Shown: piece by piece, positions 1-64,000 of the stretch | How positions within the stretch are numbered: the first letter of the stretch is position 1 | Layout: every line of letters starts with the position of its first letter | Source: Lysobacter stagni | GTDB lineage: Bacteria; Pseudomonadota; Gammaproteobacteria; Xanthomonadales; Xanthomonadaceae | Length of the DNA: 64,000 nucleotides | Reading direction: 5' to 3' | NCBI RefSeq assembly: GCF_030053425.1 | Contig: NZ_JASGBI010000002.1 | Span: 124,001-188,000, forward strand | Made by a program: the position numbers and the translations under genes | The notes under the pieces: generated by a model | Databases searched by the model: none | Told to the model about the DNA's origin: nothing | What the model saw: only the letters and a program-made list of their open reading frames with translations

Positions 1-1637
1 CCATCGAGCATCACGCGGAAGTCATTGCGGAAGCGCATCGCATCGCCGCGCACGCTGAAATCGCCCATCGCAGCCGCAGCCGCGAGGCGCTTGATCTCGT
101 CGTTGATGGCCGACAGGCTGGTCTTGACGGCGTCCATCGTGCGCGTGAGCACGGCCTTCTCGCCGGGCAGGCGCTCCATGTCGACGGACAGGTCGCCCTC
201 GGCGTAGTGCTGCATCACGTCCACCAGCTGCATCTTCACCGCGATGTGCGAGGCGACCAGCGTGTTGGTGTCGCGCACCATCTGGCCGTACTGGCCCGGG
301 AACGCGGTGTCGTCCATGCGGTGGCTGATCTGGCCGGCGTCATGGCGTGCGGCCATCTCGCGCTGGGCGGCGATGACCGACTGCACCTGCTCGCGCATGC
401 GCGCCATCGAACGCTGCAACCCGCCCAGTTCGTCGTCGCGGGCGGGCGGCATCGCGCCGTCCATGCGGCCCTGCGCGACGTCGTCGGCAAGGCGCGATGC
501 AGCGGCCAGCGGGAAGATCACGATGCGGCGGATGCTCACCCACGACACGGCCAGGATCACCAGCAGCGTCACCAGCGAGGCGATCGCGATGAGTACGGTC
601 AGCGCGTGGGTGGAGGCGACGATCTGCGCCTGCGGTTCGGCGGCGACCACGGCCCAGTGCCAGGTGGGGAAGGTTTCGACCGCCAGCAACGTCGGTGCGG
701 GCGTGGCACCGTCCTTGCCCGTCATGCTGGCCTCCACCACGCCACCGCCCGCGGCGATGGCGGCGTCCAGCGCGCGGTAGCCGGCCGCGTCGAAGTGCGC
801 ACGTACAGGGGCGCCTTCCGCCGCGGAATGGATCGCGAAGGTTTCCTCACCCGCCTTGGTGCTGTCGATCACGAAGAACTGGCCGGCCTCGCCGATGCGC
901 ATCGACGACACCTTCTCCTTCAACGCGGTCAGTTCCTGCCCGTAGTCCTTGCCCACGAAGAGAATGCCCACCATCTGGCCCGCGTCGTCGTGCAGCGGCC
1001 GGTAATGGACCATGTAATCGCGGCCGAAGAGCTTGGTCTTGCCGGTGTAGGGCTCGTCCTTGAGCATGCGCGCGTAGGCCGGGCTGTCGTGTGCGAGCTT
1101 CGTGCCGATCACGCGCTCGCCCTTCTCGTTGCGCACGGACGTCGCCACGCGGGTGAACTCCTCGCCCTGCCGGACGAAGAGGCTGACCACGGCGCCGGTG
1201 TCCTGGGTGAAGCGATCCACGCCAGCGAATCCGGCGTCCACCTTCCTGTCCTGCAGCCACAGCGTGGGCAGGCCATCGTCCTTCGCGGGAGCCAGCCGCA
1301 CGGAACCGCTGGCGAACGCGGTCTGCAACGCACCGCCCAGCGTGCGCGTGGCTTCGGTCAGGCTGTGCTCGTAGGTGGCGACGTTGTCGCGCAGGATCTG
1401 CGCAGTCGCGCGCAGGTCGTGGCTGGCGCGCTCTTCCACTGCCTGCGCAGCGTGACGGTTCACCAGCACGGCCAGGCCGGCGAGCATCAGCACCATCGTG
1501 ACGCCCAGCGTGAAACCGATCTGGTGTCCCAGCGACGAACGCACCCAATGCAACAGGCCGGACCGCCGGTGATTCAGCGGGGAACGCGGGCTGCGATCGG
1601 CCGCATGGGCGGCGGAAGGAAGGGCGGAGAGGGACAT
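1..1637 (-). CDS. Methyl-accepting chemotaxis protein, C-terminus beyond the left edge
   Basis: Membrane receptor that would pass ligand information to the CheA/CheW array. The frame runs without a stop from ATG at 1637 to the window edge (about 545 residues). A transmembrane helix lies near residues 38-60 and a second near 347-367. Between them is a long periplasmic sensor resembling the Cache_3/Cache_2 fusion seen in xanthomonad receptors, with VSLFVRQGEEFTRVATS and the GKTKLFGRDYMVHYRPL stretch near residues 199-215. A HAMP-like linker follows. The signalling domain with the methylation sites must lie outside the window. It reads convergently away from the Sec cluster's end and seems to be its own unit. 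The ligand cannot be predicted. Confidence 0.9.
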   Translation of the reverse strand, partial: MSLSALPSAAHAADRSPRSPLNHRRSGLLHWVRSSLGHQIGFTLGVTMVLMLAGLAVLVNRHAAQAVEERASHDLRATAQILRDNVATYEHSLTEATRTLGGALQTAFASGSVRLAPAKDDGLPTLWLQDRKVDAGFAGVDRFTQDTGAVVSLFVRQGEEFTRVATSVRNEKGERVIGTKLAHDSPAYARMLKDEPYTGKTKLFGRDYMVHYRPLHDDAGQMVGILFVGKDYGQELTALKEKVSSMRIGEAGQFFVIDSTKAGEETFAIHSAAEGAPVRAHFDAAGYRALDAAIAAGGGVVEASMTGKDGATPAPTLLAVETFPTWHWAVVAAEPQAQIVASTHALTVLIAIASLVTLLVILAVSWVSIRRIVIFPLAAASRLADDVAQGRMDGAMPPARDDELGGLQRSMARMREQVQSVIAAQREMAARHDAGQISHRMDDTAFPGQYGQMVRDTNTLVASHIAVKMQLVDVMQHYAEGDLSVDMERLPGEKAVLTRTMDAVKTSLSAINDEIKRLAAAAAMGDFSVRGDAMRFRNDFRVMLD

Positions 1638-1763
1638 GGCGAGCGCCGGGTATGGGGGTCGCCCCGTTATCGGCCGACTCATTTGTGACTTGAGTCTCAC
1701 AATCCCCGATGCGGTAACTCTGCCCCGGCGCCGTGAACCTACCGGCCCCTTGCCGTCGCTTCC

Positions 1764-1798
1764 GGAAAAAAGAAAAGGCCGCGCAGTGCGCGGCCTTC
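1764..1798 (-). terminator. Intrinsic terminator of the queA-secF cluster
   Basis: On the minus strand AAGGCCGCGC (1797-1788) pairs perfectly with GCGCGGCCTT (1784-1775) across a 3-base loop, followed by TTTTCTTTTTT. It lies 26 bases past the secF stop codon, so it ends the yajC-secD-secF transcript. Confidence 0.9.
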
Positions 1799-1823
1799 TC
1801 CAGGAACCTTACGACGGTCCGGC

Positions 1824-2798
1824 TTACGGACGACGCGCCAGAGCGGCCTCGTCCTTGGCCTTCGGCAGCAGGTCCTGCTTGGTGACCTTGAACGGCCCCA
1901 GCGAAAGCATCGGCACCGCCACGAAGATCGTGGACACCACCACGACCACCGCGCCCACCATGTGGGTCAGCGCCAGGCCTTCCATCGACGAGCCGCCGTA
2001 CAGGTACAGCGCCCAGGCCGAGAGGAAGAACATCACCGCCGTGATCACCGTGCGCGAGAGCGTCTGGTTGATCGAGCGGTTCAGCACTTCCATCGAGTCC
2101 ACGCGCAGGGTGCGGAAGTTCTCGCGCACGCGGTCGAACACCACGATGATGTCGTTGATCGCGAAGCCCATCACCGACAGCAGGCCCGCCAGCACGGTCA
2201 GGTCGAACTCGCGACCCGTGCCGTAGATGTAGGCGGCCGTGACGATCAGGTCGAAGAACGCCGTGAGGCTGGCGACCAGTGCGAACTTCAGCTCGAACCG
2301 GAAGGCGATGTAGATCACGAAGCCGACCAGCATGAACAGCGTCGCGTAGATACCGTCGCGCACCAGGTCGGCGCCCACCTGCGGACCGACGAATTCGCTG
2401 CGCAGCACGCGCGCCGGGTTCTCGGCGGTGGATACCGCCTGGACCACCTGGTTGGCGATGGTCTTGTCGCCCATCGTGTTGTTGCTTTCGCCATGCGGTT
2501 GCAGGCGGATCATCAGGCCGTTACCGCCGCCGATGCCCTGCACCTGCGCGTTCTCGAAGCCGGCGGCGGCGAGCTTCTGGCGGACCTGCTCGACGTCGGC
2601 CGGCTTCTCGAACGCGGTTTCCACCAGCGTGCCGCCGGTGAATTCCAGCGCATAGGCTTCCTTGCGGAAGCCGAACGTGCCGATGACGATCAGCGAGGCG
2701 ATCACCAGCAGGACCACCACCGTCATCGCGACATAGCGCGTGCGCAGGAAGTCGATCTTGGTGTCGTTGGGGATGAGATGCAGCGGGAAAAGTTTCAT
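1824..2798 (-). CDS. secF: Protein translocase subunit SecF
   Basis: Inner-membrane partner of SecD that uses the proton gradient to pull exported proteins to the periplasmic side. The 324-residue protein has the family layout: a first transmembrane helix near 23-41, a periplasmic domain, and five further helices from about residue 150. The VGPQVG motif is at 137-142 and the signature GFAINDIIVVFDR at 211-223. The length is normal for SecF. It follows secD by 18 bases in the same direction and a strong terminator follows it. Confidence 0.97.
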   Translation of the reverse strand: MKLFPLHLIPNDTKIDFLRTRYVAMTVVVLLVIASLIVIGTFGFRKEAYALEFTGGTLVETAFEKPADVEQVRQKLAAAGFENAQVQGIGGGNGLMIRLQPHGESNNTMGDKTIANQVVQAVSTAENPARVLRSEFVGPQVGADLVRDGIYATLFMLVGFVIYIAFRFELKFALVASLTAFFDLIVTAAYIYGTGREFDLTVLAGLLSVMGFAINDIIVVFDRVRENFRTLRVDSMEVLNRSINQTLSRTVITAVMFFLSAWALYLYGGSSMEGLALTHMVGAVVVVVSTIFVAVPMLSLGPFKVTKQDLLPKAKDEAALARRP

Positions 2799-2816
2799 TG
2801 ATTCGTTCTCACCCGG

Positions 2817-4670
2817 TCAGATGGCCACGGACTTGAGCTTCTTGCGGCTGCCGTAGATCAGCTGCGCCAGGGCACGCGAAACGGTGATGGCGGTGAACAT
2901 CGAGGCGAAGATGCCGATGATCATGGTCAGCGCGAAGCCCTTCAGCGGACCCGTGCCGAACACGTACAGCGCCACGCCCACGATCAGGCCGGTCAGGTTG
3001 GCGTCGAGGATGGTGCCGCCGGCCTTCTCGTAACCGGCCGCGATGGCGGCCTTTGGCGGTACGCCATGGCGCAGTTCCTCGCGGATGCGCTCGTTGATCA
3101 GCACGTTGGCGTCCACCGACAGGCCCACGGACAACGCCAGGCCGGCGAAGCCCGGCAGAGTCATGGTGGCGCCGAACACCGACATCACCGCGACCACGAT
3201 CAGCAGGTTCATCAGCAGCGCCACCGAGGTGATCACGCCGAACATGCGGTAGTAGAGGGTGAAGAAGGCCAGCGTGAACACGAAGGCGTACAGCACGGCG
3301 GTGATGCCGCGCTTGACGTTCTCGGCGCCCAGGCTCGGGCCGATGATCTTTTCCTCGACGAAGTCCATCGGTGCGGCCAGCGAGCCGGAGCTCAGCAGCT
3401 TGGCGAGGGTCTCCGCTTCGGTCCGCTCCAGGCCCGTGGTCTGGAAGTTCTTGCCGAACACGCCCGCGATGCGGGTCGGCGACAGCGCCTCTTCCTTCAC
3501 GCGGACGCTGCGCACTTCCTGTCCGTTGACCATGGTCACGGTCGGGATGCGTTCGATGTACACCACCGACATCAGCTTGCCGACGTTCTCGCTGGTGAAG
3601 TCGAACATGCGCTGGCCGGCCAGGCTGTTGAGCGTGATGTCCACCGCCGGCAGGCCGCCCTGGTCACGACCGAGCTTGGCGCCGACCATCTGGTCGCCCG
3701 AGGCGAGCACGCGCTTGCTCAGCAGGACCGGCTGGCCGGAGTCGCGGATGGTGTACAGCTTGGCGCCCGCGGGCACCACGCCGGTGCGCTGGGCGTCCTG
3801 TGCGTCGCCATCGACGACGGCACGGAATTCGAGCGTCGCGGTGGCGCCGATCAGGCGCTTGGCCTCGGCCGTATCCTGCACGCCGGGCAACTGGACCACG
3901 ATGCGGTCCTCGCCCTGGCGCTGGATGATCGGCTCGGCCACGCCCAGCTGGTTGACGCGATTGCGCAGCGTGGTGACGTTCTGCTCGATCGCGCTGCTGG
4001 CGATCTGGCGCAGCTCCGCCTCGGGGACGGTCACCGTCACGGTGTTGCCGCTGACCTCGAAGGCCAGCGCCGGCATCAGCTTGGCCAGTTCGTTGCGGGC
4101 GAGCTCGCCGGCATTCTGGCCCGGAGCCGGACTGAGCACGGCGACGATGCTGTTGTTCGGACGACGCTCCACCGACTGGTACGCGATCTTGGCGTCGCGC
4201 AGGCTGACGCGGATGTCGTCGGCGTACGCATCCAGGCGCTTCTCCAGCGCAGCCTTCTGGTCCACCTGCATGACGAAGTGCACGCCGCCCTGCAGGTCCA
4301 GGCCCAGCACCATCGGCTGTCCGCCCAGGCGCGAGAGCCAGTTGGGCACCGTCGAGGCCAGGTTCAGCGCCACGGTGTAGTTCTCGCCCAAGACCGTGCG
4401 CAATGCGTTGCTGGCCTTGTTCTGTGCGTCCAGCGTGGCCAGGCGCACCATCATGCTTTCGCCTTCCACGGCCACGGACTTCGGCGTGACGCCAGCCTTG
4501 GTCAGCTCGTCCTTGACGCGCGCGCGCAGCGCGTCATCGAGCTGGCCGTTGCGGTTGGCCGTGATCTGGACGGCGGGGTCCTTCTGGTAGGCGTTGGGCA
4601 GTGCGTAAAGCACGCCCAGCGCCAGCACAAGCAGAATCAGAACATATTTCCAGCGAGAAAATTCAAGCAT
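2817..4670 (-). CDS. secD: Protein translocase subunit SecD
   Basis: Large subunit of the SecDF translocation motor. The 617-residue product starts at ATG 4670 (MLEFSRWKY), which fits family alignments. Upstream in-frame codons would add an arginine-rich stretch not usual in SecD. One N-terminal helix is near residues 8-25, the conserved LGLDLQGGVHF block is at 122-132, and the C-terminal half has the RND-type helices with the LSVGLSVDANVLINERIREE motif. It sits between yajC and secF, the common gammaproteobacterial order. Confidence 0.97.
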   Translation of the reverse strand: MLEFSRWKYVLILLVLALGVLYALPNAYQKDPAVQITANRNGQLDDALRARVKDELTKAGVTPKSVAVEGESMMVRLATLDAQNKASNALRTVLGENYTVALNLASTVPNWLSRLGGQPMVLGLDLQGGVHFVMQVDQKAALEKRLDAYADDIRVSLRDAKIAYQSVERRPNNSIVAVLSPAPGQNAGELARNELAKLMPALAFEVSGNTVTVTVPEAELRQIASSAIEQNVTTLRNRVNQLGVAEPIIQRQGEDRIVVQLPGVQDTAEAKRLIGATATLEFRAVVDGDAQDAQRTGVVPAGAKLYTIRDSGQPVLLSKRVLASGDQMVGAKLGRDQGGLPAVDITLNSLAGQRMFDFTSENVGKLMSVVYIERIPTVTMVNGQEVRSVRVKEEALSPTRIAGVFGKNFQTTGLERTEAETLAKLLSSGSLAAPMDFVEEKIIGPSLGAENVKRGITAVLYAFVFTLAFFTLYYRMFGVITSVALLMNLLIVVAVMSVFGATMTLPGFAGLALSVGLSVDANVLINERIREELRHGVPPKAAIAAGYEKAGGTILDANLTGLIVGVALYVFGTGPLKGFALTMIIGIFASMFTAITVSRALAQLIYGSRKKLKSVAI

Positions 4671-4725
4671 CGCGGCAACCCGCGCGCGCCGGAGGCGCAC
4701 GCTCAAAAGGAATCGGAAAAAGGAA

Positions 4726-5073
4726 TCAGGCGGACTTCAGCGTGCCCTTGGGCAGCACGTTGGCGATGGCGCCCTTCTGCACGCGGATGCGCACGTTGTC
4801 GGCGATCTCGACGGTGATGAAGTTCTCGCCGATGTCGGTGACGGTGCCGGCGATGCCGCCGTTGGTCAGCACTTCATCGCCCTTGGAGAGCTTCTCCAGC
4901 ATCCCGCGATGCTCCTTCTGGCGCTTCATCTGCGGGCGGATCATGAGGAAATACATGACGCCGATGAGCAGGATCGGGAACAGCAGCGTGCTCCAGCCAC
5001 CGGCACTGGGCGCTCCCTGGGCCTGGGCAAAGGCGGGGGAAATCACGAGGTCAAGCAGGTTCATACCGGTCAT
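4726..5073 (-). CDS. yajC: Preprotein translocase accessory subunit YajC
   Basis: Small inner-membrane protein that joins SecDF to form the SecDF-YajC complex. It has 115 residues from ATG 5073; a second ATG at 5064 (MNLLDL) is equally possible. One transmembrane helix (about residues 28-46) is followed by the typical basic segment IRPQMKRQKEH and the GDEVLTNGGIAGTV motif. It lies between tgt and secD on the same strand. Confidence 0.95.
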   Translation of the reverse strand: MTGMNLLDLVISPAFAQAQGAPSAGGWSTLLFPILLIGVMYFLMIRPQMKRQKEHRGMLEKLSKGDEVLTNGGIAGTVTDIGENFITVEIADNVRIRVQKGAIANVLPKGTLKSA

Positions 5074-5175
5074 CCTGATCGAAAATTAGCGGGGGATTAT
5101 GCCACGGGGCCGCCCGGAGCCTGTTCCGCGCCGCGCCATTTCCGCGACGCGCCCCGGCCAGACCCCTGCGCACCC

Positions 5176-7352
<2,177 letters not shown>

Positions 7353-7507
7353 GGGAAGGCCGGCAGGACAGGCCGGTCGGTCGCGGGAGGCGGTCGACCA
7401 TTGTAAGAGGTTCGGGCGGGTCGCCCGTGGCCCGGTGTTCGGCCCACCGTCATTCCCGTGCCACGCCCCTTCCCCGGCCTCCCCGCGCGGGAGAAGCACC
7501 AACGCCG

Positions 7508-7939
7508 TCAGCGTTCGAACTTCGCCGACAGGATGATGGCCGAGGTGGTCCGCTCCACGCCGTCGATCGCGCCAATGCGGTCGGTCAGCTCGTCCATCTC
7601 GCGCACCGTCGGCACCACGCCCAGTGCGACCAGGTCGAATGCGCCGCTCACTGAATGCAGGGCCCGCACCTCCGGCATGGCATGCAGCGAGGCCACGACG
7701 GACGGCATCTGCTTGGGCAGCACGGTGATCATGATGTGCGCGCGGATGTGTCCGCGCTCGGCATCGTCGTGGATGCGCACGGTATAGCCGTCGATCACGC
7801 CCATCCGTTCCAGGCGTTCGATGCGGCTGTGCACGGTCGTCCGCGACAGCTTCAGCCGGCGCGCGATGTCGGCGGTGGAGGCGCGTGCGTTCTCGCGCAG
7901 GACCGACAGGAGCTGCTGGTCGGACTCGGTGATCTTCAT
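7508..7939 (-). CDS. Lrp/AsnC family transcriptional regulator
   Basis: DNA-binding regulator of amino-acid metabolism genes. An AsnC-type helix-turn-helix fills about residues 1-55 ([29 protein letters not shown]) and a RAM ligand-binding domain follows. I chose ATG 7939 ([11 protein letters not shown]) because GGTGG precedes it. The in-frame ATG at 7951 has no ribosome site and its upstream bases are the operator palindromes. The gene is divergent from the class III aminotransferase, its probable target, and probably represses or activates both genes through the shared region. Confidence 0.92.
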
Positions 7940-7951
7940 CCTGCCCACCAT

Positions 7952-7984
7952 TTTCGTCTAAACGACGAAATTATCCATAATTTC
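7952..7984. promoter_or_regulatory. Two overlapping palindromes, probable Lrp-type operators
   Basis: TTTCGTC (7952-7958) and GACGAAA (7964-7970) form a perfect inverted repeat with a 5-base spacer. GAAATTAT (7967-7974) and ATAATTTC (7977-7984) form a second one with a 2-base spacer. Both are AT-rich islands in the divergent gap between the regulator and the aminotransferase, the usual place for autoregulated Lrp-family binding sites. A related TAATTTCGATAAT stretch lies at 8015-8027. Confidence 0.7.
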
Positions 7985-8057
7985 GTACAAACCAGCACTG
8001 TCTATCGACGATTTAATTTCGATAATAGAAGGAATAGATCCGACCCGGAGAACCCCC

Positions 8058-9554
8058 ATGGCCGTCATCGACCGTCTCGCTTCCCTGCGCGCCCATGGCG
8101 GCCGCCGCCGTACCGTGGGCCTGGACGACGCCACCATCGTCCGCTTCGCTGCGAGCCACGCCGAGCTGATCGAGGCGATCGAGGCCGCCGAGCAGGAATA
8201 CCAGCGCCTGAAGGACGAATTCGCCGAACTGCTGGACCTGGACGAAGACGCGCAGGTGCACGCCGTCCAGGCTGGCTACGTGAACTTCTACCCGGACGAC
8301 GCGGTGAACCCGTACATCGCGCTGGCCGCGCGCGGGCCGTGGGTGGTCACGCTGAAGGGCGCGGTCCTGCACGACTCCGGTGGCTACGGCATGCTCGGCT
8401 TCGGGCATGCGCCCAAGGCCGTGATCGCCGCGATGGCGCGCCCGCAGGCGATGGCCAACATCATGACGCCGTCGCTGTCGCAGCTGCGTTTCGAGCGCGC
8501 GATCCGCGCCGCCATCGGCGCTTCGCGCGGCGGCTGCCCGTACGAGAAGTTCTTCTGCCTGAACTCCGGTTCCGAATCGGTCTCGCTGGCCGCGCGCATC
8601 GCCGATGCCAACACCAAGCTGATGACCGATGCCGGCGGCCGCCATGCCGGCCGCGCGATCAAGCGCGTCGTCGTCAAGGGCAGCTTCCACGGCCGCACGG
8701 AACGCCCGGCGCTGTACTCGGATTCCTCGCGCAAGACCTACCTGCAGCACCTGGCCAGCTTCCGCGGCGAGGACTCCGTGCTCACGGTCGAGCCCTACGA
8801 CGTCGACGCGCTGAAGAACGTCTTCGCCGACGCCGACGCCAACGGCTGGTTCGTCGAAGCGATGTTCCTGGAGCCGGTGATGGGCGAAGGCGATCCGGGC
8901 CGCAGCGTGCCGCCTGCGTTCTACGCCGCCGCACGCGAACTCACCCGCGCGCACGGTTCGCTGCTGCTGGTGGATTCCATCCAGGCCGGCCTGCGCGCGC
9001 ACGGCGTGCTGTCGATCATCGACTACCCCGGCTTCGAGCAGCTCGATCCGCCGGACATGGAGACCTACTCCAAGGCGCTCAACGCCGGCCAGTACCCGCT
9101 GTCGGTGCTCGCCGTCGGCAAGCTCGCGGCGGGGCTCTACAAGAAGGGCCTGTACGGCAACACCATGACCACCAACCCGCGTGCGCTCGATGTGGCCTGC
9201 GCGGTGATGTCGCAGGTCACGCCGGCCTTGCGCGAGAACATCCGTGCACGCGGCGCGGAGTCGATCGCGAAGCTGGAGAAGCTCAAGGGCGAACTCGGCG
9301 GGCTGATCACCAAGGTGCAGGGCACCGGCTTGCTGTTCTCGTGCGAGCTCGATCCCCAGTTCAAGTGCTACGGCGCCAACTCCACCGAGGAATGGCTGCG
9401 CGAGCACGGCATCGGCGTGATCCACGGCGGTGTCAATTCGCTGCGCTTCACGCCCACCTTCACCATCACCAGCGAAGAGATCGACCTGCTGGTGGCGATG
9501 GTCGCGCGCGCATTGAAGGAAGGTCCGCGCGCGCAGCAGGCCGTCGCGGCCTGA
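8058..9554 (+). CDS. Class III pyridoxal-phosphate aminotransferase
   Basis: PLP-dependent transaminase of 498 residues. Family features are the phosphate-binding NSGSES at 169-174, GSFHGRT at 208-214, the cofactor-nitrogen aspartate D306 in VDSIQAG, and the Schiff-base lysine K339 in ETYSKALNAGQYPLS. It has a roughly 90-residue N-terminal region that shorter acetylornithine or GABA transaminases lack. A good ribosome site (CGGAGAA) precedes ATG 8058. The divergent Lrp gene suggests an amino-acid substrate such as lysine, but the sequence does not settle this. A terminator follows, so it is monocistronic. Confidence 0.92.
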   Translation: MAVIDRLASLRAHGGRRRTVGLDDATIVRFAASHAELIEAIEAAEQEYQRLKDEFAELLDLDEDAQVHAVQAGYVNFYPDDAVNPYIALAARGPWVVTLKGAVLHDSGGYGMLGFGHAPKAVIAAMARPQAMANIMTPSLSQLRFERAIRAAIGASRGGCPYEKFFCLNSGSESVSLAARIADANTKLMTDAGGRHAGRAIKRVVVKGSFHGRTERPALYSDSSRKTYLQHLASFRGEDSVLTVEPYDVDALKNVFADADANGWFVEAMFLEPVMGEGDPGRSVPPAFYAAARELTRAHGSLLLVDSIQAGLRAHGVLSIIDYPGFEQLDPPDMETYSKALNAGQYPLSVLAVGKLAAGLYKKGLYGNTMTTNPRALDVACAVMSQVTPALRENIRARGAESIAKLEKLKGELGGLITKVQGTGLLFSCELDPQFKCYGANSTEEWLREHGIGVIHGGVNSLRFTPTFTITSEEIDLLVAMVARALKEGPRAQQAVAA

Positions 9555-9572
9555 CGTTTCCGGGTTGTAGCG

Positions 9573-9606
9573 GCGGCGGGTGCGTTCGTCCCCCGGCACC
9601 CGCCGC
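9573..9606 (+). terminator. Hairpin terminator after the aminotransferase
   Basis: GCGGCGGGTGC (9573-9583) pairs perfectly with GCACCCGCCGC (9596-9606) across a 12-base loop. A pyrimidine-rich stretch ending in CTCTTT follows. Confidence 0.7.
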
Positions 9607-9659
9607 CCTCCCCTCTTTCGATTCCTGCGTGACCGCGCGCGCACAGGCGCGCGCGTATC

Positions 9660-10784
9660 TCACGGCGCTATGCACTCCGGCAGCGACAGCGCCGCCGCGA
9701 TGTCGCGCCAGTCGAACGCCGCCACGGCCTGGTCGTCGTCCACGGCGTAGAACACGCCCTGCGGGAAGCGTGCATCGGCACTCTGGTCCAACCACACACC
9801 ATCGGTGTTGGCGGTCTTGCGCCCGGCGAACGCGCCCAGGTGCTTCAGCGTGACGCGGTCGAACACGTGGAACAGGCTGCGATCCTTGAACTGGTCGGTG
9901 GCGATCCAGAAACCGGTGCCTCCCGCGCAGCGCATCAGCGCCATGCCTTCGGCCTGCGCCTTGAACAGGTCCGCGCCGATGTCGCGACCGCGGTAGCGTC
10001 CGTCCAGTCCGTAATCGCGCAGGCGCGTGCCGGTGGCGACGTCCTCTTCGGCCAGCAGCAGGCGGTCGTGTTCGATGTCGCCGAACACCGATTCAGCAAT
10101 GCGGATGGCGCCGTCCGCCGTGGTCTCGCCGAACGTGCCCATCAGCCGCGCGTGCCAGCCGTCCGGCACGCGCCGCAACTGGTAACGCTTGAAGCGCTTG
10201 TCCAGTTCGGCCAGCGGTGGCGGCACGTCCTCGTTCTGCGGCGACATGTAGTTGTCGCTGACGATGACCTCGATGCTGTCCTTCTGCGCGCGCACCCAAA
10301 GGCCGTACGGCTGCTTCAGGTCCTCGCTGCCGAAGGCGAGCAGCGGTTTGAAGTCCGGCAGCTGGAACATCTGCACGCGGTGGTTGTCGCGCTCCACCAC
10401 CAGCACGTAATCGTCGATCACCGCGATGCCGTTTGGCCGCTGCAACTGCCCCAGCGCCGTGCCTGGCCCACCGACCGTGCGCAGCGTCGCACCGCTGACG
10501 CCGTCGTAGACGACGAGCCGGTCGCTGGCCTTTCCGGTGGCGATCAGCCAGCGCTTGCCATCGTGCGTGCGCCAGCTCGCCGGCGAATCGATGTTCTCCG
10601 CAGGCGTGGCGGCGGTGAGGAAGGCCTCGGTGACGACGCGGTGGGCGATACCCGCCTGGCTGAGCAACGGCTCCACCTCCATCGCCTCGTCCGGTTCGCG
10701 GTCCCGCTGCGAAGCGGTTGGCGCGGTGGTGGTGCAGGCAACAAGGCAGGACACAAAGGCGAGCGTGGCCAGTCGCAGCGACAT
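9660..10784 (-). CDS. Beta-propeller phytase (3-phytase) lipoprotein
   Basis: Predicted to release phosphate from inositol hexakisphosphate in a calcium-dependent reaction at the outer membrane. The 374-residue protein starts at ATG 10784 and has a lipoprotein signal with cysteine 17 in CLVAC. The body has repeated beta-propeller blades: SPASWRTHDGKRWLIATGK, DRLVVYD, PNGIAVIDDYVLVVERDNHRVQ, a LLLAEEDVATGTRLRDYGLDGRY blade and a final FPQGVFYAVDD. These match the beta-propeller phytase pattern, although the canonical opening DDPAIW is changed to DSPASW. It is divergent from a TonB-dependent receptor, a pairing known in xanthomonads and caulobacters, which supports a role in scavenging phosphorylated inositols. 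Confidence 0.82.
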   Translation of the reverse strand: MSLRLATLAFVSCLVACTTTAPTASQRDREPDEAMEVEPLLSQAGIAHRVVTEAFLTAATPAENIDSPASWRTHDGKRWLIATGKASDRLVVYDGVSGATLRTVGGPGTALGQLQRPNGIAVIDDYVLVVERDNHRVQMFQLPDFKPLLAFGSEDLKQPYGLWVRAQKDSIEVIVSDNYMSPQNEDVPPPLAELDKRFKRYQLRRVPDGWHARLMGTFGETTADGAIRIAESVFGDIEHDRLLLAEEDVATGTRLRDYGLDGRYRGRDIGADLFKAQAEGMALMRCAGGTGFWIATDQFKDRSLFHVFDRVTLKHLGAFAGRKTANTDGVWLDQSADARFPQGVFYAVDDDQAVAAFDWRDIAAALSLPECIAP

Positions 10785-10933
10785 GATTTCCCCTGGGACT
10801 TCGTAAGCAAAGCGCGAGTTTCTACGCATCGATTGTGACGCGGCTGTGTCAGGTAACTGGCGCGTCGTTGTCATCCTTCCGCCATGCGACGTGCGTACAA
10901 CACGCCGCTTGTCTTGCATGTGGATGCAACTCG

Positions 10934-13263
10934 ATGAAACGTAACCTGCTGTCCGCGGCGATGTCGCGGGCGTTGTTGTGCGCGCTCGTCGCGCCGATCA
11001 GCTTTTCGGTGATGGCCAATGAAGCACCGGCCGACGCCTCGCCCGACCCGAAGCAGCTCGACGCGGTGGTGGTGCAGGCCGACATCGCATACCGCAACCG
11101 CAGCGACGCGATCGCGCCGGTGCTGTCGTACGACCTGGAGTACTTCCAGCGTTTCGAGCCGCTCACCGTTGGCGACATGCTCAAGCGCGTGCCCAGCGTG
11201 GCCTTCGTGTCCGACATCCTGGAGTATGACGGCGCACAGCTGCGCGGCCTGGATCCGGGCTATACGCAGATCCTGATCAACGGCAAGAAGGTTCCGGGCG
11301 CGTCCAACGACCGCTCCTTCTTCGTCGACCGCATTCCGGCCGAACTGGTCGAACGCATCGAGATCATCCGCAGCACCAGCGCCAATCGTTCGGGCGATGC
11401 CGTCGCCGGTGCGCTCAACATCGTGCTGCGCGATGCGTACCAGTTCGACGGAACGTACGTTCGCGCCGGTGCCTTGCGCTTCGACGACGGCGAGGTCAAA
11501 CCTACCTACGGTGCAGTAGCCAGCGGCCAGGTGGGCGAAGGCCGCCTGCTCGGCGGCTTCAACGTGCAGGGTCGCTACAACCCGAAGCGCAAGCGCAGCG
11601 ACCGTTTCGAAGAGCCGGGCGGGGACTTCGTCGACCGCGAGGACCAGGACGACACGCGCGACGGCGACGACTACTCCGCCAACCTGTCCTACACGCGCGA
11701 CATCGGCACCAGTCGGCTGTCGATCGACGGCTTCTATGTGCGCACCGACCGCACCGAAACCGAGCATTCGCTGGAGTTCAACGACCCCACCAGCACCCTT
11801 CGCGACAACCTGCTCTCGATCAACGACCAGGTCGAGAAGATCGACCAGGACAACTGGTCGCTGGGCCTGGAATACGTCTTCGACATGGCCGGCGGGCGCA
11901 CCGAGTTCGACCTGGACTACGCCCGCTTCGACGACGACACCACCTCCACGGAAGAGCAGACCAGTTTCGACGATGGCGACACCCCGCCGTCCTTCGACGA
12001 GCGCGAGGGCACACGCGAGATCGCCACCCTGCGCGACCGCGAAGCGACGTCGAAGCTTGCGCACAAGCGCGCATGGGGTACGACGACGCTTGAGTTCGGC
12101 GCGGACTTCATGGACAAGCGGCGCGACACGGCGCTGGCCGTGAGCGAGGTCGACACGGACGAGGAAGGTGCGGCATTGCCGCCGTACGATGAGTTCGAGC
12201 GCGCCGCCAGCCGCATCGAAGAGCAGCGGATCGACCCTACCTGATGGTCTCGGGCCGCTCCGGCGCGTTGGCATGGGAAGCGGGCCTGCGCTACGAGACC
12301 ACCGACGTGGATGTGTCCGCCGACGGCGAGGACGACAGCAACGATTACTCGGTGCTGTTGCCATCGGCTCACCTCAAGTGGGACTTCACCGACGCCGACC
12401 GCCTGCTCTTCTCGGTGGGCCGCACCGTTCGCCGCCCGAACTTCGACCAGGTGTTGCCGCTGACGCTGGAGGGGGAATTCGGTGACAACGACTTCGCCGG
12501 CAATCCGCAACTCGATCCGGAGCGCGCATGGGGCGTGGACTTCGGCTATGAGCGCCGTCTCGGCACGCGCGGCGTGTTCGGCGTGAACGTGTTCTATCGT
12601 GACGTGAAGGACCTGATCGAGATGGTCAACACGGGCGAGCCCAGCGCCACCGCACTGGACGACTACGACGACGAGGTCGAGGAATTCCTCGATGACAATC
12701 CCGGCGCGGACGAGAACACGCCCGGCTTCCCCGAGTTCGACCCGGACAGCTTCGTCTATACCGCGCGCAACGTCGGCGATGGCAAGGTCTACGGTATCGA
12801 GTTCGACCTGTCCACGCCGCTCACCGCACTCGGCCTGCCCGACACGGGTCTGTTCGTGAACTACTCGTGGCTGGACAGCACGGTGGACGACGCCTTCGGC
12901 GAACGTCGCTTCAACAACCAGGCCAGTTACGTCTACAACGTCGGATTCATCCAGGACATTCCCGAATGGGGCATGTCGTTCGGTGCCAGCTATCGGCGGC
13001 AGGGCGATGCGTACTCGCGCGTGCTCGCCGAGGAAGTCACCACGCGCTACGACGGCGACCTGGAGGTATTCGTGGAGAAGCGTTTCGGCGAGCGCATGTC
13101 GGTCCGCCTGACCGGTTCGAACCTGCTGGATGCCTCCAAGGTCGAAGCCTTCAACAAGTTCGACAATGCCGCCGACCAGCTGTCCCGCGATTTCGACGAG
13201 TTCGAACTGGAACGCGAATCGTCCGGCCCGGTGTACCAGCTGATCGCGCGTTACTCGTTCTGA
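10934..13263 (+). pseudogene. TonB-dependent receptor, interrupted by one frameshift
   Basis: Outer-membrane active transporter, probably for an inositol-phosphate or related ligand given the divergent phytase. The first part starts at ATG 10934 with a signal peptide (to about residue 29), followed by a plug domain (DMLKRVPSV, GLDPGYTQILINGKK, IPAELVERIEIIRS). It ends at TGA 12242-12244. The barrel continues in the next frame from 12244 (MVSGRSGALAWEAGLRYETT) to 13263 and ends in the outer-membrane signature RYSF. Restoring one base near 12236-12239 would join them as RIDPYLMVSGR, giving about 776 residues, normal for the family. Either a real mutation or a sequencing error is possible; everything else is intact. 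Extracellular loops are rich in Asp and Glu. Confidence 0.88.
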
Positions 13264-13271
13264 GCGACCGT

Positions 13272-13308
13272 CGCGCAGGCCGTGGTCGGGGGGCCACCCG
13301 CCTGCGCG
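13272..13308. terminator. Bidirectional hairpin between convergent genes
   Basis: CGCGCAGGC (13272-13280) pairs perfectly with GCCTGCGCG (13300-13308), with an inner GTGG/CCAC stem. There is no U-run, but its position between the convergent receptor and methyltransferase suits a terminator. Confidence 0.5.
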
Positions 13309-13326
13309 GCGTCATCGCAGAACCAC

Positions 13327-14121
13327 TCACGCACGCGCGGCGAACAGAAGCGCGTGCATCGGCACGCTGATCTTTCCATGATGGAGCTGGCCGGCAATGG
13401 CATCGGCCAGCTTCGTTTCCGCCGCGCGCGTCAGCGCCGCGCGCGCGGCATCGTTGAGGTGCTGCGTCACGGGAATCGCCGCGGCGATCACGTCCACTTC
13501 CATCGCGACGAACCCCTGCGGGTCGCCGAATACCGCATGCATCGATCGTGCGGCCAGGTCGATGTCGCGGAAGCCGGCCATCTGCAGCAGCATGCGCAGC
13601 TGCTCGGCATCGCCGAGGCAGAACGGGGCTGCGAGCGCGGGGATTCCGATCAGCTCGACCAGCACCTCGTTGAAGCGCGCCCAGAACGGATGCCTGTCGA
13701 GGTTTTCCCACACCGCCAGCGCGATCCGTCCCTGCGGGCCCAGCACGCGATGGGCCTCCTTCAGCAGTGCGGTGCGGTCGGGCACGAACTGCAGGCCGTG
13801 CTGGCACAGGACCAGGTCGAAAGCGCCATCGGCGAACGGCAGCGTCGTCGCGTCGCCCTGCTGCCACTCGATGCGCAGGCCTTCCTGCGCGGCTTGCGCC
13901 TGTGCGACCTCCAGCATCGCCGGATTCAGGTCCATGCCGGTCACCCGACCACCGGAACCGACGCGCCGGGCGGCCAGGCGGGCGACGATGCCCGTCCCGC
14001 ATGCCAGGTCGAGCACGCGCTCACCCTCCTGCGGCCGGGCGAGGTCCAGCAGCACCTCCGCCCAGGGCCGGAACAGCGCTGGCACGATCTCGCGCTCGTA
14101 GGTGATTGCCGGGTTGGCCAT
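13327..14121 (-). CDS. Class I SAM-dependent methyltransferase
   Basis: Rossmann-fold methyltransferase of the type 11 group, 264 residues from ATG 14121 (MANPAITYERE). A longer start at 14139 is possible. Motif I is VLDLACGTGIVARLAA, with the acidic post-I residue in GMDLNP and motif II around DLVLCQHGLQFVPDR. The pattern resembles UbiE/small-molecule methyltransferases, with a C-terminal substrate half that gives no clear ligand. It is divergent from upp, with a 73-base gap. Substrate unknown. Confidence 0.85.
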   Translation of the reverse strand: MANPAITYEREIVPALFRPWAEVLLDLARPQEGERVLDLACGTGIVARLAARRVGSGGRVTGMDLNPAMLEVAQAQAAQEGLRIEWQQGDATTLPFADGAFDLVLCQHGLQFVPDRTALLKEAHRVLGPQGRIALAVWENLDRHPFWARFNEVLVELIGIPALAAPFCLGDAEQLRMLLQMAGFRDIDLAARSMHAVFGDPQGFVAMEVDVIAAAIPVTQHLNDAARAALTRAAETKLADAIAGQLHHGKISVPMHALLFAARA

Positions 14122-14194
14122 CGCGCCTCCTCGCGGCAACGTCCACGCGCCGCCGCCGTGCTCACCCTACCCCCGCATGCGCTAGGCTTGCGCG

Positions 14195-14830
14195 ATGAAA
14201 ATCGTCGAAGTCCGTCATCCCCTGGTGCAGCACAAGCTCGGCCTGATGCGCGTGGGCGAGATCAGCACCAAGGAGTTCCGCGAACTCGCCTCCGAGGTCG
14301 CGACGTTGCTGACCTACGAGGCCACCGCCGACCTGGAGACCGAAGAGGTCATCGTCCAGGGCTGGGCCGGACCGGTGACGACGCGGCGCATCAAGGGCGC
14401 CAAGGTCACGTTGGTACCCATCCTGCGCGCGGGACTGGGCATGCTGCCCGGCGTGCTGGAACTGATTCCGGCGGCGAAGGTGGGCGTGGTCGGCCTGCAG
14501 CGCGACGAGAAATCGCTGCAGCCGGTCGGGTACTACGAAAAGCTGACCGGCCGCATGGACGAGCGCACAGCGATCATCCTCGATCCGATGCTCGCCACCG
14601 GCGGAACGCTGGTGGCTACGGTGGACATGCTCAAGGCCGCCGGCTGCAGGCGCATCAAGGGCCTGTTCCTGGTGGCGGCACCGGAAGGCCTGCGCGTGCT
14701 CGAATCGCGCCATCCCGATGTCGAGGTATTCACGGCATCGATCGACGAGCGGCTCAACGAGGTCGGCTACATCCTGCCGGGCCTGGGCGATGCCGGCGAC
14801 AAGATCTTCGGCACGCGGCACGAACGCTGA
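14195..14830 (+). CDS. upp: Uracil phosphoribosyltransferase
   Basis: Makes UMP from uracil and PRPP in pyrimidine salvage. The 211-residue product is near the usual 208. It has [19 protein letters not shown] at 74-92, the [18 protein letters not shown] segment, the PRPP loop in [13 protein letters not shown] at 128-140, and the C-terminal uracil-binding [16 protein letters not shown]. The start is well supported by the family N-terminus [16 protein letters not shown]. The following 277 bases to the next gene hold no recognisable feature. Confidence 0.97.
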
Positions 14831-15107
14831 AGCCGGGCCCCGGTTTCCGCACATGCATCGACGAAGGGGAACGTCGCGTCCCTGGAAAAGCTTGCCTCCC
14901 GCGCGGCGATGCATACAGCGGGTGATCAGGGGAATTGGGGTGCGTCAGCGTCGTCTCACGACGGGCCGGCCGCGCACGGAAGGCAAGACGTGCAGCCTCG
15001 CATCGCAAGACTGACGCGCAAATCAGAACTTTCCGAAACCGCACAGGCAGGGCTTGAGCCGCGCGCACCTCGTGACGAGGCGCGACAACGGCCCAACGCA
15101 GACCGCC

Positions 15108-15509
15108 TCACCAGTTGTTGCGGCCGTCCATCTTCTCCACGGCGATCGCCGACCAGTCGAGGTCGTCGACCAGTCGCAGGTTCACCGCGTAGATGCGTTG
15201 CTGCGGCACCGTGTTCGCGGTGACACCTTCCTTCGGGGTCCCGTCCGCGTTGTAGGACGACGCCCAGTCGGGTGAGTCGCCCCAGGTGTGCATGCCGCAG
15301 CGGCCGCAGAAGTGATGGCGGTTCATGCCGGTGGCCGAATAGGTCTGCTCGTCGTCCTGCGAGACGAACAGCAGTTCACCGGGTTTGTAGTAAGCCCACA
15401 CGGCGCCGGTACGCGCGCAGAACGAGCAATTGCATTCCTTCGCCGCGCGTGGGATTTCCGCCGCCTGGATCTTCGTGGCGCCGCAATGGCAGGACGCGAT
15501 GAGGGGCAT
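15108..15509 (-). CDS. GFA/CENP-V family zinc-binding protein
   Basis: A 133-residue protein of the glutathione-dependent formaldehyde-activating enzyme fold, starting at ATG 15509 (MPLIASCHCGATK). Zinc-ligand cysteines are visible in SCHCG, CNCSFC and FCGRCGMH. The fold is real but most such proteins are not shown to act on formaldehyde, so the substrate is open. It reads alone on the minus strand. Confidence 0.88.
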   Translation of the reverse strand: MPLIASCHCGATKIQAAEIPRAAKECNCSFCARTGAVWAYYKPGELLFVSQDDEQTYSATGMNRHHFCGRCGMHTWGDSPDWASSYNADGTPKEGVTANTVPQQRIYAVNLRLVDDLDWSAIAVEKMDGRNNW

Positions 15510-15587
15510 GGCACGACTCCTTTCCGGGTGGAGTCCGCAGTATGGCGCGGGCTGCTGACAGGGTCTGGCAGCAGCGAGCGCCGGAAA

Positions 15588-15629
15588 GGAAAACGGCACG
15601 CCCGACCGGAGACCGATCGGGCATGCCGT
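15588..15629 (-). terminator. Terminator of the DUF805 gene
   Basis: A 13-base stem (15593-15605 with 15617-15629, one G-U pair) around CGGTCTCCGG-type loop is followed on the minus strand by TTTTCC. It lies 28 bases beyond the DUF805 stop. Confidence 0.8.
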
Positions 15630-15656
15630 CGTACTACAGGCCAGGGCTCTGGAACG

Positions 15657-16007
15657 TCAGCCGGCGGCCTTCGGGTCTGGCCCGAACGCATTCGGACCGC
15701 GCACGCCCTCCTGCGCCAGCAGGTAGATCAGGTACAGCCCGACCAGCGGGATGAGTCCGATAAGGATGAACCAGCCGCTCTTGCCGATGTCGTGCAGGCG
15801 ACGCGCCGTCACACCCAGTCCCGGCAGCAGAACCGCCAGAGCGTAGATGCTCCCGATCCACGACTGTTTGATCAGGCCAGCGACAAGCCCGATGCACAGC
15901 GCCAGGATCACGTTGACCAGCAGGAACATCCAGTACTCCTTCCGGCGGGCGCGACCCGCGAAATCGAAGTAGTGGTTGCGCACGACCTTCAGGTACCACT
16001 CCATCAT
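15657..16007 (-). CDS. DUF805 family inner-membrane protein
   Basis: A 116-residue membrane protein of the widespread DUF805 family. It has the typical N-terminal WYLKVVRNHYFDFAGRARRKEYW, hydrophobic helices near residues 28-46 and 77-95, and the hallmark TARRLHDIGKSGWF between them. Function is unknown for the family. It forms its own unit with a terminator directly downstream. Start at ATG 16007; the second codon is also ATG. Confidence 0.9.
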   Translation of the reverse strand: MMEWYLKVVRNHYFDFAGRARRKEYWMFLLVNVILALCIGLVAGLIKQSWIGSIYALAVLLPGLGVTARRLHDIGKSGWFILIGLIPLVGLYLIYLLAQEGVRGPNAFGPDPKAAG

Positions 16008-16117
16008 TCACCCCAGCTTTCGAAAGATCGAAAAACTAGAGGTGCGAGGCGCGATCCGGAATCAGACGTTTCGTATTCGCGGGGCTCCGAGCCCGACGCG
16101 TGTCGTCCCGACCAGAC

Positions 16118-16842
16118 TCAATGGGCCCGGCGACGCATCCGTCGCCAGGTCAGCGCAGCCAACGCCAGCGCGGCCGCACCTGCGAGCAACCACGGCAGCA
16201 GCTTGCGATCCTGGCCCGGCGGCAGTTCCACGACGGCCGATGCGCGCGCCGCGGTCAGCGCCTGCGCGGCTGCCGCCGGCGTGAGTTGCCATCGGCCATC
16301 GCGCAGTTCGACCTTTCCTTCCAGCGATGGAAGGTGCAGCTCACGCCACTGGATGCGCAGGTCGCCGACCTGCGGGTCCAGCGGATTCTCGGCACTGCCC
16401 AGCCCATCGCCTTCCGGCTGGAACGACGCGGCCAGATTCGCCGGAAGGCGCGAGAAGTTGGGGCGGAACACGCGCCATTGACCCAGCGTCTGCAGCACCT
16501 GGAGGTCGATCGGCCGGCCGTCGAGTGTGGCGTCCTGAGACCACCACCGGCGCTGCTCCAATGGAACGCGCTTCGGGTTCTCGTGGCCCGCCGGGAACGA
16601 CGACGAATCGATCGGCGCGGTGTGCCACACGCGTGTGTATCCGTCCGCACCCGCACGCCACTGGTACATCTCGACCTGGCGTTCCAGACCGAACTGTCGC
16701 GTGGCCACGCCGAAGTCACGGTCGCGCAAGGCCTTGCCCGCGCGCGGCGGATCCATCGGCTCGTCGGCGGTCGCCTGCGCCGATACCGCGCCCGTCATCA
16801 GTACGGCGGCCAGCGACAGCGCGGCGGCCGCCAGGTGCGGCT

Positions 16843-16846
<4 letters not shown>
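16118..16846 (-). CDS. Short TMEM43-like membrane protein
   Basis: A 242-residue protein from ATG 16846, whose start overlaps the hydrolase stop by four bases. It has a signal-like N-terminus (residues 1-25), then the TMEM43 family core: [40 protein letters not shown] and [18 protein letters not shown]. One C-terminal helix ([19 protein letters not shown]) and an arginine-rich tail follow. Bacterial TMEM43 proteins are usually longer, with extra N- and C-terminal membrane parts, so this is a reduced version. Function unknown. Coupling to the MBL hydrolase suggests a shared task. Confidence 0.72.
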
Positions 16847-17733
<887 letters not shown>

Positions 17734-17841
17734 GGCGTCACCTTGCGAACGGACGCTGCGATTTTAACGCCGTGACGATGGAATCTCGAATGACCGGGCA
17801 CACGCGGACCGCGGCGCGGGCCGGCCATTCCCGGGGAGAGC

Positions 17842-17863
17842 GAAGGCCCCGAACGGGACCTTC
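17842..17863 (-). terminator. Hairpin at the end of ggt
   Basis: GAAGGTCCC pairs with GGGGCCTTC around a GTTC tetraloop on the minus strand, touching the ggt stop codon. No long U-run follows, so this is a weak call. Confidence 0.4.
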
Positions 17864-19574
17864 ACTTCACCAGCACGTCCGCCTTGCCCACCGGGTTGCG
17901 CGGGTCGGTGCCGCCTTCCAGCGTATTGGTGCGCTTGTCCCACGACACCGTCTGCAGGTTGCCCCAGGGACGCTCGGCGGCGTTCACCTTGTGGCCCATC
18001 GCTTCCAGCGCCTTGACCGTTTCCGGCGACAAAGCGCCCGCCTCGGCCGAGATCACGTCCGGCATCCACTGGTGATGGATGCGCGGCTTGGCGGCCACCT
18101 GCTGCGCGCTCAGTCCCTGGTCGTAGCCCAGGATGCCGATCAGCACCTCGGTGATGATGCGGCTGCCGCCCGGGGCTCCGAGGACGGCCAGCCTGTCCTT
18201 CGATTCGATGAAGCTGGGCGTCATCGAACTGAGCATGCGCTTCCCGGCCTGCGGCGCATTGGCGGCGAAACCCATCACGCCGAACGCGTTGGGCGTGCCC
18301 GGACGCAGTGCGAAGTCGTCCATCTCGTTGTTCAGCAGCACGCCGGTGCCGGGAGCGACCAGACCCGAGCCGTACAGCAGGTTCACCGTCTGCGTGGTCG
18401 AGACGCGATTGCCGTCGGCATCGAGGATGGAGAAGTGGGTGGTCTCATCGTCTTCCAGCGGAGCCGGCACGCCCGGCAGCAGATCGCTGGGCGTGGCCCG
18501 GGACGGATGGATGCTGGCGCGCTGCCCCGCGGCGTAATCGGCGCTGATCAGCCGTGCCAGCGGCATCTTCACGAAATCCGGATCGCCCAGGTACAGCGTG
18601 CGGTCGCGGAATGCACGACGCATGGACTCGACGATCACGTGCGTGCGCTGCGCCTCATCCAGCTTCGCCAGGTCCCAGCCCGACAGCATCTGCAGCATCT
18701 GCGCGATGGCCACGCCGCCCGACGACGGCGGCGGCGCGGTGGTGACCTGCCAATCGCGATAACGGAAATGCAGCGGCTCGCGTTCCTTGACGCGATAACC
18801 GCTGAGCTCCTCGGCTCGCCATTGCCCGCCTTCTTCCTTCACGGACGCCAGCAGCTTCTGCGCGATCTCGCCCTTGTAGAAGCCGTCGAAGCCCTTCTGC
18901 GCGAGCAGTTCCAGCGTGCGCGCCAGGTCCGGTTGCTTGAGGACCTCGCCGGCCTTCGGCGGCGTGCCGTCGGCCAGGAACACTTCGCGCGTGCCGCGAT
19001 AACGCTCCATCACCTCGCGACGGCTGGCGTAGCCGCGCTCCAGTCGTGGGTAGACCTCGAACCCTTCACGTGCGATGCGGATCGCCGGCGCGAGCGAGGT
19101 CTTCAGCGGCAGGCGTCCGTACTTCTGCGACACGTGCACCAGTGCGGCCGGAAGGCCCGGGATGCCGGCCGACCAAGGCCCGTTGGTGGCGCGATCGTTG
19201 TCGAGCTGCCCGTTCGTATCGAGGTAGGCCTGCGGCGTGGCCGATGCGGGCGCGGTTTCGCGCGCGTCGACGAAGACATCCTTGCCGCTCTTCGCATCGT
19301 GCAGGAGGAAGAAACCGCCGCCACCGATGCCGGAGCTGATCGGCTCCACCACGGCGAGCGTGGCCGACACCGCGACCGCGGCGTCGAATGCGTTGCCGCC
19401 CTGGCGGATCATCTCCATGCCGGCGTCCGTCGCCAGCGCATGCGCGGATGCGATGGCCGCGCCCGGCGGCTTCGCCGTGGATGCCTTCTGTGCCGCCTGG
19501 AGCGGGAACGTTGCGGTGATCAGCAAACCTGCACTCAACGCGCCGGCAGCCAGCGCGCGCAACGTCATTCGCAT
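17862..19574 (-). CDS. ggt: Gamma-glutamyltranspeptidase
   Basis: Periplasmic enzyme that cleaves the gamma-glutamyl bond of glutathione and transfers or hydrolyses it. The 570-residue precursor has a signal peptide ending near residue 28 (FPLQAAQ). The self-processing site is at DDETTHFSILD with the nucleophile Thr about residue 378, which becomes the N-terminus of the small subunit. The oxyanion and substrate motifs include SSGIGGGGFFLL, LSSMTPSF and GAPGGSRI. Its ATG overlaps the ferredoxin stop (TGATG), so ggt is the second gene of a two-gene unit. Confidence 0.95.
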   Translation of the reverse strand: MRMTLRALAAGALSAGLLITATFPLQAAQKASTAKPPGAAIASAHALATDAGMEMIRQGGNAFDAAVAVSATLAVVEPISSGIGGGGFFLLHDAKSGKDVFVDARETAPASATPQAYLDTNGQLDNDRATNGPWSAGIPGLPAALVHVSQKYGRLPLKTSLAPAIRIAREGFEVYPRLERGYASRREVMERYRGTREVFLADGTPPKAGEVLKQPDLARTLELLAQKGFDGFYKGEIAQKLLASVKEEGGQWRAEELSGYRVKEREPLHFRYRDWQVTTAPPPSSGGVAIAQMLQMLSGWDLAKLDEAQRTHVIVESMRRAFRDRTLYLGDPDFVKMPLARLISADYAAGQRASIHPSRATPSDLLPGVPAPLEDDETTHFSILDADGNRVSTTQTVNLLYGSGLVAPGTGVLLNNEMDDFALRPGTPNAFGVMGFAANAPQAGKRMLSSMTPSFIESKDRLAVLGAPGGSRIITEVLIGILGYDQGLSAQQVAAKPRIHHQWMPDVISAEAGALSPETVKALEAMGHKVNAAERPWGNLQTVSWDKRTNTLEGGTDPRNPVGKADVLVK

Positions 19575-19828
19575 CAGCGGTTCTCCTGTTGCAACCGGGC
19601 CAGCTTGGCCAGCAGCTGCTCGTTGGATTCGGGATGTTCCGGGTCGGGGTCGATGCACTCGACCGGACAGACGACCACGCACTGTGGTTCGTCGAAATGG
19701 CCGACGCATTCGGTGCAGCGCGCCGGGTCGATCACATAGATCGTCTCGCCCTGCGAGATCGCCTGGTTCGGGCAGGCCGGTTCGCAGACGTCGCAGTTGA
19801 CGCAGAGCTCGTTGATCTTCAGGGACAT
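19574..19828 (-). CDS. yfhL: YfhL-type 4Fe-4S ferredoxin
   Basis: An 84-residue ferredoxin with two [4Fe-4S] sets. C9, C12, C15 and C19 lie in CVNCDVCEPACP. C38 and C41 and then, after an 8-residue insertion, C50 and C54 lie in CTECVGHFDEPQCVVVCP, with an extra C58. The insertion between the second-set cysteines and the C-terminal helix mark the Alvin-type (YfhL/Fdx) group. It is coupled by overlap to ggt, though in many relatives it sits next to coaD. Its electron partner is unknown. Confidence 0.92.
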   Translation of the reverse strand: MSLKINELCVNCDVCEPACPNQAISQGETIYVIDPARCTECVGHFDEPQCVVVCPVECIDPDPEHPESNEQLLAKLARLQQENR

Positions 19829-19906
19829 GCACGCATTGTCGCATGGCGGCCCGCGGCAGGCCCTTTCGCGAAGGGACGCTGTGTTGCGAATCGGGGCGAA
19901 CCGTCG

Positions 19907-19939
19907 AAAAAAGAACGGGCCCGCAATGCGGGCCCGTTC
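19907..19939 (-). terminator. Strong terminator of the downstream-reading lipoprotein gene
   Basis: GAACGGGCCCGC (19939-19928 on the minus strand) pairs perfectly with GCGGGCCCGTTC (19924-19913) around a 3-base loop, followed by TTTTTT. Confidence 0.92.
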
Positions 19940-19950
19940 CAACGCGCTGG

Positions 19951-19973
19951 ATTCCCGTTTTCGCGGGATGACG
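19951..19973. repeat. Short dispersed palindrome, first copy (partial)
   Basis: ATTCCCG-TTTT-CGCGGGATGACG resembles the common xanthomonad extragenic palindrome GTCATTCCCGCGAAGGCGGGAATGAC. A fuller copy is at 34570. Confidence 0.6.
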
Positions 19974-20016
19974 TTCCGCCAGGGGCGTGGCCGCTGCGCG
20001 GCCACGCGGCGTCACG

Positions 20017-20505
20017 TCACTTGGCTTCGATGAACTCGAACTTGGCGCCCGACGGCTCGACGGCCGCCTTGACGCGGTCGGCGTCGGCCTGCGCACCGAT
20101 GAACATCACGCGCACGCCCTTCATCGTGCCCGGGGCGGCCTGGGCGAACGAAGCGACGGCCAGGTCGGCCGACTTGGCCGAATCCTGCGAACCGAAGGCC
20201 AGCAGCGTGCCTTCCACGCCACCGCGGGCGACGTCGCTCTGCGCCTTCTCGAGCTGGCGGGCGTACTCGTCCTGGAAGGTGGCGACGGCCGGGTCCGGCA
20301 GCGTGTACAGGTAGACGTTGGTGGCGCCTTCGATGTTGCGCTTGACCACTTCGGTCAGGTACGTGTCCCACGCTGCGCCGTCCTTGGTGGTCGGGGCGGC
20401 CAGCGGCGCTTCGGCGACGGCGGCGGTCTCGGCCTGCTTGTTGCACGCGGCCAGCAGCGGCATGGAGAGGCAGGCGATCAGCAGCAGGCGGGTGGTGGTC
20501 TTCAT
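20017..20505 (-). CDS. Small secreted lipoprotein of unknown function
   Basis: A 162-residue protein with a lipoprotein signal and lipobox LLAAC (C21). The rest is soluble, rich in alanine, with a repeated alpha/beta look (GATNVYLYTLPDP, GTMKGVRVMFIGAQADADRVKAAVEPSGAKFEFIEAK). No known domain is recognised. It is monocistronic, with a strong terminator after it. Its outer- or inner-membrane sorting cannot be decided; residue 2 after the cysteine is asparagine, which favours outer membrane. Confidence 0.82.
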   Translation of the reverse strand: MKTTTRLLLIACLSMPLLAACNKQAETAAVAEAPLAAPTTKDGAAWDTYLTEVVKRNIEGATNVYLYTLPDPAVATFQDEYARQLEKAQSDVARGGVEGTLLAFGSQDSAKSADLAVASFAQAAPGTMKGVRVMFIGAQADADRVKAAVEPSGAKFEFIEAK

Positions 20506-20568
20506 CGGGTTCCCCTTGGTTTTATTCGGGTGACAGGTGGTGTGAAACGTTGGATCCGGCGGGCCGGA

Positions 20569-21078
<510 letters not shown>

Positions 21079-21158
21079 TCAGGCGTTGGCACCGGAGTCA
21101 GGGTCGCCCGGCGAGGCCGGCAGTGTAGCAGCGGCCGCCCCGCGCGGGCGCCGGTGCA

Positions 21159-21755
21159 CTAGGGTGTCCGGCGATAGAGCGCATAGCGCACCTCCCGGGT
21201 GCGTCCCTCGCGGTGCAGGCGCCAGTCCGCAGGCAGCGCGAAGGCCGCCTCGTGCGGCGCCTCCACGTACAGCCATCCGTCGGGACGCAGACGCGTCGTT
21301 ACCTGCGGCAGCACTGCTTCCCACATTCCGGCCGCGAACGGCGGGTCGACGAAGGCAAGGTCGTACGCCCCTTCGGGCTGGGTCGCCAACCAGGACAGCG
21401 CATCGCCCTGGACGACGCTGGCCGCCTCGCCGCCGGGCAAGCGCGCCGCCACCGCGCGCAGCGCCGCGGCGAGCGTCGCATCGCGTTCGACCAGCACCGC
21501 GGAGGCCGCACCGCGCGACAGCGCCTCCAGTCCGAGCGCACCGCTGCCGGCGAACAGGTCCAGCACGCGCGCGCCGGGCAGCATCGGCATGAGCCAGTTG
21601 AACAAGGTCTCGCGAACACGATCGGACGTGGGCCGCAGACCCGGTGCATCGGGAACGCTCAGCCGCGTGCCACGCCAGCGTCCGCCGATCAGCCGGACCT
21701 TGCCTTCGACGTTGGAGGCGCCCGGTCGAGGCCGGCCTGGAGTCGGTTTGTTCAT
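21159..21755 (-). CDS. rsmD: 16S rRNA (guanine-966-N2)-methyltransferase
   Basis: Methylates G966 of 16S rRNA in the assembled 30S particle. The 198-residue protein shows the N-terminal family block VRLIGGRWRGTRLSVP, GLRPTSDRVRETLFNWL, motif I in VLDLFAGSGALGLEALSRGA and the catalytic DPPF. A basic N-terminal leader (residues 1-18) precedes it. It is divergent from ftsY with a 65-base gap and is followed by coaD. Confidence 0.95.
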   Translation of the reverse strand: MNKPTPGRPRPGASNVEGKVRLIGGRWRGTRLSVPDAPGLRPTSDRVRETLFNWLMPMLPGARVLDLFAGSGALGLEALSRGAASAVLVERDATLAAALRAVAARLPGGEAASVVQGDALSWLATQPEGAYDLAFVDPPFAAGMWEAVLPQVTTRLRPDGWLYVEAPHEAAFALPADWRLHREGRTREVRYALYRRTP

Positions 21756-21820
21756 CGGGGACGCGCGGGGGCCGGTGCTAGCATGTGTGCATTCTCGCGC
21801 ATTCCCCCACGCCCCCCTCG

Positions 21821-23020
21821 ATGCTCAGCTTCTTCCGTCGCAAGAAACCCCAGACCCCAGCCGATGCGGCCAAGCCCGGGAGCGCGCAGGAGCACTACAG
21901 CGTCGAGGAACTGGCCGCGGCTTTCCCCAACACCGACGAAGGCGAAACCGTGGCTGAGCCGGTCACGGAGCCGGCGCCCCCAGCGTCTGCTATGGAGCCC
22001 GTTCCCGCGGAGATCATCGCCGCCGCGCTGGAGGTCGAACCCACCGCCACCGTAGCGGCCGCGGAGCCGGTCGAAACCACGCCTGCCGCTCCCGCCCCCG
22101 CCGGCAAGCCCGGCTGGCGCGAACGCCTGCGCGGCAGTGGCTTCGCGCGCAGCTTCAGCGGCCTGTTCTCGCGCCATCCGCGCCTGGACGACGACCTGCT
22201 CGACGAGATCGAGACGGCGCTGATCACCGCCGACGTGGGTGTCACCGCCACTTCGCAACTGATCGAAGACCTGCGTCGGCGCATGAAGGCGCGCGAGTTC
22301 GCCGATGCGAACGCGCTGCTCGCTGCGCTGCGCGGCGACCTGCTGGCGATGCTGGCGCCGGTCGCCCAACCGCTGCAGATCGACACCCAGGCCAAGCCGT
22401 TCGTGCTGCTCACCGTGGGCGTCAACGGCGTGGGCAAGACCACCACCATCGGCAAGTTGGCCAAGCGCTTCAAGGACGAGAACCGTCCGCTGATGCTCGC
22501 CGCCGGCGACACCTTCCGCGCTGCGGCGGTCGCGCAGCTGCAGGCCTGGGGCGATCGCAACGGCGTGCCCGTCGTCGCACAGGGACAGAACGCGGATGCC
22601 GCGTCGGTCGCGTTCGACGCGCTGCAGGCGGCGAAGGCGCGCGGCACGCAGGTGTTGATCGCCGACACCGCAGGCCGCCTGCATACGCAACAGGGCCTGA
22701 TGGCCGAGCTGGGCAAGATCAAGCGCGTGCTGCAGAAACTGGATGCGTCCGCACCGCACGAAGTACTCATGGTCATCGACGGCACGACCGGCCAGAACGC
22801 GCTCTCGCAGCTGCGACAGTTCCATGCTGCCGTTGGCGTGACCGGCCTGGTGGTGACCAAGCTGGACGGCACCGCCAAGGGCGGCGTGGTGTTCGCACTC
22901 GCGCGCGAGTTCGGCATTCCGATCCGCTACGCCGGCATCGGCGAACGTCCGGAGGACCTGCGCGTGTTCGACGCAGAGGCCTTCGTCGACGCCCTGCTGC
23001 CCGAGAACCTGGGCGCCTGA
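21821..23020 (+). CDS. ftsY: Signal recognition particle receptor FtsY
   Basis: GTPase that docks ribosome-nascent-chain/SRP complexes at the membrane. It starts at ATG 21821 (MLSFFRRKKP), giving 399 residues. The first ~100 are the acidic, Ala/Pro/Glu-rich A domain. The N domain begins near GWRERLRGSGFARSFSGL, and the G domain has GVNGVGKTTT at 200-209, DTFRAAAVAQL, DTAGRL and TKLDGTAKGG. A longer start 36 bases upstream is unlikely. Confidence 0.97.
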   Translation: MLSFFRRKKPQTPADAAKPGSAQEHYSVEELAAAFPNTDEGETVAEPVTEPAPPASAMEPVPAEIIAAALEVEPTATVAAAEPVETTPAAPAPAGKPGWRERLRGSGFARSFSGLFSRHPRLDDDLLDEIETALITADVGVTATSQLIEDLRRRMKAREFADANALLAALRGDLLAMLAPVAQPLQIDTQAKPFVLLTVGVNGVGKTTTIGKLAKRFKDENRPLMLAAGDTFRAAAVAQLQAWGDRNGVPVVAQGQNADAASVAFDALQAAKARGTQVLIADTAGRLHTQQGLMAELGKIKRVLQKLDASAPHEVLMVIDGTTGQNALSQLRQFHAAVGVTGLVVTKLDGTAKGGVVFALAREFGIPIRYAGIGERPEDLRVFDAEAFVDALLPENLGA

Positions 23021-23040
23021 CGCCCGTCGCCCGTCCGCGA

Positions 23041-24303
23041 ATGGCCGCGCCGGATCCCGTCCCGCCATCGCGCCGCCGCCGGGTCGCGCTGATCGTGCTG
23101 ATCGGCGTGCTGGTGCTGTTCGCGTTTGCATTGCACTGGGTGTCGCGGCCCGACCGTGTCGCCGGGCTGATCCTGTCGCAGGTGGGCAAGGCGCTCGGCC
23201 TGGAGATCACCGCCAGCGGCGCCAGCGAATACCGGCTGCGGGGCGTTCCCATGCTGACCATCCGCGACGTCGTCGCGCGTCAGCCCGGCGCGGCGACACC
23301 CCTCCTTCGGGCCGAGCGCATCCGCCTTGAACTGCCGTGGTCGACGATCCGCGCGCGTGGCGCGGACCTGACGGTACGGCGCATCGAACTGGACGCACCG
23401 CAGCTCGACATCGCCGCGTTGCAGCGATGGCTGGCGACGCGCCCGCCGACGAAGGAAACGCGCATTCCCACGCTCACCGATGGCCTGCGCATCGTGCGCG
23501 GGCGCGTGACCGGCGATGGCTGGAGCGTGGACGCGATCGATGCGGACCTGCCCCGACTGCATCCCCGTCGCGCCGCGCACGCGCGCCTGCGCGGTCGCGT
23601 CATCAGCGGGACGACGCGAATGCCCTTCGACGTGCGCGTCGCCCTGACACGCCCGGCCGCACGCGCGGGACTGGGCGTCGTCGGCGACCTCACGGTGCAA
23701 GCGCCGACATGGTCGCTGCCCACGCGCACCAGGCTGTCCGGCCGGCTGCACAACGGCGACGATGGCATCGGCCTGGACGACCTGCGCATGGGATCGGACG
23801 CGACCTGGCGCAACTCGGGCACGGCGCTTCCCTTCACGTTCGGTATCGCCGGACCGGCACGCTTTCGTGAGGGCGAGCTGCGCATCGCACCTCTGGGCAC
23901 GGTGCTGTGGGGCACGGGCGTGATTCCGCGCCTGGAAGCCATCGGCGCGTTCGGCTTCGGCCCGCAACTGCAGTTTCAGCTGCGCGGCACGCTGCAGGCA
24001 TGGCCGCGTTCGTGGCCGGCGCTGCCCTCGCCGCTGTCGGAGTCCACATCGCCCCTGCCCTTCACGCTGGGCTATGCAGGGCGCGGTGATCTCTCCGGCC
24101 TCGCCATGCTGGGCCTGCAGCGCGACGGCGCGGAGTTCGACGGCCGCTTCCACCTGCCTGACGTGCTTGCATGGGTCGACACCTTCGATCGCGGCTCGCC
24201 GTTGCCGCCGTTGCGTGGACGCCTTTCCGCCCCCACGCTGGTGATCTCCGGCGCGACCCTGGAAGGCGTCGAAGTGGAATTCAGCGAAGACACCCCGCAA
24301 TGA
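23041..24303 (+). CDS. AsmA-like inner-membrane/periplasmic protein
   Basis: A 420-residue protein with one N-terminal helix (residues 16-36) and a large periplasmic region. The opening (RVAGLILSQVGKALGLEITASGASEYRLRGVPMLTIRDV) and repeated beta-strand pattern LTVRRIELDAPQLDI match the AsmA family, whose members bridge the envelope and are linked to phospholipid transport. It is about half the length of the big AsmA/TamB proteins. Its stop overlaps the mutY start (ATGA), so the two are coupled. A specific role is not evident. Confidence 0.75.
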   Translation: MAAPDPVPPSRRRRVALIVLIGVLVLFAFALHWVSRPDRVAGLILSQVGKALGLEITASGASEYRLRGVPMLTIRDVVARQPGAATPLLRAERIRLELPWSTIRARGADLTVRRIELDAPQLDIAALQRWLATRPPTKETRIPTLTDGLRIVRGRVTGDGWSVDAIDADLPRLHPRRAAHARLRGRVISGTTRMPFDVRVALTRPAARAGLGVVGDLTVQAPTWSLPTRTRLSGRLHNGDDGIGLDDLRMGSDATWRNSGTALPFTFGIAGPARFREGELRIAPLGTVLWGTGVIPRLEAIGAFGFGPQLQFQLRGTLQAWPRSWPALPSPLSESTSPLPFTLGYAGRGDLSGLAMLGLQRDGAEFDGRFHLPDVLAWVDTFDRGSPLPPLRGRLSAPTLVISGATLEGVEVEFSEDTPQ

Positions 24304-25370
24304 AGCCGACCAACGATTTCGCCACGCGCCTGCTGGCGTGGTTCGACGTGAGCGGGCGCCACGATCTGCCGTGGCAACACCCTCGCACGCCGTACCGGGT
24401 GTGGCTGTCGGAGATCATGCTGCAGCAGACGCAGGTGAAGACCGCAGCGCCGTATTTCGAACGCTTCGTCGCCGCGCTGCCGACACTGCGCGACCTCGCC
24501 GCGGCGCCGCTCGACGACGTACTCGCGCTGTGGTCCGGGCTGGGCTACTACGCCCGCGCGCGCAATCTGCACGCCGCGGCGAAACTGTGCATGGAACAGC
24601 ACGGTGGCGAACTGCCGCGCGACGTCGAAGCGCTCAAGGCGCTGCCTGGCGTGGGTCGAAGTACGGCAGCGGCGATCGCCTCGCAGGCCTGGAACGACCG
24701 GCACGCGATCCTCGATGGCAACGTCAAGCGCGTGATGTGCCGCTATCACGGTGTCGAGAGTTTTCCGGGTCTGCCTGCGATCGAAAAACAGCTGTGGGAA
24801 CTGGTCGACGCGTACGTCGCCGATCCTGCCCTGCCCGATGCCCGCATGGCCGATTACACGCAGGCACAGATGGACCTGGGCGCAACGTTGTGCACGCGCA
24901 GCGACCCCGCCTGCGTGCTGTGTCCACTGCAGAGCGATTGCGTGGCCCTTCGCGATGGCCGTGTCCAATACCTGCCAAGGCCGCGAATCTCGAAGAAGAC
25001 ACCACAGAAGTACGCGCATGTGTTGTGGGCGGAAGATCCGCAGGGCCGCATCCTGATGCAGCGCCGGCCGCCGACCGGCATCTGGGCCTCGCTTTGGACG
25101 CTGCCACAAGCCGACGACGAGCCGCTCGCACGCGACTGGTTCCAAACGCACCTGTCCGGCGAGTTCGCGCACGCGGTGCCGCTGCCGGCCATCGACCACG
25201 CGTTCAGTCATTACCGACTGAGGATCACGCCATTGCACTGGCGCGGCATGCAGCTGCGCGGGCGGATCGGCGACAATGACGCGCTGCGCTGGGTCGCGCG
25301 CGACGAGCTGGACCTGCTCGGCATTCCTGCCCCGATCCGCAAACTGCTGTTGACCCGTCCGGACGCCTGA
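24300..25370 (+). CDS. mutY: Adenine DNA glycosylase
   Basis: Removes adenine mispaired with 8-oxoguanine. The 356-residue protein starts at ATG 24300 ([12 protein letters not shown]). The catalytic glutamate is in [10 protein letters not shown], the helix-hairpin-helix in [12 protein letters not shown], and the catalytic aspartate in ILDGNVKRV. The [4Fe-4S] cysteines lie in [23 protein letters not shown]-like 8-oxoG recognition domain ends the protein. It is coupled upstream to the AsmA-like gene and followed after 2 bases by yggX, a pairing seen in many gammaproteobacteria. Confidence 0.97.
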
Positions 25371-25372
25371 TC

Positions 25373-25645
25373 ATGCCGCGCACTGTGTACTGCGAATACG
25401 AGAAACGCGAAGCCGAAGGGCTCGACTTCGTGCCCTGGCCCGGTGAGTTGGGCAAGCGCGTGTTCGCGCACATCGGCAAGCCCGCATGGGCGGCGTGGCT
25501 CGCGCATCAGACGATGCTGATCAACGAGAACCGCCTTTCGCCCATGAACCCGCAGCACCGCGCCTTCCTGGAAGGCGAGATGGTGAAGTTCCTGTTCGGC
25601 GGCGATGCAGCCAAGCCCGCCGGCTACGTGCCGCCGGCGGAATAA
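25373..25645 (+). CDS. yggX: YggX, iron-sulfur oxidation-protection protein
   Basis: Small cytoplasmic protein (90 residues) that guards Fe-S clusters and may carry Fe(II). It has the family N-terminus [15 protein letters not shown] with its conserved cysteine 7, then [26 protein letters not shown] and PEHRxFL-like segments. It directly follows mutY, an Fe-S glycosylase, and is almost certainly on the same message. Confidence 0.96.
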
Positions 25646-25647
25646 AG

Positions 25648-26085
25648 TCAGGCCTTGTCGCGCTCAGCCATCTGCGCCTGACGCTTCTCCTGTTCGGCGG
25701 CACGCAGCGCCTTGACGTCGATAGGGCGGATTTCCCTGATCCAGCACGGCACATGGCGCACCGCGCTGCCGAGTACGAGCACCTTGTCGAAACGCGAGTA
25801 CACGCGCCCGAACTGGTTGGTCACACTGATGGCGTTGGCGAAGTCGAGGTCAGTGCAGGTCGCCTGCAGTTCGAGCAGGTAGACCTGGCTGGGACGCGTC
25901 CACACCGCCAATGCGGTGTTGCCCAGCGGCGTCCAGCCGTCGAGCTGGCCGAAATACTGGAAACTCGGAACCGGTGCGCCGGCATGCGCGCGATACAGCG
26001 CCAGACGGTCGGCGTCGGTGAGGCGGTCGCTTGCGCATCCGCCCAGGACGAACGTGGCCAGCACGGCAAAAACGAAGGATTTCAT
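25648..26085 (-). CDS. DUF6491-type lipoprotein
   Basis: A 145-residue predicted lipoprotein from ATG 26085 with lipobox LGGC (C17). The body ALYRAHAGAPVPSFQYFGQLDGWTPLGNTALAVWTRPSQVYLLELQATC matches the DUF6491 type, common in xanthomonads and relatives, of unknown function. A second pair of cysteines (C77 and C114 region) could form a disulfide. It is convergent with yggX, with only two bases between their stop codons. Confidence 0.82.
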   Translation of the reverse strand: MKSFVFAVLATFVLGGCASDRLTDADRLALYRAHAGAPVPSFQYFGQLDGWTPLGNTALAVWTRPSQVYLLELQATCTDLDFANAISVTNQFGRVYSRFDKVLVLGSAVRHVPCWIREIRPIDVKALRAAEQEKRQAQMAERDKA

Positions 26086-26257
26086 GGGGCCTCCCGGCAG
26101 CATCGGCGCTGCCCATCCAATCGTCGATTCCATCATGCGACCGCCGACAAAGCCCCGCCACCGCGTCGCGCGCGGCCGTTCAGCCGTCATCCGGCTTGCC
26201 ATGTGGATTCGTCCTCCGTATCATTCCGCTCCTCGCACGGCCTGACCGTTGCGGAAT

Positions 26258-26333
26258 GGCCGGGTAGCTCAGTTGGTAGAGCAGGGGATTGAAAATCCCC
26301 GTGTCGGGGGTTCGATTCCCTCCCCGGCCACCA
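26258..26333 (+). tRNA. tRNA-Phe (GAA)
   Basis: A complete cloverleaf of 76 bases with encoded CCA. Acceptor GGCCGGG pairs with CCCGGCC, the D arm has GCTCAGTTGGTAGAGC, the anticodon stem GGGGA/TCCCC encloses TTGAAAA with anticodon GAA, and the T arm has GGTTCGATTCC. Confidence 0.98.
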
Positions 26334-26343
26334 TTCAAATTCC

Positions 26344-26383
26344 AAGCCCTGCAAGCTCTCCAGCTTCGCGGGGCTTTTCGTTT
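26344..26383 (+). terminator. Terminator after tRNA-Phe
   Basis: AAGCCC (26344-26349) pairs with GGGCTT (26371-26376), with an inner AAGC/GCTT stem, then TTTTCGTTT. It starts 11 bases past the tRNA end. Confidence 0.75.
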
Positions 26384-26443
26384 CTGGCCTCTCGGATTCG
26401 CGAGCCCTCGGACACGGTCAGCGCCCGCGGGTTTCGCTCTGGG

Positions 26444-26926
26444 CTATCGCAACGACATCACGTGCTCTACGAACTGGTCGACGGCCATCTCGGTGCCCTG
26501 CTGCCATCCGGACGCTTTGTTTTCCTGGAAATCGGCTTCGTCCCGATGCAGTGCCGTGAAGACGTAGCGGGTTCCGGTTCCTTCGGCCTCCATCGTGACG
26601 ATGGCAGTGATGGGGATGTCGTCGAACACCGCCGGCCGATAGCCGGGAAACAGCATGGACGTCCAGACGAGTCGCTCCATGGGAACGACGTCCAGGAAAC
26701 AGCCCAGGTGCGGAACCTCCTGGTCCACCTGCGTTGTGAGGCTGAACCTGCCGCCCGGTCGCACATCCATCTCGCAGTCGTAAACCGCGCCCCAAGCCTT
26801 GGGCATGTACCACTCCTTGAGGTGTTCGGGCTTGGTCAATGCCTCCCACACAAGATGCCTGGGCGCATCGATGAAACGCTCGAGCACGAAATCGGTCTTG
26901 GGATTGATCTCGAAGCGCTTGCTCAT
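26444..26926 (-). CDS. AHSA1/SRPBCC-domain protein
   Basis: A 160-residue START-like (SRPBCC) protein from ATG 26926. Typical features are FVLERFIDAPRHLVWEALTKPEHLKEWYMP at the N-terminus and GTEMAVDQFVEHV near the C-terminus. Such proteins bind small hydrophobic ligands, but the ligand is unknown. Its start overlaps the ArsR stop in ATGA, so it is made together with the regulator. Confidence 0.9.
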   Translation of the reverse strand: MSKRFEINPKTDFVLERFIDAPRHLVWEALTKPEHLKEWYMPKAWGAVYDCEMDVRPGGRFSLTTQVDQEVPHLGCFLDVVPMERLVWTSMLFPGYRPAVFDDIPITAIVTMEAEGTGTRYVFTALHRDEADFQENKASGWQQGTEMAVDQFVEHVMSLR

Positions 26927-27300
26927 GACTTCGACTCCTTCTGTTTGAGTTGCTTGACGTACTCGTCGAACCGATCCAGCCGGGACTCCCACGCCTGACG
27001 CCGCTCGGATAGCCAGTGCTCGGCGACCTTGAACCGTTCTGGCGCGATCTCGTACGTCCGCACCCGCCCCCGCTTCTTCGACTTCACCAGCCGGCTGCGT
27101 TCGAGCACCGATAGGTGCTGCACGAACGAGGGAAGTTTCATGTCGAAAGGCGCCGCCAGCTGGGTGACGGTGGCTGGTCCGAGGGACAGCTGCTCCAGGA
27201 CTCTTCGCCGAGTCGAATTGGACAGCGCATAGAAGACATCGTCGGCGACAGCGGAGTGGACCATTTCGGCACCAGATTGGTCGGAAGCCCGATCTGGCAT
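26923..27300 (-). CDS. ArsR-family transcriptional regulator
   Basis: A 125-residue winged-helix regulator (FYALSNSTRRRVLEQLSLGPATVTQLA, LPSFVQHLSVLERSRLVKSKKRGRVRTYEI). It has no metal-binding ELCVCDL motif, so it is of the metal-independent kind that commonly sits with SRPBCC genes. It heads the two-gene unit with the AHSA1 protein and has a palindrome just upstream that is its likely operator. Confidence 0.92.
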   Translation of the reverse strand: MPDRASDQSGAEMVHSAVADDVFYALSNSTRRRVLEQLSLGPATVTQLAAPFDMKLPSFVQHLSVLERSRLVKSKKRGRVRTYEIAPERFKVAEHWLSERRQAWESRLDRFDEYVKQLKQKESKS

Positions 27301-27323
27301 CGAGTTCTATCACCGGATAATAC

Positions 27324-27339
27324 TTAGGTCAACACCTAA
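27324..27339. promoter_or_regulatory. Palindromic operator of the ArsR/AHSA1 pair
   Basis: TTAGGT (27324-27329) and ACCTAA (27334-27339) form a perfect inverted repeat with a CAAC spacer, 24 bases upstream of the ArsR start. It lies in an AT-rich gap that includes TATTAT, and is the natural site for self-repression. Confidence 0.75.
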
Positions 27340-27871
27340 CTATTTTCGATCCTGCGGGGCCGGCTCAGCACGCCAAGACGGCGGCCGTGGCTGCCCAAAT
27401 CCGCCGGCCGTCGGCACTTCCCTGCGGGCGTCGGCCCGCTGCTAGGATGCCGATACCGGAACAGGGGCCGGCTCTCATGCATGCAGCCATTCACCAGGTA
27501 CTGGTGTATGCCTCCTTCGGCGGCGGTGGACTGGTCGCCGCGGCCGTGGTCGTGCGCGCTTTCGGGGCGCATAGTGGGGGCGAAAGCGCTTTCTTCCTCA
27601 GAAATTGGCTGAGGTGAGCGCGGGCCATTTCCCGGGACGAAGTCCGGCCTGACCGGTCCAGCCGGTCCGCCGGAATGTGCGGGTAAGAAAATTCCTACCC
27701 AACCCTGCACAATTGCCCGATGGCGTTGCGCGAGGTTCACGAGCGATTCTTGGCCACGCCCCGGCAGCCCGGCCAATGCGCAAGCACGGATGCTGCTCAG
27801 CAAAGGAAAATGGCCGTCACCGTGAGCAGGTGATCAGCTGGGCCGGGGCGCTTTCTCCTCTCCTGCATCGC
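27340..27871. other. Gap with little clear coding content
   Basis: About 530 bases between the ArsR operator and the next likely gene. One possible small frame (27477-27617) is listed separately. I see no terminator, tRNA or repeat. Confidence 0.4.
27477..27617 (+). CDS. Possible 46-residue small membrane protein
   Basis: Frame with start ATG 27477 (MHAAIHQVLVYASF) encoding one hydrophobic segment (GGGGLVAAAVVVRAFGA) and an AFFLRNWLR tail. There is no good ribosome site. Given the overall GC content, chance is a real alternative. Confidence 0.3.
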   Translation: MHAAIHQVLVYASFGGGGLVAAAVVVRAFGAHSGGESAFFLRNWLR

Positions 27872-28069
27872 ATGGACGACGATTTCGAAATGTTGGCCTC
27901 CGACGTCCGCGAGGATTCCGCACCTCGCGCCAATGCCGAGCTCTCAGCTTCCGTTCGCAGCTATCGCCGGATGCGCGCCAAACGCACCCTGCTCGGCTAT
28001 CTGGCGGTCTGGAGCGTCGTGGCAGCCCTGGCCCTGATCGCCCAGGCCGTAGCCCCCGCAGCGAGCTGA
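27872..28069 (+). CDS. Small single-helix membrane protein, unknown
   Basis: A 65-residue frame from ATG 27872: an acidic cytoplasmic start (MDDDFEMLASDVRED), a basic block (SYRRMRAKRT) and one transmembrane helix (LLGYLAVWSVVAALALIAQAV). The layout is that of a real N-in membrane protein. The upstream CTCCTCTCC is not a ribosome site. No family recognised. Confidence 0.5.
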   Translation: MDDDFEMLASDVREDSAPRANAELSASVRSYRRMRAKRTLLGYLAVWSVVAALALIAQAVAPAAS

Positions 28070-28133
28070 CGCGTCGCACCGGCGGCGCCATGCGCCGTAG
28101 TATCCTCGCCGTCCCATCACGCGGAGCGGCGGC

Positions 28134-28616
28134 ATGAAGGCACGGCACTGGACACCTTGGCTGGCGCTTGGTCTGGCAGCGCTGCTGGCCGGTTGCGTTT
28201 CCGGTCCGGTTCGCCGGGTGTCCGAACCCTCCGCCCGCATTCAGCAGCTCACGGTCCGCGCCGACGGCAACTGGTCGATCGAGCTGCGGATCGAGAACTT
28301 CAGCAGCGTGCCGATGCGCTTCGATGCGGTTGACCTGCACCTGTCCGTCGCCCAGCAGGCGGACGCCGGACAGGTTCGCGCGCAGCCCGCGCTGTCCATC
28401 GGCCCCGAATCCGCCGACGTGATCACGGTGACGCTGATGCCGCAGGTGTCCGGCAAGATCGCCGCCGCCGACGCCCTGGCCGCCGGCCGCAGCGTGCCCT
28501 ACACGTTGAGCGGCCGCATCGACGCCACGCCCGACCAGGGCAAGCCGCGCGTCTTCAACATCGAACGCAAGAGTGAGCTGAGCCCCGCGCCGGGCTTGCC
28601 CGGCGTCCTGCGCTGA
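28134..28616 (+). CDS. LEA14/NDR1-like lipoprotein
   Basis: A 160-residue lipoprotein (lipobox LLAGC, C21) with a single LEA type 2 (WHy-like) immunoglobulin-like domain: LTVRADGNWSIELRIENFSSVPMRFDAVDLHL and later VPYTLSGRID. Such domains occur in water-stress proteins of plants and bacteria; a bacterial role is not settled. A GGAGCGGCGG ribosome site precedes ATG 28134. Confidence 0.82.
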   Translation: MKARHWTPWLALGLAALLAGCVSGPVRRVSEPSARIQQLTVRADGNWSIELRIENFSSVPMRFDAVDLHLSVAQQADAGQVRAQPALSIGPESADVITVTLMPQVSGKIAAADALAAGRSVPYTLSGRIDATPDQGKPRVFNIERKSELSPAPGLPGVLR

Positions 28617-28622
28617 TCCGAT

Positions 28623-28650
28623 AGGCGATCCGCCGCACGGTGGATCGCCT
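28623..28650 (+). terminator. Hairpin after the LEA-like gene
   Basis: AGGCGATCC (28623-28631) pairs perfectly with GGATCGCCT (28642-28650). Only a short GTTTC follows, so termination efficiency is uncertain. Confidence 0.45.
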
Positions 28651-28673
28651 GCCCCGTTTCTCCGCCGCAAATC

Positions 28674-28687
28674 CAAACAATCGTTTG
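28674..28687. promoter_or_regulatory. PsrA/TetR-like operator before the acyl-CoA dehydrogenase
   Basis: CAAAC (28674-28678) and GTTTG (28683-28687) with a 4-base spacer fit the published PsrA consensus (G/C)AAAC-N2-4-GTTT(G/C). It is 42 bases upstream of the dehydrogenase start. Confidence 0.6.
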
Positions 28688-28729
28688 CTTGAGGCGGGAA
28701 TCCCACCGATACGACCGCGAGACATCCCG

Positions 28730-30514
28730 ATGAGCACCTACCACGCCCCCGTCGCCGACATGCGCTTCGTCCTTTTCGACGTGCTTGGCGCAGAAGCCCA
28801 GTTCCAGCGCCTGGGCTTCGCCGATGCAACGCGCGACGTGCTCGATGCCGTGCTGGACGAAGCCGCGCGTTTCACCGAAACGGTGCTGGCACCGCTCAAT
28901 GCCGTCGGCGACCGCGAAGGCTGCAGGCTCGACCAGGCAAGCGGCCGCGTGACCACGCCGACCGGATTCAAGCAGGCCTATGCCCAGTTCGTCGAAGGCG
29001 GCTGGGCCGGCCTCACCTCTCCGGCCGAATTCGGCGGACAGGGCCTGCCACATGCAGCGGGCGTGCCGTTGAAGGAAATGATCGACGCGTCGAACCTGGC
29101 GTGGGGCAACTTCCCGCTGCTCTCGCACGGCGCGACGGAAGCGCTCATGCACCACGGCGAAGCCTGGCAACAGGAAGTGTTCCTCAAGCCGCTGGTGGAA
29201 GGGCGCTGGACCGGCACCATGTGCCTGACCGAGCCGCACTGCGGCAGTGACCTGGGCCTGCTCAAGACGCGCGCCGAACCCAACGGCGATGGCAGCTACT
29301 CCATCACTGGCACCAAGATCTTCATCACCGCCGGCGAGCACGACTTCACCGACAACATCGTGCACCTGGTGCTGGCGCGCCTGCCGGATGCGCCTGCAGG
29401 CAGCAAGGGCATCTCTTTGTTCGTCGTGCCGCGCGAACGCGTCGGCCAGGACGGTTCAGCGGGCGGTGCCAACGCCGTGCGCTGCGGCAGCCTGGAACAC
29501 AAGATGGGCATCCACGGCTCGGCGACCTGCGTGATGAATTTCGACGGCGCGCAGGGGTATCTGATCGGCCAGCCGCACAAGGGCCTGATGGCGATGTTCA
29601 CCATGATGAACACCGCGCGCCTGGCCGTTGGCCTGCAGGGCCTGGGCCTGTCCGATCGCGCACTGCAGAACGCATTGCGTTACTCGCGTGAGCGCCTGCA
29701 GATGCGTGCGCTGTCCGGCGCGAAGTTTCCGGACAAGCCGGCCGACCCGATCATCGTGCACCCCGACGTGCGTCGCATGCTGCTCACGTGCAAGGCGCTG
29801 GTCGAGGGCGGCCGCGTGATGGGTTACGACGCGGCGCTGCAGGTCGACATCGCGCACCATGCGCCCGACGCCGCCGAACGCGAGCAGGCCGATGTACTGG
29901 TGGGCTTCCTCACGCCCATCGTCAAGGCCTGCCTCACCGAGTGGGGCGTGGAGTGCACCTACCAGGCGCTGCAGTGCTTCGGCGGCCACGGCTATATCGC
30001 CGAACACGGCATGGAACAGCTGTCGCGCGATGCCCGCATCACCACGCTGTACGAAGGCACCACCGGCATCCAGGCGCTGGACTTGCTGGGTCGCAAGATC
30101 ATGCAGCTGCAGGGCGCGGGCCTGAGGATCTTCCTGGCGCAGGTGATGTCGTTCTGCGATGCGCACGCGAACGATGCCGCGGTCGCGGAGTTCATCGCTC
30201 CGCTGCGCGAAAAGGCCGCGCAGTGGCAGCAGCTCACGCTGCAGGTCGGCAAGCGCGCTGCCGCCAATCCCGATGAAGTCGGCGCGGCGTCGTACGACTA
30301 CCTGATGTATTCCGGCTACGTCGTGCTGGCCTACTGGTGGGCGCGCAGCGTCGCAGCCGCCAACGCTTCCGCGCAGCCGCAGACGTTCAAGGACGACAAG
30401 CGCGATACCGCGCGCTTCTATTTCGCGCGCATCCTGCCGCGCACGCTCGCGCATGCAGCCGCAATGGAAAGCGGCGTTGCTGGCCTGCCTGAGCTGTCCG
30501 TCGACGTGGCCTGA
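28730..30514 (+). CDS. Acyl-CoA dehydrogenase, long C-terminally extended type
   Basis: FAD enzyme of 594 residues that makes the first alpha,beta oxidation of an acyl-CoA. The domain order is an extra N-terminal segment, middle domain (LTEPHCGSDLGLLKT, GTKIFITAGEHD), C-terminal FAD domain with LQCFGGHGYIAEHGMEQ and DARITTLYEGTTGIQALDL (glutamate in the base position), and an added C-terminal domain. It is of the DmdC-like class rather than FadE of 800 residues. It starts at ATG 28730 without a clear ribosome site. Chain-length preference is unknown. A PsrA-like palindrome lies upstream. Confidence 0.92.
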   Translation: MSTYHAPVADMRFVLFDVLGAEAQFQRLGFADATRDVLDAVLDEAARFTETVLAPLNAVGDREGCRLDQASGRVTTPTGFKQAYAQFVEGGWAGLTSPAEFGGQGLPHAAGVPLKEMIDASNLAWGNFPLLSHGATEALMHHGEAWQQEVFLKPLVEGRWTGTMCLTEPHCGSDLGLLKTRAEPNGDGSYSITGTKIFITAGEHDFTDNIVHLVLARLPDAPAGSKGISLFVVPRERVGQDGSAGGANAVRCGSLEHKMGIHGSATCVMNFDGAQGYLIGQPHKGLMAMFTMMNTARLAVGLQGLGLSDRALQNALRYSRERLQMRALSGAKFPDKPADPIIVHPDVRRMLLTCKALVEGGRVMGYDAALQVDIAHHAPDAAEREQADVLVGFLTPIVKACLTEWGVECTYQALQCFGGHGYIAEHGMEQLSRDARITTLYEGTTGIQALDLLGRKIMQLQGAGLRIFLAQVMSFCDAHANDAAVAEFIAPLREKAAQWQQLTLQVGKRAAANPDEVGAASYDYLMYSGYVVLAYWWARSVAAANASAQPQTFKDDKRDTARFYFARILPRTLAHAAAMESGVAGLPELSVDVA

Positions 30515-30520
30515 CCTCCG

Positions 30521-30553
30521 GCGTGGCCTGCGGAACACGACCGCAGGCCACGC
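30521..30553. terminator. Perfect 13-bp hairpin after the acyl-CoA dehydrogenase
   Basis: GCGTGGCCTGCGG (30521-30533) pairs perfectly with CCGCAGGCCACGC (30541-30553) around a 7-base loop, 6 bases after the stop codon. There is no U-run on the plus strand. It may end transcription or protect the message. Confidence 0.6.
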
Positions 30554-30596
30554 GAGTACACAAAACGTAAACAAAGGGGTATAAGCTGGTTTCCCG

Positions 30597-31259
30597 ATGG
30601 AGACCGATAGAGCGACGCTACGCCTGGTCCGAACCGGAACCGAACGGGGTCCGGCCCGTCCCTCCTTCGCCCCACGTCCCTCCAACGACCGCCTGAACTC
30701 GGTGCGGCTGCTTTCGTTGGATGCACACGGTCGCGTGCTCGACTGGATGAGCTGGCAGGACGCGACCTGCCTCTACGTACGCGGTGCTGTCGCCTGGACG
30801 ATGGGCGATCCCTGTCTGCAGGTACACGGTGGCATCAATCGACTCAGCGGCGAACGCAGCATCATCGAGCTGCACCCCATCGTCGCCGCACGCAGCCATG
30901 CGCGCGCTCATGCACTCGATCCCACTCCCGCACTGACCAACGCGGCGCTGTTCGCACGCGACGGCTACCTGTGCATGTACTGCGGTCACGACTTCAGCCG
31001 CCCGCACCTCACCCGCGACCATGTCATGCCGGTGTCCAAGGGCGGGCGCGACATCTGGGAGAACGTGGTCGCCGCGTGCTTCCACTGCAACTCCCGCAAG
31101 GGCAACCGCACACCGCAACAGGCAAGCATGCCGCTGCTGGCCGTGCCCTACCGGCCGAGCTGGGTCGAACACCTGATCCTGTCCAACCGCAACATCCTGG
31201 CCGACCAGATGGCGTTCCTGCGCAGTCAGTTGCCAAAGACCGCCCGCCTCCCGGCCTGA
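30597..31259 (+). CDS. HNH endonuclease domain protein
   Basis: A 220-residue protein. The HNH nuclease core is at about 120-170, with zinc cysteines C126, C129, C161 and C164 and the DH pair at 141-142 (LTRDHVMPVSKGGRDIWENVVAACFHCNSRKGN). The N-terminal half (SLDAHGRVLDWMSWQDATCLYVRGAVAWTMGD) is a conserved helper domain in this xanthomonad family. These are chromosomal HNH proteins of unknown target, not restriction enzymes. The first 30 residues are low complexity, so the true start may lie later. Confidence 0.85.
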   Translation: METDRATLRLVRTGTERGPARPSFAPRPSNDRLNSVRLLSLDAHGRVLDWMSWQDATCLYVRGAVAWTMGDPCLQVHGGINRLSGERSIIELHPIVAARSHARAHALDPTPALTNAALFARDGYLCMYCGHDFSRPHLTRDHVMPVSKGGRDIWENVVAACFHCNSRKGNRTPQQASMPLLAVPYRPSWVEHLILSNRNILADQMAFLRSQLPKTARLPA

Positions 31260-31413
31260 GTCCCGACGTGATCGTCGTCCCGCTTTGCGGATTCCGCCAG
31301 ACCACGCACCGGGGGCCTGACCAAGAACGTTCGTTTCCGACGCTCTGCGCGCGTTGACGACAACAAGGGTGTCCGCAACACTCGCCAACCATTGCAAAAC
31401 CACGGAAGCGACG

Positions 31414-32520
31414 ATGCGCCTCACCCTCGGTCTGACCGGCATGGATCCGGCCACGGAATCCGCGCTCCAGGCAGCCTTCCAGGCGGCCAACGGCCGTCTC
31501 GGTAATCGCTGGGAGCTGGCGCCGGACACCGAAGCCGACTACATCATCGTGGACATGGACAGCATGTACGGGCCGATGAGCTGGCTGCGCCTTCATGCTG
31601 CCGGCAAAAGTGTCATCGCCCTGACCGCCGCTCAGCGCACGCAGGCCGACTTCCGCCTTGGCCAGCCGTTCGACGCCAACTCCGTGGGCAACCTGCTGCG
31701 CGAGATCGGCACCCAGGCCGGCGTCGTATTCGAAGAACCCAAGGCTCCGGCTCCCGCCCCGGCGGCACCGACGCCTGCTCCGGCGGCGCCCGCGGCCGTC
31801 GCTGCACCGATTGCACCGGCCCCGGTCGCGCCCGCCGCTCCGGTGGCGCCGGCCCCCGTCGCAGCACCGCCTCCGGCCGCGGCACCTGCCGCGCCCGCAC
31901 CTGCCGCCGCTGCACCGGTTGTCGACACCCCGCCCGCTCCGGCCCCTGCGCCGGCTGCATCCAATGGGACGCTGCTCGACTGGCTGGCCGGGGACCGCCT
32001 GCGCGGCCGCGTGCGCGTGCGCGGCGTCGAGGAAGGCCTGCTGATCGATCTGGACCAGCGCGTCTACCACGGCCCGGCCGCACTCAAACCGTTGGCACGC
32101 CACTTCGAAGGCAAGGTCGAGTCGGCCAGCTTCGCGCCCGTCGATGCCGCCACCTGGGACAGCGAAAGCGCGCGCCTGGGTGCCTCGATGCCGCTGTCGC
32201 GCCTGGTGTGGTTCGGCAACCTGCTGGCCGGCAAGGGCACCCTGGCCGCCGAGCACGATCCGAATCGCCGCTACCTGATGGTGAAGTGGCCGCAGACCGA
32301 ACGCGAGTTCCCCAAGCACTTCCGCATCGCCACGGTGATGATGAAGGGGCCGGCGCTGATCGGCGAAATCGCCGAAGCCAGCGGCGTGCCGGCGGCGGAA
32401 GTCGCCGATTTCATCAATGCCAACCTCGCCACCGGTTTCGCCGAGCCGGAGAAGGAACCCGAACCCGCGGATCCGGGCAAGGCCGGCGGCAGCCTGTTCG
32501 GCCGACTGCGCGGCCGCTGA
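31414..32520 (+). CDS. Two-domain protein with a long Pro/Ala linker, unknown
   Basis: A 368-residue protein from ATG 31414. The N-terminal domain (residues 1-110) has an alpha/beta look resembling a receiver or small GTPase-like fold (MRLTLGLTGMD, YIIVDMDSMYGPMSWLRL, KSVIALTAAQR). Residues 111-188 are almost only Pro, Ala and Val repeats. The C-terminal domain (190-345) begins LLDWLAGDRLRGRVRVRGVEE and ends with a possible winged-helix segment, IGEIAEASGVPAAEVADFINANLATG. No signal peptide or membrane helix is seen. It sits between the HNH gene and dxs, but 117 bases from dxs. Family and function are not recognised. Confidence 0.8.
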   Translation: MRLTLGLTGMDPATESALQAAFQAANGRLGNRWELAPDTEADYIIVDMDSMYGPMSWLRLHAAGKSVIALTAAQRTQADFRLGQPFDANSVGNLLREIGTQAGVVFEEPKAPAPAPAAPTPAPAAPAAVAAPIAPAPVAPAAPVAPAPVAAPPPAAAPAAPAPAAAAPVVDTPPAPAPAPAASNGTLLDWLAGDRLRGRVRVRGVEEGLLIDLDQRVYHGPAALKPLARHFEGKVESASFAPVDAATWDSESARLGASMPLSRLVWFGNLLAGKGTLAAEHDPNRRYLMVKWPQTEREFPKHFRIATVMMKGPALIGEIAEASGVPAAEVADFINANLATGFAEPEKEPEPADPGKAGGSLFGRLRGR

Positions 32521-32637
32521 TCTTCACGTGACATTCGCGGCGTTCGGACGCCGCAGCTGAACCCGTCGGGGCGGCGCGCCTTGCCCGCTCCGGACGACGG
32601 CGGGACAATGTCGGACTTGCCGTCTGACACCGTCGTG

Positions 32638-34545
32638 ATGATCGATCCGCAGCGTTATCCGCGTCTGTCCAAAATCAACGTTCCGGCCGACCTGCGCCAG
32701 TTCCCCGAAGAGGAGCTGTCCGCGATCGCCGAGGAGCTGCGTGCCTACCTGATCGAACAGGTCGCGCTGGTCGGCGGGCACTTCGGCGCCGGCCTTGGTG
32801 TGATCGAACTCACCGTCGCGTTGCACTGGCTCTACGAGACGCCGGTGGACCGGCTCGTGTGGGACGTGGGCCACCAGACCTACCCGCACAAGATCCTCAC
32901 CGGCCGTCGCGACAACATCCACACGGTCAAGCAGAAGGACGGCGTGGCGCCGTTCCCGAAGCGCGAGGAAAGCGAGTACGACACCTTCGGCGTCGGCCAT
33001 TCGTCGACATCGATCTCCGCCGCGCTGGGCATGGCGATCGCGCTGCAGCAGATGGGCGACGACCGCAAGGTCGTGGCCGTCATCGGCGACGGCGCGATGA
33101 CCGCCGGCATGGCGTTCGAGGCACTCAACCACGGCGGCGGCATGGACCCGGAGCCGAACCTGCTGGTGATCCTCAACGACAACCAGATGTCGATCTCGGA
33201 GAACGTCGGCGGGCTCACCCAGATGCTCGGCCGCCTCACCGGCAGCCGCACGCTCAATGCGATCCGCGAAGGCGGCAAGCGCCTGCTGGGCGACAAGAAC
33301 AAGCCGGCGGCGAAGTTCGTCAAGCGCTGGGAAGAACACTGGAAAGGCATGTTCGTGCCGTCCACGCTGTTCGAGGAAATGGGCTTCCACTACACCGGCC
33401 CCATCGATGGTCACGACCTGCCCGCACTGCTCTCCGCGCTGAAGACGCTGAAGAAGCTGAAGGGCCCGCAGTTGCTGCACATCATCACCACCAAGGGCAA
33501 GGGCTACGAGCTCGCCGAAGGCGACCAGATCGGTTACCACGCCGTGGGCCCGTTCGATCCCGAGAAGGGTCTGGTGAGCAAGCCCGGCGCGAAGAAGCCC
33601 ACCTATACCGACGTCTTCGGCGAGTGGCTGTGCGACATGGCCGCTGTCGAGCCGAAGCTGCTGGGCATCACGCCGGCGATGCGCGAGGGCTCGGGCCTGG
33701 TGCGCTTCAGCAAGGAATACCCGCAGCGTTACTTCGACGTCGCCATCGCGGAGCAGCACGCGGTGACGCTGGCCGCCGGCATGGCCTGCGAGGGCGCGAA
33801 ACCTGTCGTGGCCATCTACTCCACGTTCCTGCAGCGCGGCTACGACCAGCTGGTGCACGACGTGGCGATCCAGCACCTCGACGTGCTGTTCGCGATCGAC
33901 CGCGGTGGCGTGGTCGGGCCTGACGGTGCGACGCACGCCGGCAACCTCGACCTGAGCTACCTGCGCTGCGTGCCGAACATGGTGGTGATGGCGCCGGCCG
34001 ACGAGAACGAGTGCCGGATGATGCTGAGCACCGGTTACCACCACGTCGGCCCGGCCGCCGTGCGCTACCCGCGCGGCACCGGACCGGGTGTCGCCGTGCA
34101 GCCCAGCCTCGACACGCTGCCCATCGGCAAGGCCGAAGTGCGGCACGCCGGTTCGAAGGTCGCGCTGCTCGCGTTCGGCGCGGTCACGCCGGCCGCCGAG
34201 GCTGTCGGCGCAGAGCTGGGCCTCACTGTCGTCAACATGCGTTTCGTGCGCCCGCTGGATCGCGCATTGATCCTGGAACTGGCGCGCAACCACGCCGGCT
34301 TCGTGACCATCGAAGACAACGTCGTCGCCGGTGGCGCGGGTTCGGGCGTGGCGGAGCTGCTGGCCGCGGAAGGCATCACGCTGCCGATCCTGCACTTGGG
34401 CCTGCCCGACGAGTTCCAGCACCACGCCAGCCGCGAACAGCTGCTGTCGGAATCGGGGCTGGATGCGGCGGGCATTCGCGACGCCGTACTCAAGCGCTGG
34501 CCCGACCTGGGCCGCCCGAACATCGCGGTGAGCGCGGCAGGATGA
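32638..34545 (+). CDS. dxs: 1-Deoxy-D-xylulose-5-phosphate synthase
   Basis: Condenses pyruvate and glyceraldehyde 3-phosphate, the entry step of the MEP isoprenoid path. The 635-residue protein starts at ATG 32638 ([15 protein letters not shown]), matching relatives; in-frame ATG 32608 would add 10 residues. Thiamine diphosphate motifs are [34 protein letters not shown] and [10 protein letters not shown]. The transketolase pyrimidine domain has [15 protein letters not shown], with the catalytic glutamate. Codons look like those of neighbours. A short extragenic palindrome follows. Confidence 0.97.
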
Positions 34546-34569
34546 CTCCGGCGCGCTGCATAGGGATTT

Positions 34570-34595
34570 GTCATTCCCGCGAAGGCGGGGATGAC
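34570..34595. repeat. Extragenic palindromic repeat, fuller copy
   Basis: GTCATTCCCGC-GAAG-GCGGGGATGAC with one G-T mismatch in the arms. This is the widespread xanthomonad extragenic palindrome type and sits between convergent dxs and TraB/GumN genes, where it may also act as a terminator. Confidence 0.75.
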
Positions 34596-34613
34596 GATTT
34601 GGAGGAAGCGCCG

Positions 34614-35672
34614 TCAGGGGCGCGGCGGCATTCCTTCTGACGGTACTTCTGGCGCCTCTGGCTGGGCCGCAATCGACGGCTCCTCCACCGCGTATCCCTT
34701 CGCCCGCAACTTCGCGATGTAGCCGTCAGGCTTGAGCAGTTCGCGCATCGGCAGTACCGCGAAGGTCACGCGGTTCTTCGCCAGCGCGGCTTCCGCTGCA
34801 CCGAGCCAGCGCGCGGCCACCTGTTCCTCGATGTCTCCTGTGCGCTTGCGCAGCACGCCCGACTGCGCGGCTGCGCGCAGACAGGCTTCGTTCTGATCGG
34901 TGTACGGCAGCGCCTTCAGCGTCTCCAGGTCGCCCACCGCCCAGGCGTTGGCGCGGTCGCGCATCGTGCCCAGGTCGGACTCCAGCCGTTGCAGCGTCTT
35001 TGCGAAGCAGTCCAGATCCTCCAGCTTCGAGGTCCTGAACTCGTTCAACGCGGCTTTCGGATCCTGGATCATCACCTTCACCATGGTTTCGGTGCGTGGC
35101 ACGTCGTACTGCTTCGCCAGTCGCTCGACGACCGGCCACACCAGGCCGCCCTGACGCAGGCCCGTGTCCTCGATGGCTTCCTCGTAGAGCTCCATCGCGG
35201 CGAGGATCGGCCGGTACGATTCCACTCCGCGGTCGTCGCCGATGTACTTGTGCTTGAGCACGAGCCAGCGCGCGTACATGTCCGGCGGCACCACCTCCTG
35301 CAGCGTCTGCCCATCCGGGTTCTTCCGCGCGCCGAAGGCCTTCGGCGCCAGTGCCAGCTTGCCGAAGAAGCCAAGGTCCGCATCGATGCGCACACCCGGC
35401 CCTTCGATGACTTCCTGCGCCTGTGCGATCACCTTCTCGACGTCGCGCGATTCCCACTCCATGCGCCGTGGCACCGGCGACACGGTGCCCAGCACCCACA
35501 ATGTGTTGTCGCCCCTGCGCACCTTCCAAAGACCCGGCCCCGGCTGCACGCCACTGACGACCACGGGCTCGAGGTCACGGATCGGCAGATCGGATGCCGT
35601 TGTCTGTGCGAAAGCCACGCCCATGCCACCGATGAGCAGTGCCGACAGCATGAGAACCGGACGAGGTATCAC
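34614..35672 (-). CDS. TraB/GumN family protein
   Basis: A 352-residue secreted protein with signal peptide (residues 1-22, MLSALLIGGMGVAFAQ). The TraB/GumN fold is shown by LWKVRRGDNTLWVLGTVSPVPRRMEWESRDVEKVIAQAQEVI and the late YIAKLRAKGYAVEE. Family members are predicted metalloprotease-like (EraD/Tiki) proteins, but the GxxH motif is replaced here by GTVSPV, so enzyme activity is doubtful. It may have a structural role. The last 20 residues are Pro/Glu-rich. Confidence 0.85.
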   Translation of the reverse strand: MIPRPVLMLSALLIGGMGVAFAQTTASDLPIRDLEPVVVSGVQPGPGLWKVRRGDNTLWVLGTVSPVPRRMEWESRDVEKVIAQAQEVIEGPGVRIDADLGFFGKLALAPKAFGARKNPDGQTLQEVVPPDMYARWLVLKHKYIGDDRGVESYRPILAAMELYEEAIEDTGLRQGGLVWPVVERLAKQYDVPRTETMVKVMIQDPKAALNEFRTSKLEDLDCFAKTLQRLESDLGTMRDRANAWAVGDLETLKALPYTDQNEACLRAAAQSGVLRKRTGDIEEQVAARWLGAAEAALAKNRVTFAVLPMRELLKPDGYIAKLRAKGYAVEEPSIAAQPEAPEVPSEGMPPRP

Positions 35673-35717
35673 GGCCTTCCCTCCTTGAAGTCGCTCCTGC
35701 GACGCATCCGTTACGAC

Positions 35718-36185
35718 CTAGATGCGGGCACCAAGTTCATGCAGCACGCCGGCGACTTTGTCATCTTCCCCCAGCATCTCGAAGCCCTCCCACACGAATC
35801 CCGGCGACACGGTGCAGGCCACCAGGGTGAAGGCACCGAGTGGACGCGCGGCCTGCCAGTGACCGGCAGGCACGACGTGCATCGCCACGCCACCCGCCGA
35901 CGCGCGATCCAGACGGATCGTCGAAAGGCGCGATGCGTCCCGATCGAACACCTGCAACTCAAGCGCATCGCCGTCCTGCCAATGCCAGCACTCATCGGCA
36001 TCCACTCGGTGCCAGCGGCTGACCTGGCCGCGCGGCAGCAGATAGCGGATGGCCGTGAGCGCCGGTCGCAGGTGACCGTTGTGTTCGATGGTGATGTCCG
36101 ATTCGTAGATGCGGCGGAAGAATCCGCCTTCCGGATGCGGAGCCAGTACGAGTTCGGCGATCAGGCGTTCGAGGGCGGCGTCCAT
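35718..36185 (-). CDS. DUF985-type cupin protein
   Basis: A 155-residue protein of the cupin_5 (DUF985) family from ATG 36185 (MDAALERLIAELVLAPHPEGGFFRRIYES). Cupin strands appear as AIRYLLPRGQVSRWHRVDADECWHWQDGDALELQVFD, with the metal-ligand histidines in HRVDADECWHW, and FTLVACTVSPGFVWEGFEM. Function is unknown. Upstream in-frame ATG 36245 would add a non-conserved leader. Confidence 0.88.
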   Translation of the reverse strand: MDAALERLIAELVLAPHPEGGFFRRIYESDITIEHNGHLRPALTAIRYLLPRGQVSRWHRVDADECWHWQDGDALELQVFDRDASRLSTIRLDRASAGGVAMHVVPAGHWQAARPLGAFTLVACTVSPGFVWEGFEMLGEDDKVAGVLHELGARI

Positions 36186-36429
36186 GCGGGCATCGTAGGG
36201 CAACGCGGCGGCGATGGCGGGCAGTCCGTGCGTGTTGCCTCGCATGCCTGCGGTCTGCCACGCGATCGTTACATGGCCATCACATTCGACAGGGTACGTC
36301 GCATGCTCGAGGAACGTTGCATTGCATCACGCACGCGCATCGTCCCGGGTCGCGACCTGCCCGCCATGCCACGGCGCCCTTCCACCCTCTGCTTCCGCGC
36401 CATCCGAAGTAACGAGGACGCTCACCACC

Positions 36430-38094
36430 ATGTCAACGACGGTGTCGGTTCTGGGGGGCGTTGGCTTGTTCCTGCTCGGCATGAGCGTGATGACCAGCGG
36501 GTTGAAAGCGCTGGCCGGATCGAAGTTGCGCGACACGCTGCGCAGGATGGCTGCGACGCCGCTGTCGGGCGCGTTCTGGGGCGCGTTCGTCACACTGCTG
36601 GTGCAGTCCTCCAGCGCGACCACGATGACGACCATCGGCCTGGTGAGCGCGGGGCTGCTCACGTTCGCGCAAGGTCTGGGCCTGGTGTTCGGTGCGAACG
36701 TCGGCACGACCGGCACCGGTTGGCTCATCGCACTCATCGGCGTGCGGGTGTCGCTCACCTCCGCCGCGCTGCCGATGATCTTCGTCGGCGCATTGCTGAA
36801 GCTGCTGGGCCGCGAGCGCTGGTCCGCGGCAGGGGGCGCGCTTGCCGGCTTCGCGTTGGTGCTGCTGGGATTGACGACGCTGCAACAAGGCATGGGCGGA
36901 CTGGCCGAGCAGTTGCAGCCGGCCGACTTCCCCACGGTCTTCGGCCCGGGCGTCAGCCTCTGGTCCAGCCTGTGGGGCGTGCTGGCGCTGGTCGCATTGG
37001 GGTTGGCGATGACAGCGGTGATGCAGTCGTCCACGGCTGCCATCGCCGTCACGCTGTCGGCACACTACGCGGGTGCCATCGGACTGGATCAGGCGTGCGC
37101 GCTGATCATCGGGCAGAACATCGGCACCGCCACGAGCTCCGCGCTGGCCGCCATCGGTGCCAGCAGCACCGCCAAGCGCCTGGCGTTGGCCTATGTGTTG
37201 TTCAAGGTGATTGCCGCTCTGATCGCGCTGGTGGTTTTTCCGTTGACCACGCCACTGCTGGTGCGCGCTTCGACATCCATCGATGGCGTGACGCTGCTGG
37301 CCGCCTATCACACGGCCTACAACGTGGTCGGTGTCGCCTTGCTGCTGCCGTTGATCGACCGCTTCACGCAAGTGGTGGAGCGGATACTGCCCGAGCGCCG
37401 ATCGCCGCTGACGCGATGCCTCGATCCGGCCGCGCTTTCAACGCCTTTGGCTGCAGAGGAAGCCGTGCGCCGAACGGTGGCGCGCGCACTGGAAACCACC
37501 TGCAGCGCCATCGCCTCCGCATTGGCCGCGCCCACTGAAGCCGCCGGAAAAGTGAGCGTCACGGCGGCGCAGGCCAGCGACGCGTTGCGCCAGGCGTGGG
37601 AGTTCATGTCCGAAGCCAGCGGCCCGCCTGAATCGAAGACCGAGCAGGAGCGGCTCACCCGCACACTGCACGCACTGGACGAGGCGTCCCGCGTGGCCGA
37701 GATCGCAGGCGAGCCCGGCGGACTGGGCGCAGCGTCCAGCGAGCCGGACGATATGCGCGGCACCGCGTTGTGCATGAAGGCGATGGCGTGCGCGATCCGG
37801 ATTGCCCACCATGTCGGCGCGCTGCCCGGTGACCCTCATGACGAGTCAGGCCACGTCCCAGACCTGCGAGCGGATGGTGTGGCCATCGCGTCGGCGATGA
37901 GCGAGCTGCAACACAACGCGAATGCCCTGCGCGAGCTGCAGCGCGCGCACCGGACCAAGGTGCTCGCCTCCGTGGCCGCTGGAACCGTCAGCGCGAACGA
38001 CGCGACCGCGCGGGTCGAGACGCTACGACGTCTTGAAGTACTTGCCCGCCATGCGCGACTTTGCGCGGAGTATCTCGTTGAGGGTGGGGTTTGA
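36430..38094 (+). CDS. Na+/phosphate cotransporter (NptA/YjbB type) with PhoU-like tail
   Basis: A 554-residue inner-membrane protein starting at ATG 36430. Two inverted transport repeats carry the conserved QSSSATT (first) and QSSTAAI (second) signatures. The helices run from VLGGVGLFLLGMSVMTSGL to about residue 320. A cytoplasmic PhoU-like helical domain (about 350-545) ends it. Its most likely substrate is phosphate. It is the last clear core gene before the tRNA fragment. The start is chosen from the usual N-terminus. Confidence 0.9.
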   Translation: MSTTVSVLGGVGLFLLGMSVMTSGLKALAGSKLRDTLRRMAATPLSGAFWGAFVTLLVQSSSATTMTTIGLVSAGLLTFAQGLGLVFGANVGTTGTGWLIALIGVRVSLTSAALPMIFVGALLKLLGRERWSAAGGALAGFALVLLGLTTLQQGMGGLAEQLQPADFPTVFGPGVSLWSSLWGVLALVALGLAMTAVMQSSTAAIAVTLSAHYAGAIGLDQACALIIGQNIGTATSSALAAIGASSTAKRLALAYVLFKVIAALIALVVFPLTTPLLVRASTSIDGVTLLAAYHTAYNVVGVALLLPLIDRFTQVVERILPERRSPLTRCLDPAALSTPLAAEEAVRRTVARALETTCSAIASALAAPTEAAGKVSVTAAQASDALRQAWEFMSEASGPPESKTEQERLTRTLHALDEASRVAEIAGEPGGLGAASSEPDDMRGTALCMKAMACAIRIAHHVGALPGDPHDESGHVPDLRADGVAIASAMSELQHNANALRELQRAHRTKVLASVAAGTVSANDATARVETLRRLEVLARHARLCAEYLVEGGV

Positions 38095-38261
38095 TCCGCC
38101 TCTGCGTGGCTGGCGTCGGTGTTGTCGCGTGCCCCACCGATACGAAGCCCGGCGGCCCATGGCAATGCACACGAAGTCCCATGACCTCGCGCAGAACCTT
38201 GTGTGGATAGGGCCTTCCGGACTGCTCCGCGGAGCGCGGAGAGGATCTTGACTGCAACGAT

Positions 38262-38309
38262 TGGTCGGGACGGCCGGATTTGAACCGACGACCCTCTGCC
38301 CCCCAGGCA
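38262..38309 (-). other. 3' half of a tRNA-Pro(GGG) gene, probable attachment-site remnant
   Basis: On the minus strand the sequence holds the anticodon loop TGGGGGG, the variable region, a full T arm (stem GTCGG/CCGGC around TTCAAAT), acceptor 3' strand CGTCCCG, discriminator A and encoded CCA. G72 with A73 and GGG anticodon mark tRNA-Pro. The matching 5' acceptor strand CGGGACG and a D arm are absent in the 50 bases where they should lie, and only 3 anticodon-stem pairs form. Such a tail is what integrase-type elements leave at their distal end. The CCA faces the core chromosome on the left. Confidence 0.72.
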
Positions 38310-38430
38310 TGTGCCCTGACCCGACCATCCCTTTGATCCGGAAGGATTTAGGACTGAGATTCGGCCGCTCAGCGGACCTCATTCCGATCACGTGGAATCA
38401 ACTACTTGCAAACCGATAGGGTGATGCCCA

Positions 38431-38460
38431 AATGCCCGCTTTCGACCCAAAGCGGACGTC
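38431..38460. repeat. Island palindrome, copy 1
   Basis: AATGCCCGCTT-TCGACCC-AAAGCGGACGTC. It is one of about eight imperfect palindromes with core GTCCGCTT/AAGCGGAC scattered between 38.4 and 46.8 kb. Confidence 0.8.
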
Positions 38461-38616
38461 CGTCCGATTCATTCCGGAGCACGCATGTCCTCCAATTCGG
38501 AACCGCGCTCCATCGAAACGGTGTCGGTTGACGCACGCCAGGACGAGGGGCTGATCTTCATCAAGGTGATCGCGTCCATGGGGGTTTCTCAGTTGCGCTG
38601 GTTACGTGCCATCGCT

Positions 38617-39138
38617 CTACTGCGTCATCGACTTCGCCATGCTCCGGATGCCGGCTTTCGCCTTCTCCCCTGCGATCATGGCCGCGGAGGCACTGGACTG
38701 CTTCCAGTTCTCGTAGTCCTCGTCGAACTGCGCACGCTCCTGCGCGGAGAACATCTGGCGCGCCATCTTGAACATGGTGCTCTCTTCCTCCTTCGCATGG
38801 TGGTCGACGAACTCGCCGAAGACCTTCGTGCGCCCAGCAAACTCAGGGCTTCCCGGATCGGCAGCATGGACTTCGGGGATGACGGTGTTCTCCACGGCAT
38901 GGTGCTCCGTATACGCCTCGGCACAGGCTTGCAGGCCTTCCCGGTCCGCGCGTTCCTTGAAGGCCGGGTAGAACACCGTCTCCTCCCACTTCGCGTGGGG
39001 AATCAGCGCATCCTCGATCTTCTCCAGGAGTCCTTCGCGCTTCTTCACGCCCCGGTCCGTTGTTTCCTTGAGCTCGGCGAACAAGCCGCGCAGCTCGTCG
39101 TGCTCTGCCTTCAGCGTCTTCAGGATGTCACGTGTCAT
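38617..39138 (-). CDS. Hemerythrin HHE cation-binding domain protein
   Basis: A 173-residue protein from ATG 39138 (MTRDILKTLKAEHDELRGLFAEL). Di-iron ligands typical of hemerythrin-like proteins are H13, the H-KWEETVFYP segment, the EHHAVENTVIPEV pair and FVDHHAKEEESTMF. The C-terminus is a basic helix. Such proteins are linked to oxygen, nitric oxide or oxidative stress. It is divergent from the catalase gene with 284 bases between, suggesting common control of both. The function is inferred from that context. Confidence 0.9.
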   Translation of the reverse strand: MTRDILKTLKAEHDELRGLFAELKETTDRGVKKREGLLEKIEDALIPHAKWEETVFYPAFKERADREGLQACAEAYTEHHAVENTVIPEVHAADPGSPEFAGRTKVFGEFVDHHAKEEESTMFKMARQMFSAQERAQFDEDYENWKQSSASAAMIAGEKAKAGIRSMAKSMTQ

Positions 39139-39422
39139 GAAAGTGCCTGCCGTTGTAGGTGGGTGCGCCGAACATGGCACCTTTCCTGTCGAGAATGCGT
39201 GGACGCTCGTTTCGTCACGATGCATGGACGCTGCGCGTTCACCGCTTCGGCACTCTCTCGCGCGTAGCTTGGAGCGCCGCGTGGATAGGGCACATAACGC
39301 GCTCTTCGCCAAGTTGAACGAGATCTCGCGAAAGACCACGCGGCGTGCACCCGCAACGCGGCAGTCTGGGGTTGGCCAGGGATGTGATGCCCTGTCCATC
39401 CCACCGCATCTGGAGAACGTCC

Positions 39423-41825
39423 ATGGCCAGCCGAAAGAAGCCCGCCGCAGCCAAGGAAGCGAAGCCACGCAAGGCCAGCACGAGCAAGGCAGGCGGGACG
39501 GCAAAAGGCGGTCGCGGCAAGGAGGGCGGCGATGGCGCCCTCGCGAATCAGGAGCGGGAGGTGCAGGCAACCGCAGCGGCGTTCCCGCATAACGCGAACA
39601 AGGCGACCGAGTACGGCCGCGAAGGCGCGTTGGATCCGCCCGAAGGTGCGCATGTCGACGTTCAGTCGTTGGTTGGCGCCAGTACCTTGAGCGAATCGCA
39701 GGTGTCCGCGAAGGCGGGAGCGCGTGCGGCATCTGGCGCCAGTCCGACGACGGAGCCACTGGATCGCGTTCGGGTGGACGCGGGCGGAGAGCGCCTCACA
39801 ACGAATCAGGGCGTTCCTGTCGCGCAGAATCAGGATTCCCTGAAGGCGGGCCTGCGAGGGCCCGCGCTGCTTAAGGACTTCATCCTCCGGGAGAAGCTCA
39901 CGCACTTCGATCACGAGCGCATTCCCGAGCGCATCGTGCACGCGCGCGGCTCCGGCGCGCACGGCTATTTCGAGTGCTACCGGTCGCTGCGCAAGATCAC
40001 GCGCGCCGCGCCCTTCCAGCAGGACGGCAAGATCACGCCGGTGTTTGTGCGCTTCTCAACGGTGCAGGGCGCGCGCGGCTCGAAGGACACGGCACGCGAC
40101 GTTCGCGGCTTCGCGGTGAAGTTCTACACCGACGAAGGAAACTGGGACCTGGTGGGCAATAACATCCCGGTGTTCTTCATCCAGGACGCCATGAAGTTTC
40201 CCGACCTGGTGCATGCGGTGAAACCGGAACCCCACCACGGGATGCCGCAGGCCGCCTCGGCGCACGACACCTTCTGGGACTTCGTGTCGCTGATGCCGGA
40301 GTCCACCCACATGCTGATGTGGGTGATGTCGGACCGCGGCATCCCGCGCAGCTTCAGGATGATGCAGGGATTCGGCGTGCATACGTTCCGGTTCGTCAAC
40401 GAGGCCGGTGAATCTCGGTTGGTGAAGTTCCACTGGACACCGCGCCTGGGCACGCACTCGCTGGTCTGGGACGAGGCGGTCAAGATCTCTGGCGCCGATC
40501 CCGACTACCACCGCCGGGACCTGTGGGAGGCCATCGAAGCCGGTGAGTTCCCGGAATGGGAACTGGGCGTCCAGGTCTTCACCGATGAACAGGCGAACAA
40601 GTTCAGCTTCGATGTGCTGGACGCGACGAAGATCGTGCCGGAGGAGTTGGTGCCGGTGGAACCGATCGGACGCATGGTGCTCAACCGCAACCCGGACAAT
40701 TTCTTCGCGGAGACCGAACAGGTGGCCTACTGCACGGCCCACGTCGTGCCGGGCATCGATTTCACCAATGACCCGCTACTGGCCGGGCGCATCCACTCCT
40801 ACGTCGACACGCAGCTGTCCCGCCTGGGTGGGCCCAACTTCCATGAGATCCCGATCAACGCCCCGATCGCACCGGTCCACAACAACCAGCGCGACGGGAT
40901 GCATCGGCAAGCGATCCATCGGGGACGCGTCGCGTACGAACCAAACAGTCTTGGCGGAGGATGTCCTTTCCAGGCCGGGGCTGCCGGCTTCGTTGCGTTC
41001 CCGGAGCCCCTGCGAGCTGAGGAGCTGCGCGGACGCCCGGAGAAGTTCGCCGAGCACTTCAATCAGGCGACGCTGTTCTATAGCAGCCAGAGCGACACGG
41101 AGAAGGCCCATATCGCGGCAGCGTTCCGGTTTGAGTTGAGCAAGGTTACCGTGCCGGCGATTCGCGAACGCATGCTCTCGCAGCTCATGAACGTATCGGC
41201 CGACCTGGCAACCGAAGTGGCCAACGGGCTCGGGATCGGTGAGGTGGAGCCCGCGCCACTGGCCATCGAGCGGGTTCCCCGGCCGGAGGTGAAGGAGTCC
41301 GGCGCCCTGTCGTTGCTGTCCCACCCCGGCGACGGCGGCATCCGCACGCGCAAGGTCGCGCTACTGGTTGGCGATGGTGTCAATGGTGCGGCGTTGGCAG
41401 CGGTGCATGCCGCGCTGAAAGGTGCTGGCGCGATGCCGCGGCTCGTGGGGCAGAGGGTGGGCCCGTTCACCACGCGCGAGGGGCGCGCGATGGAGGCAGA
41501 GGCTTCGCTGGAGAACGAGCCAGGTCCCCTGTTCGACGCCGTCGTGCTTCCGGAAGGTGAGGAGGTGGTGCAGGCGCTGATTGGCGACGGTCGCGCCATC
41601 GAGTTCGTGAAGGAGCAGTACCGCCATTGCAAACCGATTCTTGCCATTGGCGCGTCGAGCGCGCTCCTTCAAGCAGCGGGGGCATCGCCCGAGCTGCCGG
41701 ACGGGAGCGAGGACCCGGGCATCGTGCAGGCCGATAGACCTGACGACGACAGCATCGCCGCCTTCGTGGATGCGCTTTCGCACCATCGGCACTGGGAGCG
41801 TGAGACAGATCCGCCCGGCGTTTGA
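39423..41825 (+). CDS. katE: Large-subunit monofunctional catalase with C-terminal flavodoxin-like domain
   Basis: Clade 2 heme catalase like E. coli HPII, converting hydrogen peroxide to water and oxygen. From ATG 39423 it has 800 residues. The first ~50 are Lys/Ala/Gly-rich and basic. Catalytic histidine is in [15 protein letters not shown], the asparagine in [19 protein letters not shown], and the heme tyrosine in [17 protein letters not shown]. The C-terminal 160 residues form the DJ-1/GATase-like domain of large catalases. Upstream in-frame starts are unlikely. Confidence 0.95.
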
Positions 41826-41904
41826 TGGGCCTGATCGCGGGCAGACAGAGCCGTAGACCGCACAACGAAGGGCCGGGGTGCAGGCTCAGGCCTAATGTTC
41901 GCAT

Positions 41905-42465
41905 ATGCCAGCAAAACCGCCAGCGTTGCTCATCGTGGACATGATGAACCTGTTCGAGTTCGAGGACGCTGCCTCGCTGGCATTTGCGGCCGTTCGTTGT
42001 GCGTCCGTGATAGAGCGGCTGCGCACGCGGTTCGATCGCGCCGGTGCGCCTGTTGTCTATATCAATGACAACTTCGCCCACTGGCAGGGCGAGTTTCGTG
42101 ATCTGGTGGCGCAATGCATCAGCACGCAGGGTCCGCCTGCTGAGATCGCGCGCAAGCTGGCGCCTCGCAGTAGCGATTTCCACATTCTCAAGCCGAAGCA
42201 TTCGGCCTTCCTCGCCACACCGCTTACGGTCCTGCTCGCCAAGCTTCGGACGCAACGCCTGGTGATTACCGGAATCGCAGCCGACTCGTGCATCCTCGCG
42301 ACGGCCCAGGACGCCCACATGCGGGAGTTCGGGCTATGGGTACCTGGCGATGCAGTTGCTGCCCAGACATCCGAACGCAAGGCGCGGGCGCTGGCACTCA
42401 TGGCGCAAACATTGGGCGCAGACGTGCGAGGGGAACGTTCGGTGCGGGGATTGTTTCCGCGCTGA
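41905..42465 (+). CDS. Isochorismatase-family cysteine hydrolase
   Basis: A 186-residue protein with the family triad: D12 in LLIVDMMN, K98 in LKPKHSAF and C129 in IAADSCIL. The substrate may be an amide or an isochorismate-like compound; it is not fixed by sequence. It starts at ATG 41905 with GCATATGCC before it, only a weak ribosome site. Follows catalase after 80 bases in the same direction. Confidence 0.9.
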   Translation: MPAKPPALLIVDMMNLFEFEDAASLAFAAVRCASVIERLRTRFDRAGAPVVYINDNFAHWQGEFRDLVAQCISTQGPPAEIARKLAPRSSDFHILKPKHSAFLATPLTVLLAKLRTQRLVITGIAADSCILATAQDAHMREFGLWVPGDAVAAQTSERKARALALMAQTLGADVRGERSVRGLFPR

Positions 42466-42680
42466 CCGGAGCGCCTTCGACACTGGGGACCTAGGCTGCA
42501 CCTGGTAGATGTAGGTGAATATCGTGACTGGGCGCAACCTAAGTCGGGAGTGCTCGTGCCTGGTTCGAGCCGAAGTTCATCTGGCTCGTCGTTGGCGCGC
42601 TGCTAATGCAGCCTGTTCGATTGCCTCACCACGTGCGTCCTGGCAAGCCTCGCGAAGCTAGGCACAGCTCACGCCGCGCG

Positions 42681-42710
42681 AACCTCCGCTTCTGACCGAT
42701 AGCGGTCATT
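42681..42710. repeat. Island palindrome, copy 2
   Basis: AACCTCCGCTTCTGACCG-ATAGCGGTCATT, degenerate in the left arm. Confidence 0.6.
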
Positions 42711-42739
42711 GAGGTAGGGCGGTCGGCTCGGCCAGTGCC

Positions 42740-42765
42740 AATGTCCGCTTCCCAAAGCGGACATC
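42740..42765. repeat. Island palindrome, copy 3
   Basis: AATGTCCGCTT-CCC-AAAGCGGACATC, the most symmetric copy, with a 10-base arm. Confidence 0.85.
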
Positions 42766-42854
42766 GCCACCATTGGGGAAAGTGCATCCACGATCGCGAA
42801 CCTTGCAGGTCGAGGATCCGGAAGGGAGGCATCACGGATATCAATCGGGAGCCA

Positions 42855-43028
42855 TCAATTGCTGTGGCGGTGCTGGACATTGATCTCGGAGGCGAGAGGG
42901 GTGCCGACGTCGCCACCCTGCTCACTGAACGAGGGATTCCGAATCTGGTTGCAAGTGCATACGTCGACGACGAGATTCCGGCTGCGATGCGCGGTGGACC
43001 CCACTTAAGGACCTTGAGCTTGCTTTAG
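42855..43028 (+). pseudogene. Remnant of a response-regulator receiver domain
   Basis: The frame reads SIAVAVLDIDLGGERGADVATLLTERGIPNLVASAYVDDEIPAAMRGGPHL, which matches the second half of a stand-alone receiver domain. The phosphorylated aspartate lies in VLDIDL. The N-terminal strands and the C-terminal LxKPF lysine are absent, so it is a fragment of about 58 residues. No own start is clear. Confidence 0.7.
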
Positions 43029-43059
43029 CAGCCTGTCTCGACCAAACAACCAGCGCTAC

Positions 43060-43323
43060 CTAACCCGCCGGGGCTTGGTCGCCGTTCTCGCGTTGGTGGA
43101 GAATCTTGGCAGCCTGCGCATCGGCGGCAGCCCGATGTTGGAGGGATTTGCACATCTCGATGCCGGCCGACGTCAGACCCAGTCCTTCCTCGTCCTCAAC
43201 CACCAATCCGCTCTCGATGAGCCGGTCTCGAACGACGGAGTCATCATCGGTCAGCGCAGTGTGCTGAGAGATCCTTTTTAACACCTCCAGTAAAGCGAGG
43301 TCTTCAAGCGAAATTGGATCCAT
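43060..43323 (-). CDS. Hypothetical 87-residue protein
   Basis: Frame from ATG 43323 (MDPISLEDLALLEVLKRISQHT). It is mostly helical and acidic (DDDSVVRDRLIESGLVVEDEEGLGLTSAGIEMCKSLQ), with the look of a winged-helix (LTSAGIE) segment. No ribosome site is visible. Function unknown. Confidence 0.55.
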   Translation of the reverse strand: MDPISLEDLALLEVLKRISQHTALTDDDSVVRDRLIESGLVVEDEEGLGLTSAGIEMCKSLQHRAAADAQAAKILHQRENGDQAPAG

Positions 43324-43450
43324 GGCCGTCGGCGCGGGCGCGGCGTACTGCCGCCAGAATCGAGACTATACCAACTGATCGGTCCGGCAGAATCCGCCTC
43401 CAGCCGCGGAGGATCAGCTTCTCAAGCCGCAAGGGCTTTACCCCGCTGCC

Positions 43451-43480
43451 AAATGTACGGTTCTGCCCGCTAGAGGACTT
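43451..43480. repeat. Island palindrome, copy 4 (degenerate)
   Basis: AATGTACGGTTCTGCCCGCT-AGAGGACTT, recognisable by the spacing and arms with several substitutions. Confidence 0.45.
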
Positions 43481-43497
43481 CTGGAATGCCTGAGCGC

Positions 43498-43527
43498 TGG
43501 GAACGGTTTCGGCCCAAGGCGGACATA
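43498..43527. repeat. Island palindrome, copy 5 (degenerate)
   Basis: GGGAACGGTTTCGGCCC-AAGGCGGACATACC. Confidence 0.55.
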
Positions 43528-43593
43528 CCTGAAGGGTAATTTCTACGAATTTTTGACGACCCTTAAGAATCGCCAACGGACCTGCATCCCCCG

Positions 43594-43621
43594 CTTGAAA
43601 AGACGCGTCGGCGCGCTATTT
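43594..43621 (+). promoter_or_regulatory. Sigma-32-like heat-shock promoter of the Hsp20 gene
   Basis: CTTGAAA (43594-43600) is a perfect match to the sigma-32 -35 box. After 13 bases CGCTATTT (43614-43621) matches CCCCATNT at five positions. The start codon lies 58 bases downstream. Confidence 0.65.
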
Positions 43622-43627
43622 TTCAGC

Positions 43628-43651
43628 CCGGATGGGACCTGCCACATCCGG
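43628..43651 (+). promoter_or_regulatory. Hairpin in the Hsp20 leader
   Basis: CCGGATG (43628-43634) pairs perfectly with CATCCGG (43645-43651), 10-base loop. It sits in the 5' leader between the promoter and the GGAGAG ribosome site (43668-43673). Confidence 0.6.
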
Positions 43652-43678
43652 AGATCAACGCTTTTTTGGAGAGATGCG

Positions 43679-44149
43679 ATGAATCAGATGGCTCGCTTTC
43701 CGCAGTGGGGCGGACAGGGAACCACAGACCCAGTCCGTCAAATCATCGATCGCCTTTTTGAAGGCAACTTTTTGCAGGGCGGCTCCAGGGACGAATCGTC
43801 AGTCGTGACAAGCCAATGGATTCCGTTAGTAGACATCAAGGAAGAGCAGGACCGCTTCATCCTCTATGCCGATATTCCCGGCGTAGACCCTAAGAACATC
43901 GATGTGCAGATGGATAGGGGATTGCTAACCATTAAGGGAGAGCGTACCTCCGAGATCGAAGAAAGCGAACGCTTCTCCCGCATCGAGCGCCAACACGGAA
44001 GCTTCCACCGCCGTTTTGCCCTCCCTGATAGCGCCGACCCTGAAGGGATTACGGCGACCGGTCACAACGGCGTGTTGCGGATCATGATCCCGAAGCGTCC
44101 CGAGACCACCCCTCGCCGTATCCAGGTGGGATCAACCTTCAACAACTGA
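43679..44149 (+). CDS. Hsp20/alpha-crystallin small heat-shock protein
   Basis: ATP-independent holdase of 156 residues from ATG 43679. The alpha-crystallin domain spans about 45-140 (WIPLVDIKEEQDRFILYADIPGVDPKNIDVQMDRGLLTIKGERTS, then FHRRFALPDSADPEGITATGHNGVLRIMIPK). The C-terminal tail has the conserved I-x-V (RRIQVGS). Lower GC than its neighbours and a sigma-32-like promoter upstream suggest heat induction. A strong terminator follows. Confidence 0.95.
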   Translation: MNQMARFPQWGGQGTTDPVRQIIDRLFEGNFLQGGSRDESSVVTSQWIPLVDIKEEQDRFILYADIPGVDPKNIDVQMDRGLLTIKGERTSEIEESERFSRIERQHGSFHRRFALPDSADPEGITATGHNGVLRIMIPKRPETTPRRIQVGSTFNN

Positions 44150-44155
44150 TCTAGT

Positions 44156-44183
44156 AGCGCCCCGCAGAGGCGGGGCGCTTTTT
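44156..44183 (+). terminator. Terminator of the Hsp20 gene
   Basis: AGCGCCCCGC (44156-44165) pairs perfectly with GCGGGGCGCT (44170-44179) around AGAG, followed by TTTT. Confidence 0.93.
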
Positions 44184-44205
44184 ACCTCAATGTTGGTGGG
44201 AGCCT

Positions 44206-44475
44206 ATGGACCGACTGACGGAGGAAGCGCTTTGCGATTTGCAGGCTCAGGTTCTTGTCCTTCGCATGGCACTACGGGCTTTGATTCGTACGCATCCCGA
44301 TCCGGACGCCTGCTTGGCTGCATGGCGCAGGACAGTTCCGGATATTGCGTCCGGTCCTGCGGTGTTGCCCGTGTACGCTCGTGGCAGCGAATACGTCACC
44401 GAGAGGTGCTTTGCGTTTGCTGAGGACTGGACAGCCGAGTTGGTCGAACACGCGGTTGCATGCAAGGGCAATTAG
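44206..44475 (+). CDS. Hypothetical 89-residue protein
   Basis: Frame from ATG 44206 with GGGAGCCT just before. It is helical (MDRLTEEALCDLQAQVLVLRMALRALIRTHPDPDACLAAWRRT) with cysteines at 10, 35, 68 and 85. The type resembles small unknown proteins common on xanthomonad islands. No domain recognised. Confidence 0.65.
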   Translation: MDRLTEEALCDLQAQVLVLRMALRALIRTHPDPDACLAAWRRTVPDIASGPAVLPVYARGSEYVTERCFAFAEDWTAELVEHAVACKGN

Positions 44476-44515
44476 TGCATCTCCACGCGCCAGGAGAGAC
44501 CGGATGACGGCGGGG

Positions 44516-44543
44516 ATGACCGCTTCTGGCCGAAAGCGGTCGC
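44516..44543. repeat. Island palindrome, copy 6
   Basis: ATGACCGCTT-CTGGCCGA-AAGCGGTCGC, with compensating changes in both arms (GACCGCTT/AAGCGGTC), which supports selection for pairing. Confidence 0.8.
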
Positions 44544-44597
44544 CACGTTCGCGCGACGCGGGACTATAGTTCCCGCAGCCCATCAGGGACCGGCGCA

Positions 44598-45554
44598 ATG
44601 TGCTACTCCGCCCAGATCTGGGCCGACTACAAGAAGTTCACCCGCCAGTTCGGTGCCATCCTGAGCGTCGGGGAGTTCACGCGGATCTACTGGGAGCGCC
44701 GGGAGGGCGGCAGCCCCAAGATTCCCAAGGCGATCGAGCTGGCGTTCACGGAGCCGCGGGACGAGTTGGAGGCCCAGGTGAAGCAGATGATCGACGAGGC
44801 CCGCGAGGCTGAGCTTGGGCGGATCGGGGCGCGCATCGCCATTCAGCAGGAAAAGATCGCCGAGGCTGAGGCAGCCCTCCAGAAGCGGGTCACCAAGAAG
44901 TCCCGGGAGATCATCCGAGTCGCGAACAACCGGATCGATGCCGAGCAGGCCAAGGCCGACAAACTCCAGCGCACCGAGCCCGCGGAAGACGACGATCGGA
45001 TCTGGCCCGGCGACTACACGCTGGTCATGGTCAAGGAAGGCGACCGGAAGGTCGTTAAGCCCATGCGCTACCAATGCCGCCTGCCCGGCTGGACACTCGC
45101 GGACGAGAAGGCCAAGCCCGGCACGTACAACGCCCGCCGAGACAGCCTGCGCAGCGTGTGGAAGCGCCTCTACGGCTACAACCACGGAATCATGGCCGCG
45201 ACGCATTTCTACGAGCGCGTGGCCCGCCACGACTACGAACAGCGCGCGCTGGCCGATGGGGAGCGTCCGAAGAGCATGGAGCTGGAGTTCACCCCGCAGA
45301 CGGGCGAGCCCCTCTACATCCCCGTGCTCTGGTACGCCTGGACTGATGGCGTCGAGGAGCTACTGTCCTGCGCCGCGATCACGGACAACCCAGAGCCAGA
45401 GGTAGCCATGACTGGGCATGACCGGACAATCATCAACATCAAGCCTGAGCACGTGGATGCGTGGCTGAATCCGGACCCGAAGAACCTCGCCGCCATGGAC
45501 GCGATTCTTGAGGACAAGCGGCACCCGTTCTACGAGCACCGCATCGCAGCTTAA
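44598..45554 (+). CDS. SRAP (YedK/HMCES) family peptidase with coiled-coil insertion
   Basis: Protein of the SRAP family, which shields abasic sites in single-stranded DNA by a covalent thiazolidine link at C2. Length is 318 residues against about 220 for E. coli YedK. Catalytic residues are C2 (MCYS), N178 in GTYNARRDSL, E206 in HFYE and H274 in GHDRTIIN. The excess lies at about 50-130, a charged helical coiled-coil (IGARIAIQQEKIAEAEAALQKRV) between strand 1 and the rest. The gene starts with ATG 44598, where C2 must be exposed. A degenerate second copy is at 49.4 kb. Confidence 0.93.
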   Translation: MCYSAQIWADYKKFTRQFGAILSVGEFTRIYWERREGGSPKIPKAIELAFTEPRDELEAQVKQMIDEAREAELGRIGARIAIQQEKIAEAEAALQKRVTKKSREIIRVANNRIDAEQAKADKLQRTEPAEDDDRIWPGDYTLVMVKEGDRKVVKPMRYQCRLPGWTLADEKAKPGTYNARRDSLRSVWKRLYGYNHGIMAATHFYERVARHDYEQRALADGERPKSMELEFTPQTGEPLYIPVLWYAWTDGVEELLSCAAITDNPEPEVAMTGHDRTIINIKPEHVDAWLNPDPKNLAAMDAILEDKRHPFYEHRIAA

Positions 45555-45630
45555 TGACGTTTTTTGCGGTTCCTCGACGTCGACTTAACGATCGTCGCGG
45601 CAAATTTTTGGCCCTAGCGAGGGGCTGGCC

Positions 45631-45831
45631 ATGGCGACAACAAGCGAAGACCTAGAGGCCTTTGAGGCGATGATTCCTGTGATCGTGGAGGTAGTTCCAC
45701 AGGAGGATGTTCTCACCGCGTTTAGCTGTTACATCGAGCCGGTGGTGGAGAGAGCAGCGAACCGCCTGATAGCGGAGGCGCAAGTCGAGAACATCCTCCA
45801 TCGCCATGGCATCGCCACTCCGGGCCTTTGA
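45631..45831 (+). CDS. Hypothetical 66-residue protein
   Basis: From ATG 45631 after GAGGGGCTGGCC. It is an acidic helical protein (EDLEAFEAMIPVIVEVVPQEDVLTAFSCYIEPVVERAANRL). No domain recognised. Its end overlaps none of the supported next start. Confidence 0.55.
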   Translation: MATTSEDLEAFEAMIPVIVEVVPQEDVLTAFSCYIEPVVERAANRLIAEAQVENILHRHGIATPGL

Positions 45832-45856
45832 CCCGATTGCGCGGACAGACATAGCC

Positions 45857-46084
45857 ATGACCGAACGCGACTGGACCGGTCCGACACGACCACCTTATTC
45901 GGCGCTGATTCGCACTATTGGCGAACAGACTCGGGAGCTCTACCCGGAGGCCGATTGGAACGACGTCTCCCGTAAGTTAGAGCGCTTGTGGGGAAGCTAC
46001 GTAACAGGGCTGGCGTGGGGTGAGGTGTCCGAAAAGATTCGGGCGGCTTGGGAGGACGCCGGTCCTTTCACCGAGCGAGATTGA
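45857..46084 (+). CDS. Hypothetical 75-residue protein
   Basis: Frame from ATG 45857 (MTERDWTGPTRPPYSALIRT). A further in-frame ATG at 45806 would add 17 residues overlapping the previous gene. Sequence is rich in W, R and E (ADWNDVSRKLERLWGSYVTGLAWGEVSEKIRAAWEDAG). Function unknown. Confidence 0.6.
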   Translation: MTERDWTGPTRPPYSALIRTIGEQTRELYPEADWNDVSRKLERLWGSYVTGLAWGEVSEKIRAAWEDAGPFTERD

Positions 46085-46094
46085 ACCACTCGGG

Positions 46095-46331
46095 CTAATG
46101 CTGCCTATGCTCTTCGGGCACGTAGCCGAGACCGATCAGAATGTCCGTGATCCGAATGCTTGCATCCTCGATGCAGTCATCGTTCGCGACTTCCCGAACC
46201 TCGTCGGCTAGGTCTGCAAACCTAGGAAAGAAGTCACCTTCGTCCGGAAAGCGCTCCTTCAGGTCGTCCGCGAGCAGCCGCAGCTGCTTGAGGAGTGGTT
46301 CCAGTTCGGTCCAAGCGAGCTTCGGCGTCAT
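46095..46331 (-). CDS. Hypothetical 78-residue protein
   Basis: From ATG 46331 (MTPKLAWTELEPLLKQLRLLADDLKERFPDEG). A helical acidic protein. Its start overlaps the stop of the gene to its right in ATGA, so the two are coupled. Function unknown. Confidence 0.6.
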   Translation of the reverse strand: MTPKLAWTELEPLLKQLRLLADDLKERFPDEGDFFPRFADLADEVREVANDDCIEDASIRITDILIGLGYVPEEHRQH

Positions 46332-46672
46332 CGGGCGATCCTCGTGGCGCGGCGCCCATGACGCCGGTGGATGTACGTGGTCGCAGGACGCTCGCCGCCA
46401 GGCAGGCTCAGATGCGCGAACGATCCAGAGCTGGCGCCGACGGCCTCGCGAATCTCGCGCTCCCACTTCCGTGCCCACTGCGCCAAGTACCGCTCGGCGC
46501 CAGTCTCGGTGCATGTGAAGACATAGCGCGGTAGCCCGGCGGGGCTCATGCACACCCGCCAGGGCGAGTCGGGATCGTGGTTCGCCGGGCACGCAGACGC
46601 AACGACGCGATCACCCAAGTACAAGCCCGGGCCGCCCACGTATCGCTCGAAGTGGAAGCCGTCAGGAAGCAT
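46328..46672 (-). CDS. Hypothetical 114-residue protein
   Basis: From ATG 46672 (MLPDGFHFERYVGGPGLYLGDRVVASACPAN). A possible small mixed alpha/beta protein with HHRRHGRRATRIAR basic tail. Its N-terminal MLP-x-F and YxGDR pattern recurs in the minus-strand frame at 49.85-50.1 kb, so a second, degenerate member of this family is on the island. Function unknown. Confidence 0.6.
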   Translation of the reverse strand: MLPDGFHFERYVGGPGLYLGDRVVASACPANHDPDSPWRVCMSPAGLPRYVFTCTETGAERYLAQWARKWEREIREAVGASSGSFAHLSLPGGERPATTYIHRRHGRRATRIAR

Positions 46673-46705
46673 GGCGCCATCCTACGAGCGCCTGTCTCAC
46701 GGCCT

Positions 46706-46760
46706 GCGACCGTTAAGCGGACGACGGCCCAATGTCCGCCATCGGCCAGAAGCGGACGCT
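46706..46760. repeat. Island palindrome, copies 7 and 8
   Basis: 46731-46760 reads AATGTCCGCC-ATCGGCCAG-AAGCGGACGCT. Immediately upstream GACCGTT-AAGCGGACG (46708-46723) is a shortened neighbour. Confidence 0.75.
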
Positions 46761-46907
46761 CGCAGGCGCCGGATAGTTGCTGCGCGTCCGAGCACGGGAC
46801 TGCCCATCCACTAGGCATGCTCCTTGCCGTGCTACATGCGACGCCCCCTTCGCTGCGAGGAACGCAAGAGTTCGCGGCCGACTGGCAGGCGTTACGGGAG
46901 AAATACT

Positions 46908-47270
46908 GTGGCCACTACAAAGGCAGCGTCTGGTCGGGGCGCAGGCCCCGCTGCTTCACGACCGAACATCCTGGTGATCTGGGGCGACGACATCGGCATG
47001 TGGGATGTCGGAGCCTACACGCACGGCATGATGGGTCACACCCCCAACATCGACAGCATCGCTCGCGACGGCATGCTATTCACCGATCACTATGGGCAGC
47101 CGAGCTGCACTGCGGGTCGCGCGGCGTTCCTGATGGGGCAGTTGCCGATCCGAACGGGAATGACGACCGTCGGCATCCCCGGCTCCAAACGCGGTATCCA
47201 GGCGTCCGCCCCCCCATTCGACAACGGGCGTGGCGATCGATGCGTTTACCGGACCCAAGGGGCCGTCTAG
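46908..47270 (+). pseudogene. N-terminal remnant of an arylsulfatase
   Basis: The frame opens at GTG 46908 after GGGAG. It reads [24 protein letters not shown], the metal-binding DD of sulfatases, and [20 protein letters not shown], the formylglycine signature C-x-A-x-R. After about residue 103 the sequence stops matching any sulfatase and ends at 47270, whereas the family is 450-550 residues. Only the first fifth remains. GTG is a guess from the ribosome site. Confidence 0.82.
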
Positions 47271-47334
47271 TCAGTAGTTGGTCGCGCATGGCGTGCTCGG
47301 CGTTTGGCCAACAAGCCTCAGGTGCTTTGCAGCT

Positions 47335-47934
47335 CTAGCGCACGGTGGGATTGGACCTCGTCAAGCTCACTGGCATCTGACTCAATCGGCGATATAGCCG
47401 CACTTGCCCTTGGATAGGCCACCATTGGTAGAGGAATATCTCCAGTGGTCTCCATAGAGCCACCCACCCCCCGATGACGAAACTCTCCCTGACCAAGGTC
47501 GCATAGCTGTCTTTCAGGGCCCCTGCAACTAGCTCTCCTATGAATATGGCGGCGGTCAAGAACGCTAAACCGATCATCAAGCTAATTCGACCAGTTCGAA
47601 AGAGCGCTTTTAATTGCAGGCGAGAATGATCGGCGCGTCGAGAGAAGTATTCCTTGACCGCAGTTCTGAAGGCAGTCTCATCTCCACCTACTGCAACTTG
47701 GCTCCCTACCTGCACGTGCAGGGCCAATTCCTGCCTGGGCGGCAACTGGCTAGCCCACTCAACGATGTAGTTCACGGCAGCTGAGTCTAGATCACGTTCA
47801 TTGAACGGAGCCGGATCCATCGAATTGAATAGTTGTCTGATGTCGGTGATGTGCAATGCCAGCGTCTGACTCTCTGGTCGTGACGGAGGTTTCGTAGAGC
47901 TCACCTCCCCGGATCCGGACAACCATTTCTTCAT
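47335..47934 (-). CDS. Hypothetical membrane protein, 199 residues
   Basis: Frame from ATG 47934 (MKKWLSGSGEVSS), chosen for the GAGGAAC ribosome site; ATG 47967 would add 11 residues. A soluble N-terminal part (residues 20-130, LHITDIRQLFNSMDPAPFNERDLDSAAVNYIVEWASQL) precedes two helices, near 132-155 and 164-185. Unknown function. Lower GC than the core. Confidence 0.7.
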   Translation of the reverse strand: MKKWLSGSGEVSSTKPPSRPESQTLALHITDIRQLFNSMDPAPFNERDLDSAAVNYIVEWASQLPPRQELALHVQVGSQVAVGGDETAFRTAVKEYFSRRADHSRLQLKALFRTGRISLMIGLAFLTAAIFIGELVAGALKDSYATLVRESFVIGGWVALWRPLEIFLYQWWPIQGQVRLYRRLSQMPVSLTRSNPTVR

Positions 47935-48031
47935 CGTGTTCCTCGCTCTGGCCAAGAGTGAAACCACACGCCCGGTACTAACGTGGCAAGCTGGGTCATC
48001 GCTCAGCCGACACGACTCGGGCTGTTAGGCG

Positions 48032-48937
48032 CTACAACCATCGCTCATCGGAGGTAACGCTCAGTGTAAGCCACAGGTGCGAGCCATCCTCGCCAATATC
48101 TGCGGCGATCTGGCTGCGCAATGCATCGAGTCGATCCACGGCGCCGCCTTCGTGGCCGCTCGGCGCCAGTAGATGGATCTCCACAAAGCGAGCCCGCCCC
48201 GACTTGGTCACGTAGCTGGTGACGTCGACGAAACCATGCGAGGCAATTGCATTTGCGATTGCTGCAGACACGCGCGTCTCCAGGGCCCGCGGAGCGATCT
48301 GACCGACCTCAGCCGCCGCATGCCATATCGAGCGGATCGGAATGGGCAGCAAGGCCAGGGATACAATGAGAAGGACAGTTCCGTCGGCGTATTTGACCGA
48401 TGAGGAAAACTTGCCGTCGGCCATGGCCAAGGCTGCCAGGAAGCCGAGCAGCAGTCCAAGGCTCAAGCCTCCGCTGACCACCCAGCCCCTCGCGTCAAGC
48501 GCCACCAGTCCCGACCCCGTACGCTTTGCGGCCCGGTGCATCACGACGGCCATGGCGAAGGCCAGCACCGCCGTTAGCGCCGCCCAGATCGCACCTACTC
48601 CATATTCGACGTCCGTGGCGCCGCCGCTGCGCAAATCTGCGACTGCGGTCAGCGCTGCGTACACGCAGGACAAACTCAGCGCTACGCCCCCAAACAGTTC
48701 AATCAAGGGCTCAAGGTGCCAGAACCCAAACTGGAAGCGGCGCGTTCCATTTGTAGAGATCAAGCGGGCGACCATAAGCGACCCAATGGTGATTACAACG
48801 TCGACCAGGTTGTACATGCCATCGAAAAGAATGGCTCGCGAACGCGTAACCAAGCCGATAGTCATCCCAATAACACCCAGCACCACCGTGACGCCGATGG
48901 AACCGATCAAGTGTCGCTGTTCGGAGCGGTGATGCAT
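48032..48937 (-). CDS. Cation diffusion facilitator transporter
   Basis: A 301-residue CDF-family efflux protein from ATG 48937 (MHHRSEQRHLIGSIGVTVVLGVIG). Six helices are visible. Typical motifs are the SRAILFDGMYNLVDVVITIGSL region with the D-x-x-x-D metal pair, and LDARGWVVSGGLS. A cytoplasmic domain ends it (VDVTSYVTKSGRARFVEIHLL). The usual H-x-x-x-D is replaced by D-x-x-x-D, so substrate metal is open. The gene reads alone on the minus strand. Confidence 0.88.
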   Translation of the reverse strand: MHHRSEQRHLIGSIGVTVVLGVIGMTIGLVTRSRAILFDGMYNLVDVVITIGSLMVARLISTNGTRRFQFGFWHLEPLIELFGGVALSLSCVYAALTAVADLRSGGATDVEYGVGAIWAALTAVLAFAMAVVMHRAAKRTGSGLVALDARGWVVSGGLSLGLLLGFLAALAMADGKFSSSVKYADGTVLLIVSLALLPIPIRSIWHAAAEVGQIAPRALETRVSAAIANAIASHGFVDVTSYVTKSGRARFVEIHLLAPSGHEGGAVDRLDALRSQIAADIGEDGSHLWLTLSVTSDERWL

Positions 48938-49418
48938 GGGCAAGCTTCTCGACAAGTCTGCAGAGCACATGTACCCGGTCGGAGGGCATCGTTGAACTCA
49001 ACTGGGCGGCTAGATTGCGCCCCGCCAGCAACGTGGCACGCCTTCAGGAGGCAACGGGATGGGGCCATTGCCTGGTGAGACAGACGCCGAATGCTAAACC
49101 CAGGTGGACCGGGGAACTGTTAAGGCCCGCCTGAGCTAGCTACAGTCGGCCATCTGACGACACGTGACGTGCATTGGAAGACCGGGCAGAGCTGTCGGAT
49201 CGATGCTGGGACCATTGGCGTAGGGCGGAGGACACCTATGTTGGTTCCCATCGCCCCCCGTTCACGAGCGCTTGACTACTACGCAAGTCAAATTCCCTGT
49301 CTCCAGCGGGCTACCACCATGAATAGCGTGCATGGAAGTTGCGGCCAACATCGGTCGCGTCCGCGCGCGAGATGCTGTCTGACCTCAGGCGCAGCGCCCC
49401 TGCCCCGCGGCTCGCGCA
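48938..49418. other. Gap without a supported gene
   Basis: About 480 bases. Frames here are short and lack ribosome sites. I see no RNA gene or terminator. Confidence 0.4.
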
Positions 49419-49622
49419 GCAATCACCGACGCCCCAGAACCAGAGGTTGTCAAGGCCGGCCACGACCGCACGATCATCAACATCAAACCAGAACACGTTG
49501 AAGCCTGGCTCAATTCGGACCCGTCGAACGTGGCCGCGATGTATGCGAGCTTCGACGACAAGCGACCCCCTATTACGATGATCGCCCGACGTGAGGACTA
49601 TAAATGTCAAAGCCAAAGATGA
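49419..49622 (+). pseudogene. C-terminal remnant of a second SRAP peptidase
   Basis: The frame starts without its own start codon: AITDAPEPEVVKAGHDRTII followed by NIKPEHVEAWLNSDPSNVAA. It aligns without gaps to residues 260-317 of the intact SRAP protein (AITDNPEPEVAMTGHDRTII), including the active-site histidine. The match ends near 49592 and the frame stops at 49622, overlapping the next gene. The rest of the gene is missing. Confidence 0.85.
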
Positions 49623-49867
49623 TCAGCGTGGTGCTGCAAGACGGCGCCGAGACTGAGCTCAAGGGCATTCTCGGCCCTTGGCTCCGCAGCAACGAGTTCG
49701 CTTCTGCTTACGTGAACTGCTTGGCGATCGAGCCCAATGGCCCCTACTTCTTAATGAAGCTCCAAGTGCCAGACACAATGCTCGAGATGGAAGTACAAAT
49801 TCCCCACCCCTACGTCAAGGGCACGCTCTGCGCAGCCGACTTGAGAAAGCTAGGCTTCGGTGAGTAG
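49604..49867 (+). CDS. Hypothetical 87-residue protein
   Basis: Frame from ATG 49604 (MSKPKMISVVLQDGAETELKG) after GTGAGGACTATAA. An alpha/beta protein (FLMKLQVPDTMLEMEVQIPHPYVKGTLCAADLRKLGFGE). It begins within the SRAP remnant and has no known domain. Confidence 0.65.
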   Translation: MSKPKMISVVLQDGAETELKGILGPWLRSNEFASAYVNCLAIEPNGPYFLMKLQVPDTMLEMEVQIPHPYVKGTLCAADLRKLGFGE

Positions 49868-50098
49868 CCAAAGCTGCCGGTGTTCAGGCGGCACGCACCC
49901 GAGTTCAACCAGGATCGACGTGGCGCTTGCCCTGGGCAACGCTTCCGGCCACGCCGCGCTATTCCCGACCGGTCCAGTAGATGGCGACGCGGCATCGGGG
50001 CACCCCGTCCTTGCGGTCACAGACGCCGCGCAGATGTAGCGATCGCCCGGATAGCTGGCGCCGTCGGAGTCGACCCAGAAGAAGTTGGACGGGAGCAT
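49850..50098 (-). CDS. Hypothetical 82-residue protein or remnant
   Basis: Frame from ATG 50098 (MLPSNFFWVDSDGASYPGDRYICAASVTA). The MLP-x-F start and Y-x-GDR motif match the intact 114-residue gene at 46.3 kb. After about residue 30 the sequence is low-complexity and no longer aligns. It overlaps the end of the plus-strand gene by 18 bases. Probably a decayed copy. Confidence 0.4.
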   Translation of the reverse strand: MLPSNFFWVDSDGASYPGDRYICAASVTARTGCPDAASPSTGPVGNSAAWPEALPRASATSILVELGCVPPEHRQLWLLTEA

Positions 50099-50236
50099 GC
50101 ATTCATCTTAGTCCCGGCCATCTCAAGAGCCGAGGCCTTGATTCTGAACGGGCCACGATAACTGCAACTCCTTGTAGAGACGGAGATCAACTCGCGGTGG
50201 TCTGCTGTAGAGGACTTCCTGCATGGCGTCCACCTC

Positions 50237-51328
50237 ATGCCCGTAGTGTTTCCGTTGAAGGGCCAGCGCGTCCTCACCTGCCTCGCCCTCGCGATTCTAT
50301 TCACGCCGGCCGCCAAGGCGACCGTTACCTGCACAAGTGGACCTACGGCGGTCATCACGAAGGCGTGGGCACAAGAAGGCATTGACTGGACGGCCCCCAA
50401 GAACACCCCGGTCAACACGGCCACCGTCGAGTACACGTACACCCTCCAGAAGACGGGAAACACGTCGGAGGAAGTAGCGTTCGAGGCACACTGGGTCAAC
50501 GGTACAGCGGGCAGTTGGTACGCAGAAGCGAATGCACGGGGCTTCTTCGGTGGGGCCCAGGGCTACGGTCTGTCGATGATGCTAGGCAACGGGAATTACG
50601 TTACCAACTCGGGGCCGGCGTACTCGACAATGACTTTGCCCACCGCGGGCACGTACACGTTAAAGACCACGGTGTACTACTCATTGAAGAAGGTATCGGA
50701 CACAACGACCGACGGCCTGCTCCTCTCGTTCGCCTCCCCGCTATCCTGGTCGGCGCAAGTGAAGAGCAATGGCACCTGGACCAAACCCGCCAGCTGCCTG
50801 TCTGGTGGTGGGATCGACCTCCACACCCTTGCCCTTGGTATTGGCCTGCATCCTCCGGCGCCCAAGCCGTCCGCCGTCTGCACGGTCAACAGGGGCCAGC
50901 CGATCAACATCAAACTGCCGCCTGTCGAAGTTACCGAGTTGAATGGGCTCGGTACGCTGCCCCCCAATTATCAAAAGAACGAGTACCCGCTGCATTACGT
51001 GTGCACCGGCACGGGCGGCGTCGTTGATCCGAACTATCGGATCGGCCTCATAGGTACCAAGGCGGGCACCACCAAGGCGCTGCAGAGCACGAACCCGAAC
51101 GTCGGCGTGATGGTCGAAGCGGTAGACAGTCGAGGGGGCGCGCCCCAGGCCCTCGTGCCAGGGACGGCCACCACCGCATCGCAGATTCGCCTGTATGACG
51201 CCGGCAAGAGCGGCGGCACCACGATGAAGCTCCTGAGTTATCCAGTGCGAAGCGGCGGAAAATCGGCAAGCGACGTGAAGCCTGGCGAGTTCAGTGCGAG
51301 CGGAACGTTGCGAGTGTTCACAGACTAG
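50237..51328 (+). CDS. Secreted fimbrial-type protein
   Basis: A 363-residue protein from ATG 50237 with a signal peptide (to about residue 28, AILFTPAAKA). It is rich in Thr, Ser and Gly beta-strands. The C-terminal 140 residues have the pattern of a chaperone-usher pilin (GQPINIKLPPVEVTELNG, YVCTGTGG, YRIGLIGT, and a final GEFSASGTLRVFTD). Four cysteines could form disulfides. The N-terminal half is unlike the pilins, so it could be a tip adhesin. No usher or chaperone gene is near. It sits directly beside the phage tail end on the opposite strand. Confidence 0.6.
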   Translation: MPVVFPLKGQRVLTCLALAILFTPAAKATVTCTSGPTAVITKAWAQEGIDWTAPKNTPVNTATVEYTYTLQKTGNTSEEVAFEAHWVNGTAGSWYAEANARGFFGGAQGYGLSMMLGNGNYVTNSGPAYSTMTLPTAGTYTLKTTVYYSLKKVSDTTTDGLLLSFASPLSWSAQVKSNGTWTKPASCLSGGGIDLHTLALGIGLHPPAPKPSAVCTVNRGQPINIKLPPVEVTELNGLGTLPPNYQKNEYPLHYVCTGTGGVVDPNYRIGLIGTKAGTTKALQSTNPNVGVMVEAVDSRGGAPQALVPGTATTASQIRLYDAGKSGGTTMKLLSYPVRSGGKSASDVKPGEFSASGTLRVFTD

Positions 51329-51335
51329 CGCGGGC

Positions 51336-51725
51336 TCAATTACCGGTGGGCTCCGCAGGCCAGAGGATCACTGCGGGAAAGCCCGATGTCGCTGGCAAAT
51401 CTCGGAGCTGCTGTCGGTAACCCAGCCAGGCGGCACGCTGCGCTTCGCTCTGCGGATAATCCGGCATGGCCCGGTAGTCGCTCGCGGCCAGTAGCCGGTC
51501 ACGCCGACGCCGCGCCAGCACCGTGACCTCCTCGACACCCGGTGCGGGTTCGTCTCCGAGTTTCGGGAAACCATCGTCGCCAGCGACGATGCGACGTCCC
51601 GCCGCCTGCCCTTCGAACAAGCTTGCGTGCCGCTCGGGCGTAATCTCAACGACGTCCTCTGGCATCTCGTCATGAAGGCCATTGAGGTAGAAGCCGCCGG
51701 TTGTCGCGCTGAAGAAGGTGTCCAT
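51336..51725 (-). CDS. Tail fibre assembly-type protein
   Basis: A 129-residue protein from ATG 51725, overlapping the tail-fibre stop (TGATG). The N-terminal MDTFFSATTGGFYLNGLHDEMPEDVVEITPERHASLFEGQAAGRRIVAGDDGFP and the C-terminal YRAMPDYPQSEAQRAAWLGYRQQLRDLP match the DUF4376/Tfa-like type found at the end of phage tail clusters. Likely a chaperone for fibre folding. Confidence 0.8.
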   Translation of the reverse strand: MDTFFSATTGGFYLNGLHDEMPEDVVEITPERHASLFEGQAAGRRIVAGDDGFPKLGDEPAPGVEEVTVLARRRRDRLLAASDYRAMPDYPQSEAQRAAWLGYRQQLRDLPATSGFPAVILWPAEPTGN

Positions 51726-52522
51726 CAAAAGCCTGTCGCCTCCCAGAAGAAGCCTTCGAAATAGTCCGCAACGCTGGCTGGGCTTTGCACATAGGTGCTG
51801 AAGCCAGTAAGGGAAGGATCACCCGTCACCTGGATGAAGCAGTCGATGTCCTCCCAATTGCCGTTTCCGCCGCCGCTTCGATTCCAATCGAACACGGCCA
51901 CCGACAGGCAAGCATTGGGAAATGCCACCGGAAAGGTGATGGTCGGTCCCGTTCCTTCGCGTCGCACGCCGAGGTAGCGGCCCCACTGTGTGATCTTTCC
52001 GCTAGGATCACGATGCCACCCGTTCTGTGTGAACGAATGCGTGAAGCCGCCGAGCATCCCGGACTCTCCGAGGATCGCCGCAATCGCGGCGCGCACGAAC
52101 GCGGTAGTGGCGACCAAAGTGCTGTTGTCGTTGGTGGCTTGGGTGGGCGCTCGCGGCGATCCGGTGAAGTCCGGACTCTCCCGCGGCGCAGCGCCCAACT
52201 GATCCAGCGTCACACCGTGCGGGTTCTCCCGGTCACGGATGTGCGCGAGCAAGGCGTCAGCCGACGCAAAGTGCTCCGCATGCTCAGAAACGGAGTGACT
52301 GATGTGCCACAAGATAGCGTCCAGAAGCAGGCCGTGATTCCCGCTTTCACCGCGCATCATCGCCGCCTCGATGACGCGCATCTGCGCTTCCTGAAAGTCG
52401 TTCATCCACGCCGCGCCGACCTCCGTGGCGGGCCTCCCCGTAAACACGTCGCCATCTTGAAAGCCATCCTTGCCGGGCCCGTGCAGGTCGCGGGCTCGGG
52501 CAGGCGTGCTAATTCTGTCCAT
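51725..52522 (-). CDS. Phage tail fibre protein
   Basis: A 265-residue tail protein from ATG 52522. A helical N-terminal part (DFQEAQMRVIEAAMMRGESGNHGLLLDAILWHISHS) leads to a 20-residue DNPHGVTLDQLGAAP-like fibre repeat and a distal domain GGFTHSFTQNGWHRDPSGKITQWG-x-... typical of gpH/gp53-like fibres. This distal part probably binds the host surface. Confidence 0.85.
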   Translation of the reverse strand: MDRISTPARARDLHGPGKDGFQDGDVFTGRPATEVGAAWMNDFQEAQMRVIEAAMMRGESGNHGLLLDAILWHISHSVSEHAEHFASADALLAHIRDRENPHGVTLDQLGAAPRESPDFTGSPRAPTQATNDNSTLVATTAFVRAAIAAILGESGMLGGFTHSFTQNGWHRDPSGKITQWGRYLGVRREGTGPTITFPVAFPNACLSVAVFDWNRSGGGNGNWEDIDCFIQVTGDPSLTGFSTYVQSPASVADYFEGFFWEATGF

Positions 52523-52919
52523 CTTGGCAATCCACCATGGGTTGTTTCGTCGCGACCGCACAAACGTAAGCGCCGCGACCGAAGAGGCGCACCGCGCCGT
52601 ATATGAGCCGACGGCGCCAGGTGGGCACGCGCAGCACCCCCATCGCCTCGAGGAAGATGCGATCCGCACCAGACTTCGTGCCGATCGCGTTCGCGTACAG
52701 GTAGTCGTGCACGATCGCGGCTTTCGCATAGCGACCATGGGGCGGAAATACCACCCACAGGAGCCGAGGCACGCTGGCCAAGTCGGTGACCGTGCCGGCG
52801 GGCACTCGGATCAACTCCTCGCTTGGGAAGCTGCCCACGTGGTACTCGAAGTCCGCGAGAAGCTCCCACCGGTATCGATCCAACAGGCGCAGATCCGCAG
52901 GCGTCGTGAATGAACTCAA
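52509..52919 (-). CDS. DUF1353 phage protein
   Basis: A 136-residue protein. It starts at TTG 52919, which overlaps the upstream stop in TTGA and has a strong GGAGGT ribosome site 6 bases before it. The DUF1353 pattern is clear: VPAGTVTDLASVPRLLWVVFPPHGRYAKAAIVHDYLYA. Such proteins are common in tail and baseplate regions with unknown function. Confidence 0.85.
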   Translation of the reverse strand: MSSFTTPADLRLLDRYRWELLADFEYHVGSFPSEELIRVPAGTVTDLASVPRLLWVVFPPHGRYAKAAIVHDYLYANAIGTKSGADRIFLEAMGVLRVPTWRRRLIYGAVRLFGRGAYVCAVATKQPMVDCQDGQN

Positions 52920-53437
52920 AGCGGCACCTCCGGGTACAGCGGGCGCCACGCGTGCAGCGCCGCGGCGGCATCGCACTGCGCAATCCAGTCGCTGCACTCC
53001 CGGCGCCATGCGATCGCCCTGCCGCTGGCGACCTTGAAATCGTTGGCCAGGCTGACCACCGCTTCGCAGAACTGCTGCTTCCCCGCTTCGTCGAACGGAC
53101 CGCCGATCTCATCGAGTAGGAGCGTCGGCACCGATCGGGATGGATCTGCCAGCCACGCTTGCGCTTCGGATAGTTGCGTCGGCCAGGTCATGGCCTCGGT
53201 TCCAGGGTAACGCGCGAGGATCGGCGCGAGTACCTGATCCACCATCGCGTGCAGGCGCTCCGTAGCCTCGATGCGCGCCATCTCAATCGCCTGCGTGCCT
53301 TCGTTGGGCGGGTTCTCCTCTGCCCATGCCTGGAAGCCGGGCCACCGTTCATCACCCGCGATGGTCACACCACTGCGGCCGGCGACGTCGAACCAAACCG
53401 CAGCGTCGTCGGTGCCTGAAATTCGTTCGTATCGCAT
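52916..53437 (-). CDS. Phage tail-region protein, unknown
   Basis: A 173-residue protein from ATG 53437 (MRYERISGTDDAAVWFDVAGRSGVTIAGDERW). Rich in Trp and Ala. Its stop overlaps the start of the DUF1353 gene. It lies between the glycine-rich fibre and DUF1353, so a fibre or baseplate accessory role is likely. Confidence 0.7.
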   Translation of the reverse strand: MRYERISGTDDAAVWFDVAGRSGVTIAGDERWPGFQAWAEENPPNEGTQAIEMARIEATERLHAMVDQVLAPILARYPGTEAMTWPTQLSEAQAWLADPSRSVPTLLLDEIGGPFDEAGKQQFCEAVVSLANDFKVASGRAIAWRRECSDWIAQCDAAAALHAWRPLYPEVPL

Positions 53438-53444
53438 CTCAACC

Positions 53445-54782
53445 TCAGAAGTGGGTGATGACGACGACGACGCCGGGCGCGCCGGCGCCGCCTTTGCCCG
53501 GGGTGTAGCCGGCGCGCGTACTGCCACCGCCGCCACCGCCCGCGCCGAACCCGCCCGCGCTGCCACCATCACCCCCATCGGTGTCCGCAGCGCCTGCGCC
53601 GCCGGCCCCGGCCAAGCCGGGCCGCAGGTACAACGAGAAGACCGGGTGCGTGCTCATGTCGATCGCGTCGCCACCCGGCGCGATGCCGTTCGACCCGGTT
53701 ACGTAGGTGGTCATACGGTCTGTGTACTGCGGTGGATAGGGCGAGAGCCCACCGGAATAGGCGACATCCGTGGCGGAAACGCCGCCGCCTGCGCCGCCGC
53801 CCGGCGCGCCGCCACTGCCCTTGGCGCCTGCCGCACCTGCGGCGCCGGCCGCTCCGGAACCGCCTGCGCCTCCCGCCAGCACACCTGCGCCCGCGGGCCC
53901 GCCATTGGCATCGACCGTGCTGTCGCCGCCATTCGCGACGATGCGCGCGCTCCCATTGAAGTGGAAGGCCGAGGCTTTTCCGGCGGCGCCCTGGAGGTGA
54001 TACGCCTGCCCAGGTGCTGCGAAGCCGCCGGTACTTGCGGCAGCCACGACCACCGCGCACGAGTCGGCCACCTCAGGCGCGAGCAGCTCAGCATGCGTAA
54101 TTGCAGCCCCGCCGCCAGCTCCGCCTCCGGGCAGCGAACCGGTGCCGGTGCGGCCGCTGTTACCGCCGGAGCCGCTGCCGATGAGCAGCACCTCGATGCC
54201 CTTCGCGCCTGCGGGCTTGAAGTAGGTTGCCGACTGAAGGAACACTTCGACCGTGGACGGGCGAGCCGCGCCAACGTCCGCTGCTTCGAGTACCACCTTG
54301 CCAGTGTGTCCGTTGACGCTGCTGACCGGACTACGTTGCTGGGTGTCGACCCACGCGAGGGAGTTGCCATCCCACACCCAGACGGAGTCGGTGGTTCCGA
54401 CGATCGCCCAGTACCCGTTGATTCCGAGCGGGTGCGCTTCCATTAGGTCCGCGGGTGTCGCGAACCATCCCTTGTCATTGGAGTTGATGACGCCTTCGGG
54501 AAGGAATTCCAATGGCACCCGTCTGTCATTAGCGAGCGGTGCGTATCCGCCGGCCACACCGCGCTCCGATCGCGATTGCTTACCGGCAAGCGTCTCCTCG
54601 ATGGAGGCTAGCGACTCGGCCTGGTCGCCAATTGTTCCGCCGGCCGCGTCCACCGCCTCGCGCAGGCCCTCAAGGTGACGATCCTCCAGCTTCACCTTGT
54701 CCAGGTGATCGAAGTTGTCGTCCATCTCGTCATGCGAGAGCGGCGCCCCTTTTCCGCGACGTGTCGTTACCCCTGCCACCAC
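53445..54782 (-). CDS. Glycine-rich phage tail fibre
   Basis: A 445-residue protein from GTG 54782 (or 54779). The first ~170 residues are fibre-like (VKLEDRHLEGLREAVDAAGG, SSVNGHTGKVVLEAADVGAA). From about 195 on it is dominated by glycine runs (GSGSGGNSGRTGTGSLPGGGAGGGAA, GGAGGSGAAGAAGAAGAKGSGGAPGGGAGGG, GAGGGGGGS). These glycine-rich distal domains resemble the polyglycine sandwich tips of S16/gp38-type fibres. The protein starts just after the gp48 stop. Confidence 0.88.
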   Translation of the reverse strand: MVAGVTTRRGKGAPLSHDEMDDNFDHLDKVKLEDRHLEGLREAVDAAGGTIGDQAESLASIEETLAGKQSRSERGVAGGYAPLANDRRVPLEFLPEGVINSNDKGWFATPADLMEAHPLGINGYWAIVGTTDSVWVWDGNSLAWVDTQQRSPVSSVNGHTGKVVLEAADVGAARPSTVEVFLQSATYFKPAGAKGIEVLLIGSGSGGNSGRTGTGSLPGGGAGGGAAITHAELLAPEVADSCAVVVAAASTGGFAAPGQAYHLQGAAGKASAFHFNGSARIVANGGDSTVDANGGPAGAGVLAGGAGGSGAAGAAGAAGAKGSGGAPGGGAGGGVSATDVAYSGGLSPYPPQYTDRMTTYVTGSNGIAPGGDAIDMSTHPVFSLYLRPGLAGAGGAGAADTDGGDGGSAGGFGAGGGGGGSTRAGYTPGKGGAGAPGVVVVITHF

Positions 54783-55385
54783 TCACTCTCCCTCGATGTA
54801 GTTCGGATCGGTGTAATCCGGCAAGACAAACAACCGGACCGCATAGCGCACGATCAGGTGCGTGTGCGCTGGCTTGTAGCGGTTAAGCAGGCATTCCAAT
54901 GTGCGGTCGCGGGCTTCGTTCCCCGGCGGCAACTTGGGCACCTCGATCAGCCACGCGAAGCGCCAAACGTGCGAATACAGCGGCTCGTTGCACCGACTGT
55001 TGCAGGTGAAGGGCTTGAACTCCTGCACGCGGGCGCCGGGGTAGCCCAGCGACTCGGCAAGCAGCAGGAAGTAGCCGGCGCTCTGTCCGCCTTGCGCGAC
55101 CAGCTTGGCGAGCAGGGCCTTGCGTCGCGACTCAAGCGAGTCGTCGCGCGGCAAGCAACCATCGGGCAAGCCGAGCACGCGTTCCCAGTCGGGTAGCAGT
55201 TCCTCGGTCGTGTCGGGCATCGCCTCGACAATCAAGCGCATCGCTCTCGCATCGATTCGCGCGAACTCGGGTGCCAGGCCGTCGAGCAATGCATGTAGCT
55301 GGCTGTCGGACTCGGCCGGCAACGCACGCCCCGGCGGCAGCAGCGCCTTCAGGAGCTGCCGATAGTGATGGTGTGTGCGGATCAC
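54783..55385 (-). CDS. Baseplate protein gp48 (DUF2313/YmfQ family)
   Basis: A 200-residue protein starting at GTG 55385, overlapping the gp47 stop in GTGA. DUF2313 features are YRQLLKALLPPGRALPAESDSQLHALLDGLAPEFARIDARA and WERVLGLPD. In Mu-like phages this protein sits at the junction of the baseplate wedge and fibres. Confidence 0.88.
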   Translation of the reverse strand: MIRTHHHYRQLLKALLPPGRALPAESDSQLHALLDGLAPEFARIDARAMRLIVEAMPDTTEELLPDWERVLGLPDGCLPRDDSLESRRKALLAKLVAQGGQSAGYFLLLAESLGYPGARVQEFKPFTCNSRCNEPLYSHVWRFAWLIEVPKLPPGNEARDRTLECLLNRYKPAHTHLIVRYAVRLFVLPDYTDPNYIEGE

Positions 55386-56446
55386 GGCAGGTCGTTGAAC
55401 GTGAGCGTGCCCAGCACGCCGATATCGACCGGGCCGAAGGTGATGTTGTCGGCGGGCGCGTCGACCACGTGGTCCTGTTCGCCGGGGGCCGTGGCGATCG
55501 CCTCGCCGATCCGGCTGCGAAGCAGCGTTCCGCCCGGAGCGGCCTCGCGCGTGAGCAGGTCGCGCAGCTCGGCGGAGACGGCCTCTCTGACGGCCGCAGT
55601 GTTCGGCCGGATCCGGATCTCGATGTCGATCGGCACCGCGCGCGGCGCCAGTACGAACACCTCCGCCGTGACCGGGCGACGCTCCTCGATGTGTGCGGCG
55701 ACCGCGGCGACCTCGATGGCGTCGGGAATATTCGACGGGTCGCCATCGCGTACGAAGATCACCCCGACCGTGCCCAGCCCCATCCATGCCGGCAGGACCC
55801 ACGCGCGTGTGACGCCCGGAACTTCCAGCGCCCAGGCTTCGTAGTCGCCCTTGGCACCGCCGTGCGGCGGGTTGCGCAGGCGCGCGAGGAGGCGCTCGCG
55901 CAGCTGCGCATCGCTTTCCGGGTCGGACCCGTTGACGATGCCGCCGGCGGTGATCAGCGCGACGCTGGCGACGCCGCTGACGGGCCGCTGCAGGGTGAGC
56001 GAAATCCCAGCCGCCGTGTTGCTGTCCGCGCCGGCCTGAAGCGCTCGCACCGGAGCCAGCGCGACGCCTGCGACGATCAGCGCGTCGGCCAGCGTCTCGA
56101 ACTCGGCGCCGTCCGGTCGCTGGAGCAGTGCCCCGGCGGGCACAACTGCGCCGTCGTTGCCGGTGAAGCGCACCTCGCCGCTCGCAAACTCTGCGCCGCG
56201 CCGTTGAATGCCCCAGATCTGCGTCCAGCGCAGCAGGTTCTCCGCGTCGGCGGTGTCGATGATGACCTGACGGGAGATCCAGTCCAGGTAGCCGTGAAGC
56301 TCGTGCGAGACGCCGGCCTCGGCCCGCGCCAGCACGCCCAGGACCGAGCGTCGCAAGACGGCCCCTTCGACGCCGATCATCCGGCCGGAGAGGTCGGCGG
56401 CAATGCGCTGGTCGATCTCCGTCAGGGTAGGACGCGTGAATGCCAT
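55382..56446 (-). CDS. Baseplate J-like protein (gp47)
   Basis: A 354-residue wedge protein from ATG 56446 (MAFTRPTLTEIDQRIAADL), overlapping the gp46 stop in TAATG. The domain features are TGNDGAVVPAGALLQRPDGAEFETL, GGIVNGSDPESDAQLRERLLARLRNPPHGGAKGDYEAWALEVPGVTRAWVLP and VFVLAPRAVPIDIEIRI. It matches the P2/Mu baseplate J family. Confidence 0.93.
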   Translation of the reverse strand: MAFTRPTLTEIDQRIAADLSGRMIGVEGAVLRRSVLGVLARAEAGVSHELHGYLDWISRQVIIDTADAENLLRWTQIWGIQRRGAEFASGEVRFTGNDGAVVPAGALLQRPDGAEFETLADALIVAGVALAPVRALQAGADSNTAAGISLTLQRPVSGVASVALITAGGIVNGSDPESDAQLRERLLARLRNPPHGGAKGDYEAWALEVPGVTRAWVLPAWMGLGTVGVIFVRDGDPSNIPDAIEVAAVAAHIEERRPVTAEVFVLAPRAVPIDIEIRIRPNTAAVREAVSAELRDLLTREAAPGGTLLRSRIGEAIATAPGEQDHVVDAPADNITFGPVDIGVLGTLTFNDLP

Positions 56447-56913
56447 TACCCTGCCCTCGCGGCTTGCCCCGCCCATTCGTAGTCAAAGCGGTATTGGATG
56501 CGAACGCCCTGCGGCCGCTCGATCTCGACGTCGATGCGCATCACGCCGCGCGCGACGTACTGAGTCGCCACGCTCACCTGTCCTGTCACCCGATCCTCCA
56601 CCATCCAGGCGAGCGCCTGTTCCACGTAGCCCCTCGCCTTCGCGAGGGTCTCGGTCGTTTGCTTTTCGCGCGCGAGCGTCCACAGCAGCGAGCCGAACTG
56701 GTCGCCGGTCACCTCGGCGACGCTGTCGCCCCACCACCCGCGCAGATCGCGCAGGTCGAAGCCAGTCGGCAGTTGCTCAACCGTCGCCCGTCGATCCGTG
56801 AACAGCGAAAGCAGCGCGGCAGTTTCGAGCCCGTCGTCGCGCGCGAGGTCGCGGCCGTCCATTGCGAGATCGCCCGACCGCGCGCTCTCGAACCGCAATG
56901 CGATGTCAGCCAC
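56446..56913 (-). CDS. Baseplate protein gp46
   Basis: A 155-residue protein starting at GTG 56913 (VADIALRFESARSGDLAMDGRDLARDDGLETAALLSLFTDRRA), chosen because Mu gp46 begins with DIALRF-type residues and the gp45 frame ends 8 bases inside. The last part (GVMRIDVEIERPQGVRIQYRFDYEW) is typical. A longer frame from 56988 is mostly overlap. Confidence 0.88.
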   Translation of the reverse strand: MADIALRFESARSGDLAMDGRDLARDDGLETAALLSLFTDRRATVEQLPTGFDLRDLRGWWGDSVAEVTGDQFGSLLWTLAREKQTTETLAKARGYVEQALAWMVEDRVTGQVSVATQYVARGVMRIDVEIERPQGVRIQYRFDYEWAGQAARAG

Positions 56914-57478
56914 TTGCTGGAGTTCCGCTGATGCCGCTGCCGGGCTGGACCTGGCCGTGGCGGTGCGTGTCGTCGATCGCGACACCATTGGCGCTGACCT
57001 TGCCCTTGAATGCGGTGTCGCCTTCCACGGTTAGTTGCCCCTTGAGCGAGATCGCGTCGGCCTCCACGCGAACCTCCGGCGCGGCGACCTCGACGCCTTG
57101 CTGGCTCTCGATTCGGAGACCATCGCGGGTCAGGTGGACCAGGTTTCCGATGTCGTCATGAAGCGCCACCTCGCCCGGCTTAAGGCCGCTCAGCCGGTAG
57201 CGACGATCGTCGACCACCACCACCACGCTCTGCGCGCGGTGACCACCTACGGCCAGAACGATGGCGTCCGCGCCGACGTGTGGACAGGAGGTCAGGCCGT
57301 AGTTCTGCAGGCGCTCGACAGCGTCGAGAAGTTCGTCCCGCAGCACTTCCACCTGCAGGAGCTGGCGCGCGGATGTGTCGTCAACCATGCGTAGCACGGC
57401 CCGAGCCACGACCGCACCCAGGCGGCGTGCATTCCGGTCGAACGCGGCGCGCAGGCTCCGGTCTTGCGCACTACCCAC
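56906..57478 (-). CDS. Baseplate spike protein (gp45/gpV type)
   Basis: A 190-residue protein from ATG 57478, overlapping gp44 by 8 bases. The C-terminal half is a beta-helical spike (IGNLVHLTRDGLRIESQQGVEVAAPEVRVEADAISLKGQLTVEGDTAFKGKV). The final DTHRHGQVQPGSGISGTP has the family HxH iron-site motif. It forms the membrane-piercing tip. Confidence 0.92.
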   Translation of the reverse strand: MGSAQDRSLRAAFDRNARRLGAVVARAVLRMVDDTSARQLLQVEVLRDELLDAVERLQNYGLTSCPHVGADAIVLAVGGHRAQSVVVVVDDRRYRLSGLKPGEVALHDDIGNLVHLTRDGLRIESQQGVEVAAPEVRVEADAISLKGQLTVEGDTAFKGKVSANGVAIDDTHRHGQVQPGSGISGTPASG

Positions 57479-58580
57479 GCCGCACCTCCTCCGGGATCAC
57501 TGCGTGCCACGAGTTCGCCTTGCCCTTTCCCTTGACCTTGTCCTTCGTCTTCTCGCTCTTCGGCGGCTCGGGCGAGTAGGCCTGTGGACTGACCACTGCC
57601 AGTTCCGTCGTGGTGCCCTGCGGCCCCAGCTGGAATGTCACCTGCCGGATCAACATGTCACCGGCCAGGCGCAGCCACGGCGCGACAACCTGCACGAGCT
57701 GGTTCGGGGCCCACAACGCTCCGCCAGCGGACTGCCGCCAGCCCTGCACGACGATTCCAGCCTCGGCCGAGCGACCGATCCTCGAGTTCGCTTCCCATAC
57801 CGCGCGATCGCGTGCGGCACCCGGCGTGACGTCCGCATCGGCCTGCAGGATGAGCGGGCGGTACCGGGTAACGAAACCGTCGCGCGCCTGCCCGCTGACA
57901 TGGGCCTCGCGCTCGGCATCGCTGTCCTCTTCGCGGTATGTGCTCTGTCCCTTCACCAGGTATTCGCTGAAGCGCTCCGACCAGTCGAGCTTTCCGCTGG
58001 CCGACAGGATGTTCGTGCCCTGCACCAGCGCAACGGCCGCGCGGTGTTCGCCGGCGCGCGTCAGCAGCAGCCCGCCGCGCCCGTCGGGCATGACCAGCAC
58101 TCCGCGCATGCGCGCGTGCCGCACGAGGGCCTCCATGGCCGTTTCGCCGTGGTCGAGCTTGACCTGCGCGAAGGCGGCGCCGACTGACACTTCGGCGCGC
58201 GCCGAGACACCGAAGGGCGCGCCGAGCACGGTCGCCAGCTGCAGTAGCGCGATGCCGCGCCACTGATCCGGCTTGTGCACGGCGCTGCAGTCGATCAGAT
58301 CGGCGGAACGGTCGCGCCCTTGTACGTCGATGGCGCGCTGGCCCGCGTCGAACTGCAGATTGACGACATCCACGTAGCCGCTGATGACGGCCTCGCCACC
58401 GATCCGGACCTCGCACAGGTCGCCGGCATTGATCTCCCAGGCCTCTTCCTGGCCCACCCAGCGATCCGTCAAGTTCAGGCGAAAGGTTCCGGCCGCGGCG
58501 TCCATGGCGCGCGTGATCCCGACCTCCTTCCAGCCGCCGTACAGCAGCCCGCCGACGAGAAGCTCAACGGTGTCACCCAT
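57471..58580 (-). CDS. Tail baseplate hub protein (gp44)
   Basis: A 369-residue protein from ATG 58580 (MGDTVELLVGGLLYGGWKEVGITRAMDAAAGTFRLNLTDRW). The opening and the VISGYVDVVNLQFDAGQRAIDVQGRDRSADLIDC strand pattern match Mu gp44/P2 gpD hub proteins. The tail is Lys-rich (EKTKDKVKGKGKANSW). It overlaps gp43 by 8 bases. Confidence 0.92.
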   Translation of the reverse strand: MGDTVELLVGGLLYGGWKEVGITRAMDAAAGTFRLNLTDRWVGQEEAWEINAGDLCEVRIGGEAVISGYVDVVNLQFDAGQRAIDVQGRDRSADLIDCSAVHKPDQWRGIALLQLATVLGAPFGVSARAEVSVGAAFAQVKLDHGETAMEALVRHARMRGVLVMPDGRGGLLLTRAGEHRAAVALVQGTNILSASGKLDWSERFSEYLVKGQSTYREEDSDAEREAHVSGQARDGFVTRYRPLILQADADVTPGAARDRAVWEANSRIGRSAEAGIVVQGWRQSAGGALWAPNQLVQVVAPWLRLAGDMLIRQVTFQLGPQGTTTELAVVSPQAYSPEPPKSEKTKDKVKGKGKANSWHAVIPEEVRRG

Positions 58581-59778
58581 TGCCGAGGACCTGCAGCGCA
58601 ACGCCGCCGGGTACGAACCCCGGGTGTGCGATGCGGTTGCGCGCGACGATCTCTATCGCTCGCTCGGCGGTGCCGTAGAGGCGGTGTGCCAGCACCAGCG
58701 TCGGCAGCGTCGACGGCGGAACGTACGCGACCAGCTGCGGAAGTCGCTGCCCCGGCGACGGGATGCCGCGTACCGCCTCCGCGCCCATCGTCGACAGGGC
58801 GACGAAGACCGGGTCGGCCAATCCAGGCGACTCCATTTCCTCGTCGATCGCGGCGGAGATCTCCGCGCGCTCGGTGACCGCATCCTCATGCGTCGCGAAA
58901 CCGCCGCTGGCGGCCGTCACGACCGCATGGTGCGTTCGCTCGGCCAGTGCCGCGGCTCGTACCAGCGAGGCGAATGCCGCCGCGTTGCTCGCCTCCTGTT
59001 GCCGTGCCGCCGTGCTCGCACGCGAGTTTTGGAGTACCGGAAACGTGGCCTGCAGGTCGCGCAGGACCGTTCCCGCTTCCGCGCCGAAGATCGTGCGCGC
59101 CCGGGTGATCAGGGCGACCACCTTTGTGGCGAGCTCCAGCGGCTCATCGGCGAGCGAGAGTGCCTGGTCCGCAAGCTGCTGAACCTGGCGCGCGAAGCCC
59201 GCCACGTTCTGTACCGCGTCGAGCGGATTGGTGAGCACGCGCGCAAAGAAGGCCGAAAGCGACTGGGGATGTGCGGCGGCGGCGTTGGCCACGAACGACG
59301 GCATGCCCGCGGTCGACCAGCTGCGGCCGAACGCGCTCTGAGCCGCGTCGAGCACGCCTTGTGCCGCCGAGGAAACGCTGCTGACGCCGTCGACGCTGTC
59401 GGCGGGATACCGTGCCTCACCCGCTTCGACAAACGAGAACGACAGGTAGGCGATGCCGCCCTCGCTCTTGGACTCCTGCACCGAGAGGCCGGTGCACACC
59501 ACATGGAGACTGCCGCGGTACGGATGGACCAGCTCGCCGGGGCCTCCCACTTCGCACGCGTCGATGATCCGATCGCGCTGCAGGTGGTAGTCGAGGCCAA
59601 CGACGTACCCATCGACCGAGAACTCGCGTGGCTTGCGCCCGAGGTCCTCGGTGAAGGGCGTGTCGCGCTGCGCATACTCGTGGACTACCTGGCGCCGTCC
59701 GTAGCCTGCCTTGTGACCGTCCACGCGGAATTCCACACCGCGAAAGCTCGCGGTGCGGTAGTGGTCGCGCCAGCTCAT
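58573..59778 (-). CDS. DNA circulation/circularization family protein (gp43)
   Basis: A 401-residue protein from ATG 59778, overlapping the tape-measure stop (TGATG). The N-terminal DNA_circ_N domain is clear (SWRDHYRTASFRGVEFRVDGHKAGYGRRQVVHEYAQRDTPFTEDLGRKPREFSVDGYVVG). Mu-like phages carry this tail protein in this position. It is now seen as a tail terminator/connector component rather than a DNA circularizer. Confidence 0.93.
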   Translation of the reverse strand: MSWRDHYRTASFRGVEFRVDGHKAGYGRRQVVHEYAQRDTPFTEDLGRKPREFSVDGYVVGLDYHLQRDRIIDACEVGGPGELVHPYRGSLHVVCTGLSVQESKSEGGIAYLSFSFVEAGEARYPADSVDGVSSVSSAAQGVLDAAQSAFGRSWSTAGMPSFVANAAAAHPQSLSAFFARVLTNPLDAVQNVAGFARQVQQLADQALSLADEPLELATKVVALITRARTIFGAEAGTVLRDLQATFPVLQNSRASTAARQQEASNAAAFASLVRAAALAERTHHAVVTAASGGFATHEDAVTERAEISAAIDEEMESPGLADPVFVALSTMGAEAVRGIPSPGQRLPQLVAYVPPSTLPTLVLAHRLYGTAERAIEIVARNRIAHPGFVPGGVALQVLGNG

Positions 59779-61502
59779 CAGAAGCTCCGCGCGTAGCCTT
59801 GGTTCAGTTCGAACTCCATGGGCCCACGAGTTTCCGAACTCACGCGGGTGCCCGTCGGCATCCGCGTGAAGTCCACCTGGACTCGCGCCAAGCTATCGCG
59901 CACAGCAGCGGACCTTTCACCCACCGCCTCGGCGCCCACTGGCGGTCCCAGGCGCGCACCTGCACCCAGCCCCTTCGCGCCACCTCCCGCGCCGACCGTC
60001 TTGCCAGCCGACGACGGGATGCCGCCGATCAGGGCTTGCGCCCAATCGGGAAGCAGGCGGTCCAGTTTGTCGGTCACCCAGCGAATCGCGGGCTCGATCG
60101 CGCGCTTGAGGTTCGGCAGCAACTCAGTGAATGCCCGCGTGATCAGCGCAACCGGATTGAGCGTTTTCCAGAGCCCAATCAGCCCTTCAAGGAATCCGCC
60201 TTTGAATCCTGCCGTGATGTCGTCCCAGATTCCGCTGAGGAAGTCCCCCGCGACGCCGAAAATGCCTTTCACCGTTTCCCACCAGGCTTCGAATCCACTC
60301 GTGATCAGATCCCAGTTCTTGTAGAGCTTGTACGCAGCGACGCCGATCAGCAGCAGCGCTGCCAATATCCAACCCAACGGGGTGGTGAGAATGGCGACGC
60401 CGAGCGCATAGACCGACAGGGTCAACTGCGCAATGGCGGTGACGACGACGGTCGATATCACGGCCGCCGTGATGGCCAGAATGACGTTGGCGGTGCCGAA
60501 CTCGGCGCAGAGCCCTTCCACGAAATCGGTCAGCGGCTTGACCTTCGCGCGCAGCTTGTCGAACTCCGCGCGGATCTCTTCAATCCGGTCTGGCAGCTTT
60601 TCCAGTTCGTCGCCCAAGCGCTCGAAGAACCCGCGAATCTCATCGCCATGCTTGCTGACGAAGTCCGTGAGCTGCTCAATCAGCTTCGTCATGACCGGCA
60701 TCAGCGCCGAGCCGGCGACGTTGCGCAGCCCGGTGAACGCGCCTTTGAGGCTGTCCAGCTTGTCGCCGAAGTCGTCTGCTGCAGAGATGGAGTCGGTGCT
60801 GATGACCAGATTGAGCCGGCGCGCCTCCGCCGCGTAGCGGGCGAGGCCCTCGCTCCCTTCCATCATCAGCGGCAACAGGCGCACACCGGCCTTTCCGAAC
60901 AGCTCAGCCGCCGCCGCCGCGCGCAAAGTCGGATCGCGAATCGCCTGCATCTTGTCCGCAAACTGCGGGAAGATCTGCTCGGCGGTCTTCAATCGACCAC
61001 TCGTGGTCTTGAGTGAAATGCCCAAGGCTTTGAGCAGATCGGCCGGCCCCTTGCCTTTCGCGGCTTGACCGAGGTTCCGGGTGAGCGTCTGCAAAGCCTT
61101 GTCGAACGCTTCAGTCTCCACCCCGGTCTGCTTCGCGCCGAACCGCCACTCCTGCAGGGTTTCCGCATTGATGTCGATCGAGCGGGAGACGTCGTTGACC
61201 GCGCCCGCGGCATCGGCGAATGACTGCAGCAGGCTGTAGGCCGTTGCGCCTGCGGTGGTCGCAAGCGCTGCGATGGCGCCACCCACCATCGTGAGGCGGG
61301 CCACTAGGCCGCCGAGCGCGGTCTTCACTCCTCCGGCCGCGCGCGTCAGCTCCCCAAACCCCATCCGCTGGCCGAAACCGCGAAAGCGCGCCGTCACCTG
61401 GTTGTGGAAGCCGGCGATAGACCGCTGAATCCGCCCGACCGTGCCGGTGATGTTGTCGATCCCTCGGATGACTACCGAGAGGTCGAAGCGTTTGCCTGCC
61501 AC
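59778..61502 (-). CDS. Tail tape measure protein
   Basis: A 574-residue protein from GTG 61502. It has the long helical and hydrophobic layout of tape measures: N-terminal coiled regions (IRGIDNITGTVGRIQRSIAGF), a block with several membrane-like helices (VILAITAAVISTVVVTAIAQLTLSVYALGVAI, TTPLGWILAALLLIGVAAYKLYKNWDLITSGF), and a Pro/Gly-rich end. Its length sets tail length. It would imply a tail of roughly 80 nm by the 0.15 nm per residue rule. Confidence 0.9.
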   Translation of the reverse strand: MAGKRFDLSVVIRGIDNITGTVGRIQRSIAGFHNQVTARFRGFGQRMGFGELTRAAGGVKTALGGLVARLTMVGGAIAALATTAGATAYSLLQSFADAAGAVNDVSRSIDINAETLQEWRFGAKQTGVETEAFDKALQTLTRNLGQAAKGKGPADLLKALGISLKTTSGRLKTAEQIFPQFADKMQAIRDPTLRAAAAAELFGKAGVRLLPLMMEGSEGLARYAAEARRLNLVISTDSISAADDFGDKLDSLKGAFTGLRNVAGSALMPVMTKLIEQLTDFVSKHGDEIRGFFERLGDELEKLPDRIEEIRAEFDKLRAKVKPLTDFVEGLCAEFGTANVILAITAAVISTVVVTAIAQLTLSVYALGVAILTTPLGWILAALLLIGVAAYKLYKNWDLITSGFEAWWETVKGIFGVAGDFLSGIWDDITAGFKGGFLEGLIGLWKTLNPVALITRAFTELLPNLKRAIEPAIRWVTDKLDRLLPDWAQALIGGIPSSAGKTVGAGGGAKGLGAGARLGPPVGAEAVGERSAAVRDSLARVQVDFTRMPTGTRVSSETRGPMEFELNQGYARSF

Positions 61503-61660
61503 TTTTGCAGCTCCCTCAAGCGATCCACCCAGAACCGCAGGGTGTCGTCCGTCATTTCATCGAACTCGCTGGGCGGCCACCCGAAGGTCGCCGCCAGCGC
61601 GGTTACGGCTTGCTGCCAGTCTCCGGGCCAGCCTGAAAGGACTCCCCCAACAGTTCGCAC
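61472..61660 (-). CDS. Overlapping gp41'-like tail chaperone extension frame
   Basis: A 62-residue frame (GWPGDWQQAVTALAATFGWPPSEFDEMTDDTLRFWVDRLRELQKW) in the -1 frame relative to the chaperone, with no ribosome site of its own. The W- and Y-rich content resembles the second part of the frameshifted G-T type chaperones. The overlap holds a GGGGG run (61648-61644) in frame 0 as TTG-GGG-GAG. Its stop lies 30 bases inside the tape measure. A programmed frameshift is the likely expression route. Confidence 0.65.
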   Translation of the reverse strand: MRTVGGVLSGWPGDWQQAVTALAATFGWPPSEFDEMTDDTLRFWVDRLRELQKWQANASTSR

Positions 61661-61875
61661 ACGCCGGCGATGTCCTCCGCCTCCATCTCGTCCAGGAGAA
61701 GGCCCGACTCGCCCATGACCTTCGCGGCCAGGTCGAGCATGTCGCCCATGGTCGGGTTCGACGCAGGGAAGGCTCGCAGGTGCTTGCCCTTGACGCGGCC
61801 CAACGTCACCTTCGCGACTGTCTGGCCACCCAATTGGACAGGGTGCTTGAGGGTGTAGACCTTCTCGCTCGACAT
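61603..61875 (-). CDS. Tail assembly chaperone (gp41 type)
   Basis: A 90-residue protein from ATG 61875, overlapping the tube stop (TGATG); GTG 61878 is also possible after GAGGAG. The features VYTLKHPVQLGGQTVAKVTLGRVKGKHLRAFPASNPTMGDMLDLAAKVM and EMEAEDIAGVCELLGESF match the phage_TAC_7/gpE+gpE' family, which is usually extended by frameshift. It sits between tube and tape measure as expected. Confidence 0.92.
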   Translation of the reverse strand: MSSEKVYTLKHPVQLGGQTVAKVTLGRVKGKHLRAFPASNPTMGDMLDLAAKVMGESGLLLDEMEAEDIAGVCELLGESFQAGPETGSKP

Positions 61876-62240
61876 CACGCGATCTCCTCTGCGCTCATGC
61901 CTTCCAGGCGGAATCCGATGTTGCCCTCCTCGGTGTTGCCGGTGCCTTCGCTCGCGTACCAGGCGCCGCGCAGCACGATGGCCTTGCCGTTGGCCAGCCG
62001 CATGTACGCAGTGGCATCGGTCAAGTCGAGCAAGGCATCGAGGCTCATCTCACGGTGGTCGGTGATCTCGCCTTCGATGAAGCAGGCTTGCGGCACTTCC
62101 TTGTAGCCGTGGATGCCGTCAGCACCCAGAACGGCATCGCGCTTCCCGCGCCCGAGGTTGTAGGTGAAATTGCCTTTGGCCCGGTAGATCGTGCTGTCGA
62201 CCTTCAGCTCGATCACGCCGCCGACGCGGTTGTTGCTCAT
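61875..62240 (-). CDS. Phage tail tube protein
   Basis: A 121-residue protein from ATG 62240 with GAAGGACC ribosome site. The Mu gp40/tail_tube family pattern is clear: VGGVIELKVDSTIYRAKGNFTYNLGRGKRDAVLGADGIHGYKEVPQACFIEGEITDH. The hexameric rings line the tail inside the sheath. Confidence 0.93.
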   Translation of the reverse strand: MSNNRVGGVIELKVDSTIYRAKGNFTYNLGRGKRDAVLGADGIHGYKEVPQACFIEGEITDHREMSLDALLDLTDATAYMRLANGKAIVLRGAWYASEGTGNTEEGNIGFRLEGMSAEEIA

Positions 62241-62257
62241 GTGGTCCTTCCTTCGGC

Positions 62258-63742
62258 TTACAGCCGGAACTGAATCTGGGTGGCGAGGATGCGCAGGCCG
62301 TTGATCAGGTCAGGCGGCAGGAGCACGTCGATTCGGCTCGGGTCGGCGGCGTTGCGCTCGACAATCAGATCCGCGCGGAACTGGTCGAAGTTCTCGACGA
62401 GGCCGAGCTCCTCCCACTCGCGGAACTTCGACACCGCCTCGGCCTTGATCAGGCCCGGCGTCACGACGGCCTGCCCGGGCGCGAACCGCACGCCGTCGTT
62501 GCCGACCTTGTGCCGCGGGTACTTGGTGAGCAGGTAGTTTTTCCAGTCGTGCCGCAGCGTCGAGAGCGTGAACAGCGTCTCGACGTCCAGGTAGGCCGTG
62601 TCGACCGCGCCTGCGGCGTTCCGGCGGTACGTGGTGATCAGCCGTTCCGTCACCATCACCCCGCCCGCTTCCACAGTCGTCGTGGCGATGCCGTCGAACA
62701 GCAGCAGGTTGCGCTCCTGCAGCGTCTGGCGATCGATCTCCGCAGGAGGCAGGCAGTAGCGATAGGGCAGCGCCTTCAGCGGGCGCGCCGGATCGAGGCT
62801 GGCATACCGCGCGGCGATCGCCGCAGTTTCCGCCGCCTTCGCCCAGGGCGGCATCGGCTCACTGCCGGCCGCCACAATGGACACGTGCGGGCTGTTGCGG
62901 GAGGTGCCAAGTGCGCTCAGTTCGGCCAGGGTGCCGCGCGCCGCGGCGAACGCATGGCCTTCGATCTCGCGCATCGCGTCGAAGCGGTCCGCCAGTTCGT
63001 TTTCGACCTCCACCAGGTTCGCGGCGTTCGTGTACGGCAACGCCCAGACCTGGAACCAGTCATCACCCAGCGCCGCAATTGCAGGGCGCACGTCGGGGTT
63101 GCGCGCGCCACCGCTCATCGCGGTGATCGTGGTCGTGATGCCCGGCACGGCCGGCTCGCCATGAAGGTTCAGGCGAATGTCGATGTCGTCGCCGGCTTCG
63201 CCCCGGTGGCGCGCCTGCAGCTGCACGACGGTATCGCCCAGGGCATCCAAAGGCGCCGGCAAGCCGGTCACCACGACCGGAAGATCCGCAAGCTCGTCCA
63301 GCGCACCATGCAGCTTCGCGGCGAGCTCTTCGGCCGTGTCTCCGGCGGCCACGGCGACGTGGCAGGCCTTGCCGGCGATGTAGATCGAGAGTGTGCCTGC
63401 GGCGTTCGCCTGACCCGCGAGCGCGATCGCACCCTGCGACGCCACGGCCTCGTCCGCGTCCTGCAGCGGAAGCGCCCACAGCTCGTTCGTACCGCCCTGG
63501 GCGAGTGCGGCCTCGACCATCGTGGCGAGCATCGAGCCGGCACCGAACAGGCCGCGCGCGGTGTCCAGGTGCGTGACACGCACCGGCACCAGCGGCGACG
63601 CCGCGCCGTCCTGCAGCTTCTGGCCGATGAGCAGCACCCGGTACCGAAGCAGCTGCGCGCCACTGACTGCGCGGCTGCTGTTGATCTCGGTGTAGACGCC
63701 CGGCGTGCGCAGGTCGTTGGGGATCTGGTCGAACGAAATCAT
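62258..63742 (-). CDS. Contractile tail sheath protein
   Basis: A 494-residue protein from ATG 63742 with GGAGTCC ribosome site. Mu gpL (gp39)-like features: IPNDLRTPGVYTEINSSRAV at the N-terminus, GLFGAGSMLATMVEAALAQGGTNELWALPLQDA, and the C-terminal RADLIVERNAADPSRIDVLLPPDLINGLRILATQIQF. Length and order fit Mu-like sheaths. It shows a contractile rather than flexible tail. Confidence 0.96.
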   Translation of the reverse strand: MISFDQIPNDLRTPGVYTEINSSRAVSGAQLLRYRVLLIGQKLQDGAASPLVPVRVTHLDTARGLFGAGSMLATMVEAALAQGGTNELWALPLQDADEAVASQGAIALAGQANAAGTLSIYIAGKACHVAVAAGDTAEELAAKLHGALDELADLPVVVTGLPAPLDALGDTVVQLQARHRGEAGDDIDIRLNLHGEPAVPGITTTITAMSGGARNPDVRPAIAALGDDWFQVWALPYTNAANLVEVENELADRFDAMREIEGHAFAAARGTLAELSALGTSRNSPHVSIVAAGSEPMPPWAKAAETAAIAARYASLDPARPLKALPYRYCLPPAEIDRQTLQERNLLLFDGIATTTVEAGGVMVTERLITTYRRNAAGAVDTAYLDVETLFTLSTLRHDWKNYLLTKYPRHKVGNDGVRFAPGQAVVTPGLIKAEAVSKFREWEELGLVENFDQFRADLIVERNAADPSRIDVLLPPDLINGLRILATQIQFRL

Positions 63743-63996
63743 GGGGACTCCTTGCGTGCGCGAGGCTTGGGCGGGGCGGCGGGTGCGGGTTCCGGCACGA
63801 TGTCGTGCGCGGATTCCGTGAGTTCGGGTGGGGCGACGTCGCGCACCTCCAAGATGGGCGGTGCGGCCGGCACTTCGACGACATCGCCGCATTCGAGTCG
63901 GCGCAGCCAGTACGGCGAGCGCGGCACGCGGTCACCGTCAGGCGCCAGTCGGCGCGTGTTCGGCCAGCGCACCAGGCGTCCCGGGGCGGGCTTCAC
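63739..63996 (-). CDS. DUF2635 phage protein (gp38)
   Basis: An 85-residue protein starting at GTG 63996, overlapping the sheath in ATGA. The DUF2635 signature is RRLAPDGDRVPRSPYWLRRLECGDVVEV. A Pro/Ala-rich tail ends it (PEPAPAAPPKPRARK). In Mu-like phages it directly precedes the sheath and has no known role. Only four bases remain to the window edge. Confidence 0.88.
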   Translation of the reverse strand: MKPAPGRLVRWPNTRRLAPDGDRVPRSPYWLRRLECGDVVEVPAAPPILEVRDVAPPELTESAHDIVPEPAPAAPPKPRARKESP

Positions 63997-64000
63997 GTGC

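Follow-up and report, generated by a model that had tools for sequence, protein, structure and literature searches.

A tRNA-Pro(GGG) half-gene as the distal attachment-site core of a 50.66-kb prophage in Lysobacter stagni

The genome of Lysobacter stagni (3.93 Mb, 3 contigs) carries the 3′ half of a tRNA gene within the 64,000-nucleotide stretch analyzed here (C2:124001-188000, referred to as the window). This raises the question whether the half-gene marks the end of a mobile element and, if so, which element this is. The original prediction, made from the letters of the window, regarded it as the left end of an island, and this proved correct, as an intact copy lies 50,658 bp to the right with a prophage between the two. 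The half-gene is almost certainly the core of the distal attachment site (attL) of this 50.66-kb prophage. This way, the ends are fixed for a 50.7-kb prophage which is seen only partly in the window (Table 1).

Table 1. Features of the attachment site and the element, given in window positions unless preceded by C2.
Feature	Position	Strand	Remark
Native tRNA-Pro downstream flank, now outside the element	38215..38261	-	flank match in G005, G011
attL core: 3′ part of tRNA-Pro(GGG), 48 bp	38262..38309	-	identical to the gene at C2:212920-212996
Part of the element inside the window	38262..64000	.	continues to C2:212919, 24,919 bp past the right window edge
Inner attL arm	38310..38425	.	with core 81% over 160 bases to the fragment end of a second element in G002
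IHF-like site	38396..38408	+	zero mismatches to WATCAANNNNTTR; 87 bases from core end
Arm-type-like site TAGGGTG	38417..38423	+	108 bases from core end; complement of the repeats beside the intact tRNA
260-aa ORF	38485..39267	+	DNA relatives in other genus members
Large catalase (Catalase, Catalase-rel, Catalase_C), cargo	39345..41825	+	
Isochorismatase-family protein, cargo	41905..42465	+	
Hsp20 family, cargo	43553..44149	+	
SRAP family protein, cargo	44598..45554	+	
Cation efflux family, cargo	48032..48970	-	
Fimbrial-domain protein	50237..51328	+	beside tail fibre genes
Tail fibre assembly and tail fibre genes	51336..52738	-	start of phage structural part
Baseplate, hub, tape measure, tail tube genes	55382..62240	-	
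Tyrosine integrase, 366 aa	C2:209814-210914		~2 kb from intact tRNA; PF00589 + PF09003

ARAGORN called a tRNA-Phe as the sole tRNA of the window and none at 38262-38309, therefore this stretch is a partial gene. An intact tRNA-Pro(ggg) was called beyond the window at L004:5520-5596(-), which corresponds to C2:212920-212996 and is the complete copy that had been predicted to lie to the right. Both share 48 of 48 bases, and the first base beyond differs on both sides. The shared stretch spans the CCA, the acceptor 3′ strand, the T arm, the variable region, the 3′ anticodon-stem strand and the anticodon loop, with the identity running from the CCA to 3 bases inside the 5′ anticodon stem, while the D arm and the 5′ acceptor are absent. 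The 48-bp match bears out the anatomy that had been read from the fragment before (T arm, acceptor 3′ strand, CCA and anticodon, without D arm or 5′ acceptor), and a perfect match of this length far exceeds what chance would give. A genome search for a second match had also been proposed, and a complete second copy exists rather than a lone partial one: a 121-base query against the 3.93-Mb genome gave 2 matches at E ≤0.001, the fragment itself and the intact gene. With a longer query, 2 further places at 75% over ~80 bases were obtained, which are presumably other tRNA genes. Rfam yielded nothing at gathering scores in window positions 36000-52000.

The fragment and the intact gene lie on the same strand (minus) and form direct repeats, the unit being 50,658 bp long. 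The CCA had been said to face the core of the island, but the orientation is reversed: its TGG at 38262-38264 (minus) faces left toward the chromosome. The truncated anticodon side of the fragment faces the island, and the CCA side faces the native tRNA downstream flank. Despite this reversed argument, the island does extend rightward as predicted.

The element reaches from C2:162262 to C2:212919 (50,658 bp). Using PHROGs, terminase, portal, maturation protease, major head, endolysin, replication, CII-like and repressor-like proteins were identified, as well as baseplate, hub, tape measure, tail tube and tail fibre proteins. Genes for all parts of a temperate phage (terminase, portal, capsid, tail, lysis and lysogeny control) are thus present. 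Pfam and PHROGs scans, which covered part of the ORFs, showed no relaxase or mating-pair family in the element. The G+C content is 0.618 in a cargo block at the fragment end (38310-51335), 0.653 in the phage part and 0.672 left of the fragment. Matches to TerL at E 1e-100 were obtained in 18 others of 247 family genomes, with identities of only 41-45%, therefore no near copy of the phage is seen in these 247 genomes.

An integrase had been expected within a few hundred bases of the intact tRNA. A tyrosine integrase was indeed found at this end, but it is located ~2 kb away, because two genes (L004:3504-5383) intervene. They encode a DUF262 protein, which matches GmrSD_N and the PADLOC model NsnA (9e-56), and a HEPN-like protein (PF18735, 26.9 bits, below the cut-off of 28.4), and are likely a defence pair. 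The integrase contains a Phage_integrase domain (PF00589) and a lambda arm-binding domain (PF09003), and its residues 2-357 align to lambda Int (5j0n_E, E 5e-30). In this alignment R204, K227, H311, R314, H337 and Y346 are located at what we take to be the catalytic columns of lambda Int. With the catalytic set and the arm-binding N-terminal domain present, the enzyme is predicted to be a lambda-type integrase.

The uninterrupted site can be read from relatives, in which the gene order is dxs-TraB family-tRNA-Pro-merR-ihfA-pheT. The 47-base outer flank together with the core is 91% (G005) and 90% (G011) identical over 103 bases to an intact tRNA-Pro and its 3′ flank. According to this match, 38215-38261 is the downstream flank of the tRNA itself, severed from its gene by the insertion. 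All 11 other genus members have merR, ihfA and pheT together with tRNA-Pro. In 10 of them, the TraB-family gene known from the left flank is located on the contig of tRNA-Pro, usually with dxs and a cupin gene; nine of these ten have both flanks within one fetched stretch, in G003 they are ~19 kb apart, and in G009 they lie on different contigs. An uninterrupted tRNA-Pro site was found in G006, G019 and G021, where the TraB-family gene is the nearest searched gene to tRNA-Pro on the left-flank side, at a distance of ~880, ~140 and ~225 bases, respectively. In other members this interval is longer and variable, which marks a recurrent insertion site, and in G046 the TraB-family gene is the immediate outer neighbour of the fragment that belongs to that genome's own element. 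The same fragment beside the same genes in all relatives without an island would have spoken against the original prediction; instead, the flanking genes border an intact tRNA there, with no such island.

Two further observations concern these flanks. A Na/Pi cotransporter gene (window 36214-38094) between the cupin gene and the fragment gave no match in 18 fetched stretches of relatives and may be an older local addition. In G011, another, diverged 3′ fragment of tRNA-Pro (L080:9657-9805, corresponding to G011:C1:1311656-1311804) is located at a great distance from the tRNA gene; 95 bp of the native outer flank accompany it, at 85% identity over 137 bp.

The same integrase type was found at the same tRNA in other genomes. 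All seven named integrase loci (L084-L090; Lysobacter prati and Stenotrophomonas) adjoin tRNA-Pro(GGG); they share this tRNA and the merR-ihfA-pheT neighbours with the L. stagni element, and their integrases are 65-82% identical to its own. Integrase matches at E 1e-60 occur in 11 of 247 family genomes, including the own one and an interrupted copy in G004, and the other nine are all located beside tRNA-Pro, eight within the fetched flank and the one of G071 at 3.6 kb. The 16 integrase loci represent 15 distinct genomes, G185 and G268 (the genome of L089) being the same by coordinates, and the matches of G185 (residues 67-360), G123 (residues 157-363) and L089 (residues 72-361) are partial. 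A truncated tRNA copy comprising 45-56 bases of the 3′ end is present in 13 of 15 integrase genomes, with L084 left out and both G185 and G268 counted (12 of 14 with the doubled genome taken once), and none was found in G197 and G267. Eight genomes have it on the contig of the intact gene at a distance of 35.6-44.2 kb, a usual length for a prophage. The distance is 2.5-4.7 kb in G123 and G185/G268, the copy is on another contig in G057 and G264, and G123 has two truncated copies.

The bodies of these elements differ. For the comparison, the 57 proteins or ORFs of the locus were used as queries, 53 of which come from the element, and six of the long elements were each compared with this set; besides the integrase, 0 to 3 of the 53 matched in each (E 1e-4). 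In the whole elements of G265 and G266, an endolysin was the only other match besides the integrase among the 53. In the matches listed by a literature search, titles and abstract beginnings named no tRNA-Pro(GGG) site in Xanthomonadaceae, and no paper combining Lysobacter, tRNA-Pro and prophage was found.

Three smaller loci were observed in addition. On contig C10 of G004 (L071:3520-6272), another contig than that of the intact tRNA, a partial, frame-interrupted integrase relative is next to a diverged tRNA-Pro fragment that has a similar arm. In the 4.4-kb element of S. maltophilia IAM 12423, one ORF (L089:9791-10885) joins a SRAP-like start (18.1 bits, below the cut-off of 27.1) to an integrase without the arm-binding part, perhaps through a deletion joining cargo and integrase. 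On G002:C21 (L067:2908-8725), 5.7 kb separate an intact tRNA-Pro from a fragment; this stretch has the left inner arm and the tRNA-side arm with three repeats as in the L. stagni element, contains no PF00589 match and is probably a shrunken relative.

The ends of the elements were analyzed for integrase and IHF sites, using WATCAANNNNTTR, which we take to be the IHF consensus, for scoring. With this consensus, an IHF-like site is located at the fragment end of 9 of 9 elements, 86-88 bases from the core and before TAGGGTG on the same strand, with 0 mismatches in five, 1 in three and 2 in one (G266, a score which 31% of shuffles reach). The TAGGGTG site lies 107-109 bases from the core in six of the nine, and the other three are one base off by eye; it occurs anywhere in 7 of 924 control stretches of 300 bp. 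On the other side, CACCCTAT or a close variant is present three times with 11-bp spacing 3′ of the intact tRNA in 14 of 17 integrase loci, L112 and L089 belonging to the same genome. Two such repeats were found in L090 and L113 and none by pattern in L110; in the L. stagni element they begin 37, 48, and 59 bases past the CCA. The tRNA-side IHF-like site has 1 mismatch in the L. stagni element. Among the 17 integrase loci it has 0-1 mismatch in 7 and at least 2 in the other 10; none of the 9 controls reaches 0-1.

The repeats are absent from nine chosen control loci (0/9), from which five genus loci without this integrase (L066, L067, L074, L076, and L078) had been omitted, their arm-like flanks having been seen beforehand. 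L067 (G002) has three repeats (37, 48, 59) and L076 one, and L066, L074, and L078 have none, which gives at least one repeat in 2 of 14 loci without this integrase (9 controls and 5 omitted). The arm, IHF and hairpin motifs and the scanned stretches were picked after sequence inspection, and shuffles were mononucleotide only, therefore the counts describe rather than test. The stronger point is the near-fixed spacing of the sites across genera. With an IHF-like site, arm sites and 11-bp repeats, the element ends in several genera resemble what we take to be the attachment-site layout of lambda, as far as this can be predicted from sequence. An inverted 10-base copy of the core end in the left arm (38320-38329) was considered as an acceptor-stem mimic and rejected, as it is not kept in G002.

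Of the 17 integrase loci, 12 have a strong hairpin with a T-rich end between the CCA and the repeats (11 of 16 if the duplicate is left out), and no more than 2 of 100 shuffles reach it. No hairpin was found there in L084, L105, and L110, and that of L106 is poor. Strong hairpins also occur in 4 of 9 control loci, as native terminators would have them. In G071, the intact tRNA and the fragment are directly followed by an identical run of 60 bases. Such elements may carry a terminator for the tRNA along with the 3′ half. The idea is not based on the L. stagni element, which is a poor example, its hairpin being weak (7 pairs, reached by 9 of 100 shuffles).

The cargo block at the fragment end has a length of ~13 kb, and the genes for catalase, Hsp20, SRAP and efflux, which lie to the right of 38.3 kb, are likely cargo of the element. 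A 49%-identical SRAP protein is encoded at the same end of the G071 element. The block is a patchwork whose pieces match scattered places across the genus, therefore parts of it may be later additions. The 260-aa ORF gave neither a Pfam nor a PADLOC match (both E 0.01). One of its DNA relatives lies near a second catalase in the L. stagni genome (G000:C1:1535586-1542660), where the relatives of the ORF and of the catalase are ~1.4 kb apart and close to another PF00589 gene, perhaps as a second element with the same cargo pair. The fimbrial-domain gene has matches of 76% and 69% at G000:C1:2878320 and 2894288. An ~80-bp repeat (window 42682-42764) occurs in many places of the own and related genomes; an integron attC site was considered and dropped, as the palindromic part is scattered through the genome, with 10 distinct exact places in G000. 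A stretch of ~225 bp (window 46961-47183) has, among the matches listed, many of 69-87% scattered over genomes of the genus.

The differences between cargo block and phage part allow another reading, in which a cargo island (38.3-51.3 kb) ending in the fragment and a prophage (51.3-88.9 kb, window numbering) stand in tandem and the middle tRNA copy has been lost. In favour of it, G+C and the kinds of genes set the cargo apart from the phage part, two truncated copies occur in G123, and the outer side of the G002 fragment also bears a phage-like arm. Against these stand the lack of a third core copy of at least 14 exact bases on either strand of C2:124001-222400, the left inner arm, which shares the spacing of the attachment-site family with the right arm, and the SRAP gene at the same end of the G071 prophage, so that we consider a tandem pair improbable. 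That the fragment is a chance product of tRNA duplication or decay, unconnected to any element, has next to no probability. Such stray fragments do exist, as that of G011 at 1.31 Mb has no PF00589 match in the 19 kb fetched around it. Here, however, the direct repeat bounds a prophage with an integrase, the arms are shared and the same pattern recurs in other genera; the uninterrupted sites in relatives and the second copy with its integrase in effect refute this explanation.

The attL reading is based on several direct observations: there are two copies in a fitting order and orientation, relatives have the site uninterrupted, phage and integrase genes are present, and arm sequences are shared at both ends. 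From these we infer the recombination itself, the roles of IHF and the arm sites, and a possible present ability to excise. The lambda-type tyrosine integrase would have recombined 48 bp of the phage attachment site with the same 48 bp in the 3′ part of the host gene for tRNA-Pro(GGG). On the right, this would have joined the host 5′ half to the phage 3′ half and kept the tRNA complete; on the left, the 3′ part displaced from the host gene would have stayed behind as the half-gene, still attached to its former downstream flank.

Beyond this locus, it is possible, though somewhat doubtful, that a tRNA-Pro(GGG) integration module consisting of integrase, IHF-like and arm sites and often a hairpin is swapped as a unit among otherwise unlike prophages of Xanthomonadaceae. 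It would replace the downstream flank of the tRNA by a phage trailer and terminator and keep tRNA-Pro expressed, beside the IHF alpha gene, whose product the reaction would require. A recurrent site with readable anatomy would make it possible to recognize from sequence where prophages at tRNA-Pro(GGG) end in Xanthomonadaceae. It also raises the question whether tRNA-targeting phages swap the terminator as well as the tRNA 3′ half; the shared integration module and this question are the parts of wider interest.

The L. stagni element is a further case of a well-known event, the insertion of a prophage at a tRNA 3′ end. Like lambda-family prophages at such sites, it has an Int aligning over nearly its full length, a direct repeat of the tRNA 3′ end, arm- and IHF-like sites, and head, tail, lysis and control genes. 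It differs from them in its target, the tRNA-Pro(GGG) behind pheT-ihfA-merR, in the 13-kb distal cargo and in the DUF262/HEPN-like pair between integrase and tRNA. Among phage records, the hub protein is closest to those of SfV-like tailed phages (Enterobacteria phage SfV, Bordetella, Pseudomonas), with 36.6-39.6% identity in the best 12 of 92 records and less than 60% in all 92 matching ones; the integrase reaches at most 32.7% identity among the best 12 of 152.
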